From positions 124,001-188,000 of the forward strand of contig NZ_AOLK01000019.1 in assembly GCF_000336755.1 (NCBI RefSeq): a DNA stretch of 64,000 nt. The letters are read 5' to 3'. Both the position numbers and the translations under genes were made by a program. This DNA is from Haloferax elongans ATCC BAA-1513. GTDB lineage: Archaea > Halobacteriota > Halobacteria > Halobacteriales > Haloferacaceae. Below the pieces are notes generated by a model that was given only the letters and a program-made list of their open reading frames with translations, ran no database searches and was not told the origin of the DNA. Positions 1 through 64,000 of this stretch are shown here, one piece after another (the stretch's first letter is position 1; every line of letters begins with the position of its first letter).

Positions 1-1
1 G

Positions 2-334
2 CGCGTCCGCGTCCTCGCGTCGCGGTCGGAGGACTTGACGAGCTTTTATACCGACATCACCGAGTCGTACGACGTTCACGTCGACTCGAAGCGAGCGATA
101 ACAGAGGTGTTCGCGGACCAACCGCTCTTGTCACTGGAGTCGCTTCTCCCGTCGCTCTCACCGCGGCAACGAGAGACGTTCACCCTCGCGTACGAGGAGG
201 GATACTACGAGATTCCGCGCCAGACGACGACGACTGAACTCGCCGAGGCAGTCGGTATCGAGCGCCGAACGCTCGAACACCATCTCCGTCGGGCGGAACA
301 GAAACTGGCCGAGGCGTTCGTCGGCCTACTCTGA
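2..334 (+). CDS. HTH-10 (bacterio-opsin activator-type) regulator, C-terminal part only
   Basis: The reading frame is open from the first bases of the window to a TGA at 332-334, so this is the 3' end of a longer gene. A TTG at 35 is probably internal. The last ~55 residues carry the HTH-10 signature: LSPRQRETFTLAYEEGYYEI, then a helix-turn-helix (TTELAEAVGIERRTLEHHLRRAEQ) ending in a short hydrophobic tail. HTH-10 proteins are haloarchaeal transcription regulators that often carry N-terminal PAS or GAF sensors; any such domain lies outside the window. Targets cannot be inferred. Family assignment is firm, function is not. Confidence 0.85.
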   Translation, partial: RVRVLASRSEDLTSFYTDITESYDVHVDSKRAITEVFADQPLLSLESLLPSLSPRQRETFTLAYEEGYYEIPRQTTTTELAEAVGIERRTLEHHLRRAEQKLAEAFVGLL

Positions 335-415
335 CAACGACTCGGCGAAAACCGGAGTGAGTGTGGCGTCAGGATGACGCCGGTGCGGCGTCAGCTCATG
401 GGGTCGAGTCCGGCG

Positions 416-1840
416 TCAGCCGAGGAGACCGAGTGCTGCCGCAGCGTGCGTCATGCCGGCGATGAGCGGAATGAGGATAATCGTCCGCATGACGAACATC
501 GCGACGAGGTCGCGGAAGCGGATGGGTACGTCGCTGAACATGTCCATCGTCATCGGGCCGACGCTGGAGAAGAAGATGAGTTGCGAGACGGCCAGGACGG
601 CGATGAAGAACTTGGCCTTCAGCGCGGTCTCGGTGACGAGGAGGACCGGGACGTACATCTCGGTGATGCCGACGATAGTCGCGGGCGCGACGGTCTCGGC
701 GTTCGGAATCCCGAGTGCGGCGATGACGGGCGTCAGCGGCTTCCCGAGGATATCGAATATCGGCGTGTTCGCCGACAACAACGTCGCTGCGAGGCCGACA
801 GTCAGAATCGTTCCGAGGATGAGCATCGTAAGCTTCAGCCCGTCGACGAACCCGCGCTTCGCGGCTTCGAGGAACGACTCGCCTTCATCTGCTTTCTGGA
901 CGGCTTCAGAGAGGGCCAGACGGATGTATTCGCTCAGCGACCCCGAAAAGGCCGTCTCCGGGTCTGGCTCGGTGATGTACTCTTGCGGCGTCGTCGAGAT
1001 GGGCGGAACCCGAACCAGAATCGCGGCGGTGATGATAACACAGAGGAAGTACGCGCCGAACACGACGGGGAACAACTGCAAGATGTCGAGCGTCGCTGCG
1101 ACGACGCCGACGAATCCGATGCTCACCGTCGAGAAACAGGTCGCGATGGTGAACACGTCGCGTTTGTTGTAGCCGCCCTGCTCGAACACGTTACGGGTGA
1201 CGTACAGGCCGACGCTGTACGACCCGACCCACGAGGCGAGGCTGTCGAGGGCGGCCCGACCGGGGATTTTGAAAAGCGGGCGCATTATTGGACGGGCGAG
1301 TGTCCCGACAAATTCGAGGCCGCCCAACTCGACGAAGATAGTGATGAACACCGCGCCGATAGGGATGATGACGCCCACGCTGTACACGAGCGTTCCCCAC
1401 ATCAACCCGCCCGTCCCGGGAGTGTGAAGCCACGCCGGGCCGAGTTTGAAGAACATGAGTGGTGCGACGACGATACCGGCCAATCTGAGGAGCCAGAACG
1501 CGGTCGACGTTTCGAAGTACGAGAGGTCGTACCCCGCGAACTCTCCGTCACCGACTGTTGCCAACGTGGTCAACACGCCCCCAGCGACGATGATGCTGAG
1601 TGCATAGACGCCGACGGCGTTGGGGAACGTCCCCGTAATCGTACTGACCACGATGTCGAACGGAACGGTGAGTTCCCCGTTGTACGGGACTGGAACGAGG
1701 AAGAACACGGCCCCGATGAGGAACGCGGTGACGAACTTCACCACGGGTTGCCCACGAATCTCGTGGAGGTCGATGTCCTCGATGCTCTTGTCGCGTGGTT
1801 CGGTGTCTACGGTCCACGTCCGGTCTTGTTCTGTTGCCAT
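416..1840 (-). CDS. YjiH-type multi-pass membrane protein (nucleoside recognition/GATE domain)
   Basis: A 474-residue polytopic membrane protein with about 11-12 hydrophobic segments. The first starts near residue 34 (VVKFVTAFLIGAVFFLVPVP). The order of segments, the PYNGELTVPFDIVV stretch and the GITEMYVPVLL motif resemble YjiH-family proteins with a nucleoside-recognition GATE domain, which are thought to be transporters with unknown substrates. The N-terminal ~30 residues are charged and cytosolic. The gene stands alone, tail-to-tail with the HTH-10 gene upstream. An AT-rich stretch (caatatattc, antisense, around 1858-1867) lies ~20 bases before the ATG and may be its promoter. Substrate is unknown. 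Confidence 0.75.
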   Translation of the reverse strand: MATEQDRTWTVDTEPRDKSIEDIDLHEIRGQPVVKFVTAFLIGAVFFLVPVPYNGELTVPFDIVVSTITGTFPNAVGVYALSIIVAGGVLTTLATVGDGEFAGYDLSYFETSTAFWLLRLAGIVVAPLMFFKLGPAWLHTPGTGGLMWGTLVYSVGVIIPIGAVFITIFVELGGLEFVGTLARPIMRPLFKIPGRAALDSLASWVGSYSVGLYVTRNVFEQGGYNKRDVFTIATCFSTVSIGFVGVVAATLDILQLFPVVFGAYFLCVIITAAILVRVPPISTTPQEYITEPDPETAFSGSLSEYIRLALSEAVQKADEGESFLEAAKRGFVDGLKLTMLILGTILTVGLAATLLSANTPIFDILGKPLTPVIAALGIPNAETVAPATIVGITEMYVPVLLVTETALKAKFFIAVLAVSQLIFFSSVGPMTMDMFSDVPIRFRDLVAMFVMRTIILIPLIAGMTHAAAALGLLG

Positions 1841-2126
1841 CGGACTTATGTTTGTGAATATATTGCATAGTCGTGGAGTCTCCCAGTGGACAGTCCTTTA
1901 TGTGTCTTGCATGGCTATTGGTGATGGTTATCCCGTCTCCGTGGAATTCGCTCGGGGAGTCAAAAGGCCGCTTTCGGCCCGCTAGTGCCGAATTTCTGTA
2001 TTTACCAGCCGACGTGATTAACACGCTTCGAGGACTCTGACTCGCTGGCGAATCGGTCCTTCATTTCCTGTGCTTGGTGTCGAACCCCACGTTTTGGGGG
2101 TGACCTCGGACAGCGTCCTCGATTCT

Positions 2127-3137
2127 TCACAGACTCGAGTACGGGCCGCCCTTCGCCTCGGTCAGACGTGCGACTTGTTCGGCAGAGAGGCCGATAGAGG
2201 CGGCAGCGAGGTTCTCAGAGAGTTGCTTAGTCGTTCGCGCGCCCACGATTGGCGCAGTCACGCCGTCGCGGTGCATCAGCCACGCAAGCGCGGTCTGAGC
2301 CGGTGTCGCCCCGACTTCGTCGGCGACTGCGTCGAGTTCGTCGTGGACGTCGAAGTTCTCCTCGGTCAGGTAGGTGCTCTCGAAGTGGCTCGATTCGACG
2401 GCTCGCGACTCTCCCGTGAGTCCCTCGTCGCGCGTGTACTTGCCGGTGAGAAAGCCCTGTCCCAGCGGGCTCCATGGACAGACTGCCATCCCGTAGGAGC
2501 GAGTCATCTCCAAGTAGTCGCCTTCGACCTCACGGTCGACGAGGTTGTAGCGCGGTTGCGTGACGGTAAACGGTTCCCAGCCCATCGTGTGAGCGATTTC
2601 GTTCGCCTTCGCGACCTTCCACGCGTTCGGACGAAGCGTCGACGCGCCGAGGTAGTGGACCTTGCCGTCTTCGACAAGGCCGTTGAGCGTCTTCATCATC
2701 TCGCGTGTCGGCGTGTCGTCGTCCCAACGGTGGATGTACAGGACGTCCACGTAGTCGGTGCCGAGTCGGTCGAGCAGGGCGTCGATTCGGTCTCGAACGT
2801 TCTTGCGGTTCGTCCCACGACTGTTCGGGTCGCCAGTGCGAATTTGCCAGTAAATCTTCGACGCGATGGTGTACCGTTCTCGGTCGCGCTCGGAGAGCCA
2901 GTCGCCAATCCAGCGCTCGCTCTCGCCGCCGCCGTACACGTCTGCGGTGTCGATGAAGCGTCCCCCAGCCTCCTCGTAGGTGTCGAGAAGCTCGTGTGCG
3001 CGCTTCTGGTCGATTTCGACGTTTCCTTCCTCGGTCTCTTTGCCGAATCGCCACGTGCCGAACTGGAGTTCGCTCGTCTGCAACCCAGTCTCTCCAAGTG
3101 GGACGAAGTCGAGTTCGACATCTTCGGGAACGCTCAT
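2127..3137 (-). CDS. Aldo/keto reductase
   Basis: A 336-residue (alpha/beta)8-barrel NAD(P)H-dependent oxidoreductase of the aldo/keto reductase superfamily. The catalytic tetrad is visible: Asp63 and Tyr68 in FIDTADVYGGGESE, Lys94 in IASKIYW and His136 in VLYIHRWDD. The C-terminal half contains the VAPIVGART-type cofactor segment (TAPIVGARTTKQLSENL). Length is normal. It most resembles the soluble 'general' AKR group acting on small aldehydes or ketones; the substrate cannot be read from sequence. The gene is divergent from the receiver-GAF gene at 3405 across a 267-base gap with a perfect palindrome. Confidence 0.9.
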   Translation of the reverse strand: MSVPEDVELDFVPLGETGLQTSELQFGTWRFGKETEEGNVEIDQKRAHELLDTYEEAGGRFIDTADVYGGGESERWIGDWLSERDRERYTIASKIYWQIRTGDPNSRGTNRKNVRDRIDALLDRLGTDYVDVLYIHRWDDDTPTREMMKTLNGLVEDGKVHYLGASTLRPNAWKVAKANEIAHTMGWEPFTVTQPRYNLVDREVEGDYLEMTRSYGMAVCPWSPLGQGFLTGKYTRDEGLTGESRAVESSHFESTYLTEENFDVHDELDAVADEVGATPAQTALAWLMHRDGVTAPIVGARTTKQLSENLAAASIGLSAEQVARLTEAKGGPYSSL

Positions 3138-3270
3138 AGTCGTCTTTCCGTACGGCGAATCACACGAAAAGCCTTGGGTGGGGTCAGTCTCGTGCTCGCG
3201 GTCGAGATACTGGGTTCGATACCGGGATTCTAATTATTGATTTTGATATTGGAACGCACAAGCTAAGAGT

Positions 3271-3289
3271 AGTTTAGAGGCTCTAAACT
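3271..3289. promoter_or_regulatory. 19-bp perfect palindrome in divergent intergenic region
   Basis: AGTTTAGAG-G-CTCTAAACT: two 9-base arms around a single base, with AT-rich flanks. It lies between the divergent starts of the aldo/keto reductase (3137) and the receiver-GAF gene (3405). A palindrome with no loop is more like a dimeric-regulator operator than a terminator. The cognate regulator is unknown. Confidence 0.45.
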
Positions 3290-3404
3290 GGCTGTAAGTG
3301 GAGTTTATGGCCCAAAATGTCGAACTATAAATCATTGTCATCTGGGACTCATTTTGTATAATTAGGGTGTCCTACCTTGCATGAACACTCCTTGCGTCTA
3401 ATCG

Positions 3405-4298
3405 ATGAGTCGAAAGATATTGTGCGTCGATACCGACGACCGGGTCGGCGCAGTTGCGGACGCGCTCGATTCCGAGGAGACGATGACTGCAGTTCAAGCG
3501 ACGACTGTGGAGGAGGCGCGGACCGCCCTCGACGAGCAGGCAATCGTCTGTGTCGTCACCGAATACGAACTTGCTGACGGGAGTGGCCTCGACGTCGTGC
3601 GAGCGATTCGAGAGACCGCCCCGCAAACCCCCTGTATTCTCTTTACCGACGTTTCTCCGAACGAAGTCGAGACCGACTCGTTCGAGGAGGTAATTATCGA
3701 GTACGTCAACCGAGGCCTGCCGGATGCCCACGACCGACTCGCCTTCATCGCCGACGACGTCATCAATCACAGCGCGCAAGTCGGGTTCCTGAAACCTGAC
3801 GACGAACAGGAGCGTCTCGACGCGCTTTCGCGGTACGACGTGGACGAACTCCCCGTTCAGGAGAGTTTCGACCGACTGACGGACCTCATTGCCAGCCACT
3901 TCGACGCCGCAATCTCGTTTATCGGACTGCTCGAAGAAGACGAAGAGAACTTCCTCGCGTGCCACGGCGGCGACTGGGATAGTCTCACCCGCGAAAACAC
4001 GATTTGCACCCACAGTATGCTCCAAGAAGATGTGATGGTCGTCGAAGATATCCGTGAAGACAAGCGCTTTAGCGAGAACCAGCAGTTATCGAACCTCGGT
4101 ATCGTCTCCTACGCGGGGGCGAACATGACCACGCCTGACGGTCACGTCATCGGTCAGGTGTGTCTCATCGACCACGAGGTTCGGTCCTACTCGGACGCAC
4201 AGCAACGCGAACTCGAACAGTTCGCCGAGACGGCGATGGAGATTCTTCAACTCCGGCAGTCACTTCTTGAGGCCCGTTCCCTGGAGGTGGCACAATGA
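3405..4298 (+). CDS. Receiver-like domain plus GAF domain signalling protein
   Basis: A 297-residue soluble protein. Residues ~3-120 have a CheY-like receiver fold (KILCVDTDDR at the first strand, CILFTDVSP later). The expected phosphoacceptor Asp is replaced: the fourth-strand motif reads VCVVTEYELADGSG, with Glu53 where response regulators have Asp. Residues ~130-285 form a GAF domain (ISFIGLLEEDEENFLACHGG; YAGANMTTPDGHVIGQVCLID). No output DNA-binding domain is present. Its TGA overlaps the ATG of the next gene (ATGA, 4295-4298), implying translational coupling. A TATA-like box (TATAATTA, ~3355) lies ~50 bases upstream. It probably senses a small molecule or redox state and signals by contact rather than phosphorylation. 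Confidence 0.8.
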   Translation: MSRKILCVDTDDRVGAVADALDSEETMTAVQATTVEEARTALDEQAIVCVVTEYELADGSGLDVVRAIRETAPQTPCILFTDVSPNEVETDSFEEVIIEYVNRGLPDAHDRLAFIADDVINHSAQVGFLKPDDEQERLDALSRYDVDELPVQESFDRLTDLIASHFDAAISFIGLLEEDEENFLACHGGDWDSLTRENTICTHSMLQEDVMVVEDIREDKRFSENQQLSNLGIVSYAGANMTTPDGHVIGQVCLIDHEVRSYSDAQQRELEQFAETAMEILQLRQSLLEARSLEVAQ

Positions 4299-4951
4299 GT
4301 ATCTCGTCCGAGGAAACGTTCGCTACCGAGGCACTTCCACTCGACCCGATACAAAAGGGGACGAGCATTCTGCTCACGGGTGAGGACGCCGACGCCCTCG
4401 AATCAGTCTTCTACAAACTCTCTGCACCGCAAGCGGACGAGCGGGGCGTCATCGTCTCAACCGACGAAAGCGGTCGCTCGACGCTGCGCTCACTCGACCG
4501 GGTCTCCCGCGGTTCGAAGTCTCGGTCGTCCGTGCTGGCCGCCGCGGGGTCCGACCGAGACGACAGCGTCGAGACTATCTCTGACTTGAGTGACCTGACT
4601 ATGCTCGGGATGACGCTCTCGTCGGTGCTGGCCGAGTCCCAACAACAGGAACCGCGGTTCCGGTGTGGTATCTACCTCTGTTCGACTATCTGCAGCGAAG
4701 TTGAGGACGTTCGGTCGGTCTACCGCCTCTTGAACTCGAATTTCCTGTCTGAACTCCGTCGCGGTGACGGACTCGGCGTCTGCGCAATCGACACGAGTGC
4801 CGACATCGGCGCGAACATGCAGAGTATCGTCGCCGGGATGAAGACCTCGTTCAAAGTCCACATCGACGTCGAAAAGACGGGAAGTCGCGAAGCGACGCTC
4901 TCGATTTCGGGACTGTCTGGGGCCGACGACTCCGTGACCGTCGCGCTCTAA
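4295..4951 (+). CDS. DUF7504-like haloarchaeal protein coupled to the receiver-GAF protein
   Basis: A 218-residue protein with the layout of a RecA/KaiC-derived domain lacking an obvious Walker A loop. It begins IQKGTSILLTGEDADALESVFYKL, followed by RGVIVSTDESGRSTLRSL, and ends with acidic beta strands. This matches the haloarchaeal DUF7504 type, commonly found beside sensor and HTH-10 proteins; the name is from memory. It overlaps the upstream gene by 4 bases, so the two are almost certainly co-translated and may form a signalling pair. A T-run at 4999-5004 follows. Biochemical function is unknown. Confidence 0.65.
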   Translation: MSISSEETFATEALPLDPIQKGTSILLTGEDADALESVFYKLSAPQADERGVIVSTDESGRSTLRSLDRVSRGSKSRSSVLAAAGSDRDDSVETISDLSDLTMLGMTLSSVLAESQQQEPRFRCGIYLCSTICSEVEDVRSVYRLLNSNFLSELRRGDGLGVCAIDTSADIGANMQSIVAGMKTSFKVHIDVEKTGSREATLSISGLSGADDSVTVAL

Positions 4952-4998
4952 GTCCAACCAGTGGTGTCCCGTCACGTGGACGCTCCATCCCAGTAGCA

Positions 4999-5004
4999 TT
5001 TTTT
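4999..5004 (+). terminator. T-run after the receiver-GAF/DUF7504 operon
   Basis: Six consecutive T residues ~50 bases after the stop at 4951, in an otherwise GC-rich stretch. Archaeal termination commonly occurs at such runs without a hairpin. Confidence 0.4.
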
Positions 5005-5079
5005 CTCCCCCGGGGTTACGTCTCACACGATGGTTCCCGCTAACCGACACCGAAACGCTTGCTTCTGGACGGTGTCGCC

Positions 5080-6216
5080 GTGAGCGACCCCGACGACCCA
5101 ATCGCGTCACTTCGACGTGCTGCAGAGCGCCGCAGCGAGAAACGCGAACAGGTCGACGACATCGGCCTCGAAACGCTTCGCACGGTCGCAGATGCCTACC
5201 GCGACGTCGAAACGCTACTCGACCGGTACGAAGAGCGAATCACGGACCGAGACGACTTGGAAGGGTACATCGAGTTTCGGGAGCGACTCACCGAGGTTCT
5301 CGAAGCACTCGATGCCGACATTCGTCACAGTGAGGCCTTCGTAGATGCCAACGACGCACTGACGACTGGCGTCACCTCGACACTCTCGACATCCGATGTC
5401 GACCGTGCGCGTGCGGCACTCGACCCAGTCCGAAACGACGCGTCGTTACTGGACGCGTGGCAGTCCGCCCGCGACGACTACCGGTCTGCACGCCACGAGG
5501 CCGAACGCCACGAGGCGGAGTTACGAGACCGAGTCGAAGAACTCGAACGCGTGCGAGAACTCGGTGCGGCAGACCTCGATGCACCGACGCAGGACATTCG
5601 CGTGCCTATCGAGTCGTACAACGACGCCGTCACCGACGCGTTCAACCGGTTTCTCAGGGACGCGTCGGCACGGGACGTCCTCGAATTCCTGGAGACGGCG
5701 ACAGCCTACCCCCTCGTCGAGTTACCAGCGCCTCCAGCACCGCTCCGAGACTATCTGCACACTGCGAGCGTCGGGACGGAACCGGTCTCGGTTCTCGTCG
5801 AGTACGCCGAGTACTCACGGTCGAAACTCGACCACTACGTGTCCGACCCGCAGTCGTTCCAGGCAGCGGTCGGCCCCCACACTCGACTCTTAGCCACTCT
5901 CTCTGCCGACCCGCTTACTGTCGAGTGGCCGCCGAAACCGGCGTCGGAACTCCGCTGGCGGATGCGCGAACTCGTCGCCGCCGTCGGCCGATTCGCGGAC
6001 GAAGAGACAGTCGCACTGGCGCGGGCCGTTCGCGCACTCACTGAGCGAGACGACTACGACCGCCTTCGCGATGCGGCGGTCGCCAGAGAGGTGCTCACCG
6101 ACGAGCAACGAGCGCGACTCAAACGCGGCGCTGTGGAAGAAGAACTCGAAGCAAAGCGCGCGGCAGCCGAGGACGTTGCGGCGTGTCTGGACGAACACCC
6201 GCCGCTGGACGAGTGA
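5080..6216 (+). CDS. Uncharacterised coiled-coil protein (haloarchaeal)
   Basis: A 378-residue, highly charged, mostly helical protein without signal peptide or membrane segment. Residues ~10-200 are rich in heptad-like Arg/Glu/Leu patterns (RHEAERHEAELRDRVEELER), suggesting a long coiled coil. Residues ~200-380 are more globular (FNRFLRDASARDVLEFLETA). The GTG at 5080 (VSDPDDPIASL) is preferred to a TTG at 5059 because homologous haloarchaeal proteins usually begin with a short acidic segment; the choice is uncertain. I recognise no enzymatic motif. A conserved haloarchaeal DUF family is likely. Confidence 0.7.
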   Translation: MSDPDDPIASLRRAAERRSEKREQVDDIGLETLRTVADAYRDVETLLDRYEERITDRDDLEGYIEFRERLTEVLEALDADIRHSEAFVDANDALTTGVTSTLSTSDVDRARAALDPVRNDASLLDAWQSARDDYRSARHEAERHEAELRDRVEELERVRELGAADLDAPTQDIRVPIESYNDAVTDAFNRFLRDASARDVLEFLETATAYPLVELPAPPAPLRDYLHTASVGTEPVSVLVEYAEYSRSKLDHYVSDPQSFQAAVGPHTRLLATLSADPLTVEWPPKPASELRWRMRELVAAVGRFADEETVALARAVRALTERDDYDRLRDAAVAREVLTDEQRARLKRGAVEEELEAKRAAAEDVAACLDEHPPLDE

Positions 6217-6348
6217 ATCGGGTCGCGTAGAAATCGATTCGGGCGTGTCGTCACCGAGTATGACGCACCCGGTTGACGTAATCGGACGTGTCACAACCGG
6301 GTGACGAAACCGAACGTGACGACAGCCGTCTCTGTCAGCGGCGACGCG

Positions 6349-6816
6349 TTAGTTGACGTCGATAATTTCGACTTCGAACTCGAGCGTCTTGCCTGCGAGT
6401 TCGTGGTTGAAGTCGATGCGGACGACGTCGTCGTCAGCGTGGACGATTTCGCCAAGTCCGCCCTGCTGGGTCTGGACGTACATGCCGGCTTCGGGGTCGT
6501 CGCCGAGGACCTGACGCAGCTCTTCGGTGTCGTGTTCCTGAATCATGTCCTCGGACGGCTGTCCGTAGGCCTTCTCCGGCGGAATCTCGATGGTTTCCTC
6601 GTCGCCGACTTCCATGCCGACGAGTGCCTCGTCGAGACCCTCGATGACCGCTCCAGAGCCGACTTCGACTGTCAGCGGTTCGTACTCTCGGTCGGGCTGC
6701 TGTTCCGCGAGGCCGGACTCTTCGGCAACGTCTGGGCGAGAGGTGTCGAACAGCGTTCCGTCAGTCAGTCGGCCAACGTACTCGAGCGAAACTGAGTCGC
6801 CAGTAGCAATCGTCAT
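6349..6816 (-). CDS. FKBP-type peptidyl-prolyl cis-trans isomerase (SlyD-like)
   Basis: A 155-residue cytosolic FKBP with an inserted flap. The split FKBP core is seen as VSLEYVGRLTDGTLFDTS and LTVEVGSGAVIEGLDEALVGMEVGDEETIEIPPEKAYG, followed by the insert-in-flap segment and a closing strand (LAGKTLEFEVEIIDVN). This is the SlyD-like long archaeal FKBP, a prolyl isomerase and chaperone acting on folding proteins. The His-rich metal-binding tail of bacterial SlyD is absent. Single-gene unit; the 3' end faces the coiled-coil gene. Confidence 0.93.
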   Translation of the reverse strand: MTIATGDSVSLEYVGRLTDGTLFDTSRPDVAEESGLAEQQPDREYEPLTVEVGSGAVIEGLDEALVGMEVGDEETIEIPPEKAYGQPSEDMIQEHDTEELRQVLGDDPEAGMYVQTQQGGLGEIVHADDDVVRIDFNHELAGKTLEFEVEIIDVN

Positions 6817-6913
6817 AGTGCCATTCGTTTCTGGGGACGGATAAACGGTGGCATCGAAAGACAGCGTTCTGTCGCGTATTCGTCACCGGTCTGTCGCGTG
6901 TTTGTCACGCGTG

Positions 6914-7486
6914 TCACTCGGTTGCGGACGCGAGGTTGTCGAGGAAGTGGTCACCGAACACGAGGACTAAAAACGCACCCAGGAGGTTGAACACGAGGTC
7001 CCACGCGGTGTCTTCGTGACCGTACGAGACGAGAACTGGGTCGATATCGAGTCGGTCCGCTCCGGTGTGGATGGCGAGTTCGACGAGTTCCCAGAGGAGT
7101 CCCAGACAGACGACGACTGCGAGAACCCGAGTGTTGGGGTCGCGTCCGCGACGACGTGCGACGACGTGGACGACCCCGGCGAGAATCGACGCCGAATGTG
7201 TGTGCGTCAGGTGGTCCCACCACCAGACGTCGTCGTACGGGCCGAGCATCCCGACCGAGTGGGTGAACATCGCCGACTCGATGTACACGCGTTGCCACGG
7301 ACGGAACTCGACGCCACACAGGCGTTCGACCGCGGATGGGACGAACGTCCCCGCGAGCGAGATGACAGCGTTGACGACCGCGGCTAACTTACGCCGCCGG
7401 AGTCCGACGAGGAACACCGCGACGATAGCGTATCTGATACCGCGTTCGATCTTTTCGACGCCCGCTTGATGGGTGGGTTTTGTCAC
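6914..7486 (-). CDS. DUF2238/YjdF-like integral membrane protein
   Basis: A ~190-residue membrane protein with four to five hydrophobic segments. It has a WWWDHLTHTHSASILAGVV motif and a WELVELAIH motif in two helices, plus DTAWDLVFNLLGAFLVL near the C-terminus. The DHLTH and E/W pattern, and the YGHEDTAWDLV stretch, match the DUF2238 (YjdF) family of unknown function. GTG at 7486 (VTKPTHQAGVEK) is preferred to an in-frame start at 7534, whose extra 16 residues are basic and compositionally unlike a haloarchaeal N-terminus. It is divergent from the cobalamin adenosyltransferase gene. Confidence 0.7.
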   Translation of the reverse strand: MTKPTHQAGVEKIERGIRYAIVAVFLVGLRRRKLAAVVNAVISLAGTFVPSAVERLCGVEFRPWQRVYIESAMFTHSVGMLGPYDDVWWWDHLTHTHSASILAGVVHVVARRRGRDPNTRVLAVVVCLGLLWELVELAIHTGADRLDIDPVLVSYGHEDTAWDLVFNLLGAFLVLVFGDHFLDNLASATE

Positions 7487-7637
7487 GGCTATCGTTCGTG
7501 AGAAGAAACGAATCCGACAGAGAAATAGTTTCACACTCGACGGACTCAGTCTCCTATGTCCAATAGAAATTTACCTACTGAAAATGGATTTGCTCTTTAC
7601 GGTGGCGGTCGGTTTGCACCCCGCGACCACAATACGT

Positions 7638-8333
7638 ATGACGAACATCGACGACACAGACTCCGAGTCGACGAGAGCGAACACGCCCGGCAGAGGGATT
7701 CGACCCGAGGCCGAAGCAATCGACCCCGCAGCACCAGACGAATTTGGACTCGTTCAGGTCTGGTGGGGCGACGGGAAAGGGAAGACGACTGCCGCGATGG
7801 GGATGGGATTCCGTGCTGCCGGACACGGTTACCGCGTCCACATGCTTCAGTTCATGAAGGGCGGAGCAGACTCGGTCGAGGCGGTGCGCGGCGAGTACAA
7901 CGCCATCGCGGCGATGCCGGGGTTTTCGTACGAGAACCTCGGCCACTACGGCTGGGCGGGAATGCGCGACGGAAGCGACGACGCAGACCATCAAAAGCAG
8001 GCTGACGCCGGACTCGATAGAGCGCGCGAACTGCTCGACGCGGCCGACGCCGCCGACCTCGAATCACCGCTTCCACTGGATGGGCCGCCCGAAGATGGTG
8101 TCCACTTGCTTATCATCGACGAGATTTTGTACGCCGTCGCGATGGGGTTGCTCTCGGAGTCGGACGTCTTGGACCTCATCGACCGCAAACCGGATGGCCT
8201 CGAACTCGTGTTGACGGGGAGCCACGACGAACCCGACTACATTCTCGACGCGGCCGACCTCGTGACGAACGTCCGCAAGATGAAACACCCAATCGATGAC
8301 GGACAGCGCGCCCGCAAGGGAACTGAATACTGA
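7638..8333 (+). CDS. cobA: Corrinoid (cob(I)yrinate/cob(I)alamin) adenosyltransferase, CobA/BtuR family
   Basis: A 231-residue enzyme that transfers the adenosyl group of ATP to reduced corrinoid, a step in adenosylcobalamin synthesis or salvage. The modified P-loop GDGKGKTTAAMG is at residues ~44-55, followed by FRAAGHGYRVHMLQFMKGG and the LLIIDEILYAVAMGLL and ELVLTGSHDEPDYI motifs typical of CobA/BtuR. The first ~35 residues are an acidic haloarchaeal extension. ATG 7638 (MTNIDDTDSE) is chosen because the upstream in-frame sequence is basic and unlike the family. No other cobalamin genes lie in the window, and I saw no B12 riboswitch upstream. Confidence 0.9.
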   Translation: MTNIDDTDSESTRANTPGRGIRPEAEAIDPAAPDEFGLVQVWWGDGKGKTTAAMGMGFRAAGHGYRVHMLQFMKGGADSVEAVRGEYNAIAAMPGFSYENLGHYGWAGMRDGSDDADHQKQADAGLDRARELLDAADAADLESPLPLDGPPEDGVHLLIIDEILYAVAMGLLSESDVLDLIDRKPDGLELVLTGSHDEPDYILDAADLVTNVRKMKHPIDDGQRARKGTEY

Positions 8334-8471
8334 GGGTCGGTCAGTCCGGCTTCTGTGCTACTCGTCCGCTGCTGTGGCACCTCAAGTGGCGAGTTGAGTA
8401 TCAGCAGCGATACCATCAGGGAAACTGATTTGTTCACTGCCGAGTTACAATGAGTAATTGAAACTGAATCG

Positions 8472-9326
8472 ATGACTCTGGATGCTTTCTTACACGAAAT
8501 CGACGCGCCGCCACGGTCGCTGACCGTCGTCAATCGCTCGGCACCGAAACCGATACAGCGGATGCTCGAAACGACGTTCGACGGTCAGCCGGTCTCTATC
8601 GACGAGGAGGACGCCCCAGAGAGTGACACCGACATGCTCGTCCTCAGCGAGGAGACCGAAGACGGCGTCGAGGTCATCGCGACGTCCCCGCTCGAAGAGT
8701 TCATGAACTCGATTCTGATGGTCAATTCCGACCTCTACATCACGGGTCAGTCCGACCTCGCGAACTTCGAGCTCCCGTCGGTGTTGACGCAACTAGACGA
8801 CGTCCCGTTCTCGCTTCGGGGGTATCCGGAGTCGGACAAAGAGAAGCTCCTCTTGATAGCTATCTCACGCTATATCGAGCGCCACGCGTGGCGTTCGGGT
8901 GCAGGCCGTCTGCGGTCGTCGTTCCAGCGACTCTCCCGAATCAACGACGAGCGCGGAACGCGGACGGTGTACGAGAGCATCGCCGCGACCGACGTGCAGA
9001 CGCACGTGTATGGGATTCCAGATTGGCAACCCCCGCTCGAATTCGGACTCGTAAACCACGGTGGGTACACAGAAGACTTCCGCAATTCGTGGTTCGTCGT
9101 CTACACGCCGCCCGACGGTGCGGGTGACAGTGACGCTGATACTGTCTCCTCGTCACTCGGCGACGCGCCTGCGCCTACCGACGATGCTCGCTCTGGCGAC
9201 CACGAGGTTGGCGCACCCGTCGCGCTACTCGCTTTGGAGACCGAGCCGAGGCGGTGGGAAGGATACTGGACGTTCAGGCCTGACCTCGTCGAAAAAATCG
9301 ACGAATACATCGCGCGAAATATGTGA
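8472..9326 (+). CDS. DICT sensory-domain protein
   Basis: A 284-residue soluble protein with the DICT domain layout: an N-terminal MTLDAFLHEIDAPPRSLTVVNRSAP, then VLSEETEDGVEVIATSPLEEFMNSILMVNSDLYITG, and a long C-terminal region with an acidic Asp/Ser linker around residue 220. DICT domains are presumed sensory modules often associated with diguanylate cyclases or two-component proteins. Here it is free-standing, as is common in haloarchaea, and probably partners with an HTH-10 or histidine kinase encoded elsewhere. No catalytic motif is visible. Confidence 0.7.
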   Translation: MTLDAFLHEIDAPPRSLTVVNRSAPKPIQRMLETTFDGQPVSIDEEDAPESDTDMLVLSEETEDGVEVIATSPLEEFMNSILMVNSDLYITGQSDLANFELPSVLTQLDDVPFSLRGYPESDKEKLLLIAISRYIERHAWRSGAGRLRSSFQRLSRINDERGTRTVYESIAATDVQTHVYGIPDWQPPLEFGLVNHGGYTEDFRNSWFVVYTPPDGAGDSDADTVSSSLGDAPAPTDDARSGDHEVGAPVALLALETEPRRWEGYWTFRPDLVEKIDEYIARNM

Positions 9327-9334
9327 GCGCTCGG

Positions 9335-10207
9335 CTACGGTTGCCGGTTAGAGACGGTGATGACCGGAACCGGTGCGGTTCGGACGGTTTCTTCGGCAAC
9401 GCTTCCCAGCAGAATGCGGTCGACACCACTCTTTCCGGTCGTCCCGAGGACCACCGCGTGGACGTCGTTCTCTTCGACGAACTCCTGAATCGCGGCGGAC
9501 GGTTTTCCGTGTACGACGTGTTTGCCGACATCCGTCACCCCTCGCTCGTTCGCTTCTGAGGCGACTGCCTCGATTGCTTTGTTCGCGCCCTGTTCGGCCT
9601 CGCTGCTCGTCACCATCGACCGAATATCGGGGCCGAGCGACGAGTCGTCGACGACCGAGAGGATGTCGGCTTTCGCATCCAGCGCCGCCGCGAGGTCGAG
9701 TCCGTACTCGGCCGCCCGCTTCGACGCCTCACTCCCGTCTGTTGGGAGGAGGATGCGCTCGTACGGGAATTTCAGCGTGTCGTCTGGGTCCATCCGGGCG
9801 GCCAAAACGGGGCGGTCGGACAACCGAACCACCTTCTCGGTGACGCTCCCGTAGACGCTTCGAGCGAGTCCCTGCCGGCCGTGTGTCGGCATCACGATGA
9901 GGTCGAAGTCGTACTCGTCTGCGTACTCGACGATTGTGGGTGCTGGGTTCCCCTGGACGACGTCCGTCTCGCACTCGACACCGAGTGTGTCGAACGTTTT
10001 CGTCGCCTCCTCGACGATGTCTGCGCCTTTCTCTTCGAGGGCGTCGACGACACCGCGGTTGACGACAGTGACGCTATCGCGGGTCGTGTCCGCGACGTAC
10101 AGCAGTCGGACAGTTGCGTCCGCCCAGTGGGAGATTTCACTCACGTGGTGGAGGACGTGACTCTTCTCCGCGCTGTCGTCGATTGGGAGGAGGATTTTGT
10201 CGAACAT
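9335..10207 (-). CDS. Tandem universal stress protein (two UspA domains)
   Basis: A 290-residue cytosolic protein with two UspA folds, residues ~1-145 (MFDKILLPIDDSAEKSHVLHH ... VMPTHGRQGLARSVYGSVTEKVVR) and ~150-290 (YERILLPTDGSEASKRAAEYGL ... VVLGTTGKSGVDRILLGSVAEETVR). Both carry the G-x2-G-x9-G(S/T) nucleotide-binding signature, so ATP binding is likely. ATG 10207 is preferred because the fold begins immediately after it. Tandem UspA proteins are frequent in haloarchaea; the precise stress role is not determinable. Confidence 0.92.
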   Translation of the reverse strand: MFDKILLPIDDSAEKSHVLHHVSEISHWADATVRLLYVADTTRDSVTVVNRGVVDALEEKGADIVEEATKTFDTLGVECETDVVQGNPAPTIVEYADEYDFDLIVMPTHGRQGLARSVYGSVTEKVVRLSDRPVLAARMDPDDTLKFPYERILLPTDGSEASKRAAEYGLDLAAALDAKADILSVVDDSSLGPDIRSMVTSSEAEQGANKAIEAVASEANERGVTDVGKHVVHGKPSAAIQEFVEENDVHAVVLGTTGKSGVDRILLGSVAEETVRTAPVPVITVSNRQP

Positions 10208-10313
10208 AGATAGCTGTTGTACCGGTGGCACGTAAGGACTTTCGTCGGACGGGTGTCGGATTCCGCCGCTCGACCAGACCGTATTTCAGGATGGAATGTT
10301 ATTCACTTGATAC

Positions 10314-11105
10314 ATGTTCCGTTGGATGAGTCTATCAGTGGTGAGTTCGCTTCAATCGGCGGCCACCGGAACCCTGCTGTTCGGTGTGGGGTTCCTCGTC
10401 GTGGGCGGGTTCGTCGTGCTCGTCAGTGGCCGGTACGTCTGGCGAACTCTCTCTGTCGTCCGGGCCGATGCGGTATCAGAAGTTGGGTCACAGCACGCCG
10501 GCGACGTGGTCAAAGTAACCGGCACTGCGGCCCAAACTGGAGATAAAGCACTCGTCGCACCATTTAGTGAGCGGCCGTCGCTGGCAGTTCGATACGAGAT
10601 TGCAGAACGCCGGCTCTCTCCGATAGTGGTGCCGTGGTTCGTTACCATCTTCACCAACTCGGCGTCTGTTCCGTTTACCATCGATACGGGGTCACAGCGT
10701 GTTTCGGTCGGGTCACCTCCTCGGACCGTAACCACTTCGACCGACGTGGTCGAGACAATAGGCCCGACCGAGTCACCACCTGACCACGTCGCGTCGTTCG
10801 AACGTGAGACGGACGCTGTGGCCGCTTCGACGTGGTGGCGGACTCCACCTCGTGTCGTTCGCCGTCTGTGGTCGGTCATCGGGCTCGGTGCACGCAGGTA
10901 CACCGAAGAGCGAGTCGTGCCGGGCGACAGCGTAACCGTAGTCGGCCGTGTTTCCGACGACGCGGACGCAACAATCTCTCCGGTCGTCGTGTCGTCCTTC
11001 TCGCCGATTCGAAGTGTCTACCGGATGGCGTCGACGTCGGTCGTCGGTCTCTCTATCGGCATCGTCTCTCTCGCCCTCGGAACTGTGCTCGTCACGCTGT
11101 CGTAG
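10314..11105 (+). CDS. Membrane protein with GIDE-like domain
   Basis: A 263-residue protein with one or two hydrophobic N-terminal segments (residues ~18-45) and a C-terminal membrane segment (~235-262). The central region shows the GIDE pattern: VVKVTGTAAQTGDKALVAPFSERPSLAVRYEI, a PFTIDTGSQRVSVGS strand pair and RYTEERVVPGDSVTVVGRV. GIDE domains occur in the MUL1/MULAN E3 ligases of eukaryotes and in many archaeal and bacterial membrane proteins without a RING finger; none is present here. Function is unknown. It lies 50 bases upstream of the UspA-PiT operon. Confidence 0.6.
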   Translation: MFRWMSLSVVSSLQSAATGTLLFGVGFLVVGGFVVLVSGRYVWRTLSVVRADAVSEVGSQHAGDVVKVTGTAAQTGDKALVAPFSERPSLAVRYEIAERRLSPIVVPWFVTIFTNSASVPFTIDTGSQRVSVGSPPRTVTTSTDVVETIGPTESPPDHVASFERETDAVAASTWWRTPPRVVRRLWSVIGLGARRYTEERVVPGDSVTVVGRVSDDADATISPVVVSSFSPIRSVYRMASTSVVGLSIGIVSLALGTVLVTLS

Positions 11106-11155
11106 TCGAGCCACTCACCGCGCGAAGTCTTTTGGTACGTTGTCACAAATTTCGA

Positions 11156-12043
11156 ATGATGGAGCACTCGAACACTGACGGGCCTGTCCTCGTCGCAGTC
11201 GAAGACCCGAACCACGTCCAGCAACTGGTTCGTACGGCGGGTGACCTCGCGCGGGTGCGGTCGGGAGCCGTACGACTCGTCACAGTTCTCGTCAAGCCGT
11301 ACGACTCTCCGTTCGGCGTGTTCGACGACGAGACCATTGTCCGTAATTTCTCTGGTGACTCGCGGGAACTCCTCGCGAAGGCGGAACCGCCTGAGGGTGT
11401 CGTCGTCGAACGCGACGTCGTCGTCGCTCGGTCGGTTGCGAGTGGGGTGTTGAAGGCCGTCGGAGAGACAGCGCCGTCGGCCCTCGTGGTCGGATGGGCT
11501 GGCCTCTCGCGGCGGTCGGACGCAGTCTTCGGGACGACTGTAGACAAACTCATCGAGAACGCTCCCTGTGACGTGTACGTCGAACGAATTGGACAGGAAG
11601 CAAACGGCGTCGATTCGATACTCCTGCCAGTCGCTGGTGGCCCTCACGTGGAGGCCGCAGCGGCAGTCGCCAGCGCTATCGCCGACCGCAACGACGCCCG
11701 GATTCTTATCTACTCGGTCGCGACACCGTCGTTTGGCACGGACGGTGCCAGCGAATTTGTCGAGGCGGCGAGCGATACGGTGAAGATGACACCGCCCTTC
11801 GGCGGTCCTATCGAGACGAAAATCGAGGCGACAGACGATGCGACGACGGCGATTATCGAGGAGTCGGACGCCCACGACATCGTCGTCTTGGGGGCGACTC
11901 GAAAGGGGCCGCTCCGACGGCGACTCATCGGGTCGGTCGCCAAGCAGGTCATCGCACGAACCGACACGACGGTCATTCTCGCACGAGATGCCGGCGTCGT
12001 CAGAACGCCACTCCAACGACTCGGTGAGTTGCTCCGACGGTGA
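11156..12043 (+). CDS. UspA-family protein coupled to a PiT-type permease
   Basis: A 295-residue protein with two UspA-like domains (GPVLVAVEDPNHVQQLVRTAG; IVVLGATRKGPLRRRLIGSVAKQVIARTDTTVILARD). The second has the nucleotide-binding glycine pattern; the first is degenerate. Its stop overlaps the start of the phosphate-permease gene (GTGATG at 12040), so the two are translationally coupled. UspA proteins paired with transporters are thought to regulate them, and a regulatory role in phosphate uptake is inferred here. ATG 11156 or the adjacent ATG 11159 is the start; upstream in-frame codons lack family similarity. Confidence 0.88.
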   Translation: MMEHSNTDGPVLVAVEDPNHVQQLVRTAGDLARVRSGAVRLVTVLVKPYDSPFGVFDDETIVRNFSGDSRELLAKAEPPEGVVVERDVVVARSVASGVLKAVGETAPSALVVGWAGLSRRSDAVFGTTVDKLIENAPCDVYVERIGQEANGVDSILLPVAGGPHVEAAAAVASAIADRNDARILIYSVATPSFGTDGASEFVEAASDTVKMTPPFGGPIETKIEATDDATTAIIEESDAHDIVVLGATRKGPLRRRLIGSVAKQVIARTDTTVILARDAGVVRTPLQRLGELLRR

Positions 12044-13257
12044 TGGACGCTGGCTTCTGGATTCTGGTTGCGATGGCGACTGCGACAGGTGTCGCTACCG
12101 CGTGGACGCTTGGTGCAAACAGCAATTCACCCCCGTTCGCCCCGGCTATCGGTGCCAACGCGATTTCGACGATGCGTGCCGCCTTCATGATTGGCATCCT
12201 CGCGATGCTGGGCGCGCTCACGCAGGGTGGGAGCATCTCTGAGACGGTCGGTGTCGGCCTGATAGACGGCGTCGCCATCACGTCGCTCGCGGCGACAGCG
12301 GGCTTGCTGACCGCTGCGACATTTATGGCGTTCGGTATCTACTCCGGATACCCGGTTCCGGCGGCGTTCGCAACGACGGGTGCGATGATTGGTGTCGGCC
12401 TCTCTCTGGGAGGCGACCCCGTCTTCGACACCTATCGGCGCATCGGGACGTTCTGGGTGTTGGTGCCGCCGGTCTCCGGGACGCTGGCGTACGTGACTGC
12501 GACACTCCTCCGCCGAGACGACATCCCTGAAACGGTGAGTGTGCCGATTCTTGCGGCCGTCGTTGGTGGCATCCTCGCGAACGTTAGGCTCGGTGTTATC
12601 CCGTCGGCACCCGGTTCCGAACAGGGGTCGCTGTCGGGCTTCATTGCCCGGACGGTGACTGACGTACAGATTCTCTCTGGTCTCGTGCCCTCCGACGCCG
12701 TCGCTGCCGCGGTGACACTCGGACTGGCAGCAGTGAGTTTCCAGTTTATCCGCCGTCGAACCCAGCAGTCTGTCGAGGGGGGCGTTCGAACGTTCCTCAT
12801 CGGTCTCGGGAGCGTCGTCGCGTTCTCTAGTGGTGGCAGCCAGGTTGGGTTGGCGACGGGACCGCTCGAAACACTCTACGGAACCGAACTCGGATTACCG
12901 TCCTTCGTCCTGCTCGGCGTCGGCGCTATCGGAATTCTCGCTGGGGCGTGGATGGGTTCGACCCGTCTCTTGCAGGCGACGGCGCGGGAGTACGCTCAAC
13001 TCGGTGCCCGACGCTCGATTGCGGCACTCGTCCCCGGATTCATCATCGCGCAGGTCGCAATCGGGCTGGGGATTCCGATTTCCTTCAACAACATCATCAT
13101 CTCCGGCGTCATTGGCGGTGGTCTCGCCGGTGGTTCGGCCGGTGTCTCACGTCGAAAGATTGGCGTCACGCTCGCCTTTTGGCTTCTCACGCTTGGCTCG
13201 TCGGTGGTCATCGGCTACGGCGTCTACTGGGCGTTTGCCGCCGCAATCGGCGGGTAG
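12040..13257 (+). CDS. pit: Inorganic phosphate transporter, PiT family
   Basis: A 405-residue polytopic membrane protein with about ten to eleven segments. The duplicated PiT signature is present: GANSNSPPFAPAIGANAIS near the N-terminus and ISFNNIIISGVIGGGLAGGS near the C-terminus. PiT proteins import phosphate with H+ or Na+. The first repeat reads GANSNSPPFAPAIGA rather than GANDVANAFGTSVGS, a divergence common in haloarchaeal members. Translation probably starts at GTG 12040 (or ATG 12043), overlapping the UspA stop. It is the second gene of a two-gene operon. Confidence 0.85.
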   Translation: MMDAGFWILVAMATATGVATAWTLGANSNSPPFAPAIGANAISTMRAAFMIGILAMLGALTQGGSISETVGVGLIDGVAITSLAATAGLLTAATFMAFGIYSGYPVPAAFATTGAMIGVGLSLGGDPVFDTYRRIGTFWVLVPPVSGTLAYVTATLLRRDDIPETVSVPILAAVVGGILANVRLGVIPSAPGSEQGSLSGFIARTVTDVQILSGLVPSDAVAAAVTLGLAAVSFQFIRRRTQQSVEGGVRTFLIGLGSVVAFSSGGSQVGLATGPLETLYGTELGLPSFVLLGVGAIGILAGAWMGSTRLLQATAREYAQLGARRSIAALVPGFIIAQVAIGLGIPISFNNIIISGVIGGGLAGGSAGVSRRKIGVTLAFWLLTLGSSVVIGYGVYWAFAAAIGG

Positions 13258-13313
13258 GTTTCTGTACGCCTCTTTTCCCGGACGTTGAACACAGTCGGCT
13301 CCGAAAACCCACT

Positions 13314-13919
13314 ATGGAGTGGGACGAGCGGTTCCGCGACGGAGAGTACCCGACCGATCCCGACCCGTCACCAGTGTTGCGGGCGCACATCGAGACGTTT
13401 CCAACGGGACGGGCACTGGACGTTGCGACCGGGACTGGCCGCAATTCGCTGTTTCTCGCCGAGCGAGGATACGACGTGGACGCGCTCGACTTCTCTGAAG
13501 AAGGGCTTCGAATCGTCCGTGAGCGCGCCCGCGAGACGGGTGTCGAGGACCGAATCGAGACGATTCACGCAGACGCGGAGACCTACGAGTTCCCCGACAA
13601 CACCTACGACGTTATCACTATCAGCTACTACAAGACACTCGACAGACTGAGCGACATCAAAGCGGCCCTGAACTCTGGTGGCGTGCTGTTCTACCAGCAT
13701 CACCTTCGGTCTGACCCGCCTGCGACGGTCGGCCCGCGGACGGACCGGTACCGACTACAGTCGAACGAACTCCTTCGCGCCTGTCTGGACCTCACGGTGC
13801 TGTACTACGAGGAGTCGACGGAACAGGTCGATGACCGGACGTCGGCGACGGCGACGGTGATTTCGCGGAACACGCAGGGCGGAGCACAGTCATATCCCGC
13901 TCGACACTGGGACCGCTGA
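13314..13919 (+). CDS. Class I SAM-dependent methyltransferase (TehB/UbiE-like)
   Basis: A 201-residue cytosolic Rossmann methyltransferase. SAM-binding motif I reads ALDVATGTGRNSLFLAERG (residues ~33-52), motif II is VDALDFSEEGL and the post-motif region is IETIHADAETYEFPDNTYDVITISYYK. The short N-terminus (MEWDERFRDGEYPTDPDPSPVL) resembles the TehB-like group. No neighbour indicates the substrate. It follows the PiT gene by 56 bases on the same strand. Confidence 0.85.
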   Translation: MEWDERFRDGEYPTDPDPSPVLRAHIETFPTGRALDVATGTGRNSLFLAERGYDVDALDFSEEGLRIVRERARETGVEDRIETIHADAETYEFPDNTYDVITISYYKTLDRLSDIKAALNSGGVLFYQHHLRSDPPATVGPRTDRYRLQSNELLRACLDLTVLYYEESTEQVDDRTSATATVISRNTQGGAQSYPARHWDR

Positions 13920-14039
13920 GGCTCGCGCCGTTCGCCCCGAGGATCACTGTGATTCGACACGTGGACCCTGTTATGCACTCCCGCTCGGCTGTCCGAACGA
14001 AGAGACTACTACCCTCCCTCCCTCAGGCGAGCGTACCCA

Positions 14040-16292
14040 ATGACACTGGAAGACGACGCACGGGAGTACCATCGGGAGTCTCCACCGGGCAAGCTAGAGA
14101 TTTCGACGACGAAACCGACGAACACACAACGAGACCTCTCGCTCGCGTACTCGCCGGGCGTCGCAGCACCGTGTCGGGATATCGCAGATGACGAAACGCT
14201 CGCCTACGAGTACACCGCCAAAGAAAACCTCGTGGGCGTCGTCTCCAACGGGTCGGCCGTGCTCGGTCTCGGCGATATCGGTGCGCAGGCGTCGAAACCG
14301 GTCATGGAGGGCAAGGGTGTCCTCTTCAAGCGTTTCGCAGATATCGACGTGTTCGACGTCGAACTCGACCTCGAAGAGACCGAGGCGTTCGTGCAGGCAG
14401 TCGCGGCGATGGAACCGACGTTCGGCGGCATCAACCTCGAAGACATCCAAGCGCCGCAGTGCTTCCAAATCGAAGAGCGCCTCCGCGAGGAGATGTCGAT
14501 TCCCGTCTTCCACGACGACCAGCACGGGACGGCAATCATCTCCGGGGCAGCCCTCCTGAACGCGGTCGATATCGTCGGCAAGGACCTCTCAGAGTTGGAG
14601 GTCACGTTCGCTGGGGCGGGTGCGGCGGCAACCGCAACTGCCCGGTTCTACGTCTCACTCGGCATCCCACACGAGAACATCACCATGTGCGATATCGACG
14701 GGATTCTTTCGGATTCCCGTGCCGAAGCCGGTAATCTCGACGAGTACACCGAACCGTTTTCCCGAGGCGTCTCGGACGGCGACCTCGAAGACGCGATGGC
14801 GGGTGCAGACGTGTTTGTCGGCCTCTCTGTTGGCGGCATCGTCTCACAGGAAATGGTTCGGTCGATGGCGGACGACCCAATCATCTTCGCGATGGCGAAC
14901 CCGGACCCTGAAATCTCCTACGAGGAGGCGAAGAACGCCCGCGACGACATGGTCATCATGGCGACGGGGCGGTCGGATTTCCCGAATCAGGTGAACAACG
15001 TCCTCGGCTTCCCCTTCATCTTCCGCGGCGCGCTCGACGTTCGAGCAACTGAAATCAACGAGGAAATGAAGCGCGCGGCCGCCGAGGCACTCGCCAATCT
15101 CGCCAGAGAAGACGTCCCCGACGCGGTCGTCAAAGCCTACGGCGACGACCCGTTGCAGTTCGGTCCTGACTACCTCATCCCGAAGCCCCTCGACCAGCGC
15201 GTCCTCTACGAGGTGACACCGGCGGTGGCAAAAGCGGCGATGGAAAGCGGTGCTGCACGCCGCGAGCGCGACCTCGACGTGTACCGCGAAGAGTTAGAAG
15301 CGCGTCTCGGGAAGTCCCGCGAGATGATGCGCGTCGTCCTCAACAAGGCGATGTCGAACCCCAAGCGCGTCGTGCTCGCCGAGGGCGAAGACGAGAAGAC
15401 GATTCGCGCGGCCAGTCAACTGCTCGAAGAGGGCATCGCCGAACCGATTCTCGTCGGTCGGACGACTCACATCCTCCGCAAAGCCGAAGAACTGGGACTC
15501 GACTTCGACCCCATCATCGCTAACCCCCACGACGGCGAGTGGAACCACTACGCCGACTACCTGTACGAACAACGCCAGCGCAAGGGTCTCACGCGAACCG
15601 AGGCGAGCGAACTCATCCGGCAGGACCCGAACTACTTCGCCAGCGTCATGGTCGAGATGGACGACGCCGACGCGATGCTGACGGGGCTCACCCACCACTA
15701 CCCGTCTGCACTTCGCCCACCGCTGCAAATCATCGGGACCGCAGACGACGCCGACTACGCGGCCGGTGTCTACATGCTGACGTTCAAGAACCGCGTCGTC
15801 TTCTGCGCCGACGCGACGGTCAACCTCGACCCCGACGAGAACGTCCTCGCGGAAGTGACGAAACACACAGCGGAACTCGCTCGCCGATTCAACGTCGAAC
15901 CTCGCGCTGCGCTGCTGTCGTACTCCGACTTCGGTAGCGTCGAAAACGAAGGCACCCGCAAACCAAGAGAGGCCGTGAAGCTTCTGCACGACGACCCTGA
16001 CGTGGACTTCCCGGTCGACGGTGAGATGCAGGCCGACACGGCGCTCGTCGAGGAGATGCTGACCGAGACCTACGACTTCGCCGACCTCAACGGTCCGGCG
16101 AACGTCCTCGTCTTCCCGAACCTCGAAGCGGGGAATATCGGCTACAAACTCCTCCAACGTCTCGGCGGTGCAGAGGCTATCGGCCCCATGCTCGTCGGCA
16201 TGGACAAGCCTGTTCACGTCCTGCAGCGTGGCGACGAAGTGAAAGACATCGTCAACATGGCTGGCGTCGCAGTCGTCGACGCACAGGAGTAA
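14040..16292 (+). CDS. maeB: NADP-type malic enzyme fused to a phosphotransacetylase domain (MaeB-like)
   Basis: A 750-residue hybrid enzyme. Residues ~1-420 are the malic-enzyme module, decarboxylating malate to pyruvate: it has [29 protein letters not shown] and a Rossmann segment ([18 protein letters not shown]). Residues ~430-745 are the phosphotransacetylase-like module ([49 protein letters not shown]). In bacterial MaeB the PTA-like domain is usually regulatory, binding acetyl-CoA, rather than catalytic. It links C4 acids such as paa-derived succinate to pyruvate. Single-gene unit with a small palindrome (ATCACTGTGAT, ~13944-13954) upstream. Confidence 0.93.
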
Positions 16293-16319
16293 GAGAGGGT
16301 AGAACCGCGGTCGATACCG

Positions 16320-16928
16320 TCACGCTCTCGTTCGGTACGTGGCCGCGAGGACGGTGGCACCGACGATGAAGACTACGAGGCCGACGTCGACGGTGGCCAG
16401 TACCTCCGCGAGGGAGTGAAGCGCCCCGTTCACGACTGGCGGTGTCCCGTAACTCGCAGGCGTGACGCCGCTTCCTTGACTCGGGACCGAGGCGACGAAC
16501 CGGTCGGTGAGATATTGCACGAGAACACTCCCGGCACCGAGCGCCGCAATCGCGCCGAGGTACTTCGCGAGCGTCTCTTTGGCCGCGGATTCGTCGTCGA
16601 CGAAGACGATTGGACCACTCTTTGGTCCCCAAATCGTCATCTCCTTTCCTTGGTCCGAGTAGGTCGTTCCGACTTCTTGGATGAGGTCCGCAGATTCGAG
16701 ATTCGAAATGTGATAGGTCACAGTCTGGATAGAGCGGTCGGTCACGGAAGCGAGTTCTGAGGGTGTCGACGGCTCAGATTGCACGTGGTGGTATATCGAA
16801 CGGCCGGTGTCGGAGCCGAGGGCGTCCATGATTGTCTCGCTCTCTTCGGTTCCGTTCTCGACGAACCGAGGGGTCGTCTCTCCCTCGTCGAGGCGTGCAG
16901 TGTGTAGCTGTGAGATTCCGCCAGACAT
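16320..16928 (-). CDS. Winged-helix (ArsR-like) transcription regulator with C-terminal membrane anchor
   Basis: A 202-residue protein. Residues ~30-110 form an ArsR-type winged helix (IMDALGSDTGRSIYHHVQSEPSTPSELASVTDRSIQTVTYHISNLESADLI). Two hydrophobic stretches (~122-142 and ~175-198) suggest a C-terminal membrane anchor, a common haloarchaeal design. The DNA-binding domain would face the cytoplasm. It is the last of three minus-strand genes but is separated from the subtilase by 47 bases; possible targets are its neighbours. Confidence 0.8.
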   Translation of the reverse strand: MSGGISQLHTARLDEGETTPRFVENGTEESETIMDALGSDTGRSIYHHVQSEPSTPSELASVTDRSIQTVTYHISNLESADLIQEVGTTYSDQGKEMTIWGPKSGPIVFVDDESAAKETLAKYLGAIAALGAGSVLVQYLTDRFVASVPSQGSGVTPASYGTPPVVNGALHSLAEVLATVDVGLVVFIVGATVLAATYRTRA

Positions 16929-16975
16929 GGGTTGGTTCTCTGTTACTCTTGCTTGTTAGGCATGCGACAAAATCG

Positions 16976-18376
16976 TTATTGGCTATCCGTGTTCGATTCG
17001 CCATCACCAAACGGGCGCTCCCGGATTGCGAGTTCGACGCTGGCCACTGGGTCTACCACTCCGTATCCGGACCGGACAGTCGGGGTCTGTGTTTTGGACG
17101 CTGCACCGAGTTCGAGACTGCGCTCGACCTCGGCCGGAGTCGCTTCGGGGACGACATCGAACACGAGTGCAGCGACGCCACCAGTGTAGGCGGCAGCGGT
17201 GGACGTTCCTGGCTTCTCTGTCCGAGGCCATACCGTCCACAACTCGGCTGGGGCGACGACATCGACGCCGACTCGTCCGTCCGCGGTTGGTCCACGACCA
17301 CTGTATGGTTCGACTTCGTTGGTCGATTGGTTGTACGCGCCGACCGAGACGACGTTCCGGGCAGTCGCTGGGGCGGTAATCGACCCGTTCTCACGGGTTT
17401 GGTTGAACCTGTTCGTCGGCGAGGAGACCTCGAACGTGACCGAAGCGGCCGCAGCACTGGCCGACGCCGAGTCGCCGTAGTCGACGACGACGTAGTGCAC
17501 ACCCGACTGCAACGTGGCTCGGAGTCGTTCGACTGCGACCGAACCGTCACGAACCGACTCGGACGTTGCTACGGCCTTGTCGAACGTGGTGGGACGGTGC
17601 CGATAGACTGTCAGCGAGAGGTCTATCGGATACGACGACGTGGTGTTCCACGTGAGCCACAGGTCGATTGGTCCTGCTGTCTCTACGCGCTCCCCGCGTA
17701 ACGGCTTCAATCGAACCGCGGTGCTGTTTGGAAATTGGTGACGAGACCGGGCGGTCGGACGGAGTTGCCCTTCCCAGTGGCCCTGCGCGAGGTTTCCAGT
17801 CGGAGCAACGACGACAGCGCCCTGCTCGCTCGCGCGTGTGACTGCCTGAGAGATGCCCGAGCGACCATCGTCGGAGACGCCCAACGCACTGAACTGAAGG
17901 ACGATGACGTCCGCGTTCTGTCGGGACAACCACTGAATCGCCTTCCGAGTGGTCGTCGCGGAGTCGACTTTTGCCAGTGCGAGGTCGGCGTCCGGTGCGG
18001 TTTTGGCAATCGTCACGGCAGCTGCGGTTCCGTGGTGGTTGACACCACCGTTGTCGAGGCGACTTCCCTTTCCAAACGCTTTCGTCGCACTGACTCGTCC
18101 ATCGAGCGCTGGATTGTCAGTGTCGAACCCCGTCACATCGACGATTCCGACAGTCACACCCTCGCCTGTCACGCCTCGTTCGTGGACGTGCTCGACGCCA
18201 GTGGGAACGTCAAATGTATCTGAATCGACGGGGACCGTGTCTGCTGGTCCTGCTTTTGGACCGCGCAGTTCGCCTGCTACCGTGTGAGGATTCGACAGCG
18301 ACACCCACGCGAAGCCCGCCGTAACGACGAGTATGGCCACCACAACCACGCCGAAACGCGTCGTATCGCTGTTCAC
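16976..18376 (-). CDS. Membrane-anchored subtilisin-like serine protease (S8 family, divergent)
   Basis: A 466-residue protein with an N-terminal uncleaved signal anchor (residues ~8-28, FGVVVVAILVVTAGFAWVSL), so the protease domain is extracellular. Catalytic triad candidates are Asp80 (VTVGIVDVTGFDT), His115 (HHGTAAAVT) and Ser392 (GTSTAAAYTGG). The oxyanion Asn lies in VVVAPTGNLAQG. The motifs deviate from the usual HGTxVAG and GTSMAAPHVAG. There is no recognisable inhibitor-type propeptide. A beta-rich PPC-like insertion appears between the Asn and Ser motifs. Co-oriented with the lipoprotein gene upstream, 105 bases away. Confidence 0.82.
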   Translation of the reverse strand: MNSDTTRFGVVVVAILVVTAGFAWVSLSNPHTVAGELRGPKAGPADTVPVDSDTFDVPTGVEHVHERGVTGEGVTVGIVDVTGFDTDNPALDGRVSATKAFGKGSRLDNGGVNHHGTAAAVTIAKTAPDADLALAKVDSATTTRKAIQWLSRQNADVIVLQFSALGVSDDGRSGISQAVTRASEQGAVVVAPTGNLAQGHWEGQLRPTARSRHQFPNSTAVRLKPLRGERVETAGPIDLWLTWNTTSSYPIDLSLTVYRHRPTTFDKAVATSESVRDGSVAVERLRATLQSGVHYVVVDYGDSASASAAAASVTFEVSSPTNRFNQTRENGSITAPATARNVVSVGAYNQSTNEVEPYSGRGPTADGRVGVDVVAPAELWTVWPRTEKPGTSTAAAYTGGVAALVFDVVPEATPAEVERSLELGAASKTQTPTVRSGYGVVDPVASVELAIRERPFGDGESNTDSQ

Positions 18377-18481
18377 GGTAATCGCACCTGATGAGGGAAT
18401 TCGACGCGCTGGAGGGCCGATTCCATCGGGTTTGCAGTCCGTCGGTGTCGTGGCGTTGTCTCCCGTTCCATACGCCGTCGT

Positions 18482-19678
18482 CTATTCAGCCATCCGACTC
18501 CAGTAGTCGTAGTACTGGTGTTCTAACGCGGGTGTTATCCAGTGGAGGGTCCAGTCGTCCGACCAGCTATAGAACGCCTCGCGTTCGGTGTCCAGATAGT
18601 CGCTCACATCGACACTCGGTTTGTGGCCGGTGTCACAGATTTTAACCGCATTCTTCGGGTTCAGACACCAGTTGGCGAAGAGGACTGCAGTCGCGGGGTT
18701 CGGCGCTGCCTTCGGAATCACAGTGTGCATGGCTGTCGCCCACGCTCCTTCGTCAGGTACCGTGTAGTCGAGCGGCGCATCACGGCCGAATCGAGCGGTG
18801 TACAGCATCGGGAGGTCGAGGACGCCGACGACTGCGTCTCCATTCGCGAACGCCTCGATGGATTCGGATATCGTCCCGTGGTACATCTCACGCTCGTCGA
18901 GCGTCTGGACGGTGTCGATGAGCGTTTCGTAGTCGTCCGGCGACGTTGGGTCCGCTTGTGTCAGTAAGCCAGCGAGGAGAAATTCGGGCTTGACGAAGTC
19001 GAGTGCGCCGATGGCCATCCGGTCGGCGTATTGCTCGTCTAAGAGGACCTCCCAACTGGATGGCGGTTCGTCGAAGTGCTCGGTGTTGTACACGAGCGGG
19101 GCGAGTTGCATCTCCATCGGAACCGCATAGAAACTCCCATCCTGCTGTGCGGGGGTGTGAGTTCGAACACGCTCGTCGAGGTGGCTCCAGTTCGGCATCA
19201 CATCCACCGGAAGTTCGAACACGAGTTCGTCGTCCAAGGCTCGCCCGAGTATCCACCCACCGTCCGTGCTGACACTGTCGAGCACGGACTTCGGACCAAC
19301 GTCCTCACCCGTCGCGTGCTGTGTGACCGCTTGCACAATCCCGTCGAGGAGGCCCGGTGAGTCCGTTCGGCCACCCTGTTTTTTGCTTTCTTTCCACTCG
19401 TACGGGTCGCCGTAGTTCGTCACCTCGACGTCGAACTCGTCGCCGAACCCGCTTCGACGTCCGGCGAGTGACTTGTACTTGTTTCTCGTGACGAGTTTGG
19501 TTCCATAGTTCGTCGGCGGCCACTCTTCGATGTCTGTCGGCGCGCGGGTCGCGTCTGGGCCGCGAGCAGAACAGCCAGCGAGTCCAGAGACTAGTCCGGC
19601 CGTCGCTGCATACGTGAGAAATCGTCGTCTGCTCGCCGTGGAGGGGCTACGTCGGTCGGCAGGGCTTCGACGTCGCAT
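18482..19678 (-). CDS. ABC-type substrate-binding lipoprotein (spermidine/putrescine or iron-like fold)
   Basis: A 398-residue exported protein. The N-terminus has a twin-arginine motif (SRRRFLTYAATAGL) and a lipobox-like LAGC, so it is probably Tat-exported and lipid-anchored. The mature region matches class II bacterial extracellular solute-binding proteins of the polyamine/Fe3+ type (VVGVLDLPMLYTARFGRDAPLDYTVPDEG; PKAAPNPATAVLFANWCLNPKNA). No permease or ATPase gene is adjacent, so it is an orphan here. Its downstream neighbour is the anchored subtilase. The ligand is unknown. Confidence 0.82.
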   Translation of the reverse strand: MRRRSPADRRSPSTASRRRFLTYAATAGLVSGLAGCSARGPDATRAPTDIEEWPPTNYGTKLVTRNKYKSLAGRRSGFGDEFDVEVTNYGDPYEWKESKKQGGRTDSPGLLDGIVQAVTQHATGEDVGPKSVLDSVSTDGGWILGRALDDELVFELPVDVMPNWSHLDERVRTHTPAQQDGSFYAVPMEMQLAPLVYNTEHFDEPPSSWEVLLDEQYADRMAIGALDFVKPEFLLAGLLTQADPTSPDDYETLIDTVQTLDEREMYHGTISESIEAFANGDAVVGVLDLPMLYTARFGRDAPLDYTVPDEGAWATAMHTVIPKAAPNPATAVLFANWCLNPKNAVKICDTGHKPSVDVSDYLDTEREAFYSWSDDWTLHWITPALEHQYYDYWSRMAE

Positions 19679-19817
19679 ACTCTCTCGTTCTGACTGGTAT
19701 CTCTAATAACCCGGACTACACTTCGAACACGGTCGAAGTCTGGACGCGTACTGTCTGCTTCCATATCACGTCAAAACGATGAAAGATATATGGTGTACTG
19801 TCGTGTTACCGTCACGT

Positions 19818-20432
19818 ATGGGTGAACCAACAGACGGTGGCGACGACGGGCCATCTGCTGCAAAACGGGAGGGACAGCGAGGATTGTCCGACAGTCGCGC
19901 CGAAGAGTTTGTTACGCGCACACTCCAATACGAATGGGCAGATACTATCGTCGCCAATCCACCCGAGACAGAGGGAATCTCGTGGGTACCCGGAAACATC
20001 GGCGATTCGTGGGGCCGTGTCGCTCCCGACGCGTGGAGCGTCGGGCGAGAGTTTGGGGTCGACCTGTATTTCAGACACCACCCTACCCCGGAGTTGTTCG
20101 GTCGCGGGACGTTCCATCTCGAACTCACAGTCGACACTGTCGAGGATGGGAACCAAGCGTCACCGGCCGACGAGAACCTCGGGACACTCCGAGAGGTCCT
20201 CGCTGACGCTGTCGCCCACGACGACCCTGACGAACTCGTCGACGGGTCGTGGGTGGAGTCGACGCTGGTCGAAGACGACGAGCACGTTCTCTGGCGAGCG
20301 ACCTACAATTTCTCGGCCGGTGACGACGTCGCCTACCACGAGACGTTGCAGACGGCTATCGAAGACCACGCGTGGATTGTCCCGCTTGTCACCGACGCGT
20401 TCCAGTCGATGGCAAACGACCTCTCGGACTGA
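19818..20432 (+). CDS. Hypothetical haloarchaeal protein
   Basis: A ~204-residue acidic soluble protein with no recognisable catalytic motif. The central part has beta-strand pairs (VGREFGVDLYFRHHPTPELFGRGTFHLELTVDTVE) and the C-terminus is helical (TLQTAIEDHAWIVPLVTDAFQSMANDL). ATG 19818 (MGEPTDGGDDG) is preferred over an upstream ATG at 19779, because an acidic Gly/Asp-rich N-terminus is typical and the extra 13 residues are hydrophobic/basic. Function unknown. Confidence 0.65.
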   Translation: MGEPTDGGDDGPSAAKREGQRGLSDSRAEEFVTRTLQYEWADTIVANPPETEGISWVPGNIGDSWGRVAPDAWSVGREFGVDLYFRHHPTPELFGRGTFHLELTVDTVEDGNQASPADENLGTLREVLADAVAHDDPDELVDGSWVESTLVEDDEHVLWRATYNFSAGDDVAYHETLQTAIEDHAWIVPLVTDAFQSMANDLSD

Positions 20433-20510
20433 ATCTGGTTAGTTCGATTTTCCGTCACGGAATCGTGCGACTCCGTTCGATTTTTACCGTCACGGCGTAG
20501 TTGTACACTG

Positions 20511-21383
20511 ATGACCGTGAGGGATACACTCGACGAGCCGCGCATCATCGACACCCACGCACACCAGCCGACGGCGGAGTTTTTGCGCGACGCTGGCGGC
20601 GAGATGATGCAGGACGCGGCGAACAAGTTCGGCACGGAGATGGAGACGTGGGACTACGAGGCGATGATAGAGGAGTACCACGAACAGGGTATCGGGAAGG
20701 CCATCATGCTTGGGTGGGACGCCGAGACGAACACGGGTAATCCGCCGGTTCCGAACGACTACGTCGCCGAAATCCGCGACGAGTACCCGGACTTCTTTAT
20801 CGGGTTCGGGAGCGTCGACCCGCTGAAAGACAACTGTGTCGAGGAAGCGATTCGATGCGTCGAAGACCTCGACCTCTCTGGGTTCAAGTTCCAGCAAATC
20901 GCACAGGGCTTCGACCCGAGCGACGAGGCGCACACCGAGTTGTTCGACACCATCGAGGACCTCGGCGTGCCCGTCGTCTTCCACGGTGGAAACTCCACGC
21001 TCGGTGCCGGTTCTCCGGGTGGCCGTGGACTCAAAATCAAGTACGGAAACCCGATGCTCATCGACGACGTAGCGGCGGAACATCCCGACCTCCAGATCCT
21101 CATCGCTCACCCGGCGTTCCCGTGGGAGAAAGAGCAACTGGCCATCTGCCAGCAGAAGGGGAACGTCTACATGGACTTCTCGGGGTGGCTGCCGAAGTAC
21201 ATCGACGACCAGGTGCTTCACTACGCGAAGACGGTGCTGCAGGACAAGGTGATGTTCGGCACCGACTACCCGATGATTCGCCCCGAACGCTGGTTCGAAT
21301 CGTTCGACGAATACTTCGACGCGCCCGACGAGGTCAAGCGAAAGCTTCTCTGGGAGAACGCCGAGGAGTTCCTCGGGCTGTAA
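20511..21383 (+). CDS. Amidohydrolase-2 family metal-dependent hydrolase/decarboxylase
   Basis: A 290-residue TIM-barrel enzyme of the amidohydrolase_2 family. Metal-ligand motifs are DTHAH (residues ~15-19), VVFHGGN, LIAHPAFPWE and FGTDYPMIRPERW. The family includes ACMSD- and resorcylate-type decarboxylases and lactone hydrolases, often in aromatic catabolism. Its position at the edge of the phenylacetate island fits such a role, but the substrate is unproven. An ATTTTTACC box centred ~27 bases before the ATG suggests a leaderless transcript. A palindrome-plus-T terminator follows the stop. Confidence 0.85.
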   Translation: MTVRDTLDEPRIIDTHAHQPTAEFLRDAGGEMMQDAANKFGTEMETWDYEAMIEEYHEQGIGKAIMLGWDAETNTGNPPVPNDYVAEIRDEYPDFFIGFGSVDPLKDNCVEEAIRCVEDLDLSGFKFQQIAQGFDPSDEAHTELFDTIEDLGVPVVFHGGNSTLGAGSPGGRGLKIKYGNPMLIDDVAAEHPDLQILIAHPAFPWEKEQLAICQQKGNVYMDFSGWLPKYIDDQVLHYAKTVLQDKVMFGTDYPMIRPERWFESFDEYFDAPDEVKRKLLWENAEEFLGL

Positions 21384-21390
21384 CTCGGCT

Positions 21391-21411
21391 CACGCCGATT
21401 TTTTTGGCGTG
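21391..21411 (+). terminator. Hairpin/T-rich terminator after the amidohydrolase gene
   Basis: CACGCC and GGCGTG (six-base perfect arms) flank a loop containing seven T residues, just 8 bases after the stop at 21383. This is a good transcription terminator candidate. Confidence 0.55.
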
Positions 21412-21487
21412 TCATGATTTTCCCGGGGGTTCAGCGTGTGCCACCGAACGAACCGTTATCGTGTGGCAGGAAGTATCTAGATGTACG

Positions 21488-21946
21488 ATGATTCTCGAAG
21501 AGACCACCAGCGTGAACGCGCCCGCCGAAGACATCTACCACTTCTTCGGGGCGATGGACGAGAATTACGAGCGCTGGCACCCCGACCACATCGAATTTCG
21601 GTGGGTGAGTGGAGATGGGTTAGAGACCGGCGCGGAGGCGTACTTCGAGGAGCGAATCGCAGGCGAGTTACAGCGGAAGACAGTCCGATTCACAGAGGTC
21701 ATTCCCAACCGATACATCGAGTTCAAACCCACGTCGTGGCTGGTGGGGATGCTCATGCCGTCTCTCAGCTTTACTATCGACCCAGCCACCGACGGTTGCG
21801 ACTTCACCCAGCGAATCAAGGTACGGACCGGTCCAATCGGTGCTCGGTTGAATCGGCGGGAGTTCGACGCCGTCCGTGAGCATATGACCGCGGAAGGGGA
21901 GAATCTAAAGCGCATCCTCGAATCAGAAGCCACCAGTACTGTCTGA
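21488..21946 (+). CDS. SRPBCC (START/Bet v1-like) domain protein
   Basis: A 152-residue protein of the polyketide-cyclase/START fold. It opens MILEETTSVNAPAEDIYHFFGAMDENYERWHPDHIEF and has the ITEVIPNRYIEFKP-like strand (FTEVIPNRYIEFKPTSW) and a C-terminal helix (EFDAVREHMTAEGENLKRILE). Such proteins bind hydrophobic ligands or catalyse small-molecule reactions. A CCGTTATCG box ~29 bases before ATG 21488 supports this start and a leaderless mRNA. It is convergent with the paaG-like gene, so any link to phenylacetate metabolism is only positional. Confidence 0.8.
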   Translation: MILEETTSVNAPAEDIYHFFGAMDENYERWHPDHIEFRWVSGDGLETGAEAYFEERIAGELQRKTVRFTEVIPNRYIEFKPTSWLVGMLMPSLSFTIDPATDGCDFTQRIKVRTGPIGARLNRREFDAVREHMTAEGENLKRILESEATSTV

Positions 21947-21959
21947 GAGCGGGGTTGCT

Positions 21960-22724
21960 TCAGTCGAACTCAGGCCGCCGCTTTTCGAGAAACGCCGAGA
22001 CGCCTTCCTCGTGGGAGTCGGTATCGTAGGCGAGCGTCTGGGCGTGCGCTTCGTGTTCGAGGCCGTCGCGCCACGACCGGCCGAGATTCGCGTGAATCGC
22101 CTCTTTTGCGAGTGCGAGCGTCTCCGTCGGGCGCGAGGCCAGCGTCTCGACCATCTCGTCGACGGTCGAATCGAGTTCGTCGGCGTCGACCACCTCATTC
22201 ACCAAGTCGAGTTCGGCCGCTCGCTCGGCCGAGATGAGCTTCCCAGTGAACGCCAGCTCTTTCGCCGCTCGGAGACCAACGAGACGAGGAAGAGTCACAG
22301 TCGCACCTGCGTCGGGGACGAGGCCGACGTTGACGAACGACGCACCGAACCGAGCATCTTGGGCGGCGTAGGCGAAGTCGCAGGCGGCGACGACCGAGGT
22401 CCCAGCACCGACGGCGTCGCCGTTGACCTTGGCGACGACCGGAACCGGGGCGGTGAGTATCGCTTCGGCGACCCGCCCGAGCGTTCCCCGGACGCGTTCG
22501 TATGCCTCGCGAGCGGTCTCGTCTCGCTTGGCCATCGCCTCGATATCGCCACCAGCGCTGAAGGCGTCGCCGTCGCCGGTGAGAACGACAGCATCGAATT
22601 CGTCGGGAGTTACCGCTTCGAGCGCTTCCGAGAGTTCGCGTGCCACGTCGCCGGTGAAGGCGTTCTTTACCTCGGGGCGGTCGAACGCTACAACCCGCAC
22701 GCCGTCGGCGTCTTCGACTCGCAT
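21960..22724 (-). CDS. paaG: PaaG-like enoyl-CoA hydratase/isomerase (ring 1,2-epoxyphenylacetyl-CoA isomerase)
   Basis: A 254-residue crotonase-fold enzyme. The oxyanion motif FSAGGDIEAM is intact. The usual hydratase Glu of GGCE is replaced (GAGTSVVAACDFA), and the second region reads FVNVGLVPDAGATVTLPRLVG. The GAG-x-ACD and GLVPDAG patterns match PaaG, where the Asp (here ~Asp138) does isomerisation of the ring epoxide to oxepin-CoA. I therefore call it PaaG by motif rather than a generic hydratase. It is divergent from paaA with a regulator gene between. A TATATAA box ~28 bases before ATG 22724 supports the start. Confidence 0.75.
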   Translation of the reverse strand: MRVEDADGVRVVAFDRPEVKNAFTGDVARELSEALEAVTPDEFDAVVLTGDGDAFSAGGDIEAMAKRDETAREAYERVRGTLGRVAEAILTAPVPVVAKVNGDAVGAGTSVVAACDFAYAAQDARFGASFVNVGLVPDAGATVTLPRLVGLRAAKELAFTGKLISAERAAELDLVNEVVDADELDSTVDEMVETLASRPTETLALAKEAIHANLGRSWRDGLEHEAHAQTLAYDTDSHEEGVSAFLEKRRPEFD

Positions 22725-22747
22725 ACGCCGGTGTACACGGACAGTAC

Positions 22748-22754
22748 TTATATA
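22748..22754 (-). promoter_or_regulatory. TATA box for the paaG-like gene
   Basis: TATATAA on the minus strand, centred ~27 bases before ATG 22724, fits a leaderless haloarchaeal promoter. It overlaps the stop codon of the HTH-10 gene, so that gene's 3' end carries the promoter of its neighbour. Confidence 0.6.
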
Positions 22755-23395
22755 GACTCGCCGAAAATTGTCTGGAAGAGCGACTGCTGTGCTCGGCGCA
22801 GGCGTTCGAGGAACGCTGACTTGCTGATGCCGAGTTCCGCGGCAACCTCGTTTGCGGTGCGTTCTCTCGGGATGGCGAAGTAGCCCAACTCCAACGCGAC
22901 GCGAAGGCTCTCTTCTTGCGCTGGGGTCAGGTCCCACGCACGGCCGATTGGTTCGTCTTCGTCGGCACGGAGCGGATAGACACGCTGGAGCGTGATGCCG
23001 ACCGTCTGACCTGCTTTCTCCATCACACCCCGAAGCACGTCGTACCCGACGACGGCACCACGCATCGTCGCCCCGCCCCCGCTGTACTGCATCGACTCGA
23101 CGAGGAAGCCCTCGTCGACGAGTTCGTGGACGACACACGGATGCTTCGAGAGACAACGATACGTACAGGTGTCGTCACCCCCCGTGACGTGGAGGTACCG
23201 AATTCGCTCGTCGCGGTCCAGCGTCGTCGCCAGTCGGTCGTCGAGCGGCGCTGAAAAGCGGAGCAGCACGTTCCCATCTGTCCGAAGTTGTGGAGCCGCC
23301 GCATCGACAGTCACTGCTGCGTCCTCGGTCGCTCGTGCGAGGGGACAGTCGTCACCCTCGATACGAAACTCCGCGACGAGGCACTCGTCTATCAT
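22748..23395 (-). CDS. HTH-10 regulator, probable controller of the paa operon
   Basis: A 215-residue regulator. The C-terminus (~155-212) is HTH-10: WDLTPAQEESLRVALELGYFAIPRERTANEVAAELGISKSAFLERLRRAQQSLF. The N-terminal ~150 residues form the sensor-like domain found in short HTH-10 proteins (AEFRIEGDDCPLARA; a cysteine pair in DTCTYRCLSKHPCVVHELVDEGF) with three closely spaced Cys that could sense redox or bind a metal. ATG 23395 lies ~27 bases downstream of a TATA-like box shared with paaA. Divergent location from paaA makes it the likely paa regulator; the sign of control is unknown. Confidence 0.82.
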   Translation of the reverse strand: MIDECLVAEFRIEGDDCPLARATEDAAVTVDAAAPQLRTDGNVLLRFSAPLDDRLATTLDRDERIRYLHVTGGDDTCTYRCLSKHPCVVHELVDEGFLVESMQYSGGGATMRGAVVGYDVLRGVMEKAGQTVGITLQRVYPLRADEDEPIGRAWDLTPAQEESLRVALELGYFAIPRERTANEVAAELGISKSAFLERLRRAQQSLFQTIFGESI

Positions 23396-23418
23396 GACAC
23401 ATGTACACACGCACGACC

Positions 23419-23428
23419 GGTATAAAAA
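23419..23428. promoter_or_regulatory. Shared bidirectional TATA region between the HTH-10 gene and paaA
   Basis: GGTATAAAAA on the plus strand reads TTTTTATACC on the minus strand. Toward the minus strand it is ~27 bases from ATG 23395 (leaderless). Toward the plus strand it would start a transcript near 23450, leaving a ~38-base leader before paaA at 23488. One box therefore probably serves both directions. Confidence 0.5.
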
Positions 23429-23487
23429 TGCAGTCTATAGGCGGGCCAATCGGTAAGTGGTTGCTCACGATAGTTAATGGCAGAGAG

Positions 23488-24435
23488 ATGGACATCGAAA
23501 CCGTCAAAGAACGGGCAGGGCCGCGAGAGTTCTCCGCCAAAGACGACATGCCGGAGGAGTATCGTAAGGCTGCGACCCGGATGATTCAGTTCCACGCGAA
23601 CAGTGAGATTATGGGGGCGTATCTGGAGCGACCCTTCATCCGTCAGGCACCGAGCTTAGAGCGCAAACTCGCCTTTTCGGCGAAGACGCAGGACGAACTC
23701 GGCCACGGGCAACTCCTGTACCGCGCCGCCGAGAGTCTGGGCGTCAAGACCCGCGACGAGATGCTCGACGAACTCGCCAACGGTGAAGGAAAGTTCCTCA
23801 ACTGCTTCCACTACCCGATGGAGTCGTGGGTGGAGACCCCGATGATTGCGTTCTTCGTCGACGGCGCGGCGATGCGCCGACAGGCGACGCTGAAGAACAC
23901 CTCGTGGGAGCCGTACGCTCACGCGATGGACAAGGTCTGTTTCGAGGAAGGATTCCACGTCAAACACGGCGAGGCAATCCTCCACGAACTGATGACCGGC
24001 TCCAAGAAAGAACAGGAGATGACCCAAGAGGCCTTCGAGAAGTGGTGGCCTCGCATCATCCAGTTCTTCGGCCCCACCGACAAGCAGTCGACCCACCACG
24101 GCTTCGCCAGTGAGGTCGGCCTCAAGCAGATGTCGAACGACGAACTCCGGCGGGCGTTCCTCAACAGCTACGTCCCGAAAGCCGAGAAGTACGGCCTCGA
24201 AATCCCGGACACGCCGCGCATCACGAAGAACGACGACGGCACCTACGAGGTCAACGAAGACGACCTCGACTGGGACGAGTTCTTCCAGATTGCGAAAAAC
24301 GAGTACGAACCCGGTGTCGGCCAAATCGACGGTCGCAAGAAGGCCCAAGAGGCGGTCGCCTGGGTCCGCGAATCGATGGACAAACACGAACAGACCATCT
24401 ACGGCGGCGGCGAGAGCCCGCAGGCGGCAGACTAA
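23488..24435 (+). CDS. paaA: Phenylacetyl-CoA 1,2-epoxidase catalytic subunit PaaA
   Basis: A 315-residue ferritin-like diiron oxygenase subunit that epoxidises the ring of phenylacetyl-CoA. Iron-ligand motifs are visible: Glu70 and His73 in AKTQDELGHGQLL, and Glu153/Glu154 with His157 in CFEEGFHVKHGE, matching bacterial PaaA. The WETPMIAFFVDGAAMRRQATLKNTSWEPYA-type segment is also conserved. ATG 23488 (MDIETVKERAG) is preceded by AGAGAG; upstream in-frame residues are not conserved. First gene of the paaABCD(zinc-ribbon) operon, 12 bases before paaB. Confidence 0.95.
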   Translation: MDIETVKERAGPREFSAKDDMPEEYRKAATRMIQFHANSEIMGAYLERPFIRQAPSLERKLAFSAKTQDELGHGQLLYRAAESLGVKTRDEMLDELANGEGKFLNCFHYPMESWVETPMIAFFVDGAAMRRQATLKNTSWEPYAHAMDKVCFEEGFHVKHGEAILHELMTGSKKEQEMTQEAFEKWWPRIIQFFGPTDKQSTHHGFASEVGLKQMSNDELRRAFLNSYVPKAEKYGLEIPDTPRITKNDDGTYEVNEDDLDWDEFFQIAKNEYEPGVGQIDGRKKAQEAVAWVRESMDKHEQTIYGGGESPQAAD

Positions 24436-24447
24436 CGGAGTGATTCG

Positions 24448-24777
24448 ATGATTTGGGAAGTATTCCGACAGAAGAAGGCAGGTGACTATCACACCCACTG
24501 CGGCAACGTCCACGCACCCGACCGCGACATGGCGTTGCTGTTCGCAGAAGTACAGCACGGGCGACGGATGCCCACCAACAGTCTGTGGGTCGTCCCGAAG
24601 GACGAAATCGGCGAAGTCGACACCGAGGACGTCGCCTTCGGTGGCACGACCGACAAGTCCTACCGTTGGGCGATGACCTACAACTTCGAGGCCGCGGCCG
24701 AAGAGGTCGCCGCCTCCGAGAGCGAACAGTCCGAAGCCGAACAACAGCGACGTTCCGTCGTGGAGGGTGACGACTGA
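24448..24777 (+). CDS. paaB: Phenylacetyl-CoA epoxidase subunit PaaB
   Basis: A 109-residue small subunit. The N-terminus MIWEVFRQKKAGDYHTHCGNVHAPDRDMALLFAEVQHGRR is the typical PaaB core, and RMPTNSLWVVPKDEI is recognisable. In bacterial complexes PaaB bridges the PaaAC heterodimers and is structurally required. The acidic C-terminus is a haloarchaeal adaptation. Its stop overlaps the paaC ATG by one base (TGATG), so the genes are translationally coupled. Confidence 0.95.
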   Translation: MIWEVFRQKKAGDYHTHCGNVHAPDRDMALLFAEVQHGRRMPTNSLWVVPKDEIGEVDTEDVAFGGTTDKSYRWAMTYNFEAAAEEVAASESEQSEAEQQRRSVVEGDD

Positions 24778-25649
24778 TGGCGGCAGCGAAGCAACTCCCC
24801 GGACCGCAGGACCTCTCGGACGACGAGCGCGAAGCTCTCGAAGCACTCCTGTTCAGTCTGGCCGACGACGAGTTCGTCATCGCCGAGCGCTACACCGAGT
24901 GGCAGGTTCGCGCACCGACTATCGAGTCCGACATCTCGGTCGCCAACATCGCGCAGGACGAACTGGGGCACGCCCGCCTCTATTACGACCTGCTCGAAGA
25001 CTTCGGCTACGATGAACCCGACCTCATCTGGGAGCGCGACGCTGACGAATGGCGACACAGCACGCTCTGTGAACTCCCGTTCGAGGAGGGTGACTGGGCC
25101 GACTACGTCGTCCGGTCGTTCCTCTTCGACGAAGCCGAGTACATTCGCCTGCAGGCGCTCGAAGGCTCGTCGTACCCGCGTCTGGCCGACCGCATCGGGA
25201 AGATTATGGCCGAAGAGAAGTACCACCGCGAACACGCTCGCAGTTGGCTCGAACGCCTCTGTGAGGACGACGAGTCGCGCGCTCGGATGCAGGACGCCGT
25301 GGACAGGCTCATGCCCCACGCGCTGACGCTGTTCGCACCGACCGATGAGGATATCGAGGCTCGAATCGACGACCTCGGCATCCGCACGGAGAACCTCCTC
25401 ACCATGCGCGAGGAGTGGCTGGACGAGGTCGTCCCGAGACTCGAATCGGTCGGTCTGCACGTCGAGGAAGCACAGTTACCCGAACAGTACGATGTCCACC
25501 ACGCGGACTTCGACATGCCCGACGAACTCGGACGTGACCAATCGCACACCGACGCGTGGTTCGACCTCTACGACGAGTTCACGAAGAGTTACCGTGAACT
25601 CGGCCGCCACGAGGCGGCGAAGATTATGAAGGACCCAGACGATGAGTAG
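24777..25649 (+). CDS. paaC: Phenylacetyl-CoA epoxidase structural subunit PaaC
   Basis: A 290-residue ferritin-like subunit paralogous to PaaA. Motifs include ANIAQDELGHARLYYDLLED and MAEEKYHREHARSWLERL. In bacteria PaaC pairs with PaaA as a structural partner and lacks a functional diiron centre; whether this copy binds iron cannot be judged by eye because both E..H motifs are partly retained. Its 3' end overlaps paaD by 8 bases. Confident family call. Confidence 0.94.
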   Translation: MAAAKQLPGPQDLSDDEREALEALLFSLADDEFVIAERYTEWQVRAPTIESDISVANIAQDELGHARLYYDLLEDFGYDEPDLIWERDADEWRHSTLCELPFEEGDWADYVVRSFLFDEAEYIRLQALEGSSYPRLADRIGKIMAEEKYHREHARSWLERLCEDDESRARMQDAVDRLMPHALTLFAPTDEDIEARIDDLGIRTENLLTMREEWLDEVVPRLESVGLHVEEAQLPEQYDVHHADFDMPDELGRDQSHTDAWFDLYDEFTKSYRELGRHEAAKIMKDPDDE

Positions 25650-26067
25650 TGAATTCGACCCCGACCCGACCGAGGCGCAGTACTGCGCACACACAGACTA
25701 CAGCGAGGGCACCGCCCACGAAGAACTCCCCGCGACTGGCGAGGGTTCTGTCGGCATCGAGCGCGACGTGTGGGACGCCCTCTACACGGTCGAGGACCCG
25801 GAGATGCCCATCAGCATCGTCGACTTGGGTCTCATCTACGCTGTCGGGGTCGAACCGGAGACCGGCGAAGCGCGAATCGACATGACCCTCACCTACACCG
25901 GCTGCCCGGCTCGGAACATGCTGAGAGACGATATCCGGTCGGCAGTCGAGGCGGTCGAGGGCGTCGAAGACGTGCTCATCAATCTCGTGTGGAGTCCCGC
26001 GTGGTCCACCGCGATGGTGACCGAACAGGGCCGCGAAGACCTCCGCGATTTCGGCCTGAGCGTGTAA
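25642..26067 (+). CDS. paaD: PaaD N-terminal module: MIP18/DUF59-family Fe-S assembly protein
   Basis: A 141-residue protein of the MIP18 (DUF59) family. The core is DALYTVEDPEMPISIVDLGLIYAV followed by MTLTYTGCPARNMLRDDIRSAV and VLINLVWSPAWSTAMVTEQGREDLRDFGL. The GCPA Cys matches the metal-cluster ligand of the family. It corresponds to the first two-thirds of bacterial PaaD, thought to help mature the epoxidase or its electron donor. The C-terminal zinc ribbon of bacterial PaaD is missing and is encoded by the next ORF (26070-26240). Overlaps paaC by 8 bases. Confidence 0.92.
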   Translation: MSSEFDPDPTEAQYCAHTDYSEGTAHEELPATGEGSVGIERDVWDALYTVEDPEMPISIVDLGLIYAVGVEPETGEARIDMTLTYTGCPARNMLRDDIRSAVEAVEGVEDVLINLVWSPAWSTAMVTEQGREDLRDFGLSV

Positions 26068-26069
26068 CC

Positions 26070-26240
26070 ATGAGACGACTTTCAGACCCGAGCGTTACGA
26101 CGACCGGAGAGACGGCAGGTGCACAATGTCCCTACTGCGATGGGACGAACACCGACCGCGAGCATCCGAAAGGGCCCTCGCTCTGTCGGTCGATGCACTA
26201 CTGCCACGACTGCGAAGAACCGTTCGAGAAGTTCGGCTGA
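26070..26240 (+). CDS. PaaD C-terminal zinc ribbon encoded as a separate small protein
   Basis: A 56-residue protein starting at the ATG two bases after the paaD stop. It contains CPYCDGTNTDREHPKGPSLC and then MHYCHDCEEPFEKFG, i.e. two CxxC knuckles plus an extra Cys. Bacterial PaaD ends with a very similar CPRCGS...C...YRC..C.EPFDYF segment, so this is the split-off C-terminal zinc ribbon of PaaD. Last gene of the paa operon. Because of its length it is easily missed. Confidence 0.88.
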   Translation: MRRLSDPSVTTTGETAGAQCPYCDGTNTDREHPKGPSLCRSMHYCHDCEEPFEKFG

Positions 26241-26329
26241 GCGGTCTGACTCCCGGTTGTGCCCGTCTGCTCGCTGATTGCATCCATTCCTCGTTTTCTC
26301 CATCTCTCTTCGAAACGCTGAGTCGTAGC

Positions 26330-26344
26330 TGACTGAGTCAGTCA
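26330..26344. repeat. 15-bp perfect palindrome between convergent genes
   Basis: TGACTGA-G-TCAGTCA: seven-base arms around one base, in the 283-base gap between the converging ends of the paa operon and the aldehyde dehydrogenase gene. The gap otherwise holds only a TTTT run near 26382; I see no further gene in it. A terminator-associated role is possible but the loop is too short for a normal hairpin. Confidence 0.35.
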
Positions 26345-26523
26345 TCCCGCTGAGCCGGAGGCTTGCAGCGGTCGAATTGTCTTTTCCTGAACCGAAAATG
26401 GACTCGTGAAAAGTGAGGGGAATAGACGAAGCGTGTCAGAGGCACTTCGCCGTACGTCAGGGGTCGGTCGCCGAGTTCCCCAATCGACGCTTGGTTGGCA
26501 CTCGAAGACGCCGACCGTCGTCC

Positions 26524-27972
26524 TCAGATGTTGATGTTGACGTTCTTGGCCTGCGTGAACTCGCGGACTGCTTCTTCGCCCTGCTCGCGGCCGTGGCCAC
26601 TCTGTTTCGTGCCGCCGAAGGGCGTCTGCGGGAACGTCACCGGGTACTCGTTGACGCTGACCATGCCGTAGTCGAGGCGGTCGGCGACGCGGTGGGCTTT
26701 CGAGAGCCCCTGCGTCCAGATACCGGCGAGAAGACCGTACGGCGAGTCGTTGGCGAGTTCGACTGCCTCTTCGGTGTCCGAGAACTCGATGACCGAGAGG
26801 ACCGGCCCGAAGATTTCCTCGCGGGCGACGGTCATGTCGTTGGTCACGTCGGTCAGGACGGTCGGTCTGACGAAGTAGCCCGTGTCTTTGGCTTCGTCGA
26901 CGCCGCCGCCACAGGCGACAGTTGCGCCCTCGTTCTCACCGATGGAGATGTACTCCAGTACGTCCTCCATGTGGCTCTCGCTGACGACCGGCCCCATGCG
27001 GGCGTCGTCGTCGATGCCGGAGCCGAGCGGGGTGGACTCGGCGCGCTGGACGATTTTCTCGACCAGTTCGTCGGCGACGTCCTCGTGGACGAGGAGGCGC
27101 GACCCGGCCCAGCACATCTGACCGGCGTTCATGAAGATGCCGTAGTGGATGCCCTTCGCGGCGGCGTCGAGGTCGGCGTCCGGGAGGACGATGTTCGGTC
27201 CCTTCCCGCCGAGTTCGAGCGTCACGCCGGTAACGTTCTGGGCGGCGTCGGCCATGACTTGCTTGCCGATTTCGGTGCTGCCGGTGAAGGTGACGTGTTC
27301 GACGCCGGGGTGCGACGCGAGTGCGGACCCTGCGCCGGACCCAGAGCCGGGCACGACGTTAACGACACCGTCGGGGATGCCAGCCTCGTCTGCGGCGAGG
27401 CCGTAGTAGAGCGCCGACAGCGGCGTCTGGCTCGATGGTTTCAGGACGGTGGTGTTACCGCAGGCTAGCGCGGGGGCGAGGCTCCGACCGGCGAGTTGGA
27501 ACGGGTAGTTCCACGGGGCGATGTGCGCGGTGACGCCGAGCGGTTCGCGCGTCGTGAAGTTCACGCGCTCGCCCGGAACCGGGTTGTACTGGCCGGTCAC
27601 TTTGTCTGCCCACCCGGCGTAGTACCGGAAGGTGTCGATGACCATCTGGACTTCCATCCCGGCTTCGAACGGCGTCTTGCCGTTGTCGTGGGATTCGACC
27701 AGCGTAATCTCGTCTTTCATCTCCTCGATGGCGTCGGCCATCGCGTGGAGTTTCTGACCACGCTCGGAGGGGCCCATCGACCGCCACTCGCTTCCGTACT
27801 CGGCTGCCGCGTCTGCTGCCTGAACTGCAGCGTCGACGTCTTCCTCGTCGGCGCGCGCTACTGTTGCGTACAGTTCCTCGGTCGCGGGGTCCACGGTCTC
27901 GATGGTCTCTCCGGCGGCGGCGTCTACCCACTCGCCGTCGATGTAGAGACTCGTCGGTCCACTGTATTCCAT
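26524..27972 (-). CDS. Aldehyde dehydrogenase, probable PaaZ-type semialdehyde dehydrogenase (separate from hydratase)
   Basis: A 482-residue NAD(P)-dependent aldehyde dehydrogenase. The catalytic Cys is ~Cys287 (NAGQMCWAGSR) and the general base ~Glu253 (VTLELGGKGPN), both canonical. The N-terminus is short and soluble. In the paa pathway the ring-opened semialdehyde is oxidised by the ALDH domain of PaaZ; here the enzyme is free-standing, with a MaoC hydratase at 36289. Substrate assignment is inferred from location. An AATTATTAATT box ~28 bases before ATG 27972 supports the start and a leaderless mRNA; an ATG at 27996 is disfavoured. Confidence 0.88.
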   Translation of the reverse strand: MEYSGPTSLYIDGEWVDAAAGETIETVDPATEELYATVARADEEDVDAAVQAADAAAEYGSEWRSMGPSERGQKLHAMADAIEEMKDEITLVESHDNGKTPFEAGMEVQMVIDTFRYYAGWADKVTGQYNPVPGERVNFTTREPLGVTAHIAPWNYPFQLAGRSLAPALACGNTTVLKPSSQTPLSALYYGLAADEAGIPDGVVNVVPGSGSGAGSALASHPGVEHVTFTGSTEIGKQVMADAAQNVTGVTLELGGKGPNIVLPDADLDAAAKGIHYGIFMNAGQMCWAGSRLLVHEDVADELVEKIVQRAESTPLGSGIDDDARMGPVVSESHMEDVLEYISIGENEGATVACGGGVDEAKDTGYFVRPTVLTDVTNDMTVAREEIFGPVLSVIEFSDTEEAVELANDSPYGLLAGIWTQGLSKAHRVADRLDYGMVSVNEYPVTFPQTPFGGTKQSGHGREQGEEAVREFTQAKNVNINI

Positions 27973-27994
27973 TACGGATTCGTGTTCGGAGCGC

Positions 27995-28005
27995 AATTAT
28001 TAATT
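27995..28005 (-). promoter_or_regulatory. TATA-like box for the aldehyde dehydrogenase
   Basis: AATTATTAATT, the only AT-rich element in the region, centred ~28 bases before ATG 27972. It lies inside a short imperfect palindrome (27994-28006), so regulation could act here. Confidence 0.45.
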
Positions 28006-28104
28006 GTTACCGATTACGCCAACCGCGACGGGGTCGGGTGCATCTGGGAAGAGGGTCGCAAGAGTCCCACGCCCGACGTAGAAGCAGGTTATCCTGTCTA
28101 GTAG

Positions 28105-28488
28105 TCATCCAGTCTTGTAGACGCCGCGTGCGCTGGCGATGTGCGCTCCGTCCTCGGCGTATACATCCACGTCCACGGTCCCCACGTCGCCGCCGAGGCG
28201 AACCACGTTAGCCTCTGCACGGAGGTCGCCAGTTCCGGCGTTCAGGTAGTCGATACGCATGTCGATAGTCGGGACGGGTTGGTCGACGAGACTCACGAGA
28301 GCCGCGCCGCCGACCGTGTCCGCGAGTGTGAACGTGACGCCGCCGTGGGCCATGACCTGGTCGGCGTTCCACGACAGGTCCTCTCGCATTTCGATGTAGC
28401 CCTCTGCGTAGCCGTCTTCGACTTCTGTCACCTCGACGCCCAGGAGTTGGGCGAATGGCATGCTCTCGAAGAACTCCTCGATGTCCAT
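28105..28488 (-). CDS. Hotdog-fold thioesterase (PaaI-like)
   Basis: A 127-residue hotdog-fold protein. The active-site segment is DLSWNADQVMAHGGVTFTLADTVGGAALVSL, with the HGG and adjacent ADT acid typical of PaaI-type acyl-CoA thioesterases. It probably hydrolyses aryl- or hydroxyphenylacetyl-CoA when the pathway stalls, as PaaI does in bacteria. A second, distinct copy is at 36848. It lies between the aldehyde dehydrogenase and paaK, all on the minus strand. Confidence 0.87.
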   Translation of the reverse strand: MDIEEFFESMPFAQLLGVEVTEVEDGYAEGYIEMREDLSWNADQVMAHGGVTFTLADTVGGAALVSLVDQPVPTIDMRIDYLNAGTGDLRAEANVVRLGGDVGTVDVDVYAEDGAHIASARGVYKTG

Positions 28489-28545
28489 ACGGTCATATCT
28501 CAGGTGGGCGTTAAGTTGGTTTCGCCCGTCGAAACTCTCGGACGG

Positions 28546-28551
28546 AAAAAA
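28546..28551 (-). terminator. T-run after paaK (copy 1)
   Basis: Six consecutive T on the minus strand, 16 bases after the paaK stop (28567). Archaeal-type intrinsic termination is plausible. Confidence 0.4.
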
Positions 28552-28566
28552 GCGACCGGAACTCAG

Positions 28567-29856
28567 TCACCGATGGTCGTAGACGCGTTGTACCTTTCCG
28601 ACTTTCGTGCGCTCCATCTCACCCGGGTCGACGAGCGTCACGTCGTCGGGGCTGAACGACAGCACACTGGAGAGTCGTTTGTGAATACGGGATTTGAGGT
28701 CGCTTCTGGACCCGTCGAAGTCCTCGGCAAGTTCGACCGTCAAGTCGAGTTTGTCGAGTGACCCCTCTCGCTTGAGGTCGATGCGGTAGTATGGTGCGAC
28801 CTCGTCGAATTCGAGGACGACCGACTCGACTTCGCTGGGGTAGAAGTTGACCCCGCGGACGATGATGAGGTCGTCTGCACGGCCAGTTACAGAGTTCATC
28901 CGCACGCTGGTCCGCCCGCACCCACAGGTGTCGTAGTCGAGGGTGGTCAAGTCGCCAGTTCGGTACCGGAGGACGGGCAACGCAGTCTTCGTGAGTGACG
29001 TCAGCACGAGTTCGCCTTCCTCGCCTTCTTCGACCGGGTCACCGGTGTTCGGGTCGATGAGTTCGGGATAGAAGTGGTCCTCCCAGATGTGCATGCCGTC
29101 CTGTTCGAGACACTCGACGGCGACACCCGGACCGATTATCTCCGAGAGTCCGTAGTTCTCGACGGCAGTCGCGTCGAAGCGCGTCTCTATCTCGTTTCGC
29201 ATCGGCTCCGTGCAGGGTTCTGCGCCGAAGAGAATCGTCGACAGTGCGAGGTCGGCCGGGTCGTAGCCCATGTCTTCGGCGACTTCCGCGAGGTACAGCG
29301 CGTACGACGGGGTGAGACAGATGGCGTCGACGTCGAGGTCGGCGAGCATCTCGACCTGTCGTTGGGTGTTGCCGCCGCCGGTCGGAACGACTGCCATTCC
29401 CATCGCGGTCGCTCCATCGTGGAAGCCGAAACCACCTGTGAACAGCCCGTAGCTGTAGGCGTTCTGGAGGCTGTCGTCGCTGGTCAGTCCGGCACCGCGG
29501 AACCCTCGTGCCATCACTTCGCGCCAGACGTCCAAGTCGTCTTGGGTGTAGCCGACGATTTTCGGTTTCCCGGTGGTTCCCGACGACGCGTGAATGCGGA
29601 CCACCTCGTCCATATCGACGGCGAACAAGCCAGTCGGATACTCGTCTCTGAAGTCTTCTTTCGTCGTGAACGGCAGTTTCGAGATGTCGTCGACGCCCTC
29701 GATGTCGTCCGGCGTGAGTCCCAGTTCGTCGAACGCCTCGCGGTAGAACTCGACGTTCTCGTAGGCGTGTCGAACCGTCTTCACGAGTCGCTCGTCCTGC
29801 AGGTCCCGTAACTCGTCTCTGGGGAGTCGTGTCGCGTCCGCGTCGCTGTCCCTCAT
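28567..29856 (-). CDS. paaK: Phenylacetate-CoA ligase (copy 1)
   Basis: A 429-residue AMP-forming ligase of the PaaK group: phenylacetate plus CoA plus ATP to phenylacetyl-CoA. Motifs: VRIHASSGTTGKPKIVGYTQDDL (P-loop region), VENYGLSEIIGPGVAVEC and TGDLTTLDYDTCGCGRTSVRMNSVTGRADDLIIVRG, then the C-terminal domain ending GKVQRVYDHR. The length is usual. Close paralogue of the gene at 37346, sharing the DELRDLQDERL-type N-terminus. It lies directly downstream of the Liv-type importer on the same strand, consistent with uptake followed by activation. Confidence 0.93.
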   Translation of the reverse strand: MRDSDADATRLPRDELRDLQDERLVKTVRHAYENVEFYREAFDELGLTPDDIEGVDDISKLPFTTKEDFRDEYPTGLFAVDMDEVVRIHASSGTTGKPKIVGYTQDDLDVWREVMARGFRGAGLTSDDSLQNAYSYGLFTGGFGFHDGATAMGMAVVPTGGGNTQRQVEMLADLDVDAICLTPSYALYLAEVAEDMGYDPADLALSTILFGAEPCTEPMRNEIETRFDATAVENYGLSEIIGPGVAVECLEQDGMHIWEDHFYPELIDPNTGDPVEEGEEGELVLTSLTKTALPVLRYRTGDLTTLDYDTCGCGRTSVRMNSVTGRADDLIIVRGVNFYPSEVESVVLEFDEVAPYYRIDLKREGSLDKLDLTVELAEDFDGSRSDLKSRIHKRLSSVLSFSPDDVTLVDPGEMERTKVGKVQRVYDHR

Positions 29857-29880
29857 TACGCTACACTCCTCAGTACTATC

Positions 29881-29888
29881 ATAAAAAA
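29881..29888 (-). promoter_or_regulatory. T/A-rich element between livF and paaK (TATA box and/or terminator)
   Basis: TTTTTTAT on the minus strand, ~28 bases before the paaK ATG (29856) and ~20 bases after the ABC ATPase stop (29904). It is positioned as a leaderless promoter for paaK, and could equally terminate the transporter operon. The two functions cannot be separated by sequence. Confidence 0.45.
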
Positions 29889-29903
29889 TTGTCCACGACC
29901 GAG

Positions 29904-30629
29904 TTACTCGGCGAGCGAGACGCCGAGGTACCGGTCGAGCACTTCTTCTGACTCGGCGACTTCGTCTGCGGGACCCTCGTGGACGACTTGCCCTTTGTCG
30001 AGGATATAGACGTAGTCGGCCGCGTCGAGTGCCACCTGCACGTTCTGCTCGACGAGCAGGATGGTGACGCCCTCGTCGTTTAGCTCGGTTATCTTCCGCT
30101 GGACTTGCTTGACGATAGACGGAGCGAGACCCTCGGTCGGCTCGTCGAGCATCAGGAGGTCCGGCGCGGAGACGAGCGCGCGGGCGATAGCGAGCATCTG
30201 TTGCTCGCCGCCCGAGAGGTTCGCCCCCCTGCTCTCGTGGTGGCGCGCGAGGTTTTCGAACTCGTCGATTATCTCGTCGACGCTCGGTTTCTCGATGTCG
30301 CGTCGGCCACCGATACGGCCGATTTCGACGTTCTCGCGGACTGTCAGTCCGGGGAACACGCGACGCTCTTCCGGGACGAGCGCGATACCTGCCTGCGCCG
30401 TCTTCTCGGGCGAGAGTTCGGTGATGTCGTTGCCATCGAAGGTGACAGTGCCGCTCGTTGGCTTCACACTCCCGAGGATGCTGCGGAGCGTCGTCGTCTT
30501 CCCGACACCATTGCGGCCGATGAGCGTGACGACAGACCCCTTGTCGACGTCAAGGTTGACGCCCTGAAGGACCCGTGTCGACCCGTACCCGGAGACGAGG
30601 TCTCGGACCGAAAGCAGCGGGTCGGTCAC
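29904..30629 (-). CDS. livF: Liv-type ABC transporter ATP-binding protein (LivF-like)
   Basis: A 241-residue ABC ATPase. Walker A is GRNGVGKTT, the signature is LSGGEQQMLAIARALV and Walker B is LLMLDEPTEGLAP. The LDEPTEGLAPSIV segment is typical of LivF. It energises branched-chain-amino-acid-type (HAAT) import together with the LivG-like protein, whose gene it overlaps by 4 bases. In this island the substrate is more likely an aryl acid than an amino acid (inference from flanking paaK genes). Confidence 0.92.
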   Translation of the reverse strand: MTDPLLSVRDLVSGYGSTRVLQGVNLDVDKGSVVTLIGRNGVGKTTTLRSILGSVKPTSGTVTFDGNDITELSPEKTAQAGIALVPEERRVFPGLTVRENVEIGRIGGRRDIEKPSVDEIIDEFENLARHHESRGANLSGGEQQMLAIARALVSAPDLLMLDEPTEGLAPSIVKQVQRKITELNDEGVTILLVEQNVQVALDAADYVYILDKGQVVHEGPADEVAESEEVLDRYLGVSLAE

Positions 30630-31390
30630 GCTTCGACACCTCCGAAGTACGCTCTGCGGACTTCGGGGTCTTCCGACACCGCATCGGGTGTCCCCTCAGC
30701 GAGTATCGCGCCCCGATGGAGCACCGTGATACGGTCGGAGACGCGCATCACAAGGTCGATGTCGTGTTCGATGAGGAGCAGCGTCCGGTCCGACAGCACC
30801 TCGTGGATGAGGTCCATCGTCGCACGCGTCTCCTCGGCGCTCATCCCCGCCGTCGGCTCGTCGAGGAGGACCATGTCGGGGTCCGTGGCGAGCACGATGG
30901 CGATTTCGAGTCGCCGCTTGTCACCGTACGCGAGGTTGTCGGCGACTTCCTCACCGCGACCCGACAGGCCAGACCGGTCGAGGACGCGCTGGGTGTGCGC
31001 GTTTACTTCCTCGAAGGTGTTCGCTCGCTTGAGGAACTCCTCGGTCGGGCGGAAGTCTCCGTGCTGTGCCGCTTGTGCCGAGAGCCTGACGTTCTCGCGG
31101 ACCGTCAGCCCGGAGAAGATATTCGTAATCTGGAACGACCGACCGAGACCCTTGCGGACGCGCTCGTGTGGCGGCAGCCCGGTCACGTCCTCGCCGTTGA
31201 ACGTGACTGTCCCGCTCGTCGGGCGAAGCGCCCCCGTCAGCAGGTTGAACGTCGTCGTCTTCCCGGCCCCGTTGGGACCGATGAGACTCCGGAACTCGCC
31301 GCGTTCGACTTCGAGGTTCACGTCGTCGACGGCGACGAGTTTGCCGAACTCTTTGGTCAGATTCGTCGTCTGGAGGATGGGCTCAGTCAT
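30626..31390 (-). CDS. livG: Liv-type ABC transporter ATP-binding protein (LivG-like)
   Basis: A 254-residue ABC ATPase with Walker A GPNGAGKTT, a degenerate signature region (NLAYGDKRRLEIAIVLATDP) and Walker B MVLLDEPTAGMSAEE. The extended C-terminal part and the AYGDKRRLEIA variant are typical of LivG rather than LivF. The gene overlaps livF by 4 bases and the permease gene by 8, so the operon is tightly coupled. Confidence 0.93.
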   Translation of the reverse strand: MTEPILQTTNLTKEFGKLVAVDDVNLEVERGEFRSLIGPNGAGKTTTFNLLTGALRPTSGTVTFNGEDVTGLPPHERVRKGLGRSFQITNIFSGLTVRENVRLSAQAAQHGDFRPTEEFLKRANTFEEVNAHTQRVLDRSGLSGRGEEVADNLAYGDKRRLEIAIVLATDPDMVLLDEPTAGMSAEETRATMDLIHEVLSDRTLLLIEHDIDLVMRVSDRITVLHRGAILAEGTPDAVSEDPEVRRAYFGGVEA

Positions 31391-33359
31391 GCTGTTCCAC
31401 CTCCGTTTCCGTCACGCTCGTCTGGTCGCGGACCACCGACCCGAACGTGGGGTGGTCGGCGACCGTCCGTGGGAGCGACACGAGCCCCCGCGGGACGAAA
31501 ATGACGAACAGGACGAACAGCACGCCGATGACGAGCTGCCACTGGTCGATGTACGACGAGAGGATGTCTTCTGCGGCGACGAAGACGCCTGCGCCAATCA
31601 TCGGGCCGTAGAGCGTCCCCATGCCGCCGAGGACGGTCATCACGATGACCTCACCGGAGTTAATCCAGTGGAGGAACGACGGGGCGACGTAGCCGTTGTT
31701 CGCGGCGAACAGCCCGCCAGCGAGTCCGGCGAGCCCGCCGGAGACGACGAACGCACGGCGCTTGTAGGCCGTCACGTCGTAGCCGATGAACGAGGCCCGG
31801 TCTTCGCTCTCGCGGATGGCCTGCAGAACCGACCCGAAGGGCGCGCGGATGAGCCGACGAGCCAGCAGGTACGACCCCACGACCATGGCGAGGAGGAAGT
31901 AGTACTGGACGATGCCGCCGTCGAAGACGAACAGGCCCAGCGGAATCTCGAACTCACCGGGGTCGATGCCGAGTCCGGCGAGGCCGTAGAACACGTCCAC
32001 GCCGAAGAGGCCGTCAGAGCCGCCGGTGAAGTCGAACTTGAACACGGCGTTGTAGAACAACTCCGCGAACCCGAGGGTAATCATCGCGAAGAACACCCCG
32101 GAGACCCGTATCGACAGGTAGCCGACGAACCACGCGATAGCTGCACAGACTACCACGGCTACCACGAGCGCGACGAACACCGACGGCGAGATGTGAATCA
32201 GCGTGAGAACCGATGCGTACGCGCCGACGCCGTAAAACAGCGTGTGCCCGAGTGAGACCAGTCCCGCGTAGCCGAGGACTAAGTCGAGGCTAAGCGCGAA
32301 CAGCGCCCAGATGAGGATGTCTTCGAGGAGCGTCACGGAGTAGGTGACGCCCGTCAACTCCGCGAGGAACGGCACGAGCACGAGGACACCCACGGCAGCG
32401 TAGCCGAGTTTCGCCCGTGTCTCAGACGAGAGGACGCCACCGCCTGCACCGTGCAGCAGTGCGCCGTCGTGGTGCTCACCGGCACCGATAGAAGTCCCGA
32501 AGAGACCCGTCGGCTTGACGACCAACACGACAATCATGAGGAGGAAGACGATGAGTCCCTCTAAGAACGGCGTGTAGGTCCGCGCCAGCGTCTGGACGAG
32601 GCCGACGAACAGACCGCCAGCGACTGCGCCCCGGAACGACCCGAGACCGCCGAGGACGACGATGACGAAGGCGGGGATGATGACGGCATTACCCATCGTG
32701 GGGCTGACGTTCTGGAACGCCCCGAGGACGATGCCTGCGACGCCAGCGAGCGCTGCGCCGAACCCGAACGTCAGCGTGTAGTAGCGGTCGATGTTGATGC
32801 CGAGGTTTCGAACCATCTCGCGGTCCTCGGACCCGGCGCGGATTATCATCCCGAACTGGGTGCGGCTCAGGAGGAGCCACGTTCCGAGTGCGAGAACCGA
32901 CCCGATGACGATGATGGCGTAGTTGTACATCGAGTACGTGAACCCGAACAGCGCAATCGGCTGGTCGAGTGCGGCCGGGATTGGGAACGGCTGGGCCGAC
33001 TTCCCCCACACCGAGGTGATGAGGTCGTTGATGATGAGCACCAAGCCGAATGTGAGGAGAATATGGTACAGCGGGTCGCGGCCGTAGAGTCGCTTCACGG
33101 TGAGCCGTTCGATAGCCATGCCGATGACACCGACGAGTAGCGGGGCCACGACGAGCGCGACCCAGAAGCCTGCGCCTCCCAGTGGTCCGGCGATGGCGAA
33201 CGCGAAGTACGCCCCGAGGGCGAACAGTTCGCCGTGGGCGAAGTTGATGACGTCCATCACGCCAAAGATGATGGAGAGGCCGGCCGCGAGGAGGACGTAC
33301 ACCATCCCCACGACGAGTCCGTTGAGGACCTGTTCTGCGACTGCGGTGGCGACAGACAT
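31383..33359 (-). CDS. Fused LivH-LivM permease of a branched-chain-type ABC transporter
   Basis: A 658-residue polytopic protein joining two normally separate permeases. Residues ~1-300 are LivH-like (VLNGLVVGMVYVLLAAGLSIIFGVMDVINFAHGE; VVLGGLGSFRGAVAGG). Residues ~330-640 are LivM-like (LSLDLVLGYAGLVSLGHTLFYGVGAYAS; VLGGMGTLYGPMIGAG). A charged linker (GAGEHHDGALLHGAGGGVLS) joins them. About 17-18 membrane segments are expected. ATG 33359 (MSVATAVAEQVLNGL) is preferred, one base after the binding-protein stop. Substrate is inferred from context only. Confidence 0.93.
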   Translation of the reverse strand: MSVATAVAEQVLNGLVVGMVYVLLAAGLSIIFGVMDVINFAHGELFALGAYFAFAIAGPLGGAGFWVALVVAPLLVGVIGMAIERLTVKRLYGRDPLYHILLTFGLVLIINDLITSVWGKSAQPFPIPAALDQPIALFGFTYSMYNYAIIVIGSVLALGTWLLLSRTQFGMIIRAGSEDREMVRNLGINIDRYYTLTFGFGAALAGVAGIVLGAFQNVSPTMGNAVIIPAFVIVVLGGLGSFRGAVAGGLFVGLVQTLARTYTPFLEGLIVFLLMIVVLVVKPTGLFGTSIGAGEHHDGALLHGAGGGVLSSETRAKLGYAAVGVLVLVPFLAELTGVTYSVTLLEDILIWALFALSLDLVLGYAGLVSLGHTLFYGVGAYASVLTLIHISPSVFVALVVAVVVCAAIAWFVGYLSIRVSGVFFAMITLGFAELFYNAVFKFDFTGGSDGLFGVDVFYGLAGLGIDPGEFEIPLGLFVFDGGIVQYYFLLAMVVGSYLLARRLIRAPFGSVLQAIRESEDRASFIGYDVTAYKRRAFVVSGGLAGLAGGLFAANNGYVAPSFLHWINSGEVIVMTVLGGMGTLYGPMIGAGVFVAAEDILSSYIDQWQLVIGVLFVLFVIFVPRGLVSLPRTVADHPTFGSVVRDQTSVTETEVEQHD

Positions 33360-33360
33360 A

Positions 33361-34617
33361 TCAGAGGGTGCAGCCCAGTTCGCCGCAGTCGGGAAGCGCG
33401 TCGGCACCGTCTATCATCTCGCCGAGTTCGACGGCCGCAGGACCGCTGCCGCCCTCCGGTGCCACCAGTTCACCCGGCCAGACGGGATTCATCGCCTGGT
33501 GGTCGCAGTCGCGGAACTGGTTCGGTCCGAGGATGGTGTCCATCTCCAGTCCCGGGAGGACGTCCTTGACCTCGGCTGGGTCCGTGGAGTCAGCTTCCGC
33601 GATTCCCTGCGCAGTCATCCGAATGGACATGTAGGCCGCGCGGGCGAAGTTGTCGGGGGCGGAGCCGTATTCGCTCTGGTAGGCCTCGACGAAGGACTGG
33701 TTGTCGCCCGTTTCGATCGACGGAAGATAGCGGACACCGCCGTAGGTTCCGTAAGCCGCCTCGCCGAGCGCGCCGCGGACGACGGCGAACGTCATCGTCG
33801 GTGACATCAGGTTCACGTTCTCTTTGAGACCCTGCCCCGCCGCCTGCTTGACGAAGTTGATGAGGTCGCCGCCAGTCATCCCGAGGACCGCCACGTCGGC
33901 GTCGGAGTTGGCGATTTGACTGACGTACGAGTTGTAGTTGGTCGAACCGAGTTGCGAACGACTGCGGCCGACGACGTTGATGTCGTGGCCGTCTTTCATC
34001 CGCTTTTCGACGCGCTGCATCACCGACTCACCGTAGGCGTAGTCGGCGATGTGGAACCAGACGTTGGTCCCGAGGTTCTCCGCGGTGAAGTCGGAGACAG
34101 CTTCGGCCATCTGTGCTGTGTTGGTCTCCGCGCGGAACACCCACTCGTTACAGTTCGACCCGGTGATGGGCACGGCCGCACCACCGGGGTTGTAGATTAC
34201 TTCTTCTTCCTTCGCGAACTCGTTGAGCGCGAGCGCGACACTGGACGAAATTGCACCCATGATATAGGATGCGCCGTCCTGCTCGACGACCGACTGTGCC
34301 TTTCGTCGTCCTGTCGAGGGGTCTGCTTCGGTGTCCTCGTAGACGCCGGTAATCTCGACGTCGATGTCGTCGTTCTCGTTGACGTGTGCGATGGCGAGCT
34401 CCGCGCCGTTGCGTTGCCCTTCTGCGAGGCCACCGTAAGGACCAGTCATCGGACTGATTATCCCGTAGGTGATCTCGTTCGCCCCGCCGCCACCGCCGCC
34501 GAGGCACCCTGAGAGGCCTGTGAGGCCGGTTACACCGGCGAGCCCTGCTGCCTGTACGAATCTCCGCCGTGACGGACGCAGCCCACTACCGCTGTCCGCG
34601 GAATTCTCGTCTCTCAT
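33361..34617 (-). CDS. ABC substrate-binding lipoprotein (LivK-like, Tat signal)
   Basis: A 418-residue exported receptor. The N-terminus has a twin-arginine motif (RPSRRRFVQAAGLAGV) and a lipobox-like LSGC followed by a Gly-rich linker, so it is probably Tat-exported and lipid-anchored. The mature part is a periplasmic-binding-type receptor of the branched-chain amino acid group (YGIISPMTGPYGGLAEGQRNGAELAIAHVN; GAISSSVALALNEFAKEEEVIYNPGGAA). First gene of the four-gene importer operon K-HM-G-F. Because it sits between two paaK genes, arylacetate or another aromatic acid is a candidate ligand. Confidence 0.9.
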   Translation of the reverse strand: MRDENSADSGSGLRPSRRRFVQAAGLAGVTGLTGLSGCLGGGGGGANEITYGIISPMTGPYGGLAEGQRNGAELAIAHVNENDDIDVEITGVYEDTEADPSTGRRKAQSVVEQDGASYIMGAISSSVALALNEFAKEEEVIYNPGGAAVPITGSNCNEWVFRAETNTAQMAEAVSDFTAENLGTNVWFHIADYAYGESVMQRVEKRMKDGHDINVVGRSRSQLGSTNYNSYVSQIANSDADVAVLGMTGGDLINFVKQAAGQGLKENVNLMSPTMTFAVVRGALGEAAYGTYGGVRYLPSIETGDNQSFVEAYQSEYGSAPDNFARAAYMSIRMTAQGIAEADSTDPAEVKDVLPGLEMDTILGPNQFRDCDHQAMNPVWPGELVAPEGGSGPAAVELGEMIDGADALPDCGELGCTL

Positions 34618-34716
34618 CATGGTGAGTATGTATGTTCACAAGTAACATGAAAATCTTCACGTTTAAATGTTTGCGTTTCCGCCCCTTCGAGAAGGCTGCG
34701 GTACCTGAAAACGAAC

Positions 34717-35721
34717 TTACGAGACGTGCGGAACGACCTCTTCGCCGAGGCGGTCGATGCACTCGACCATCCGTTCGGTTCCGATACCGGGGTGGTACGT
34801 TCGGAAGATGAAGTGGATATCGTCGCCGAGGGCGTCCCGATAGCGTTCGAGGTCTTCGACGACGTCTTCTGGTGTCCCGTAAATCGCCTGCTCTTTGAGT
34901 TCCTGCCGACGCTCTTCGGACAGTTCGGGCACCGATTCACCGGAGAAGATTTCGGCGTAGCGGCGCTGAATGTACAGATAGCCGTCTTTCATCGCGTCCC
35001 ACGCCTCTTCTTTCGAGTCGCCGACAAACCCGTGTTGGAGGACATAGATTGTGAAGTCGTCGTCGAGGCCTTCCTCCTCGCGGACGTTTCTGATGTCGTC
35101 GACGCGCTTTTTCACGCCACCAATCGACAGCGACGAGGGCGCACACCACGCGTCGGCGGTTCGCGCTGCGCGACGGACTGCGGGCTTTGCAGCACCGCCG
35201 AGCATCAACGGAACGTCGTGTGCTGGCTTGGGTGTCACGTCGACGCCCGTCGCCCCGGCGTGGAACGCCGACTCGTGTTCGATTGGGCCGTCGGACCACG
35301 CGTCCCGCAGGAGCGACACCGTATCAGAGAGCCGTTCCACGCGCTCGTCCCGAGGGACGTCGAACGCGTCGAACTCTCGCGGATTCGACCCGATAGAGAG
35401 ACCGAGCGTCGTTCGCCCGCCGGACAGCAAGTCGACTGTCGCCGTATCCTCGGCGAGGCGAATCGGGTCGTACAGGGGCGCCAGCGCTATGCAGGTTCCG
35501 ATTTCGATGTCGTCGGTGACTGCCGCGAGCGCGCCGAGTGCCGGCATCGTCCCGGAGAGATAGCCGTCGTCGAGGAAGTGATGCTCCGAGACCCACGCGC
35601 TCGCCAGTCCGGCGTCGTCTATCGCTCGCCCGAGCGTCAGCATCTCGTCGTACAGTTCCGACATCGGTCGGTCGTCGTCCGGCCGCTTCTGACAGGTGAA
35701 CAAGCCAGTCCCGAGTTCCAT
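34717..35721 (-). CDS. LLM-class flavin-dependent oxidoreductase (luciferase-like)
   Basis: A 334-residue luciferase-like monooxygenase of the F420- or FMN-dependent group. The N-terminus (MELGTGLFTCQKRPDDDRPM), EHHFLDDGYLSGTMPALGALAAV, and the LSGGRTTLGLSIGSNPREFDAFDVPRDERVER segment are typical of the family. Coenzyme type cannot be decided by eye. Its ATG (35721) shares a symmetric TATTAATA box with the divergent gene at 35775. A role in aromatic metabolism or as a flavin donor is only inferred. Confidence 0.88.
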   Translation of the reverse strand: MELGTGLFTCQKRPDDDRPMSELYDEMLTLGRAIDDAGLASAWVSEHHFLDDGYLSGTMPALGALAAVTDDIEIGTCIALAPLYDPIRLAEDTATVDLLSGGRTTLGLSIGSNPREFDAFDVPRDERVERLSDTVSLLRDAWSDGPIEHESAFHAGATGVDVTPKPAHDVPLMLGGAAKPAVRRAARTADAWCAPSSLSIGGVKKRVDDIRNVREEEGLDDDFTIYVLQHGFVGDSKEEAWDAMKDGYLYIQRRYAEIFSGESVPELSEERRQELKEQAIYGTPEDVVEDLERYRDALGDDIHFIFRTYHPGIGTERMVECIDRLGEEVVPHVS

Positions 35722-35743
35722 GACTGTGAGTATCTACCTCGTC

Positions 35744-35751
35744 TATTAATA
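35744..35751. promoter_or_regulatory. Symmetric bidirectional TATA box
   Basis: TATTAATA is its own reverse complement. Its centre is ~27 bases from ATG 35721 on the minus strand and ~27 bases from ATG 35775 on the plus strand, the spacing expected for leaderless transcripts in both directions. Both starts are first in-frame ATGs of their genes. Confidence 0.65.
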
Positions 35752-35774
35752 GTTAGGAACATCGAAGGGAGCGT

Positions 35775-36260
35775 ATGCCGGTTTCAGACGACTCCCGTAT
35801 GCCTCCTGCTCGCGTCGACCACGTCGGAATCGCCGTCGAGGACGTCGACACGGCGGAACAGACGCTCTTCGCACTGGGGTGTGAGCGCGTGCATCGAGAG
35901 ACAGTCGCCGACGGCTCGTTCGAGTGGGCGACCTACGTCCTCGGCGACGCGTCGCGTCTCGAACTCATCGCCCCCGTCGAGGGTGAGTCGTTCCTCACTG
36001 ACTATCTCGACGCCAACGGGCCAGGACTCCATCACGTCACGCTGGAAGTCGTCGATATCGACGCCGCAATCGAGGCGTTGGAAGACGCAGGCGAGCGCGT
36101 GGTCGGGCACTCCGTCGAAGACGGCTGGACCGAAGCGTTCGTGTCGCCACAGAACCCGACCGGCGCGCTGTTTCAGCTGATGGAGTACCACGACGACTAC
36201 GCGGACAAGGGGCCAGACGAGGCGCTGTTCGTCCACGGAGAGCGACTGCAAAACGAGTGA
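35775..36260 (+). CDS. VOC/glyoxalase-fold protein, methylmalonyl-CoA epimerase-like
   Basis: A 161-residue vicinal-oxygen-chelate protein. The two halves begin RVDHVGIAVEDVDTAEQTLFALG and GPGLHHVTLEVVDIDAAIEALEDAG, and the C-terminal half has FVSPQNPTGALFQLMEY, the methylmalonyl-CoA epimerase-like pattern (SPxNPTGxLxQLxE). It may epimerise a CoA thioester in propionyl-CoA or aromatic catabolism. ATG 35775 is supported by the symmetric TATA box ~27 bases upstream. Substrate unproven. Confidence 0.82.
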   Translation: MPVSDDSRMPPARVDHVGIAVEDVDTAEQTLFALGCERVHRETVADGSFEWATYVLGDASRLELIAPVEGESFLTDYLDANGPGLHHVTLEVVDIDAAIEALEDAGERVVGHSVEDGWTEAFVSPQNPTGALFQLMEYHDDYADKGPDEALFVHGERLQNE

Positions 36261-36288
36261 GTTCGGGGGCTGTTCTCGGGGGTGCCGA

Positions 36289-36753
36289 TTACTCGGCGTC
36301 TTTCCGCTTGATGAGGAACTTCATGTCGCCTTCGAGGACGACGGTTCCGTCTTGCTTTGTCATCTCCACGTCGATAGTGACGAGACCGGCGTCCTCGCGG
36401 CTGAGTTCCTTCTGCCCGGTGACGACCATCGTCTGCGAGAGTGTGTCACCGATGAAGACCGGGTTCGGGAGGTCCATGTAGTTCATGCCGAGGAAGGCGA
36501 TGGCAGTGCGCTCGACGATGCCGGAGCGGTAGACGAATCCGGTCGACTGGACGAACGTCATCGGCCCGTGAGCGATGCGCTGGCCGAACTGGGTGTCTTC
36601 TGCGTACTCTTTGTTGGTGTGGAGTTCGGTCCAGTCGCCCGAGAGCGCGGAGTGCATCATGAAGTCCGCCTCGGTGACCGTGCGACCGACGCTCTCGAAC
36701 TCTTTGCCTTCCTCGAAGTCCTCGAAGTAGTGCGGCTCGTAGCTGTATGCCAT
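36289..36753 (-). CDS. MaoC-like (R)-specific enoyl-CoA hydratase, candidate PaaZ hydratase half
   Basis: A 154-residue hotdog-fold hydratase of the MaoC family. It begins PHYFEDFEEGKEFESVGRTVTEADFMMHSALSGDWTELHTNKEYA, containing the Asp/His catalytic pair pattern (D...H) of (R)-hydratases, and continues with FGQRIAHGPMTFVQSTGFVYRSG. The C-terminal domain of bacterial PaaZ is a MaoC hydratase that opens the oxepin-CoA ring. This free-standing gene plus the aldehyde dehydrogenase at 26524 could jointly provide that function. Divergent from the PaaI-like gene. Confidence 0.85.
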   Translation of the reverse strand: MAYSYEPHYFEDFEEGKEFESVGRTVTEADFMMHSALSGDWTELHTNKEYAEDTQFGQRIAHGPMTFVQSTGFVYRSGIVERTAIAFLGMNYMDLPNPVFIGDTLSQTMVVTGQKELSREDAGLVTIDVEMTKQDGTVVLEGDMKFLIKRKDAE

Positions 36754-36847
36754 ATCTCCCCGTCACCCTCACTGAATAAAGAATTTTACATACTTATCAT
36801 TCCTGACAGTCGGTGCCTACTTGACCGATGACGATGTGTGTGCGTGT

Positions 36848-37255
36848 ATGCCAAACTCCGACGAGCAGGCAGCGATACGCGAGCGTGCAGCCAACGACCC
36901 ATTCTGTGCTCGCGTCGGCATCGACCTCGCTGACTTCGGCGAGGGATACGCGGAGACGACGCTCACACTCGATGAGGACCACTTGAACTTCCACGGCACG
37001 CCACACGGCGGCGTCGTCTACACCCTCGCAGATGCGGCGTTCGCCGCGGCGTCGAACAGCCACGGCGATGCGGCGTTCGCCCTAGAGACCAATATCTCCT
37101 ATCTCGCCGCCGCAGAGGTTGGTGATACGATTCGCGCCGTCGCCGAAGAGACACACCTCGGCGGCCGAACCGCGGAGTACGAAGTCGTCGTCTCCGACGA
37201 GTCGGGTGACAGAATCGCCACCTTCCGCGGGCGCGTCTACAAGCCCAGTCGGTGA
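36848..37255 (+). CDS. paaI: Hotdog-fold thioesterase PaaI
   Basis: A 135-residue hotdog thioesterase. It has LDEDHLNFHGTPHGGVVYTLADAAFAAASNSHG, the PaaI active-site segment with NFHGTPHGG and a downstream acidic residue in ADAAF. PaaI releases CoA from hydroxylated phenylacetyl-CoA, preventing CoA trapping. ATG 36848 (MPNSDEQAAI) is preferred to a TTG at 36821 encoding a Cys-rich, unlikely N-terminus. Second PaaI-type gene in the island; the other is at 28105. Confidence 0.87.
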   Translation: MPNSDEQAAIRERAANDPFCARVGIDLADFGEGYAETTLTLDEDHLNFHGTPHGGVVYTLADAAFAAASNSHGDAAFALETNISYLAAAEVGDTIRAVAEETHLGGRTAEYEVVVSDESGDRIATFRGRVYKPSR

Positions 37256-37345
37256 GCGTTCAGGTGCGAAACCGGTCGGTGACCCCGGTCGGTGAGACTG
37301 TAGGCACGAAACGGAGACACGAGAACCGAAAGACGAGTCGCGCCG

Positions 37346-38635
37346 TTACTGACCGCGGTGGTCGTAGACGCGCTGGACCTTTCCGACCTCCGTGCGGGCG
37401 ATGTTCCCGTACTCGACGAGGTCGAGTTTGTCCGGTGTAAACGATAGCACGTTCGAGAGGCGCTTCTGGATACGCGACGTGAGGTCGCTTCGGGAGCCAT
37501 CGAAGTCCTCGGCGAGTTCGACGGTTATCTCTAGTTTGTCGAGGTTGTCCTCGCGTCGGATGTCGATGCGGTAGTGGGGCGCGATTTCGTCGAATTCGAG
37601 GACGACTGACTCGACTTCGCTGGGGTAGAAGTTGACCCCGCGAACGATGATGAGGTCGTCTGCGCGACCGGTGATGTTGTCCATGCGGACGCACGTTCGG
37701 CCGCACTCGCAGGTGTCGTAATTGAGGGTCGTCAGGTCGCCAGTGCGGTAGCGCAGCACCGGAAGGGCGTCCTTGGCGAGCGTCGTCAACACGAGTTCGC
37801 CCTCTTCGCCTTCTTCGACTGGGTCGCCGGTGTTCGGGTCGACCACTTCGGGGTAGAAGTAGTCCTCCCAGATGTGGAGGCCGTTCTGTTCTTCGCACTC
37901 GATGGAGACGCCGGGGCCGACGATTTCGGAGAGCCCGTAGATGTCGATTCCCTTCACGCCGAGGCGTTCTTCGATTTCCTCGCGCATCGGCTCGGTACAG
38001 GGCTCTGCACCGAAGATGACGACACGGAGCGGGAGGTCCTTGATGTCGTAGCCCATGTCGTCGGCGACTTCTGCGAGGTACAGCGCGTACGACGGGGTAC
38101 ACGAGATGGCGTCGCTTCCGAGGTCGGCGAGCATCTCGACCTGTCGCTGGGTGTTGCCACCGCCGATGGGGATGACTGTCGCACCGAGTTCTTCGATACC
38201 CTGGTGGAGACCGAGACCTCCCGTGAAGAGGCCGTAGCCGTAGGCGTTCTGCACCACGTCGTCTGGCCCGAGTCCCGAGGCGACGAGACAGCGCGCGACG
38301 GCTTTGCTCCACACGTCGAGGTCGTCCTGGGTGTAGCCGACGATTTTCGGCTTGCCTGTCGTCCCCGACGAGGCGTGGATGCGGACCACGTCGTCCATCT
38401 CTCGGGCGAACATCCCCGTCGGGTAGTGGTCGCGGAAGTCCTCTTTCGTCGTGAACGGGAGCTTCGAGAGGTCCTCGACGCTCTCGATGTCGTCCGGTGT
38501 GAGCCCGTGCTCGTCGAACACCTCACGATAGAACTCGACGTTCTCGTAGGCGTTCTGCACTGTCTTTTGGAGACGCTCGTCTTGCACCTCGCGGAGTTCG
38601 CTCCGCGGAGCGGTCTCCATGCTATCGAATACCAT
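37346..38635 (-). CDS. paaK: Phenylacetate-CoA ligase (copy 2)
   Basis: A 429-residue AMP-forming arylacetate ligase closely related to the gene at 28567. Motifs match: IHASSGTTGKPKIVGYTQDDL, IDIYGLSEIVGPGVSIEC and TGDLTTLNYDTCECGRTCVRMDNITGRADDLIIVRG. Differences concentrate in the N-terminal domain and the acyl pocket, so the two ligases may prefer different arylacetates or act in different growth conditions. Divergent from the thiolase at 38736. Downstream it is convergent with paaI, 90 bases away. Confidence 0.93.
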   Translation of the reverse strand: MVFDSMETAPRSELREVQDERLQKTVQNAYENVEFYREVFDEHGLTPDDIESVEDLSKLPFTTKEDFRDHYPTGMFAREMDDVVRIHASSGTTGKPKIVGYTQDDLDVWSKAVARCLVASGLGPDDVVQNAYGYGLFTGGLGLHQGIEELGATVIPIGGGNTQRQVEMLADLGSDAISCTPSYALYLAEVADDMGYDIKDLPLRVVIFGAEPCTEPMREEIEERLGVKGIDIYGLSEIVGPGVSIECEEQNGLHIWEDYFYPEVVDPNTGDPVEEGEEGELVLTTLAKDALPVLRYRTGDLTTLNYDTCECGRTCVRMDNITGRADDLIIVRGVNFYPSEVESVVLEFDEIAPHYRIDIRREDNLDKLEITVELAEDFDGSRSDLTSRIQKRLSNVLSFTPDKLDLVEYGNIARTEVGKVQRVYDHRGQ

Positions 38636-38704
38636 GTACAGTTGAAGTCGATGATTGAAAGTGATAAAAATGATGCGGTCGTTTCCTCCTGTTTCCGGGC
38701 GAAC

Positions 38705-38713
38705 CTATATCGC
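38705..38713 (+). promoter_or_regulatory. TATA box for the thiolase/HMGCS-DUF35 operon
   Basis: CCTATATCG centred ~27 bases before ATG 38736. This supports the chosen thiolase start and a leaderless transcript; an upstream in-frame ATG at 38655 lies before the box. Confidence 0.6.
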
Positions 38714-38735
38714 GGGGGACACGCAAGCCACTATC

Positions 38736-39899
38736 ATGCGAGATGCGTACATCGTCGGAGCGGGCCAGTCGAGCTACGGCGCGTTCCCGGACGAGAGTTA
38801 TCGGTCGCTGTTTGCGACCGCGTTCGAAGAAGCACTCGACAGCGCTGGTGGGATTTCCTCCGGCGACGTCGACGAGGCAGTCATCGGGTCACTCGGCGTC
38901 GGCGGGCGGCAACTCGGGCTGTCCGGTCCAGCAGTCACGGAGCACGTCGGACTCCACGGCGTCCCCAGTTCCCGCATCGAGAACGCCTGCGCGGCGAGCG
39001 GGTACGCCGTGAGACAAGCTGTGCAGGCCGTCAAAAGCGGCATGGCCGACGTTGCACTCGCGGGCGGGTACGAAGTCATGACCGACATGAGCGGCGACGT
39101 GGCGAAGTACTGGCTCGGTGTCAGCGGCGAGACGGAGTGGGAGCGACTGACCGGAACGACGTTCTCGGGCGTGTATGCGCAGATGGCCTCGGCGTACATC
39201 GACGAGTACGACGCCTCTCCCGACCACTTCTCGAAGGTCGCGGTCAAGAACCACGCCAACGGCGCGAAGAATCCGAAGGCGCACCTCGGATTCGAGTGCT
39301 CGCTGGAGGACGCACAGAACGCGCCCGTCGTCGCCGACCCCCTCAATCTCTATCACTGCTGTCCGACCTCCGACGGGGCCGCAACGGTCATCGTCGCCAG
39401 CGAAGACGTAGCCAGCACGTGCGACGAGGCGGTCCGCGTCGCGGGCGTCGGCGCAGCCTCCGAGCGCGTCGGACTCTTCCAGCGCGACAGCTACACGTCG
39501 ATTCGGTCGTCTGAGCAGGCCGCCTCACAGGCCTACGAGATGGCCGGTCTCGGTCCCGACGACATCGACTTCGCCGAGGTTCACGACTGCTTCGCCATCG
39601 CCGAACTCCTCGCGTACGAAGACCTCGGCTTCTGTGAACGCGGCGAAGCACCTCAGCTGCTCGACGAGGGCGTCACCGACCTCGACGGCGACTTCCCAGT
39701 CAACCCCTCGGGCGGTCTGAAGTCGAAGGGCCACCCAATCGGCGCGACCGGAGCCGGACAGGTCGTCGAGGCATTCAAACAGCTCACGGGCCACGCTGAC
39801 GACCGCCAAATCTCCGACGCCAACGTCGGCCTCACCCACAACGTCGGTGGTTCAGGTGGCGCTGCTGTCGTTCACGTCCTCGAAGGAGGTGTGCTATGA
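38736..39899 (+). CDS. Thiolase-family protein (SCP-x/archaeal acetyl-CoA C-acyltransferase type)
   Basis: A 387-residue thiolase of the archaeal/SCP-x group. The nucleophilic Cys is ~Cys85 (IENACAASGYAV); His and Cys regions are EVHDCFAIAEL and SGGLKSKGHPIGATGAGQ. It overlaps the downstream HMGCS-like/DUF35 fusion by 4 bases (ATGA), mirroring the archaeal thiolase-HMGCS-DUF35 complex and the bacterial BbsB-BbsA pair. It probably cleaves a beta-ketoacyl-CoA in aromatic or branched-chain degradation. Distinct from the classic PaaJ-type thiolase at 41366. Confidence 0.9.
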   Translation: MRDAYIVGAGQSSYGAFPDESYRSLFATAFEEALDSAGGISSGDVDEAVIGSLGVGGRQLGLSGPAVTEHVGLHGVPSSRIENACAASGYAVRQAVQAVKSGMADVALAGGYEVMTDMSGDVAKYWLGVSGETEWERLTGTTFSGVYAQMASAYIDEYDASPDHFSKVAVKNHANGAKNPKAHLGFECSLEDAQNAPVVADPLNLYHCCPTSDGAATVIVASEDVASTCDEAVRVAGVGAASERVGLFQRDSYTSIRSSEQAASQAYEMAGLGPDDIDFAEVHDCFAIAELLAYEDLGFCERGEAPQLLDEGVTDLDGDFPVNPSGGLKSKGHPIGATGAGQVVEAFKQLTGHADDRQISDANVGLTHNVGGSGGAAVVHVLEGGVL

Positions 39900-41338
39900 C
39901 TGGTATCGCAGGTGTCGGCGCGTACGTACCGCGGCTCTATCTCCCCGCCAAAGCCTACCGTGAGGCGTGGGGCAAAGGCGGCGCTGCTGGCGTCGAGCAA
40001 GTTGCCGTCGCCGACGCGGACGAAGATACGCTGACGATGGGAACTGAAGCTGGCCGACGCGCCCTCTCAGCAGCCGGTGTCGACGCCGACACGGTTTCCC
40101 ACCTTGCGTTTGCAACGACGACGCCCCCAGCCGACGAGGAGGAAGCAGTGGTTCGCCTCGCGTCGCTGCTCGGTGTTCCATCGAACGCGACGATGCGGCA
40201 GTACGGCGGCGGAACCCGAGCCGGTGCTGTCGCACTCGCGGCAGCGCGCGATGCGGCGGGACCAACCCTCGTCGTCGTCGCCGACAACCCGGCAGGTGCA
40301 CCCGAGAGTGACGAAGCGGCTGGTGCGGGCGCAGGTGCCGCAGCGGTCGTTCTGACCGACGATGGGCCACTCACAGTCGATGCAGTCGGTGAGTACAGCG
40401 ACCCATCTCCGGGTACCCGGTTCCGTCGTCGTGGGAGCACGGAGACGGAGTCAATCGGCATCACTCAATACGAGCGCGACGCCTACACGTCCACAGTCGG
40501 TGGCGCGGTAGATGCACTCGACGCCGATGTCTCGGATGTCGATGCGGCGGCACTCACGGCCCCTGACGGGAAACTCCCCTATCGGGCCGCACGAGCACTC
40601 GGCGTCTCGACCAAGACGATTGCTGCTGGGACGGCCGTCTCGCAGACTGGCGACACTGGCACGGCAGGTCCCTTCCTTGGCCTCGCGTCAGCTCTCGACG
40701 ACGGAGCCGAGTCGGTCCTGCTCGTCGGCTACGGCGGCGGTGCGGGCGCGACTGCACTCACCCTCTCGGCTTCCAGTGACGTCCCGGTGGATGCAGTCTT
40801 CGACGGCGACGTGGAACTCTCCTATGCCGAAGCACTCCGGCGACGCGGGACTATCACCGGCGAGGAACCGGAAGGCGGCGGCGCGTACGTCAGCGTCCCA
40901 ACGTGGGCGCAGACGATTCCGCAGCGTCACCGCCTCGTCGCTGGTCGGTGTCGTGACTGCGGCGCGCTCTCGTTCCCGCCCGAAGGCGCGTGTTTCGAAT
41001 GCGGCTCACTCGATGGGTACGACGAGACGCGGCTTCCAGGAACCGGGACGGTCGAGGCTGCGACGGTCATCGGTCAGGGTGGCGCACCACCCGAATTCGT
41101 CGAACAACAGCAGCGCTCCGGCTCGTTCCCTGTCGCGGTCGTCGCCCTCGATGGTCCAGATGGGGACGCCGGAGACGCCGGAAACGACTCGGTGAGTATC
41201 CCGGCACAGGTCGCGCACACGCCGGCAGAGACACCCGATATCGGCGACCGCGTCGAGGCTGTTCCCCGGCGTATCTACGAACAGGAAGGCGTGGTTCGGT
41301 ACGGGTTCAAGGTCGTCCCGACCGAGGCGCGACGGTAA
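39896..41338 (+). CDS. HMG-CoA-synthase-like domain fused to a DUF35 zinc-ribbon/OB-fold domain, cysteine-less ketosynthase part
   Basis: A 480-residue fusion. Residues ~1-325 have the HMG-CoA synthase/KAS-III fold (GIAGVGAYVPRLYLPAKAYREAWG; TLVVVADNPAG). Residues ~340-475 are DUF35: zinc-ribbon CRDCGALSFPPEGACFECG (Cys352, 355, 366, 369), then an OB-fold. The four ribbon cysteines are the only Cys in the whole protein; where HMG-CoA synthases have the catalytic Cys this protein reads RQYGGGTRAG. It therefore cannot condense acyl groups in the usual way and is probably a scaffold/acyl-CoA channel for the thiolase encoded immediately upstream. Confidence 0.85.
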   Translation: MTGIAGVGAYVPRLYLPAKAYREAWGKGGAAGVEQVAVADADEDTLTMGTEAGRRALSAAGVDADTVSHLAFATTTPPADEEEAVVRLASLLGVPSNATMRQYGGGTRAGAVALAAARDAAGPTLVVVADNPAGAPESDEAAGAGAGAAAVVLTDDGPLTVDAVGEYSDPSPGTRFRRRGSTETESIGITQYERDAYTSTVGGAVDALDADVSDVDAAALTAPDGKLPYRAARALGVSTKTIAAGTAVSQTGDTGTAGPFLGLASALDDGAESVLLVGYGGGAGATALTLSASSDVPVDAVFDGDVELSYAEALRRRGTITGEEPEGGGAYVSVPTWAQTIPQRHRLVAGRCRDCGALSFPPEGACFECGSLDGYDETRLPGTGTVEAATVIGQGGAPPEFVEQQQRSGSFPVAVVALDGPDGDAGDAGNDSVSIPAQVAHTPAETPDIGDRVEAVPRRIYEQEGVVRYGFKVVPTEARR

Positions 41339-41362
41339 TCGACCAGACGACTTTCCTCGTTG

Positions 41363-41367
41363 TTTTT
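41363..41367 (+). terminator. T-run between convergent operons
   Basis: Five T residues on the plus strand, 25 bases after the fusion-protein stop, overlapping the end of the convergent thiolase gene. Weak terminator candidate. Confidence 0.3.
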
Positions 41368-42538
41368 AGCGCTCAGGTCGCTCGAACACGGTCGCGACGC
41401 CCTGTCCGAACCCGACGCACATCGTTGCGAGTCCGTACCGCCCACCGCGGCGGTCGAGTTCGTGGAGGAGCGTGGTGGCGATACGCGCGCCGGAGCACCC
41501 AAGCGGGTGGCCGAGTGCGATTGCACCCCCGTTGACGTTCAGTATCTCGTCGTCGATTCCGAGTTCACGCTTACAGTAGAGACTCTGCGAGGCGAACGCT
41601 TCGTTGAGTTCCACGAGGTCGATGTCGTCGATAGTCAGTCCCGCTTTGTCGAGTGCGGCGCGCGTGGCTGGGACGGGTGCAACGCCCATCTCCTCGGGGT
41701 CGACACCGACGACGGCGCGGGAGACGACCCGACCGAGGACCGACAGGTCGTTCGCGTCGGCGTAGGATTCTGCCGTGACGAGTGCGCCTGCCGCACCGTC
41801 AGTCAAGGGTGACGCGTTGCCCGGCGTGACTGAGGCCGCGTCGTCGTCCGCGAAGACGGTGGGGAGGTCCGAAAGCACCTCCATCGACGTGTTCGCCCGC
41901 GGGCCTTCGTCGTACTCGACGACGCCGTCAGGTGTCTCGACGGGGACGATTTCGTCGGCAAACCGGCCACTTTCGCGCGCGTCGATAGCTCGCTCGTGCG
42001 ACCGCAGGGCGAACGCGTCCTGGTCCTCGCGTGAGACGTCGTATCGACGGGCGACGGTTTCGGCCGTCTTCCCCATCGAGAGCGTGTCGCCGCCGTCGTA
42101 GCGCTCTTCGAGAACCGGATGCAACCAATCGGAGAATGGGATTCGAGTCATGTGTTCGACGCCCGCGATTGGGTAGACTGCGCCATCGCCCGATTCGACG
42201 GCGCGGGCGGCGTCGTTCAGTGTCGTCAGCGACGACCCACACAGCCGCGAGAGAGTCGCACCCGGTATCGACTCGGGAAAGCCACCGGCCAACAGCGACT
42301 GTCTGGCGAGGTTCCGTCCCTGTTCTGCTTCTTGATTCGCACAGCCGAGACGGAAGTCAGTCCACTCCTCCGGTTCGATGCCAGTTCTATCGACGAGCGC
42401 GTTCAGAACCGCGTTGACGAGGTCCTCGGGATAGAGGTCTGCGAATCCGCCTTCCTTCTTCGCCTGTGGCGTTCGAACCGCATCGACGACTACCGCGTGC
42501 TCACGCTCACTGCTCATGTCTGTTGTGTCTGCGGGCAT
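41366..42538 (-). CDS. paaJ: Beta-ketoadipyl-CoA/3-oxo-5,6-dehydrosuberyl-CoA thiolase
   Basis: A 390-residue classic thiolase. The nucleophilic Cys is ~Cys100 (LSRLCGSSL), and the second Cys and His lie in TMCVGFGQG and [19 protein letters not shown]. It matches PaaJ/PcaF-type degradative thiolases, which cleave the two beta-keto intermediates of the phenylacetate pathway. Starts at ATG 42538 or 42517; a shared AT-rich box (42571-42580) with paaH favours the first ATG. Divergent from paaH-paaF, making a compact beta-oxidation locus. Confidence 0.88.
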
Positions 42539-42570
42539 TCGCCTTGAACCTTCGTCAGAAGAAGGCAAAC

Positions 42571-42580
42571 GATTATGATG
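42571..42580. promoter_or_regulatory. AT-rich box between paaJ and paaH
   Basis: CGATTATGAT, the only AT-rich element in the 64-base divergent gap. It is centred ~27 bases before ATG 42603 (paaH, leaderless). Read on the other strand it could also start the paaJ transcript. Confidence 0.45.
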
Positions 42581-42602
42581 GTCCCCGAACCCATTTTCGG
42601 TG

Positions 42603-43487
42603 ATGAAGATTTGCGTACTCGGAGCCGGCACGATGGGACACGGCATCGCCCAAGTGTCCGCAATGGCCGGCCACGACGTGACGATGCGCGATATCGAGGA
42701 CGAATACGTCCAGAACGGATTGGACGCTATCGAATCGAACCTCCAAGGCGGCGTCGACAGGGACAAGGTGACGCCCGAAGAGAAGTCGGCGACGCTCGAC
42801 CGACTCTCGGGGACGACGTCGCTCGAAGACGCCGTTTCGGGTTCTGACCTCGTCGTCGAAGCGGTGCCGGAAGACATGGAACTCAAGCAGGAGACGGTTC
42901 GAGACGTAGAAGCGCTCGCCGACGCGGACACCGTCATCGCGTCGAACACGTCGTCGCTCTCTGTCACCGAGATCATGAGCGCGCTCGACGACCCGAGCCG
43001 CGGCATCGGACTGCACTTCTTCAACCCGGTCCACATCATGGCGCTGGTCGAAGTCGTCGTCGCCGAGCAGACCGCGACTGAGACGCTCGAATTCGCCCGC
43101 GACTACGTCGAAGGCATCGACAAAACGGTCGTCGAAGTCGGTGACGCGCCCGGCTTCGCCTCCTCGCGTCTCGGCGTCGCACTGGGCGTCGAAGCGATGC
43201 GCATGGTTCAGGAGGGCGTCGCGTCGCCCCGCGACATCGACACGTCGATGGAACTCGGGTACAACCACCCGATGGGGCCAATCGAACTCGGCGACGTCGT
43301 CGGTCTCGACGTTCGACTCGGCATCCTCGAATACCTCCGCGAAGAACTCGGCGAGCGCTTCCGCCCACCGCAGATTCTCAAGCGGAAGGTCCGCGCCGGA
43401 AAACTCGGCAAGAAGACCGGTGAAGGGTTCTACGTCTGGGAAGACGGCGAAATCGTCGGTGTCAGCGAGGACGTGATGGACCGATGA
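42603..43487 (+). CDS. paaH: 3-hydroxyacyl-CoA dehydrogenase (PaaH/3-hydroxyadipyl-CoA dehydrogenase type)
   Basis: A 294-residue NAD-dependent dehydrogenase. The N-terminal Rossmann motif is VLGAGTMGHGIAQVSAMAGHDV, followed by SNTSSLSVTEIMSALDDPSRGIGLHFFNPVHIMALVEVV (catalytic His in FFNPVH region) and the C-terminal domain EGFYVWEDG. It oxidises (S)-3-hydroxyadipyl-CoA in the phenylacetate route. ATG 42603 is preferred over the overlapping GTG at 42600. Its stop overlaps the next start (ATGA at 43484), so it is coupled to the paaF-type hydratase. Confidence 0.9.
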   Translation: MKICVLGAGTMGHGIAQVSAMAGHDVTMRDIEDEYVQNGLDAIESNLQGGVDRDKVTPEEKSATLDRLSGTTSLEDAVSGSDLVVEAVPEDMELKQETVRDVEALADADTVIASNTSSLSVTEIMSALDDPSRGIGLHFFNPVHIMALVEVVVAEQTATETLEFARDYVEGIDKTVVEVGDAPGFASSRLGVALGVEAMRMVQEGVASPRDIDTSMELGYNHPMGPIELGDVVGLDVRLGILEYLREELGERFRPPQILKRKVRAGKLGKKTGEGFYVWEDGEIVGVSEDVMDR

Positions 43488-44296
43488 GTGAGGTCCAGTC
43501 CGTCGCCGCGGAGTGCGAGACAGTGAACGTCGCCGTCGACGACAGAGTCGAAGGCGTCACGACTGTCACGCTCTCGCGCCCCGACGCCCGAAACGCGCTG
43601 AACGCGACGCTCCGTGCAGAACTCAAGCGCGTCCTCGACGCTATCGAGGAGAGTGACACCCGCGTGGTCGTCCTCACCGGGTCCGACGAAGCGAAGGCGT
43701 TCGTCGCCGGCGCTGACGTGAAAGAACTCCGCGAGCGAGACATGCTCGAACAGCGCGAAGCGAGCAAGCGGCCCCGTGTGTACGAATACGTGGACGACCT
43801 TCGCCAACCGGTTATCGCGCGCATCAACGGTCACGCGCTCGGCGGCGGGTGCGAACTCATTCAGGGCTGCGACGTGCGCATCGCCCACGAGCGAGCGAAA
43901 ATCGGACAGCCGGAAATCAACCTCGGAATCATGCCCGGCGGTGGCGGCACCCAGCGACTCCCGCGGTTGGTCGGTGAGGGGCACGCGATGCGCCTCATCC
44001 TGACCGGTGAACTCATCTCCGCGGACGAAGCCGCCGATATCGGCCTCGTCGACGAGGTCCACGGCGAGGACACCTTCGACGACAGAGTGTACGAACTCGC
44101 CGGGATGATGGCCGAAAAGAGCCCTGTCGCGCTCGAATACGCGAAGAAGGCAATCAAGGCCGCCTCGCGGATGGACCTCGAACAGGGAATCGAGTACGAG
44201 GCAGAACTGTTCGCGCAACTGTTCGCCTGGCCCGACAAGGACGAGGGAATCGACGCGTTCTTCGAAGACAGAGACCCCCAGTGGGAAGACAGATAG
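43484..44296 (+). CDS. paaF: Enoyl-CoA hydratase (PaaF-like, both catalytic Glu present)
   Basis: A 270-residue crotonase. The oxyanion segment is AFVAGADVKEL. Both hydratase glutamates are present: ~Glu124 (GHALGGGCELIQGCD) and ~Glu144 (IGQPEINLGIMPGGGGTQRLPR). It is thus a true hydratase, suitable for 2,3-dehydroadipyl-CoA (PaaF), in contrast to the PaaG-like gene at 21960. It is coupled to paaH by a 4-base overlap. Its stop is immediately followed by a 17-bp palindrome that recurs near the IclR gene. Confidence 0.88.
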   Translation: MSEVQSVAAECETVNVAVDDRVEGVTTVTLSRPDARNALNATLRAELKRVLDAIEESDTRVVVLTGSDEAKAFVAGADVKELRERDMLEQREASKRPRVYEYVDDLRQPVIARINGHALGGGCELIQGCDVRIAHERAKIGQPEINLGIMPGGGGTQRLPRLVGEGHAMRLILTGELISADEAADIGLVDEVHGEDTFDDRVYELAGMMAEKSPVALEYAKKAIKAASRMDLEQGIEYEAELFAQLFAWPDKDEGIDAFFEDRDPQWEDR

Positions 44297-44297
44297 C

Positions 44298-44314
44298 GTT
44301 CGAATAATTCGAAC
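44298..44314. promoter_or_regulatory. Putative IclR operator, site 1 (perfect 17-bp palindrome)
   Basis: GTTCGAATAATTCGAAC, perfect around one central base, starting one base after the paaF-like stop codon. Confidence 0.6.
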
Positions 44315-44461
44315 ACCACCTCTAGTACTGCTTATCGAACGTACGTTGCTCTCAGCACCGTTGTACGGTAGAAGAGTTGATGGACTCGTGGAGTCGGGCG
44401 AAATGGTGCTCGTTCCTCTACTTGTGATTAGCTAACAGGGATACTCCAACGGAAGTGCACT

Positions 44462-44478
44462 GTTCCACATATTCGAAC
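44462..44478. promoter_or_regulatory. Degenerate copy of the 17-bp palindrome, site 2
   Basis: GTTCCACATATTCGAAC: the right half is intact, the left half retains only GTTC. It may be a weak or decayed site. Confidence 0.3.
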
Positions 44479-44624
44479 GAGCGTCCGTGCTGGTAGAACG
44501 ACCGTACGAGCGAGAGGAACAGCCGTTCGATAGGTGAGAACTGCCACGAGGCTAGCTCTACGCTCCCACGTCAGGTGACTATGCTGTACAGACGACAATC
44601 GACACTGTGGCTATTACACCCATA

Positions 44625-44656
44625 CAGTCGTAAATGACATCTTAAAATTACGACTG
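44625..44656. repeat. Inverted repeat with 9-base perfect arms
   Basis: CAGTCGTAA (44625-44633) and TTACGACTG (44648-44656) are separated by a 14-base AT-rich spacer. It could be an operator pair or an RNA hairpin. Confidence 0.4.
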
Positions 44657-44671
44657 GCAATCGAGCCAATA

Positions 44672-44695
44672 CATTACAAACGTACGTCTGTAATG
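44672..44695. promoter_or_regulatory. 24-bp near-perfect palindrome
   Basis: Half-sites CATTACAAACGT and ACGTCTGTAATG differ by one base pair from perfect dyad symmetry. A TTTATC box follows immediately (44697-44702). The design resembles a TetR-type operator overlapping a promoter, but no TetR gene is adjacent. Confidence 0.45.
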
Positions 44696-44752
44696 TTTAT
44701 CGAGAGCCCTGACAATTTCCCCACAATGTTCATTATCGTACCTCACAAATCT

Positions 44753-44769
44753 GTTCGAACTATTCGAAC
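44753..44769. promoter_or_regulatory. Putative IclR operator, site 3 (perfect palindrome)
   Basis: GTTCGAACTATTCGAAC: perfect seven-base arms around CTA, ending 31 bases before the small ORF start at 44800. Confidence 0.6.
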
Positions 44770-44799
44770 GGCTGTCCCACCATCATAGAGAGGACAATT

Positions 44800-44931
44800 A
44801 TGGCTCTGAAACCTGAGGAACGACCAGAATTGGTTGATACGAGCGTCGAAGACGGCGACAAACGCTCCGAACCGATGTTCGAACAGTTCGAACAGTTGTT
44901 CAAGCTATTCGCTCGAATCAGGAGAAACTGA
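44800..44931 (+). CDS. Possible 43-residue small protein
   Basis: ATG at 44800 is preceded five bases upstream by GAGAGGA (44788-44794), a credible Shine-Dalgarno sequence. The 43-codon frame encodes an acidic N-terminal half and an amphipathic C-terminus (FEQFEQLFKLFARIRRN). It overlaps the last 14 bases of the convergent IclR gene. A perfect operator-like palindrome (44877-44893) lies inside it, encoding the FEQFEQ repeat, which may mean the sequence is regulatory rather than coding. No homologue is recognised; treat as tentative. Confidence 0.35.
   Translation: MALKPEERPELVDTSVEDGDKRSEPMFEQFEQLFKLFARIRRN
44877..44893. promoter_or_regulatory. Putative IclR operator, site 4 (perfect palindrome)
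   Basis: GTTCGAACAGTTCGAAC: perfect seven-base arms around CAG, 24 bases beyond the IclR gene stop and inside the tentative small ORF. Confidence 0.55.
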
Positions 44932-45685
44932 GGTTGATTTCGACCTCGTTGGCCGCCCCGAGGAGGAGGTTCGCGAGTTCGTCTTCCAACCGGTCGTCTG
45001 TGAGTCGATTCGACGGCCCTGAGAGGCTAATCGCACCGACTGGGTGGCCGGCTTGGTCGGTGATAGGAACACCGACTGCGTGGAGTTTCGGAACGATTTC
45101 TTCGCGGTTGAGGGCGAATCCACGGTCTCTGATAGTCGCTAACTGCTCGAAGAGTTCGTCTCGCTCGGTGATGGTCGCGTTCGTCTTCGCCGGGAGGCCG
45201 TGTTGGTCGATTATCTCGTCGACGCGGTCGTCGGAGAACGCAGAGAGAATCGCTTTCCCGGCGGCGAGCTGGTGGAGGTACGACCGCGTGCCCTCACGAG
45301 CGGGCGTCCGAACCGAGTGCTTGCCGCCAGCACCGTAGAGGTGGTAGCCCCGACCCTGTTCTTCAGTCACGCACCACACCTTCTCGCCGGTCTGTTCGGC
45401 GAGTTCGTCGACTTTCGGTTTCGCCACTTCGTAGAGATTGTGTTGGTTACGTGCGTGGATACCGAAGTCGAGGAGGCGAAGTCCGACCCGATAGCCATCC
45501 TCGTCGAGGACGACGTATCCCTCCTGTTCGAGCGTCTTCAGGTGTCTATGGACGGTACTCTTCGCGAGGTCTAGCTCCGAGGCGAGGGCCGTCGGCCCGA
45601 GCGTGCCCTGCTCTTTGAGACGCTCGAGAATGGCGAAAGACGTTGCTGCCGTCTTCACTGGGCGGCGTTGTCGGTCAACTGTCAT
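44918..45685 (-). CDS. IclR-family transcriptional regulator
   Basis: A 255-residue regulator. Residues ~15-70 are the winged HTH (ATSFAILERLKEQGTLGPTALASELDLAKSTVHRHLKTLEQEGYVV), and ~80-250 the IclR ligand-binding domain (DELAEQTGEKVWCVTEEQGRGYHLY; GRRIDS-like ISLSGPSNRLTDDRLEDELANLLLGAANEVEINL). IclR proteins commonly control aromatic catabolism and bind small acids. It is divergent from the EthD/TPP gene set. A CTTATTA box ~26 bases upstream suggests a leaderless mRNA, and palindromes at 45720-45766 suggest autoregulation. Confidence 0.93.
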   Translation of the reverse strand: MTVDRQRRPVKTAATSFAILERLKEQGTLGPTALASELDLAKSTVHRHLKTLEQEGYVVLDEDGYRVGLRLLDFGIHARNQHNLYEVAKPKVDELAEQTGEKVWCVTEEQGRGYHLYGAGGKHSVRTPAREGTRSYLHQLAAGKAILSAFSDDRVDEIIDQHGLPAKTNATITERDELFEQLATIRDRGFALNREEIVPKLHAVGVPITDQAGHPVGAISLSGPSNRLTDDRLEDELANLLLGAANEVEINLSFS

Positions 45686-45719
45686 CGTTTGTCATCTGTA
45701 GTCGACCGTAATAAGTGTT

Positions 45720-45736
45720 GTTCGCACTATTCGAAC
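45720..45736. promoter_or_regulatory. Putative IclR operator, site 5
   Basis: GTTCGCACTATTCGAAC: same architecture as the perfect sites with one mismatched pair. It sits just upstream of the IclR TATA-like box (~45707-45713). Confidence 0.6.
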
Positions 45737-45740
45737 GCTT

Positions 45741-45766
45741 GTTCGATTTGTTCGAATAATGCGAAC
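45741..45766. promoter_or_regulatory. Putative IclR operator, overlapping sites 6 and 7
   Basis: Two interleaved copies: 45741-45757 (GTTCGATTTGTTCGAAT, half-sites) and 45750-45766 (GTTCGAATAATGCGAAC, one mismatched pair). They lie 44-70 bases before the EthD-family ATG (45810), where they would overlap or adjoin that promoter. Confidence 0.55.
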
Positions 45767-45809
45767 CGGCGATAGAGCAAAGTACCACCCAGTATGATAC
45801 CTGAGGTGC

Positions 45810-46130
45810 ATGATTAAATTGGTAAATTTGGTCGTCCGCAAGGATGAGTACACACACGAGGAGTTCGTCGAGCGATGGACTGGCGAGCACGCTGACCTCG
45901 CGAAGGACCTCCCGGGCCTCAAGAAGTACGTGACGAGCCTTCCCACGGCGCCCGAGCGTTCGGAGTACGACGGCATCGTCGAACTCTACTTCGAAGACAT
46001 GGAGTCGCTGAAGGCGGCTTTTTCCTCCGAAATCGGCGAGGCAGTCAACGCCGACGCAGCCGAATTTATCGACATGGAACAGGGTCCGACGGAGTACGTC
46101 GAAGAGACCGTGCAACTCGACAGGTCGTGA
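45810..46130 (+). CDS. EthD-family protein
   Basis: A 106-residue ferredoxin-like-fold protein of the EthD family: MIKLVNLVVRKDEYTHEEFVERWTGEHADLAKDLPGLKKYV, and DGIVELYFEDMESLKAAF. EthD proteins accompany oxidative catabolism of ethers and aromatics, sometimes as small isomerases or dehydratases. A GAGGTG Shine-Dalgarno sequence at 45803-45808 precedes the ATG, so this mRNA has a leader. It is 7 bases from the TPP-enzyme gene, forming an operon controlled, by inference, by the IclR protein. Confidence 0.85.
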   Translation: MIKLVNLVVRKDEYTHEEFVERWTGEHADLAKDLPGLKKYVTSLPTAPERSEYDGIVELYFEDMESLKAAFSSEIGEAVNADAAEFIDMEQGPTEYVEETVQLDRS

Positions 46131-46137
46131 AGTTCTC

Positions 46138-47832
46138 ATGGACACGAGCGAACGACTCGTCGAGAGTCTCGAGCGACTCGGCGTAACGCGTATCTTCGGC
46201 TACCCCGGCGGCCGAGTCATCGAACTGTTCGACGACTTGCCGGAGTCGAGTATTGACCTCGTCCGACCGCGTGACGAGCGTGAGGCGAGCGTCATGGCCG
46301 AGATGCACGGCCGACTCACTGGTGGACCCGGAGTCCTCGCCGGACAGGGACCGTGGATTGGAAGTCTGGGACTCATCGGACAGATGGAAGCCCGTCTCGC
46401 ATCGTCGCCGATGGTCGCCATCACCGAAGCCTCTGAGCGCGGTGACTACTCGACTATCGCGCCCTACCAGCAGTCACGCGGTGACTACGGCGGTCTCGAC
46501 CTACCGAACATCCTCGATTCGGTCACCAAGGAACACTGGTTCCCGCGGACACCGAACGAGACGATTCGAAGCCTCCAACTCGCGTTCAAACACGCCGTTG
46601 CAGGTCGCCCCGGCCCGACTGCGGTCATCCTCGACGGCGACGCGATTACAGAGGAGTTCCCCGAGGACTCGATTCCACCGGTGTGGGACGAAGAGACCCA
46701 AACGCGGATGTGGAAGGCTGCGCCGACGCCACACGACGTGGCGGCCGCGACAGAGGCCCTCGAATCGGCCGAGCGGCCGGTCATCATCGCTGGAAACGGT
46801 GTCCACGCGGCGAACGCCTACGACGAACTGCAAGACGCTGCTGAAGCGTACGAGGCGGCAGTCGTCACGTCGTATCTCGGCAAGTCCACGTTCCCTGAGA
46901 CGCACCGACTCGCAGGTGGCGTCATCGGCTCGTTCGGCCACGAGGGAGCGAATCAGGTCGTAAGCGAGGCAGACGTCCTCCTCGTCGTCGGGTGTCGGAT
47001 GAACCCGATGGACACCAACTGGCAGGCACCAGACTTCATCCGCCCCGACGAGCAGACGATTATCCACGCCGACATCGACCCCCGGAACGCCGGGTGGGTC
47101 TATCCGGCCGACGTGGGCCTCATCGGTGACGCGGCAGAGTCACTTCGCGAACTCGCCGCCAGCGGTGGCAACGACAACGAGTGGGCTGAAGACCGCGCCA
47201 GCGACGCCCGCGAGTCGTTCCACGCGCCCGAGTGCGAATCCGACGCGACGCCGATTCTCCCGCAACGCGCCGTCAAAGAAATCGAACGCGTCGTCGACGA
47301 GGACACAATCGTCACCGCCGACTCGGGGAACAACCGCTTTTGGCTCCTGAACTACCTCCAAGTTCCGGCGGTCGGAACCTACTACGGCTCTGGTGGCGTT
47401 GGCGGCATGGGCTGGGCGACGCCCGCGGCAGTGTCCGCGGCGCTCGAAACCGACAAACACGTTATCGGCGTCGCGGGCGACGGCGGCTTCTCGATGACGA
47501 TGAACAGCGTCGAGACGGCCGTCGAGTACGGTGTCGCGCCGACGTTCGTCGTCCTGAACGACACCAGTCTTGGGATGGTCCGACAGATGCAACACGGCCC
47601 GGACGACATCTCAGGAGTCGAGTTCCACGACACCGACTTCGTCCGCGTCGCAGAAGCGTTCGGCGCAATCGGCGTCCGTGTCGAGACGCCCGACGAACTC
47701 GGTGATGCGCTCACAGATGCGGCGTCGAACGACCTTCCGACGGTCATCGACGTTCGTATCGACCGCGAGCAGGACATGGCCGAGACGCTCCAGTCGTCGT
47801 TCTACGCCTCGGTAGGCGGACTGCACGAATAG
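46138..47832 (+). CDS. Thiamine-diphosphate-dependent enzyme (acetolactate synthase/decarboxylase-like)
   Basis: A 564-residue three-domain ThDP enzyme. The N-terminal PYR domain has a conserved Glu in RPRDEREASVMAEMHGRLTGGPGV. The central TPP_enzyme_M domain includes RPVIIAGNGVHAANAYDEL. The C-terminal PP domain binds ThDP-Mg through GDGGFSMTMNSVETAVEYGVAPTFVVLND. It resembles AHAS-like decarboxylases or lyases; a 2-oxo acid of aromatic or aliphatic origin is the likely substrate. No regulatory small subunit is encoded nearby, which argues against a biosynthetic acetolactate synthase. Confidence 0.88.
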   Translation: MDTSERLVESLERLGVTRIFGYPGGRVIELFDDLPESSIDLVRPRDEREASVMAEMHGRLTGGPGVLAGQGPWIGSLGLIGQMEARLASSPMVAITEASERGDYSTIAPYQQSRGDYGGLDLPNILDSVTKEHWFPRTPNETIRSLQLAFKHAVAGRPGPTAVILDGDAITEEFPEDSIPPVWDEETQTRMWKAAPTPHDVAAATEALESAERPVIIAGNGVHAANAYDELQDAAEAYEAAVVTSYLGKSTFPETHRLAGGVIGSFGHEGANQVVSEADVLLVVGCRMNPMDTNWQAPDFIRPDEQTIIHADIDPRNAGWVYPADVGLIGDAAESLRELAASGGNDNEWAEDRASDARESFHAPECESDATPILPQRAVKEIERVVDEDTIVTADSGNNRFWLLNYLQVPAVGTYYGSGGVGGMGWATPAAVSAALETDKHVIGVAGDGGFSMTMNSVETAVEYGVAPTFVVLNDTSLGMVRQMQHGPDDISGVEFHDTDFVRVAEAFGAIGVRVETPDELGDALTDAASNDLPTVIDVRIDREQDMAETLQSSFYASVGGLHE

Positions 47833-47915
47833 TTCGCCCCGGCCGGACACCCACTCCGGTTTCCCGTAGCAGTCCGGGAAACACTTTTCTCGCATGCAGG
47901 TAGACCTATGATAGC

Positions 47916-48878
47916 ATGTCATCATCGACCGTGTTGGTCACCGGTGGAACCGGGTTCATCGGTTCCTACGTCGCACAGGACCTCCTCGAAGCGGGACACG
48001 ACGTCGTCGCGTACGACCTCTCGACGGACCCGCGAATTCTCGAAAAACTCGGCATCGCCGACGACGTAACCATTCGACGGGGCGACGTGAGCGACCCGAC
48101 AGACGTCTTCCGGGCGGTTCGCGAGACGGGGACGACACACATCGTCCACCTCGCTGCGCTGCTGACGACGACGGCGCGGGAGAACCCGCGCGCCGCGATG
48201 GACGTGAACATCGCGGGGACGAACAACATCTTCGAGGCGGCCCGAGCGCTCCCCGACCAAGTCGAGCGCGTCGCGTGGGCGTCTTCCGCCGCGGTCTACG
48301 CACCGCCAGCGAACTACGGCAACGACTTCGTTACCGAATCCGACCTCGTCTATCCCGACACGCTCTACGGGGCGACCAAGGAGTACAACGAGCACCAGGC
48401 ACGCGTCTACTACGAGGACTTCGACGTCTCGCACGTCGCCATCCGGCCGACTGTCGCGTATGGTCCGTATCGAGAGACCGGTGGCTCTGCGTTCCTCGCG
48501 AACATCGTCGAAAAGCCCGCTCTCGGAGAGTCGTTCAGCGTCGAGTACGGCGACCAAGTCATCGACTGGCAGCACGTCCGCGACATCGCACAGGGCTTCA
48601 GACAGGCGGCGTTCACCCCGGACGAAGAACTTTCCCAGCGTGTCTACAACGTACGCGGTGAACTCGCGACGATTCGCGAGGCCGCAGAGGCAGTCGAGCG
48701 AATCATCCCGGACGCCGACCTGACGGTCTCCGACGAGGGCGAGTTGCCGTGGACGCAGAAACTCGATATGACGAAGGCAAAAGAGGACCTCGGGTACGAA
48801 CCCGAGTACGACATCGAATCGGGCTTCCGCGACTACATCAACGTCTTGCGAGAAGAAAACGGACTGGACCCGGTCTGA
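47916..48878 (+). CDS. NAD-dependent epimerase/dehydratase (extended SDR)
   Basis: A 320-residue extended short-chain dehydrogenase. The Rossmann motif is VTGGTGFIGSYV (residues ~8-19) and the catalytic Tyr151/Lys155 pair lies in LYGATKEYNEH, with the Ser region WASSAAVYAP. The lack of nearby sugar-nucleotide genes and its place in a catabolic cluster suggest a small hydroxy/keto substrate rather than cell-surface sugar synthesis, but this is inference. A CACTTTTC element ~30 bases upstream may be a separate promoter. Confidence 0.9.
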   Translation: MSSSTVLVTGGTGFIGSYVAQDLLEAGHDVVAYDLSTDPRILEKLGIADDVTIRRGDVSDPTDVFRAVRETGTTHIVHLAALLTTTARENPRAAMDVNIAGTNNIFEAARALPDQVERVAWASSAAVYAPPANYGNDFVTESDLVYPDTLYGATKEYNEHQARVYYEDFDVSHVAIRPTVAYGPYRETGGSAFLANIVEKPALGESFSVEYGDQVIDWQHVRDIAQGFRQAAFTPDEELSQRVYNVRGELATIREAAEAVERIIPDADLTVSDEGELPWTQKLDMTKAKEDLGYEPEYDIESGFRDYINVLREENGLDPV

Positions 48879-48936
48879 GGCGCGCGGTCGGGGGGTCCGA
48901 CAGTTCGCCGACTGCTAGCTGACTGTGAGCCGACTG

Positions 48937-49125
48937 TTAGTCGGTCTTGGGTTCGAGACCCAGCAGGTCGCGGATGTCGTCTGCCGACAGCAGGTCGACG
49001 AGACTCTCACCTTCCTCGTACTGCGTTCGCTCCTCGTCGGTGAGATACTCGTCTAGTTCGTGCTCTGAGAGCAATTCCTCAAGTCGGTCGTCGATGTCGT
49101 CGGGGTCGTAGCCGGGAATGACCAT
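48937..49125 (-). CDS. Small acidic hypothetical protein
   Basis: A 62-residue, very acidic protein (YDPDDIDDRLEELLSEHELDEYLTDEERTQYEEGESLVDLLSADDIRDLLGLEPKTD) with no Cys and predicted helices. ATG 49125 is preferred: a GTTATTTG box ~29 bases upstream fits a leaderless start, whereas upstream in-frame codons are Cys/aromatic-rich. It sits 64 bases from the cupin gene on the same strand. Function unknown; it may be a small partner protein. Confidence 0.6.
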   Translation of the reverse strand: MVIPGYDPDDIDDRLEELLSEHELDEYLTDEERTQYEEGESLVDLLSADDIRDLLGLEPKTD

Positions 49126-49189
49126 ACTACAATACATGTCGCTTGGAAACAAATAACATAGTGGTCGGTCCCAGTGTCTGGACACGCGT

Positions 49190-49558
49190 TCAGTCCACGA
49201 CGACACCGTCGTCTTTCGTGTTCGGTGCGCCGACCACGAACACCTCGCCGTCTTCGAGACAGTGAAGTTGTCGCAATTGGTCGGGCGAGACCACGACCAC
49301 GTCGCCGGTTTCGAGTTCCAGTGACTCCTCCTTCGCTTCCTCGTCGTCGAAGAAGTCCATCTCGAATCGCCCCGAGAGAACGTGGTACAGTTCTTCTTGC
49401 TCTTTGTGCCAGTGTTTGGTGCTGGTCTCGCCTGCCTCGTACACCCACACGTTCGGCCGCATCTGCTGTGGGCGCAGTTCGTATCCGACGGCGCGGACGT
49501 GAAGCCCGTTCATTCCTTCGTGCAGTTCGAGGTCGCCGATGGTGACGCTGTCGTACAT
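49190..49558 (-). CDS. Cupin-domain protein
   Basis: A 122-residue single-domain cupin. The metal-site motif is TSTKHWHKEQEELYHVLSGRFEM (two His and a Glu), and the second cupin box is GDVVVVSPDQLRQLHCLEDGEVF with His. It could bind a metal and act as an enzyme or sensor on a small ligand. Minus strand, between the small acidic protein and the HD-domain gene. Confidence 0.85.
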   Translation of the reverse strand: MYDSVTIGDLELHEGMNGLHVRAVGYELRPQQMRPNVWVYEAGETSTKHWHKEQEELYHVLSGRFEMDFFDDEEAKEESLELETGDVVVVSPDQLRQLHCLEDGEVFVVGAPNTKDDGVVVD

Positions 49559-49601
49559 CCACCACGAATACGGCGGGAGATCCTAAAGGACTACGTGCTG
49601 C

Positions 49602-50195
49602 TTACTGGGTCTGTGAGTACTGTTCGACCCACTCTTGGAGACTGATACCCATCGCAGCCTGCGTAATCGCGTTCGACGACGCCGAGTTTGCGCTCTTGAC
49701 GAGTTCTGCTTCGAGCGTCCGCGTCGGTATCTCGCCGATGAAGTGCGGAATCGCCCGCTGGACAGCGAGCGGGCAGCCAACTTCGTGAGCGAGCGCGTAC
49801 CCCGACAGCGAATGCGGAATCTCCTCGGTAGCGTACTCGGGGTCCGGGTCGTCGAGGACGTCGTCGTCGACGAAATCCACGTACTCGTAGCACTTTCCCA
49901 CGTCGTGCAGCAAGCAGGCCGCGCGGACGACGTCGAAGTCGGGGGCAGCGCCGTGGAAGTCGCGCTGTTCTTCGGCAGACTGAACGGCGATTCGAGTCAC
50001 GCCGCGGACGTGCTCGACGTTCGTGACCTCGTGGATATTCCACGCGTACGGGACGTCTTCGATATCTCTCCAGCCGCCGCGTTCGAGTCCCAAACACCAC
50101 GCATCGATGACCTGTTCTCTGAGACTGTCGTCTTCGATGTCGTCGAGTTCGGGGAACGCAGTTTCGACCTGTTCGCGATAGTCGATATTGCTCAT
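49602..50195 (-). CDS. HD-domain metal-dependent phosphohydrolase-like protein
   Basis: A 197-residue HD-family protein. The metal motif LLHDVGKCYEYVDF (HD...) and earlier His residues (IHEVTNVEHVRGVTRIAV), with later HEVGCPLAVQRAIPHFIGE, fit an HD hydrolase or lyase fold. HD proteins hydrolyse phosphates or, in some families, act as oxygenases and lyases. No catabolic role can be confirmed. It diverges from the M24 gene at 50434, separated by 238 bases with an inverted repeat. Confidence 0.8.
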   Translation of the reverse strand: MSNIDYREQVETAFPELDDIEDDSLREQVIDAWCLGLERGGWRDIEDVPYAWNIHEVTNVEHVRGVTRIAVQSAEEQRDFHGAAPDFDVVRAACLLHDVGKCYEYVDFVDDDVLDDPDPEYATEEIPHSLSGYALAHEVGCPLAVQRAIPHFIGEIPTRTLEAELVKSANSASSNAITQAAMGISLQEWVEQYSQTQ

Positions 50196-50346
50196 CGCGT
50201 ATTCACCGGCTCCTCCACACCAGTCGTCTCCTTCGTGCGCTCCGTCTCGTCCATACTGACACGCAAGGCTCTGTGCTCGTTCATGCGTACACTGTGCCGT
50301 CTACGCAGTGGGCAATAAATCATGAGGTGTGCTTGCACCACCCACA

Positions 50347-50377
50347 ATACATCGTTCGGCCGTGACCACCGATGTAT
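50347..50377. repeat. Inverted repeat upstream of the M24-fold gene
   Basis: ATACATCG (50347-50354) and CGATGTAT (50370-50377) are perfect eight-base arms with a 15-base spacer, ending ~26 bases before the TATA-like box of the M24 gene. Operator candidate. Confidence 0.4.
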
Positions 50378-50402
50378 GCGAACCCCCTGCCGTCTACAAC
50401 AA

Positions 50403-50410
50403 TTTAATAT
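50403..50410 (+). promoter_or_regulatory. TATA box of the M24-fold gene
   Basis: TTTAATAT centred ~28 bases before ATG 50434, as expected for a leaderless transcript. Confidence 0.6.
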
Positions 50411-50433
50411 GACGTTCGCGTGAGGTACAAACC

Positions 50434-51708
50434 ATGCCTTTCCACGAACGGGAATTCATGAGTGGAACCCGCGGAACGATGGCCGTCGATTGGGAGCAAC
50501 GAATCGACGTGAAACGGATGCGCGAAGAGCGAAAGGAGCGCGCGTTAGAGCGGATGCGCGACGCCGGCCTCGGAAGCATGCTCCTCATCGACGACCCCAA
50601 CATTCGGTACGTGACCGGTCTCGCGATGACGGGCGGGTCGGGCGCGGACCACTACTCGCTGCTGATGGAAGACGGCAACGTCGTCCACTGGGACACTGCC
50701 GACCATGCGAGCAATCAGAAGTACAACTGTCCGTGGCTGAACGACATCCGGTATGCGTGCCCTGGACTGGGGAACGTTCCCCGGGCGTCCGGCCGCGACT
50801 CGGCACGGTCGTTCCTCATCGACAAGATGGCACAGACCGTCGTCGACGCGCTCGAAGAGTACGACCTTACGAGCGAGCCGATGGGTATCGACACCGGCCA
50901 CACGGGGCTTCTCAACGCCTTCGAGTCCAAGGGCGTCGACGTTCGCCCCGCCGAGACTGCGCGCGTGATGGAAGACGCGCGAAAGACGAAGACCGAAGAC
51001 GAAATCGAGTGTCTTCGGCAGGTTGCTGCCATCTGCGAGGCCGGTTTCCAAGCTATCGTCGAGAACGCGAAGCCGGGCAAGCGCGAGTCCGAAGTCTGGG
51101 GTGACGCAGTCCGCGAACTCTGGCGACACGGCGCGATGGCACAGGGCGGGTACATCACCTCCGGGCCCAACACGTGGCCGAAGCACCAAGCCAACACCAC
51201 AGACCGGATGATTCGTCCGGGAGACCTCGTCTACGCCGACTTCTACAACATCGGCTACCTCGGCTACCGGTCGTGTTACTACCGGACGTTCTCGATGGGC
51301 GAACCCACCCAAGAGCAGAAAGACGCCTACGAGACGGCCCGCGACAACCTCTACGACGTCCTCGAAGAAATCGAACCGGGGAAGACGACCGACGAGATTG
51401 CGATGGCGTTCCCCGACATGGAGGGCGAACATGCCGACTGGTACGGTGCGGACGAACACTGGCAGATGACGACCAACCACTGGGCACACGGGCTTGGCCT
51501 CCAACTGTACGAAGTCCCACTCATCTGGCGTGGCCTGTCGCCCGACCACCCCATCGAAATCGAGGAAGGCATGACCATGGCCGTCGAGACACAAGAACCG
51601 GCAGGGAGGCAGGGCGTCCGCGTCGAGGAGATGGTCGTCGTCCGCGACGACGGCGTCGAACTCCTCAGTCAGTGGCCCGTCGAAGAGATAACTGTCGTCG
51701 ACCACTGA
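50434..51708 (+). CDS. M24 (pita-bread fold) enzyme lacking a canonical metal ligand
   Basis: A 424-residue creatinase-fold protein. The N-terminal creatinase domain (~20-185) is followed by the pita-bread domain. Expected metal ligands: Asp269 (VYADFYN), His352 (WAHGLGL), Glu385 (MAVETQEP) and Glu398/399 (VRVEEMVVV). The second Asp of the usual SDxTRT motif is replaced: the segment reads GYRSCYYRTF, with Cys281. A standard aminopeptidase is thus unlikely. M24 members with altered ligands include creatinase and DddP-type lyases, so a non-peptidase hydrolase or lyase acting on a small catabolite is a reasonable hypothesis. Confidence 0.85.
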   Translation: MPFHEREFMSGTRGTMAVDWEQRIDVKRMREERKERALERMRDAGLGSMLLIDDPNIRYVTGLAMTGGSGADHYSLLMEDGNVVHWDTADHASNQKYNCPWLNDIRYACPGLGNVPRASGRDSARSFLIDKMAQTVVDALEEYDLTSEPMGIDTGHTGLLNAFESKGVDVRPAETARVMEDARKTKTEDEIECLRQVAAICEAGFQAIVENAKPGKRESEVWGDAVRELWRHGAMAQGGYITSGPNTWPKHQANTTDRMIRPGDLVYADFYNIGYLGYRSCYYRTFSMGEPTQEQKDAYETARDNLYDVLEEIEPGKTTDEIAMAFPDMEGEHADWYGADEHWQMTTNHWAHGLGLQLYEVPLIWRGLSPDHPIEIEEGMTMAVETQEPAGRQGVRVEEMVVVRDDGVELLSQWPVEEITVVDH

Positions 51709-51814
51709 CCCCGTCGCTCGCGTCGGAGACAACTGCTGTCGAGGTCCCAAACAATATGGCAGATATATTACTGATTTACCAGGTGTGAGATGAAGTTGGT
51801 TCCCCATACATTTT

Positions 51815-51832
51815 ACAAATTGTAGAATTTGT
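51815..51832 (+). terminator. Stem-loop after the M24-fold gene
   Basis: ACAAATT-GTAG-AATTTGT, seven-base perfect arms with a 4-base loop, ~107 bases after the stop; a weak AT-rich hairpin that could end the transcript. Confidence 0.3.
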
Positions 51833-51951
51833 ATATATTAGGACCCAGAACACACATCCTTTGCATCTCGTTCAGTGTTTCGAGTTCAAGAGCGTCAAGC
51901 AGAGTTTAGTAATTTATGTGGTATTTTTGCAGTTGGTGTCTGCTAGCGTCC

Positions 51952-51967
51952 CGTGTCTGGAGACACG
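51952..51967. promoter_or_regulatory. 16-bp palindrome upstream of the pilin-like gene
   Basis: CGTGTCTGGAGACACG has seven-base perfect arms; possible operator ~107 bases before ATG 52074. Confidence 0.35.
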
Positions 51968-52073
51968 TTGCCACCGAAAGTACGGGATATCAGACTGTAC
52001 CAAAGCACACAAATACTCGTACGCGGTCACGTAAGCCAGAAACGCAGCCACGTACGTCGTGGACGAACACTCT

Positions 52074-52547
52074 ATGAACGTCTCACAGCTTTTCACGGAC
52101 GACGACGCCGTCTCGTCGGTGTTGGGGGTCGTCATCCTCGTCGTAATCTCCCTGACGCTCGCGTTGACCATCGGCATCTTCGTCTTCAACAGCAGCGAGC
52201 AGATTTCCGACGAGAAGCCCGAAGCATCGTTCGAGTTCGAGTTCCAGAGCGACGCATCGACGCCGATGCTGACGATTCGACACGAATCCGGGGAGCCCGT
52301 CCCCGCGGACCAGCTGACGGTCACCGTCGACCAGACGAACGTGTCGCTGTCGCCCACCTACGAGTTCGACCAATCGTTCTCGGGGACAGTAGAGACAGGA
52401 GCGACCGCTGTCGTCACCAAAGGGTCCGCTGGGTCGACGTGGGAAGGCGAGACCGTCCAGGTCGTCTGGACAGCAGATTCTGGCACAGAAACGGCTGTTC
52501 TCGGGGAAATAACCGCGCCGAAGGCTGCCGGGGAGTCGGCGGCGTAA
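52074..52547 (+). CDS. Type IV pilin-like (Pilin_N/DUF1628-type) surface protein
   Basis: A 157-residue protein with a class III signal-peptide-like N-terminus: a charged DDDAVSS segment followed by the hydrophobic stretch VLGVVILVVISLTLALTIGIFVF, after which the protein is a beta-rich, acidic extracellular domain. This matches haloarchaeal type IV pilin N-termini processed by a prepilin peptidase. It is an isolated gene without pilus machinery nearby. ATG 52074 is chosen so the signal segment is at the N-terminus. Confidence 0.8.
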   Translation: MNVSQLFTDDDAVSSVLGVVILVVISLTLALTIGIFVFNSSEQISDEKPEASFEFEFQSDASTPMLTIRHESGEPVPADQLTVTVDQTNVSLSPTYEFDQSFSGTVETGATAVVTKGSAGSTWEGETVQVVWTADSGTETAVLGEITAPKAAGESAA

Positions 52548-52672
52548 TCGACGATAGAGCGCTCGACGCGACGCGGCACTCGGTCTTTTCCATTCGGACG
52601 CTGGAGCAAAAACACTGCTGGAACCCCGCCCGGTCACGAAGCTTATACTGGTGAATTCCTTACAGCGCCTCT

Positions 52673-53383
52673 GTGGACACCCCGTTCGAAATCCTCGGTC
52701 TCGACCCCGATGCCGACGAGGACGACCTCGTCGCCGCCTACCGAGAGCGTATCAAAGCGGCACACCCAGACCACGGTGGCTCAGCAGAAGAGTTCCGACG
52801 CGTTCGAACGGCCTACGAAGCCATCAAAGAGGGGTACACGGCAGAAGACCACGCTACAGACCTCCAGCGGGCCGCAGAAGAATCCGGGGCAGGTGAGGAA
52901 AGAGAGGGTGCAACAGAGACCGAGCGCACGGATTCCGCGGCGGCCGCAGCAGGCCGACCAGAGGGTGTGCGTGTCGAATACCTGAGCTACGCCGCCCTCG
53001 ACGACTTCGGCTGGACGATTCACGACGACGACCTGTTCGAGAAAGCCGCCGAGGAAGACCTCCGAGCCGAGGATTACGGCGAGATATTCGTCTCGCCCCG
53101 CGATACGCTTCTCGAAGCGGCCCAAGAACACGGACTCGGCTGGCCATACGCCTGCCGCGGTGGTGCCTGCGCAAACTGCGCCGTCGCCGTCGTCGATGGA
53201 GACCTCGAAATGCCAGCAAACCACGTCCTCTCGTCGGAGATGATGGACAACGGGATTCGCCTGTCGTGTATCGGGACACCCGTCACAGACGACATGAAAG
53301 TCGTCTTCGACATCAAACACCTGCCCGGTCTCGAAGAACTCCGCCTGCCGCCACAACAGGCGAGGCGGATGTCCAGCGACTGA
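52673..53383 (+). CDS. J-domain fused to plant-type 2Fe-2S ferredoxin
   Basis: A 236-residue fusion. Residues ~1-65 are a J-domain with the essential HPD at ~31-33 (IKAAHPDHGGSAEEF). After an acidic/Ala-rich linker, residues ~100-236 are a 2Fe-2S ferredoxin with cluster ligands Cys161, Cys166, Cys169 (YACRGGACANCAV) and Cys199 (RLSCIG). This architecture is a known haloarchaeal ferredoxin type. The gene starts at GTG 52673, supported by a CTTATAC box ~28 bases upstream (leaderless). It is an electron-donor candidate for oxygenases, including the reductase-less epoxidase in this window. Confidence 0.88.
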   Translation: MDTPFEILGLDPDADEDDLVAAYRERIKAAHPDHGGSAEEFRRVRTAYEAIKEGYTAEDHATDLQRAAEESGAGEEREGATETERTDSAAAAAGRPEGVRVEYLSYAALDDFGWTIHDDDLFEKAAEEDLRAEDYGEIFVSPRDTLLEAAQEHGLGWPYACRGGACANCAVAVVDGDLEMPANHVLSSEMMDNGIRLSCIGTPVTDDMKVVFDIKHLPGLEELRLPPQQARRMSSD

Positions 53384-53433
53384 CTCCCCATCTCTTCTCT
53401 CGCATCGGTCTCTACACAACTCACTACTCTCAC

Positions 53434-55200
53434 TCAACGCGCCTTGGTCTCTGCCTCGGCGAGTGCATCGGGACTGAGTGGTGCATGCCGAACGACCGCG
53501 TCGAAGTACGCTAACGGGAGCGCGTCGCCGTCGGCGATACCTCGGCCAGGAGCGTCGAGCAGCGTTTGTTCGACGAACCACTCCGCGACGACCGCCTTTC
53601 GGGCATCGTTCGACGCGTCGAGTTCTCGCTGGGCGTTCGCAACGAGGAGGCTCGCAGTCACGACGTCGAAGACGTAGTTCGCGAGTGTCTTCGCTTCGTG
53701 TTGGGCGTATTCGTCGTCCGCATTTGCGAGTGAGACGAGTGCGTGCTGCAACGACTCGAACTCTTCCGAGACAGACGCAGCGAGAGGGTCGAGAACGGGG
53801 TGGTCGGCGGACGAGAGAAGCGACTCGACGTACGGAAGCAGTGCCTCGTGGGTCTGTTCCCGCCCGAGCGTTCGAAGCAAGTCAAGCGAGAGGATGTTAG
53901 ACGTCCCTTCCCAGATGGGGAGCACCTGCGCGTCGCGGAAGAGACGGTGCGTCACGAAGTCCGAGACGTAGCCGTTTCCGCCCTGAATCTCCATCGCGTA
54001 CGAGGCGGTGTCGACCGACATGCGAGCAGTTCGAAGCTTCGCAATCGGCGTGAGCGTACGCATCAACTGATACGTCTTCTCGTCGTCGTGGTCGCGCTCG
54101 TATCGGTCGAGCCACTTCCCGGCCTCCATCGCAAACGCGAGTGCCGCCTCGTAGTCCACCGCCATGTCGAAGAGGTCGCGTTTCATCAGCGGATACTCCT
54201 GCACGGGGGTGCCGAACGCCTCGCGGTTCGCGGCCTTGATTTTGCTCTCCAAGAGCGCCCGTCCCATGATACCGACAGCCCCGACCGCGTTGGTCACGCG
54301 CTCCCAGTTGAGCATCGTCGTCATGTATTTGAACCCCTGCTCTGGCTCGCCCACGAGGTAGGCTTCCGCACCGCGGAATTCGACTTCACCCGTGGGCACG
54401 CTGATGGTCCCGAGTTTGTCTTTGAGTCGCCGGTAGAGTTGGTCGTTCAACTCCCCGTCTCGCGTCCGGTGCGGGACGAGAAAGAGTGAGAGTCCGGCGG
54501 TTCCCTCGGGAGCGTCAGCGCGGCGCGCAAGTGCGAGTGTCCCCTCGGCGTCGATATTGCTGCAGAACCACTTCTCGCCGGTCAGTTCGTACGTTCTTTC
54601 GTCCACCAGCTCGGCAGTGGTCTCGATAGCCCCGACGTCACTTCCTCCTTGCTCCTCGGTGAGGAACATCGCACCTTCGATGACCGACTCGGAGGACCGA
54701 CTCGTGAGTCCCTCGAAGTAGTCGTCGAGGAAGCCATCGTCGTGGTTTCGGAGGACGAGCGCGGCCCCGGCCGTCATCGAGACCGGACAGACGAACCCGG
54801 CGTCGGCGTACGAGAGCAGCAACTGCATTGTGAGCGTGTGGGCGAGTCCAAGCGGCTCTTTTCTCCCCGACGGAGGGTCGAACGCGTCGGCGACGATGCC
54901 CGACTCGTACGTGAGTCGTTCGTTTTCGTGCTGGGCTGGATGGTACTCCACGTCGTTCGAGACCGCCCCGTACTCGTCGTACGAGTGGAGTTTAGGACCG
55001 TTGTCGTCGATTACGTCGGCGTTGTCCGCGATGGTTCCGCCGACGAGTTCGCCGAATTCGTCGAGGCGACTCGCGGCCCACGAGAACTCGCTTTCTGGAT
55101 ACACCCGCCGGGCCTCAGCCCTAAGCGCAGGGTCGAGACGCCAGTAGTTGACGTGTCTGCCTTCGTCGTATTCGGCGTAGTCGTGTGGTGTGTCTGTCAT
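53434..55200 (-). CDS. Acyl-CoA dehydrogenase, AidB-like subgroup
   Basis: A 588-residue flavoprotein. The sequence runs parallel to AidB: AMFLTEEQGGSDVGAIETTAEL, LTGEKWFCSNIDAEGTLALARR, RLKDKLGTISVPTGEVEFRGAEAYLVGEPEQGFKYMTTMLNWERVTNAVGAVGIMGRALLESK and SYAMEIQGGNGYVSDF. The ~590-residue length (long C-terminal extension) also fits AidB rather than ordinary ~380-residue dehydrogenases. Probably oxidises a branched or unusual acyl-CoA. Convergent with the J-domain/ferredoxin gene. Confidence 0.88.
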   Translation of the reverse strand: MTDTPHDYAEYDEGRHVNYWRLDPALRAEARRVYPESEFSWAASRLDEFGELVGGTIADNADVIDDNGPKLHSYDEYGAVSNDVEYHPAQHENERLTYESGIVADAFDPPSGRKEPLGLAHTLTMQLLLSYADAGFVCPVSMTAGAALVLRNHDDGFLDDYFEGLTSRSSESVIEGAMFLTEEQGGSDVGAIETTAELVDERTYELTGEKWFCSNIDAEGTLALARRADAPEGTAGLSLFLVPHRTRDGELNDQLYRRLKDKLGTISVPTGEVEFRGAEAYLVGEPEQGFKYMTTMLNWERVTNAVGAVGIMGRALLESKIKAANREAFGTPVQEYPLMKRDLFDMAVDYEAALAFAMEAGKWLDRYERDHDDEKTYQLMRTLTPIAKLRTARMSVDTASYAMEIQGGNGYVSDFVTHRLFRDAQVLPIWEGTSNILSLDLLRTLGREQTHEALLPYVESLLSSADHPVLDPLAASVSEEFESLQHALVSLANADDEYAQHEAKTLANYVFDVVTASLLVANAQRELDASNDARKAVVAEWFVEQTLLDAPGRGIADGDALPLAYFDAVVRHAPLSPDALAEAETKAR

Positions 55201-55364
55201 ACGTTATCTAAAAACACGATATGTGGTAAATGTAGTCTGAAACAACGGTTCGATTGTCGAGGGTTCTCGGCGACTGAGTCACGAGACAGTGCCAGTCCAG
55301 CCAAGGTGGGAAAGGAGAGCGTGATGGTGAATACCAAGACAGTCCAGTACGAACGACTCGTACG

Positions 55365-56192
55365 ATGTCACAGTTCGTCGTCGCCGCGTGCCAGATGGAC
55401 TCGAAAGGCGACAAACAGGACAACCTCGACCGAGCGCTGTCGTTCGTCGACGAGGCCGCTCGCGCCGGTGCAGACCTCGTCACGTTCCCGGAGATGGTCA
55501 CGTACATGGGCGACAGAGACCGCTATCCCGACGTTGCGGAGCCAGCCGCCGGGCCGACAGTCCAGCAGTTCGCCGAGAAAGCGCGTGAACACGGCCTCTA
55601 TGTCCACACTGGGAGCTTCTTCGAGCAAATCCCCGACTCCGAGCGCGTGTACAACACGTCGGCCGTTATCGACCCCGACGGCACCGTCCTCGACACCTAT
55701 CGGAAGGTCCACCTCTTCGACATCGAACTCGAAGGGAGCGTCGAACAACAGGAGTCCGCCTACGTCGCACCCGGCGATGATATCGTCACCGTGGAGACCG
55801 ACCTCGCGACGCTCGGCCTCTCGATTTGTTACGACCTCCGGTTCCCGCGTCTCTACCAAACGATGGCACAGCAGGGCGCGAACGTGTTTCTCGTCCCGGC
55901 CGCGTTCACCATGTACACCGGGAAGGACCACTGGGAAACGCTTCTTCGGGCGCGAGCAATCGAGAATCAGGCGTGGGTCGTCGCACCGGCCCAGATTGGC
56001 GACAAACCAGCCTCGGAACCAACCTATGGGCGGACGCTCGTCGTCGACCCATGGGGGAACGTCGTCGCCAAGGCGTCGGACCGCGAGACGATGCTCACCG
56101 CGACCATCGACCTCGAATATCTCGAAGACGTTCGCCGCGACATGCAGACGCTCCAGCACGCCCGACCGGACGTGTATAGAGAGTCGGATTGA
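55365..56192 (+). CDS. Carbon-nitrogen hydrolase (nitrilase superfamily, Nit2/omega-amidase-like)
   Basis: A 275-residue nitrilase-fold enzyme with catalytic Glu43 (VTFPEMV), Lys114 (TYRKVHLFDIEL) and Cys155 (LSICYDLRFPRLY). The YRKVHLFD and CYDLRFP motifs point to the Nit2/omega-amidase or deaminated-glutathione amidase branch rather than true nitrilases. It releases ammonia from a small amide. Convergent with trpB, 3 bases between stops. Confidence 0.9.
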   Translation: MSQFVVAACQMDSKGDKQDNLDRALSFVDEAARAGADLVTFPEMVTYMGDRDRYPDVAEPAAGPTVQQFAEKAREHGLYVHTGSFFEQIPDSERVYNTSAVIDPDGTVLDTYRKVHLFDIELEGSVEQQESAYVAPGDDIVTVETDLATLGLSICYDLRFPRLYQTMAQQGANVFLVPAAFTMYTGKDHWETLLRARAIENQAWVVAPAQIGDKPASEPTYGRTLVVDPWGNVVAKASDRETMLTATIDLEYLEDVRRDMQTLQHARPDVYRESD

Positions 56193-56195
56193 TGC

Positions 56196-57347
56196 TTAGA
56201 GGCTGAACCGCTCCGCCGCAGTCTCCATGTCCTTGTCACCGCGACCGGAGAGGTTGACGAGTATCGTGTCGTGTGCGTCCGCCTCTGCGAGTTGAATCGC
56301 CCGCGCGACGGCGTGACTGGATTCGAGCGCCGGGATGATACCCTCGGTCTCGCTGAGTTCGCGGAACGCCGCGAGTGCCTCGTCGTCGGTGACGCCGGTG
56401 TACTCAGCACGGCCGAGAGCGCGGAACATCGCGTGCTCCGGGCCGACGCCGGGGTAGTCGAGACCGGCGGAGACCGAATGAACTTCCACATCCTCGTCGA
56501 TGACACGGGTCTTCATGCCGTGAATCACATCGTCTTTCCCCTTCGCGAGGGGTGCGGCATGCTGCTTCGAGTCGGAGCCTTTCCCGCCACCCTCTGCACC
56601 ATAGAACGCGACATCGTCGTCGCGGAAGGCGTGGAACAGCCCGATTGCGTTCGACCCGCCGCCGACACACGCGACAGCAGCATCCGGGAGTTCACCAGTC
56701 CGGTCGAGGAACTGCTCGCGAGCCTCCTCGCCGATGACGCTCTGGAAGTCCCGAACCATCCGCGGGAAGGGGTCGGGGCCGACGACGCTCCCGACGAGGT
56801 AGTGCGTCTCGTCGATGTTTTGGGCGAAGTCCTCCAACGCGGCGTCGACGGCGTCAGCGAGTCCTGCGCCGCCGCGAGTCACCTCGTTCACGTCGGCCCC
56901 CATCAGGCGCATGCGGAAGACGTTCATCTGCTGGCGCTCGACGTCTTTCTTCCCCATGTAAATCTCCGTGTCGAGGCCGAACAGCGCGCCGACCATCGCC
57001 GTCGCTGTCCCGTGTTGTCCAGCGCCCGTTTCGGCGATGAGTCGGTCTTTCCCGGCCTTCCTGGCAAGGAGCGCCTGTCCGAGCGCGTTGTTGATTTTGT
57101 GTGCGCCGCCGTGGAGCAGGTCCTCTCGCTTGAGGTAGATATCAGCGCCGTATCGCTCGCTAAGGTTGCGCGCGTGGTACAGCGGGGTGGAGCGGCCCGC
57201 GAAGTCTTCGAGTAGGTCACGGAATTCCGACTGGAACTCATCCGTGGTCGCGATGTCGTCGTAGCCCGCTGCGAGCTGTTCGAGTGCCGATTCGAGCGCT
57301 TCGGGAACGTGTCGTCCACCATATCCATCGAAGTCTCCGTGCGTCAT
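56196..57347 (-). CDS. trpB: Tryptophan synthase beta chain
   Basis: A 383-residue PLP enzyme condensing indole and serine to tryptophan. The PLP Lys is ~Lys84 (DLLHGGAHKINNALGQ); other motifs are ETGAGQHGTATAM, KKDVERQQMNVFRMRLMGADV, and CVGGGSNAIGLFHAF. ATG 57347 (MTHGDFDGYGGRHVPEAL) is preferred to 57371: a TATAAAG element (antisense, 57373-57379) lies ~28 bases upstream, matching a leaderless start. trpA is not adjacent, so this may be a solitary or second TrpB. Confidence 0.92.
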   Translation of the reverse strand: MTHGDFDGYGGRHVPEALESALEQLAAGYDDIATTDEFQSEFRDLLEDFAGRSTPLYHARNLSERYGADIYLKREDLLHGGAHKINNALGQALLARKAGKDRLIAETGAGQHGTATAMVGALFGLDTEIYMGKKDVERQQMNVFRMRLMGADVNEVTRGGAGLADAVDAALEDFAQNIDETHYLVGSVVGPDPFPRMVRDFQSVIGEEAREQFLDRTGELPDAAVACVGGGSNAIGLFHAFRDDDVAFYGAEGGGKGSDSKQHAAPLAKGKDDVIHGMKTRVIDEDVEVHSVSAGLDYPGVGPEHAMFRALGRAEYTGVTDDEALAAFRELSETEGIIPALESSHAVARAIQLAEADAHDTILVNLSGRGDKDMETAAERFSL

Positions 57348-57438
57348 GTACTCACGTGTCATCTCCTGCATGTATAAAGTGTATCGTCAATCGACAGAAA
57401 ATGGCAGTAGTGGTCAAACTGGGGCATCGGTGTCGCAG

Positions 57439-58647
57439 TTACTCTGTGTGCCGGTCGAATCGTGGTGTCGAATCACTCACCGGAGTCTCCCACAGCCAAA
57501 CGACGGCGGCACAAATCAGGAAGAGTCCACCGAGACACGCGAGGGCGGGTAGCGGAGCAGTAGCATCAGCGACGACACCCGTCAGTGGCTTCAGCGGAAC
57601 TCGGACGAGTGCATAGGCCATCGACGCGGCGCTGAGGAGCGTCGCACGCCCGACCGCGTCGGCGTGGTCGTTGACGTAGCCACTAGCGATAGGAGAGACG
57701 GTGGAGCGGGCAGCTTTCAGTAGCGCGAACGTTGGGAGGGCAGCGACGGGAACGAGGACCGAACCGAGAAGAAACACACTGACGACCACGGGGACGAGTA
57801 CGAGCGTCCACTTCGTCGAGAGTCGCGCTTCGATAGCACCGGCGTAGTAACTCGCGGTCGCAGTGAGTACCGTGAACCCAGCGTAGAGCGGTCCAAGCGA
57901 GGTTTCGGGGATACCGATTGTCCCGGTGACGATTGGCTGAACGTACGTATTTGCTGCGCTCGTCACCCCGAAAAACAACGCGAGATAGACGATTGTCGAG
58001 CGAAGCGGTGGGACGGTCAACCGCCGCCTGAGGACTGGAAGCACGTCGAAGAGAGTGTTCTCCTCGCGGTCAGTCTGTGAACTCGTCGTGGGCATCGAGA
58101 GCAAGACGAGAAGAGAGCACCCGAGAAGTGCGGCCGCGACGAGAAACGGGAGCCGAGGGTCGGAGTCGTACAGCACACCCGAAACGAGCATCGTCACCAC
58201 GCCGGCCCACTGATTCACCGACGCGCCGCGACCGCGAACGTGCGTGAACTGACTGGCGTCCAGTCGCGCATCGAGAATCTCGTAGAGCCACGCATCGTCA
58301 CTCCCGGATTGAAATGCGAGTCCGAGCGCCCAGAGAACGTACAGGGCGATGAAGGCCGAAAACGACTGTGCGACGAGAAATCCGAGTAACGAGAATGCGA
58401 GGAACGCAGAGCCAACGAGTAGACTGGCCCGACGACCGAACCGGTCGCCGACGTAGCCAGTCGGAATCTCGCCGACGACCACGAGAACCGCCGAGACACT
58501 CCCGAGAGTACCGATTTGGGTGTAAGATAGGTCACGCCAGAGGAGAAACAGCGTGAACACGGGCGTGACGAATCCGAACGTCGTCGTCGCCTGATACAGA
58601 TAGTACTTCAGGAGAACCGTCGGTGGGAGCGTGCGGTCGAACTCCAT
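57439..58647 (-). CDS. Major facilitator superfamily permease
   Basis: A 402-residue integral membrane protein with about 12 hydrophobic segments. The MFS loop motif appears as GYVGDRFGRRASLLVGSAFLAF after helix 2. ATG 58647 (MEFDRTLPPTVL) is preferred over a GTG at 58656. The substrate and direction are unknown; general haloarchaeal MFS efflux or uptake systems have the same layout. It is on the same strand as trpB but separated by ~90 bases. Confidence 0.88.
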   Translation of the reverse strand: MEFDRTLPPTVLLKYYLYQATTTFGFVTPVFTLFLLWRDLSYTQIGTLGSVSAVLVVVGEIPTGYVGDRFGRRASLLVGSAFLAFSLLGFLVAQSFSAFIALYVLWALGLAFQSGSDDAWLYEILDARLDASQFTHVRGRGASVNQWAGVVTMLVSGVLYDSDPRLPFLVAAALLGCSLLVLLSMPTTSSQTDREENTLFDVLPVLRRRLTVPPLRSTIVYLALFFGVTSAANTYVQPIVTGTIGIPETSLGPLYAGFTVLTATASYYAGAIEARLSTKWTLVLVPVVVSVFLLGSVLVPVAALPTFALLKAARSTVSPIASGYVNDHADAVGRATLLSAASMAYALVRVPLKPLTGVVADATAPLPALACLGGLFLICAAVVWLWETPVSDSTPRFDRHTE

Positions 58648-58801
58648 CAGCGACACGTCCGGGACCAGTCACACGTGGCTCGCGTCCGCTTCGTTCGCAC
58701 GCCTTTGCCTCGATTCGACACACGGAAAGCTGTTCCCTGACCGAGATTTTTGTATCGAATCTGAGGCGTTCTTCAACGCGCCGCGACAGAAGAACAGCGA
58801 C

Positions 58802-58954
58802 TCACTCGGGACGAACGACTTCGTCGCACGAGTAGCACTCGGCGAAGACGCCAGTGGTGCCGTCGCTCTCTTCGAACTCGATGAGCTTCTGTCCGGGGCC
58901 GAGTTCGGACCCACACTCTGGACACTGGCCGATAGAGGACGAATCACTGTTCAT
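58802..58954 (-). CDS. Small zinc-ribbon-like protein
   Basis: A 50-residue protein with two CxxC pairs: IGQCPECGSELGPGQKLI and FAECYSCDEVVRPE, typical of a haloarchaeal zinc micro-protein. ATG 58954 is chosen; a TATAGTGA element (antisense, ~58987-58994) is ~35 bases upstream. It probably binds one Zn2+ and may interact with protein or nucleic acid. No operon partners. Confidence 0.7.
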   Translation of the reverse strand: MNSDSSSIGQCPECGSELGPGQKLIEFEESDGTTGVFAECYSCDEVVRPE

Positions 58955-59125
58955 GGGAATCGATGAGCGCGTTTGACCCGGCTCACTATACATGTGGTTT
59001 CTTCGGCCTCCCCAATAGGTGTTTCTCGCGTCGTATTATTTACACAAGAGCGTCGGCGGGTGCGCCCCGGGGCACCGAGAGTCGGTGGTGAAGGCTTAAC
59101 CGCACGCAGTCGAACACTGTGTTCG

Positions 59126-60049
59126 ATGCAACCACGCCCCTCGACGTTCTCCATCGTCGCCCGCGACCCCGAGCGAGACGCTGTCGGCGTCGCCGTCCAG
59201 TCGAAGTTCGTCAGCGTCGGGTCGGTCGTCCCCTTCGTCAGCGCAGACGCGGGTGCCATTGCGACCCAGAGCTTTGCGAACGTCGCGTACGGTCCCGACG
59301 GCCTCGACTATCTCAGAGAAGGTCACACCGCAGCCGAGGTCGTCGAACGCCTCACAGAAGCAGACGACGAAGCGCCGAGCAGACAGGTCGGCGTCGTCGG
59401 CCAAGACGGGTCGGTGGCCGCGTTCACCGGCGAGGAGTGCTTCGACGTCGCCGACGACATCCAAGGAGAACACTACACCGTCCAAGGGAACATCCTCGAA
59501 AATCACGAGACGCTCGAAGCCATGGCCGACACCTTCGAATCGACCGAAGGCGGCCTCCCCGAGAAACTCTTGGCCGCACTGCACGCTGGAAACGACGCCG
59601 GTGGTGACAAACGCGGCGAGCAGTCGGCCGCAATGTACATCGCCAAGCCCGAAGGCGGGTACGACGGCGGCAACGACCGCTGGGTCGACGTCCGCGTCGA
59701 CGACCACGAACACCCGATAGACGAGTTGGAACGGGTGTTCAAGATATACGACATCACGCTGTTAGAGCGTGAGACGCCCGACGAAACGCGGTCGCTCTCG
59801 GGGGCGACTGCGGAAGCGGTGTTGCAGACGCTCGCAGAACTCGGTTTCTACGACGACGACCCGACAGCCGAGTTCGACGACGGTGTCGAAGCACTCGAAT
59901 CCTTCCGTGGCATGAACAACTTCGAGAATCACTCGCTCGTCGCCCTCGAAGACGCCATCGCTCGCGGGTGGGACGACGCAGACGGAACTGGTGATCAAAA
60001 ACTCGTCGACGCGATTTGGAACGGCTTGTCGCGACTCGAAAGGCTGTAG
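59126..60049 (+). CDS. DUF1028-family (Ntn-hydrolase-like) protein
   Basis: A 307-residue protein. Residues ~5-220 follow the DUF1028 pattern: TFSIVARDPERDAVGVAVQSKFVSVGSVVPFVSADAGAIATQSFANVAYGP and ...GNILENHETLEAMADTFESTEG. The remaining C-terminal portion resembles a peptidoglycan-binding-like or helical extension. DUF1028 proteins have an Ntn-hydrolase fold but an uncertain reaction. ATG 59126 is chosen because the conserved family start TFSIVARDP follows closely. Confidence 0.82.
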   Translation: MQPRPSTFSIVARDPERDAVGVAVQSKFVSVGSVVPFVSADAGAIATQSFANVAYGPDGLDYLREGHTAAEVVERLTEADDEAPSRQVGVVGQDGSVAAFTGEECFDVADDIQGEHYTVQGNILENHETLEAMADTFESTEGGLPEKLLAALHAGNDAGGDKRGEQSAAMYIAKPEGGYDGGNDRWVDVRVDDHEHPIDELERVFKIYDITLLERETPDETRSLSGATAEAVLQTLAELGFYDDDPTAEFDDGVEALESFRGMNNFENHSLVALEDAIARGWDDADGTGDQKLVDAIWNGLSRLERL

Positions 60050-60087
60050 TCTGGACGGAAATCCAAACAGCTTCCCACCGTCTGGGT

Positions 60088-60182
60088 GCTGTGTCTCTCG
60101 GGTGGCGCCGTCTCTTTCAGGTACCGCCGTCTCTCTCAGGCGGGCCTCGTCTCCCTCAGACGGTGCTGTATCTCTCTTTCCC
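60088..60182. repeat. Degenerate 19-bp tandem repeat (about five units)
   Basis: Units start at 60088, 60107, 60126, 60145 and 60164, each 19 bases. The core is GCCGTCTCTCTCAGG, clearest in units 2 and 3 (60107-60121, 60126-60140). The pyrimidine-rich array lies between two convergent genes and covers the 3' end of the DUF7563-like gene (60156). Function unknown. Confidence 0.55.
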
Positions 60183-60317
60183 TGCTGCTTTCCCCTGTTC
60201 TGATATCTCACTCATCGTCGAACACCCGAGACACGCGAACACCTGATTGCTGTTCGTGCCAAAGACACGAGCGAAATCGACTGAGACGTACTGCCCACAA
60301 CTGTTGCACGTTTTCAT
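60156..60317 (-). CDS. DUF7563-like small zinc-finger protein
   Basis: A 53-residue protein: MKTCNSCGQYVSVDFARVFG, then FACLGCSTMSEI. The CxxC...FARVFG...CLGCST arrangement is characteristic of a widespread haloarchaeal micro-protein family (DUF7563, name from memory). ATG 60317 is preceded 8 bases upstream by GGAGG (antisense 60326-60330), a strong Shine-Dalgarno sequence. Probably Zn-binding; role unknown. Its stop lies inside the 19-bp tandem repeat. Confidence 0.75.
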   Translation of the reverse strand: MKTCNSCGQYVSVDFARVFGTNSNQVFACLGCSTMSEISEQGKAAGKERYSTV

Positions 60318-60603
60318 TGGTTTGTCCTCCCCCCTGAGTGCAGACCAAAAGGTGAACGGGCGTGTGACGAGACTCCCACCACGAAGTCCTCGTCTCGACA
60401 CGAGTTGCGTGTCGTCACCGAAGTTTCCACCTTCGACTCCCACTATCGGGCGGCAATAAGTGTGTGACGCGCAGCATACACAAATCAGGTCGCTAGTCTT
60501 CTAGCCCCCGCGGGATATCGTACTCACTAGTAGCCTAGGTCCGCCAGAGACAACCGCAGGCTCACCTCTCGGACAGTATCGACGAAGAGCGACAAAACGA
60601 CCG

Positions 60604-60741
60604 TTAGTCGCGCAACAGGATATCGACAGCGTGGTCGACTCCCGCCTCGGCGAGATGTCTCGCTTCGAGGTCGAGTGCCGTCGCGACGTCAGCAGCAGTC
60701 TCCGTGTATGCACACACCGTACACCGAAGGTCGTACGTCAC
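60604..60741 (-). CDS. 45-residue CxxC small protein (GTG start with strong SD)
   Basis: A GTG at 60741 opens a 45-codon frame (TYDLRCTVCAYTETAADVAT...HAVDILLRD) with a TAA at 60604. The sequence AGGAGG lies just four bases before the GTG (antisense of 60745-60751), an unusually good Shine-Dalgarno sequence. A CTVC pair and an Ala/Asp/His-rich helix follow. The frame has haloarchaeal codon composition. It resembles small Cys-containing haloarchaeal proteins but I cannot name a family. Confidence 0.6.
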   Translation of the reverse strand: MTYDLRCTVCAYTETAADVATALDLEARHLAEAGVDHAVDILLRD

Positions 60742-60824
60742 GGTTCCTCCTGGAAGACGCTGGTAAGCCGACGGTTCATAGGAGACCTACGCAGCGTGGT
60801 GAGGTAACTCACACGGGTTGGAAT

Positions 60825-63404
60825 CTAGTGTCGTTCCTCGTCGAGAAGTTGGTCCAAGATTCGTTTGATAGCCTTCCGAACGTGGAGGTAGAACGTCGGA
60901 GACGAGATATCGAGTGCGGAAGCGAGGTCGTCACCAGTCGAGAGCCGAGGCGCTTCGAAGTATCCCGCGTGGTACGCTAAATCGATAACCTCTCGTTGCC
61001 GGTCGGTCAACACGTCGTCGAGTGTCTCCCGACTCGTCGCTGGGACCGACTCGTGCCGGTCGATAGTTCGTTTTGCGACGAACGTCGTGTCGGCGTGGCC
61101 ACGCATCCCTGCGATAATCTCGTGAACGTCGGTCTCGGGTGCGACCTCACCGACGACAGTGGTTGTTCCGTCTTCGGCGACGAGCGACCGAAGGGTGGCA
61201 CCGTAATCGAGGAGTGTCGCGGACGGGGCCGAGGTGAGCGTGAACTCCACCCGCCCACCCGAAGACTCCTCTTCGACAACCCGAACGTGGCCGTCCGGCG
61301 TCAGGGCATCGAGGTGGTCCCGAACTGTCGCTATCGGTGCTCCCTCGACGTTCACGTAACAGACGTATCCACCGTCGCGTGCCGGGGAAATCGCTTCGAG
61401 AGTCACCCGACAGTCAACTGCGGTCGTCAGTTCGTTGAACACCGAATCTGGGTCTTCGGACCGGAACTCCAGTTCGACGAGGGTGTCGGTATAGAGGAGG
61501 TACTTGTTCTCCGCCGCGTTCATCGCGTGTCCGATTCGACGGCCGAGTTCGCCGAGCAGGGCTCGCTCGTTCTCGTCGAATGCATTGGACCGACTGGTGT
61601 AGAGACCGATGACGCCGTAAACTGTGCCCCCGTATGTGACGGGAATCGCGGCGAGAGACTGGTATCCCCAACTAAGCGCGTGCTGTCTGCGGTCCGTTCC
61701 GTGCTCGTTGCTGAGAACGTTCCGAGCCATATGGACCTCGCTGGTGCGAATGGCTTCGGCGAATGGGTGCCACTTCCACGGAATCGTCCGGGATGAGACG
61801 CTAAACTGGTCGACGAAGTCACTACTGACACCCACCACCTCCGTCGGCGTCACCCGGCCAACGGCCGGATTGTAGTCACCGTACCAGACAAACTGGTAGA
61901 CGTCCGAGACGGCCAACTGCTCGCAGACCAGTCGCTGAATCTCATCTCGCGACGACGCGCGGGCGAGTTCTCGATTCAGCGGGCGAAGACTCTCAGTCAC
62001 CTGCTGAATCCGTTCGAGCTTGTTCCGCCGCCGTTCGAGCATCTCTTCGCGTCGCTTCTGGTCGCTGATATCGGCGTTCACGGCGACGAAGCGGTCGATG
62101 TCTCCGTTGTCGTCGACCACCGGTGCGATGGTTTGGTTGACCGTGTAGCGCTCGCCAGATTGCCGTCGATTGACGACCTCACCGTGCCACACCTCGCCCG
62201 CAAGTATCGTCTCCCAGAGGTCTGCGTAGAAGTCCTCGTCGTGTTCTCCCGAGTTGAGGATGCTCGGCGTCTCTCCGAGAACGTCAGTCTCGTCGTAGCC
62301 AGTCAAGTCCTCGAACGCCGGATTGGCGTACTCGATGGTGCCGTCGGTGTCCGTGAGGTAGACTGAGTGCCCGGTGTGTTCGACGGCCTGCCGAAACGCG
62401 CGCAGTTGTCGCTCGCGTTCTTCCCGTGCAGTCACGTCGCGGGCGACACTGATGACTCGCTCGACAGTGCCGTCAGCCCCCATGACAGGAGCACTGTTCA
62501 TCACGACCCAGCGTTCTGTTCCGTCTGGCCCCACGAGCCCGAATTCGGCCCCGAACACCGGCTCTCCCGTTTCGGATACGTGGACAATCGAGTGGTCCTC
62601 GACCGGAATGGGGTTGCCATCTCGGTCGTGGGCAGTCAGTCCGAGGTCGGTGTACTTTCTGCCGGTCGCTTCCGCCTCAGATAGACCGAGGACTCGCTCC
62701 GCTCGGCCGTTGATGCGCGTTATCACACCGTCAGGCGTCGTGACCATCGTTCCGGCCGGTATCGTCTCCAGCAGGCGGTCGAGCATCTCCTGTCGCCGTT
62801 CGAGTTCGACGTTCGCATCGAGCTGTGACACGAGGCCGCTCGCGTCAGCCACGACAGCGGAGACGACGTCACGTATCTGCTCGTCGAGCGCCGACGAATC
62901 GGTGTAATACAGGACCACGACGGCGACACGCCGACTGTCGGTGTCGAGTGGAACGCCGAACGCTGCCTCGACTGAGTCCGTCGAGCGCGAGTCGGATTCC
63001 GCACTCGGAATCGACCACTCGTCGTCCAACTCGTCGTCCAAGTCACCGGTCCAAAGTGGCTCTGTAGCGGCCCATACTCGCCCGGGGACCCCGTCTCCGA
63101 TTTCAGTCGTAGGGGTTGTCGGCGCTGACGCCGAGGATTCCGAGTCGGCAGCCGCCGTCGCGAGTGCGACCCGTGTGAGACGCTGCTCGTTCGAATCGGG
63201 GCGTACCCACGCCTCAGCAAACGCACACTCGGTCCATGCCTGCAGTGCATCGGTCAACACGTGGAGGCCCTCGTCGAGTGTTTCGACAGTTCCCAGCATT
63301 CGCGCAATACGGCCAAGAAGCACATCTTGCTGCACGGTCGGTGAGTCCGCATCCCGTCCGTGCTGGCTGTTAGACTCGGCTGACCCACCCCAATACCCAC
63401 TCAT
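60825..63404 (-). CDS. Large sensor regulator: GAF-PAS-PAS-GAF-HTH-10
   Basis: An 859-residue cytosolic regulator. Domains by sequence: N-terminal GAF-like (~25-200, including GDGVPGRVWAATEPLWTGDL), PAS (~205-330, LLETIPAGTMVTTPDGVITRINGRAERVLGLSEAEATGR), a second PAS with PAC (~340-460, FEDLTGYDETDVLGETPSILNSGEHDEDFYADLW), GAF (~480-640), a bat-type linker domain, and HTH-10 (~795-855, LTDRQREVIDLAYHAGYFEAPRLSTGDDLASALDI). No kinase or receiver domain is present. It should bind DNA in response to redox, light or ligand signals; targets unknown. A CTTTTTATTC box ~29 bases before ATG 63404 suggests a leaderless mRNA. Confidence 0.92.
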   Translation of the reverse strand: MSGYWGGSAESNSQHGRDADSPTVQQDVLLGRIARMLGTVETLDEGLHVLTDALQAWTECAFAEAWVRPDSNEQRLTRVALATAAADSESSASAPTTPTTEIGDGVPGRVWAATEPLWTGDLDDELDDEWSIPSAESDSRSTDSVEAAFGVPLDTDSRRVAVVVLYYTDSSALDEQIRDVVSAVVADASGLVSQLDANVELERRQEMLDRLLETIPAGTMVTTPDGVITRINGRAERVLGLSEAEATGRKYTDLGLTAHDRDGNPIPVEDHSIVHVSETGEPVFGAEFGLVGPDGTERWVVMNSAPVMGADGTVERVISVARDVTAREERERQLRAFRQAVEHTGHSVYLTDTDGTIEYANPAFEDLTGYDETDVLGETPSILNSGEHDEDFYADLWETILAGEVWHGEVVNRRQSGERYTVNQTIAPVVDDNGDIDRFVAVNADISDQKRREEMLERRRNKLERIQQVTESLRPLNRELARASSRDEIQRLVCEQLAVSDVYQFVWYGDYNPAVGRVTPTEVVGVSSDFVDQFSVSSRTIPWKWHPFAEAIRTSEVHMARNVLSNEHGTDRRQHALSWGYQSLAAIPVTYGGTVYGVIGLYTSRSNAFDENERALLGELGRRIGHAMNAAENKYLLYTDTLVELEFRSEDPDSVFNELTTAVDCRVTLEAISPARDGGYVCYVNVEGAPIATVRDHLDALTPDGHVRVVEEESSGGRVEFTLTSAPSATLLDYGATLRSLVAEDGTTTVVGEVAPETDVHEIIAGMRGHADTTFVAKRTIDRHESVPATSRETLDDVLTDRQREVIDLAYHAGYFEAPRLSTGDDLASALDISSPTFYLHVRKAIKRILDQLLDEERH

Positions 63405-63483
63405 CGCTTGGAGCGTGCTACGGCCGGTCCGAATAAAAAGTATAGACAGTATATCACTTAGATATCAATCTGGCAGTCGGGTG

Positions 63484-64000
63484 TCAGTCCAACTTCCCGT
63501 TGAGAACTTTCGCAGTCGTCAGGACGGGGTCCCACGTCGGACTGACCGGCGGAGCGTACGAGAGGTCGAAGTACGACAGTTCCTCGACCGTCGTCTCGGT
63601 GTGGAGCGCGGCAGCGACCGTGTCGACTCGTTTGGCGACGCCTTCGTGGCCGACCATCGCAGCACCGAGCACTCGGTTCGAGTCTCGGTCGCCGAGCATG
63701 GTGATGTGAATCGGCTTCGCACCGGGGTAGTAGTGCGCCCGCGACGTCGAGGAGATAGTGACGCTCACAGGGTCGAACCCGGCTTCTCGGGCCGTCTCTT
63801 CGTCGATGATTCCCGTGCGGGCAGCTTCGAGGTCGAACGCTTTGACAGCTGCCGTCCCGGCGATGTCGCCGACTGGAGTCTCGTCACCGGCCATCGTCTG
63901 CCCGATAGCACGGCCGGCCCGGTTCGCGGTTAGCGCGAGCGGAACGTAGTCAGGCTCTCCGGTCACGACGTGTCGGGCTTCGGCGCAATCCCCCGCGGCG
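63484..64000 (-). CDS. CoA-disulfide reductase/NADH oxidase-type flavoprotein, C-terminal part
   Basis: The frame is open to the end of the window, so this is the C-terminal ~172 residues of a longer gene. The first visible residues (AGDCAEARHVVTGEPDYVPLALTANRAGRAIGQTMAG) match the FAD-binding GDCA motif and the Pyr_redox_dim boundary of CoA-disulfide reductase/NADH oxidase family enzymes. The dimerisation domain continues to the end (SPTWDPVLTTAKVLNGKL). Its gene lies head-to-tail upstream of the sensor regulator at 60825-63404. Substrate (CoA, persulfide, NADH oxidation) is undecided. Confidence 0.88.
   Translation of the reverse strand, partial: AAGDCAEARHVVTGEPDYVPLALTANRAGRAIGQTMAGDETPVGDIAGTAAVKAFDLEAARTGIIDEETAREAGFDPVSVTISSTSRAHYYPGAKPIHITMLGDRDSNRVLGAAMVGHEGVAKRVDTVAAALHTETTVEELSYFDLSYAPPVSPTWDPVLTTAKVLNGKLD

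Follow-up and report, generated by a model that had tools for sequence, protein, structure and literature searches.

A co-inherited gene module near the phenylacetate genes of Haloferax elongans and its possible role as a feeder of phenylacetate catabolism in Halobacteria

We analyzed a 64,000-nucleotide stretch of the Haloferax elongans ATCC BAA-1513 genome (contig NZ_AOLK01000019.1, hereafter the window), in which a sequence-only reading had proposed an undescribed, IclR-controlled catabolic module next to the paa genes. All genes were found at the places, with the domains, and on the strands given in that reading (Table 1), the strand pattern agreeing with its statement that the genes do not form a single operon. 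The nearest NCBIfam models of the IclR-family regulator, BhcR (159 bits for a cut-off of 350) and PcaR/PcaU (134 for 285), both score below cut-off. The extended SDR displays the motifs GGTGFIG (GxxGxxG) and YGATK (YxxxK) and matches Pfam Epimerase at 145 bits, and the small acidic protein has no Pfam or NCBIfam match. Furthermore, Rfam gave no match at 44-52 kb of the window. The 620-bp gap was checked for an overlooked small gene, and the ORF present there in the window is not conserved.

Table 1. Features of the module and its surroundings in the window
Feature	Position	Strand	Remark
PaaA, phenylacetyl-CoA epoxidase subunit	23488..24435	+	Belongs to the pathway linked with the module
Branched-chain-amino-acid-type (HAAT-type) ABC transporter: two ATPases, fused permease, binding protein	29904..34449	-	Looser association
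F420-type LLM oxidoreductase	34717..35721	-	In the co-inherited set; outside the interval of the sequence-only reading
VOC/methylmalonyl-CoA-epimerase-like protein	35799..36260	+	Often a neighbor
Three exact GTTCG-N7-CGAAC palindromes	44298-44314, 44753-44769, 44877-44893	.	Enoyl-CoA hydratase/iclR convergent gap
IclR-family regulator	44918..45685	-	HTH_IclR PF09339 and IclR_C PF01614, both above cut-off
Two exact GTTCG-N7-CGAAC palindromes	45720..45766	.	iclR-EthD gap
Single-domain EthD (dimeric alpha/beta barrel) protein	45810..46130	+	Lineage-specific module part
ThDP-dependent enzyme, acetolactate-synthase-like fold	46138..47832	+	Core
Extended SDR	47916..48878	+	Core
Small acidic protein, 62 aa	48937..49125	-	Lineage-specific
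Cupin	49190..49558	-	Lineage-specific
HD-domain protein	49602..50195	-	Core
M24/pita-bread-fold (creatinase) enzyme, GYR[ST]CYYRTF subfamily	50434..51708	+	Core

The operator clusters noted earlier proved to be real. Five exact copies of GTTCG-N7-CGAAC occur in the 64 kb, versus 0.49 +/- 0.64 in shuffled sequences (maximum 2), and all five lie within 44298-45766, flanking iclR, where 0.03 would be expected at the frequency found in the whole genome (78 in 3.95 Mb; P about 1e-10). The two sites in the iclR-EthD gap, which are accompanied by an overlapping one-mismatch copy at 45741-45757, jointly form a 17-bp inverted repeat with a 13-nt spacer. In the gap that holds the other three, the layout of the sites is conserved across relatives, whereas the sequence between them is not. 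Moreover, iclR adjoins the module in most orthologous loci, and among 22 orthologous upstream regions, the window not being counted, 18 have the predicted operator. The divergently transcribed IclR protein would bind this palindrome and control its own gene together with the EthD, ThDP, and SDR genes. No exact site precedes the HD, M24, or paa genes, and the module is thus not one regulon by the exact-operator measure; for the label "IclR-controlled", the supporting sites are confined to the surroundings of iclR and the EthD-ThDP-SDR promoter.

Presence patterns were compared among 148 Haloferacaceae genomes and in a class-wide sample of 194 Halobacteria. Orthologs of the ThDP, SDR, HD, and M24 genes share an identical pattern, occurring in the same 23 of the 148 Haloferacaceae (7 genera), 22 of which also carry the LLM gene. 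Across the class, the HD set comprises 61 genomes; 60 of them, and no others, have the ThDP gene, and the 61st has a partial copy of it. Gene order is kept in about 20 relatives from several genera, and in some Halorussus and Haladaptatus the module genes lie tens to hundreds of kilobases apart. Around 40 HD loci outside Haloferacaceae, a tandem-EthD gene was found within about 10 kb in 38; in the same range, M24, LLM, and SDR were found in 28 each and ThDP in 26, and the cupin was present in 4 of the 40 loci. The gene set is a real unit, and this synteny and these shared patterns uphold the proposal of an undescribed, catabolic-looking module.

Its boundaries nevertheless differ from those first drawn. 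The core consists of the ThDP, SDR, HD, tandem-EthD, M24, and LLM genes, while the cupin, the small protein, and the single EthD, previously counted among the defining parts, are lineage-specific. The LLM gene is located 9 kb upstream, outside the original interval, yet belongs to the module. Conversely, the tandem-EthD gene, the most conserved partner and situated between HD and M24 in relatives, is absent from the window locus. A second HD copy in the same strain is cut by the end of its contig (C1), exactly where tandem EthD begins in the sister genome, and because of this break we do not conclude a true loss. The HAAT-type ABC transporter adjoins the HD-tandem EthD pair in several other genera.

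PaaA was found in 61/61 HD-positive genomes, for a total of 92 PaaA-positive genomes among the 194 (P about 1.7e-27, a value that overstates the evidence because genomes are not independent observations). The HD gene lies within 50 kb of PaaA in 43 of these 61 genomes and on the same contig in 51; in 18 it is not found within that 50-kb distance. Since every HD-positive genome is PaaA positive, phenylacetate feeding, offered as one option by the sequence-only reading, is now the best-supported one. The module is missing from 31 of the 92 paa-positive genomes, so that paa is able to run without it. The single EthD family follows PaaA within Haloferacaceae (53/53 PaaA-positive versus 6/95 PaaA-negative genomes). 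Module neighbors in other genomes are typical phenylacetate feeders: a primary-amine oxidase, aldehyde dehydrogenases, and a second PaaK, as well as a PaaI-type thioesterase, penicillin acylase, and an aminotransferase plus 2-oxoacid dehydrogenase. Haloferax mediterranei and Haloarcula have E1, aminotransferase, and succinate-semialdehyde-type dehydrogenase (SSADH) genes close to the module.

Expression could be followed in the published RNA-seq tables of Hfx. alexandrinus under silver stress at 0.1/0.5 mM (PMC10694973, Tables 2 and 3). With gene identities inferred by matching gene order within the same species, log2 fold changes were 3.59/4.02 for ilvB (ThDP), 3.83/3.63 for galE (SDR), 3.56/2.11 for pepQ (M24), and 2.25/2.07 for a flavin-dependent oxidoreductase (LLM), and the paa genes rose by about 2 to 4. 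The HD, tandem-EthD, and IclR genes do not appear in these two tables. Under silver stress, the condition covered by the tables, the listed module genes are therefore co-expressed with paa, and their expression is not unrelated. Silver stress raises many genes, and co-induction of neighbors need not imply a common substrate.

Judged by sequence and fold comparisons, the ThDP enzyme fits no characterized family. Its catalytic Glu47, G447-D448-G449, and N474 are invariant in 23 sequences, which also conserve an unusual D-S-G-N-N-R-F-W motif. The best solved match, BbmA (8x3x), likewise has a three-domain ThDP fold, the catalytic Glu, and the GDG...N cofactor motif, but scores only about 218 bits over the full length, and bacterial relatives at 35-38% share the DSGNNRFW motif only in part. 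TIGR00118 (acetolactate synthase) is the best NCBIfam model, at 341.5 bits versus a cut-off of 538.35; the enzyme reaches the cut-off of none of the NCBIfam models listed and so has no biosynthetic assignment.

The M24-fold enzyme also falls outside the characterized families. Compared with the prolidase D-D-H-E-E set, it keeps D269, H352, E385, and E398/E399, but the second metal Asp is replaced by Cys281 in archaeal and bacterial members alike, leaving the five-ligand set incomplete. DMSP lyase DddP is closest both by NCBIfam HMM (94.5 bits versus a cut-off of 600 for NF043017) and by predicted fold (E 3e-26, TM about 0.74). In the sequence alignment to 4s01, the DddP metal ligand D295 is kept as D269, but the ligands D297 and D307 stand opposite Tyr271 and Cys281, and the catalytic D377 is opposite Leu358 when counted from the metal His. 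A DMSP lyase was rejected because of these active-site residues and the score. The subfamily extends to alphaproteobacteria (35-37% identity, GYR[ST]CYYRTF motif in common), where it heads a conserved M24-E1alpha-E1beta-lipoyl-SSADH-E2 operon, mostly with sugar ABC transporter genes. E1 and SSADH genes flank the module in some haloarchaea too, but genes for an HD protein, EthD, or an ALS-like ThDP enzyme were not seen in the bacterial operon, and its transporter is of the sugar type. We found no description of this M24-SSADH cluster in the literature searched.

In the HD protein, H62, H97-D98, H128, and H151 are invariant, and the last motif Asp is replaced by Asn170 in 21/21 aligned haloarchaeal sequences, so the H...HD...D signature is not complete. 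The HD motif and fold are common to the HD metal hydrolases of the YhaM, YfbR, and SAMHD1 superfamily, none of which matches at E <= 0.001 in a fold search; unlike them, the protein has the final Asn and a near-constant tandem-EthD gene neighbor. A mixed-valent di-iron oxygenase was considered and rejected, as the fold search returned generic HD hydrolases only, none below E 0.001. An Agrobacterium counterpart (32%) was set aside for its unrelated context, and a copy on pSymA carries no annotation.

Joint inheritance, the paa-only genomes, and induction with paa together indicate that the module is probably a feeder route into paa. Several other explanations were weighed against this one. The genes might instead repair or detoxify paa by-products, such as ring-epoxide or oxepin shunt products, with PaaI-type thioesterases and EthD as housekeeping partners. 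Occurrence only with paa, induction with paa under oxidative/metal stress, and the distribution of the single EthD, which would fit a role in paa itself, are all in line with this reading; we nonetheless consider it unlikely, given the 31 genomes in which paa runs alone and the adjacent transporters, F420-type oxidoreductase, and second PaaK, which resemble a substrate route. Another option is an independent pathway for a non-aromatic substrate that happens to share the megaplasmid catabolic islands. The part in common with alphaproteobacteria (M24, 2-oxoacid dehydrogenase, and SSADH, with sugar-type ABC transporters) would suggest a sugar-like or amino compound, and the genes noted near the module in Haloferax mediterranei and Haloarcula fit this reading, but the PaaA dependence, the proximity, and the co-induction make it unlikely as well.

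An anabolic role, in which the ThDP enzyme would serve as an additional acetolactate synthase in branched-chain amino acid or acetoin synthesis, is very improbable: the enzyme has the ALS-like fold and TIGR00118 as best model, but falls far short of that cut-off, no small subunit gene was seen adjacent, its accessory distribution is tied to PaaA, and the same genomes hold other ALS-type paralogs, which match it at only about 31-35%. That functionally unrelated catabolic genes came together by chance in a megaplasmid region rich in genes could be read from the genes lying on both strands in several transcription units and far apart in some Halorussus and Haladaptatus; it is contradicted by the phyletic profiles, identical even at distance, and by the order kept in several genera and the joint induction, and is scarcely credible.

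We therefore favor the view that the module is accessory to the haloarchaeal paa pathway, a peripheral catabolic unit that probably feeds it from an aromatic precursor. The module is always found in paaA genomes, usually <50 kb from paaA, and is induced with paa. To our knowledge, no core module gene is a known paa gene, and no known feeder route (styrene, phenylethylamine, phenylalanine) employs this enzyme set. The order and chemistry of the steps are not derivable from sequence; we infer the following substrate class and, as the most likely, the following sequence of reactions. Uptake may occur via the HAAT-type ABC transporter. LLM and HD/tandem-EthD might prepare or rearrange the substrate, and the M24-fold enzyme could catalyze C-N or C-heteroatom cleavage or an elimination. 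The SDR would then oxidize a 2-hydroxy group, and the ThDP enzyme would decarboxylate the resulting 2-oxo compound or cleave a C-C bond, before aldehyde dehydrogenase, PaaK, and finally paa. The net result would be conversion of the precursor to phenylacetaldehyde, phenylacetate, or phenylacetyl-CoA, degraded by the neighboring paa genes. More tentatively, we suggest that this may be a new aerobic peripheral pathway into phenylacetyl-CoA, widespread in Halobacteria and comprising a new M24 subfamily (with Cys for a metal-binding Asp, and also found in alphaproteobacteria as part of a widespread operon that is itself undescribed), an HD/tandem-EthD pair of new function, a new ALS-like ThDP decarboxylase/lyase, and an F420-linked step.

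No published description of the module was found in the literature searched, including EthD with Haloferax and EthD/ThDP/creatinase in haloarchaea, and it goes unmentioned in the closest paper on haloarchaeal genomics. If the proposal is correct, about one third of the sampled halophilic archaea would have a so far unrecognized way into phenylacetate catabolism, its core enzymes carrying the misleading annotations acetolactate synthase, UDP-glucose epimerase, and Xaa-Pro dipeptidase. It would also provide a predicted conserved archaeal operator for an IclR regulator, a pathway testable in genetically tractable Haloferax, and an entry to the function of the marine alphaproteobacterial M24 operon.

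The domain search of the window confirmed the gene content of the sequence-only reading, each gene lying where it had been placed and carrying the domain ascribed to it: an IclR regulator, an EthD protein, a three-domain ThDP enzyme, an extended SDR, a 62-residue acidic protein matching no family, a cupin, an HD protein and a protein of M24/creatinase fold. All module enzymes scored below the cut-offs of NCBIfam models for specific functions; two broad family models, TIGR02118 (EthD protein) and TIGR00277 (HD domain), were the only ones passed, and the IclR protein scored 159 bits against the BhcR model (cut-off 350).

Features with coordinates (window positions unless a contig is named)
Feature	Position	Description
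LLM gene	34717-35721	F420-type LLM oxidoreductase
Convergent gap	44297-44917	620 bp, between the enoyl-CoA hydratase gene and iclR
EthD gene	45810-46130	single EthD
Ferredoxin gene	52673-53383	haloarchaeal 2Fe-2S ferredoxin with fused DnaJ-like domain
Second HD copy (L105)	G000:C1:2-541	window genome, very start of contig C1, broken at the contig end

With ThDP orthologs of at least 76% identity, a conserved order was found in several genera, in which iclR diverges from (EthD-)ThDP-SDR, the small protein, cupin, HD and tandem-EthD genes lie on the opposite strand, and M24 follows. The phyletic pattern is more telling evidence for a unit than this order. ThDP, SDR, HD and M24 orthologs each occur in the same 23 of 148 Haloferacaceae genomes, 22 of which also hold the LLM gene. 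In a class-wide sample of 194 genomes, 61 carry HD and 60 carry ThDP; in the one that differs (genome G177), the retrieved stretch has part of a ThDP gene at its edge. The module genes are therefore inherited as a set, even on some Halorussus and Haladaptatus megaplasmids where long distances separate them.

Core membership was judged by the neighbours within about 10 kb of HD at 40 HD loci outside Haloferacaceae. Tandem EthD was found at 38 of these loci, M24, LLM and SDR at 28 each, ThDP at 26 and IclR at 15. Single EthD (8/40), cupin (4/40) and the small protein (0/40) had low counts and are therefore lineage additions, not core. Tandem EthD is absent from the window locus and from the equivalent locus of the sister genome, which carries a second HD-tandem-EthD pair elsewhere, adjoining 2-oxoacid dehydrogenase E1 genes. 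Since contig C1 ends exactly where tandem EthD would start beside the second HD copy of the window genome, its absence is established for the window locus and not strain-wide.

The link of the module to phenylacetate is well supported. All 23 module genomes of Haloferacaceae fall within the 53 that are PaaA-positive (hypergeometric P about 1e-12), as do all 61 of the class sample within 92 (P about 2e-27; n = 194); both values take no account of phylogeny and therefore make the evidence look stronger than it is. This pattern spans 26 genera and several families, and 43 of the 61 genomes have HD and PaaA no more than 50 kb apart. Because 31 paa genomes of the class sample do without it, the module is accessory and lies outside the central pathway. 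The outline first proposed, a catabolic module perhaps feeding phenylacetate, is supported with a firm phenylacetate link, its boundaries having changed: cupin, small protein and single EthD leave the core, and tandem EthD and LLM join it. The EthD family itself is found in 53/53 PaaA-positive and 6/95 PaaA-negative Haloferacaceae, still in 30/30 PaaA-positive ones when module genomes are left out, mostly in copies not adjoining paa; it may be involved in the paa pathway itself.

All five exact copies of GTTCG-N7-CGAAC in the window lie within 1.5 kb around iclR, against an expected 0.49 (whole window, mean in shuffles) or 0.03 (iclR stretch, by genome density). Two, with one overlapping near-copy, fill the iclR-EthD promoter, and three lie in the convergent gap. 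Eleven further Haloferax loci repeat this layout, and other genera show parts of it; comparison of relatives' loci showed no conservation of the sequence between the sites. This phylogenetic footprint points to putative IclR operators. Since no exact copy precedes HD, M24 or paa in the window, IclR probably controls itself and EthD-ThDP-SDR. The convergent gap also holds two one-mismatch copies, a conserved TTACA-N10-TGTAA palindrome and TATA-like boxes (e.g., AAGTATATAA, which precedes a site by about 25 nt in the Haloferax-clade locus L055). It has no conserved ORF or Rfam match, and its predicted fold is more stable than that of shuffled sequences (z about -5, to which the palindromes contribute); a transcript under operator control, antisense to the 3′ end of iclR, could arise from it.

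The ThDP enzyme scored 341.5 bits against the acetolactate synthase model (cut-off 538), retains the catalytic Glu47, GDG and Asn474, and belongs to a subfamily with a DSGNNRFW motif. Its bacterial relatives (35-38% identity; Martelella, Sulfitobacter, Pseudohalocynthiibacter) adjoin IclR or GntR regulators, SDRs and transporters. The SDR has intact nucleotide-binding and YxxxK motifs, its best solved matches being L-threonine 3-dehydrogenases and UDP-sugar epimerases. In the HD protein the last signature Asp is Asn, and the predicted fold (pLDDT 85) has only generic HD hydrolases as neighbours, with no match below E 0.001. Archaeal and bacterial M24 members share GYR[ST]CYYRTF, with Cys in place of the second metal-binding Asp. 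The predicted M24 fold (mean pLDDT 74) is nearest to DddP, then to prolidases, creatinase and ectoine hydrolase. Despite this, the metal ligands D297 and D307 of DddP and its catalytic residue D377 are not retained, and the protein was therefore not classed as DddP or a peptidase; its DddP model score was 94.5 bits (cut-off 600).

The M24 subfamily also heads a conserved and widespread alphaproteobacterial operon, M24-E1alpha-E1beta-lipoyl/E2-SSADH-E2, for which a literature search found no published description. Among 81 loci (80 fetched plus the reference), E1alpha is present in 76 and SSADH in 66, and a sugar-type ABC transporter usually accompanies the operon. Upstream lie either a sugar ABC transporter and SDRs or a Liv-type ABC transporter and a glutathione-S-transferase-like gene (fetched loci L106-L185). 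As in this operon, E1 and SSADH genes adjoin the module in Haloferax mediterranei and Haloarcula.

A published RNA-seq study of silver-stressed Hfx. alexandrinus (PMC10694973) lists genes in the range SC5-cds117 to cds148, among them pepQ (cds120), galE (cds125), ilvB (cds126), paa genes (cds129-134 and cds142-148), the VOC gene 'epi' (cds136) and a flavin-dependent oxidoreductase (cds137). These genes were induced at 0.1 mM silver, 0.5 mM silver or both; for 0.25 mM the study lists no changes. By gene order against the annotated H. alexandrinus BNX82 plasmid, we assign M24, SDR, ThDP and LLM to cds120, cds125, cds126 and cds137, respectively; the accessible text of that paper does not recognise the module as such. 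It reports hyuA, hyuB and mntH as induced together with the M24 gene. In Haloferax-clade loci (L055, L058-L061, L245), hydantoinase/oxoprolinase A and B genes and an Nramp transporter gene lie directly 3′ of M24.

Amine oxidase, penicillin acylase, amidase, aminotransferase and second PaaK genes neighbour the module in other species, and suit a set of feeder routes while singling out none. A role in paa repair is possible, as is action on a non-aromatic substrate. The best-supported reading is a feeder route into phenylacetate, for whose substrate and reaction order we infer the following: M24, LLM and HD/tandem-EthD would act in upstream steps, the SDR would oxidise a hydroxyl, the ThDP enzyme would decarboxylate or cleave the 2-oxo compound so formed, and the last steps would fall to aldehyde dehydrogenase, PaaK and paa. 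Taken together, the module probably belongs to the peripheral catabolism of aromatic compounds, and several of its enzymes are uncharacterised.
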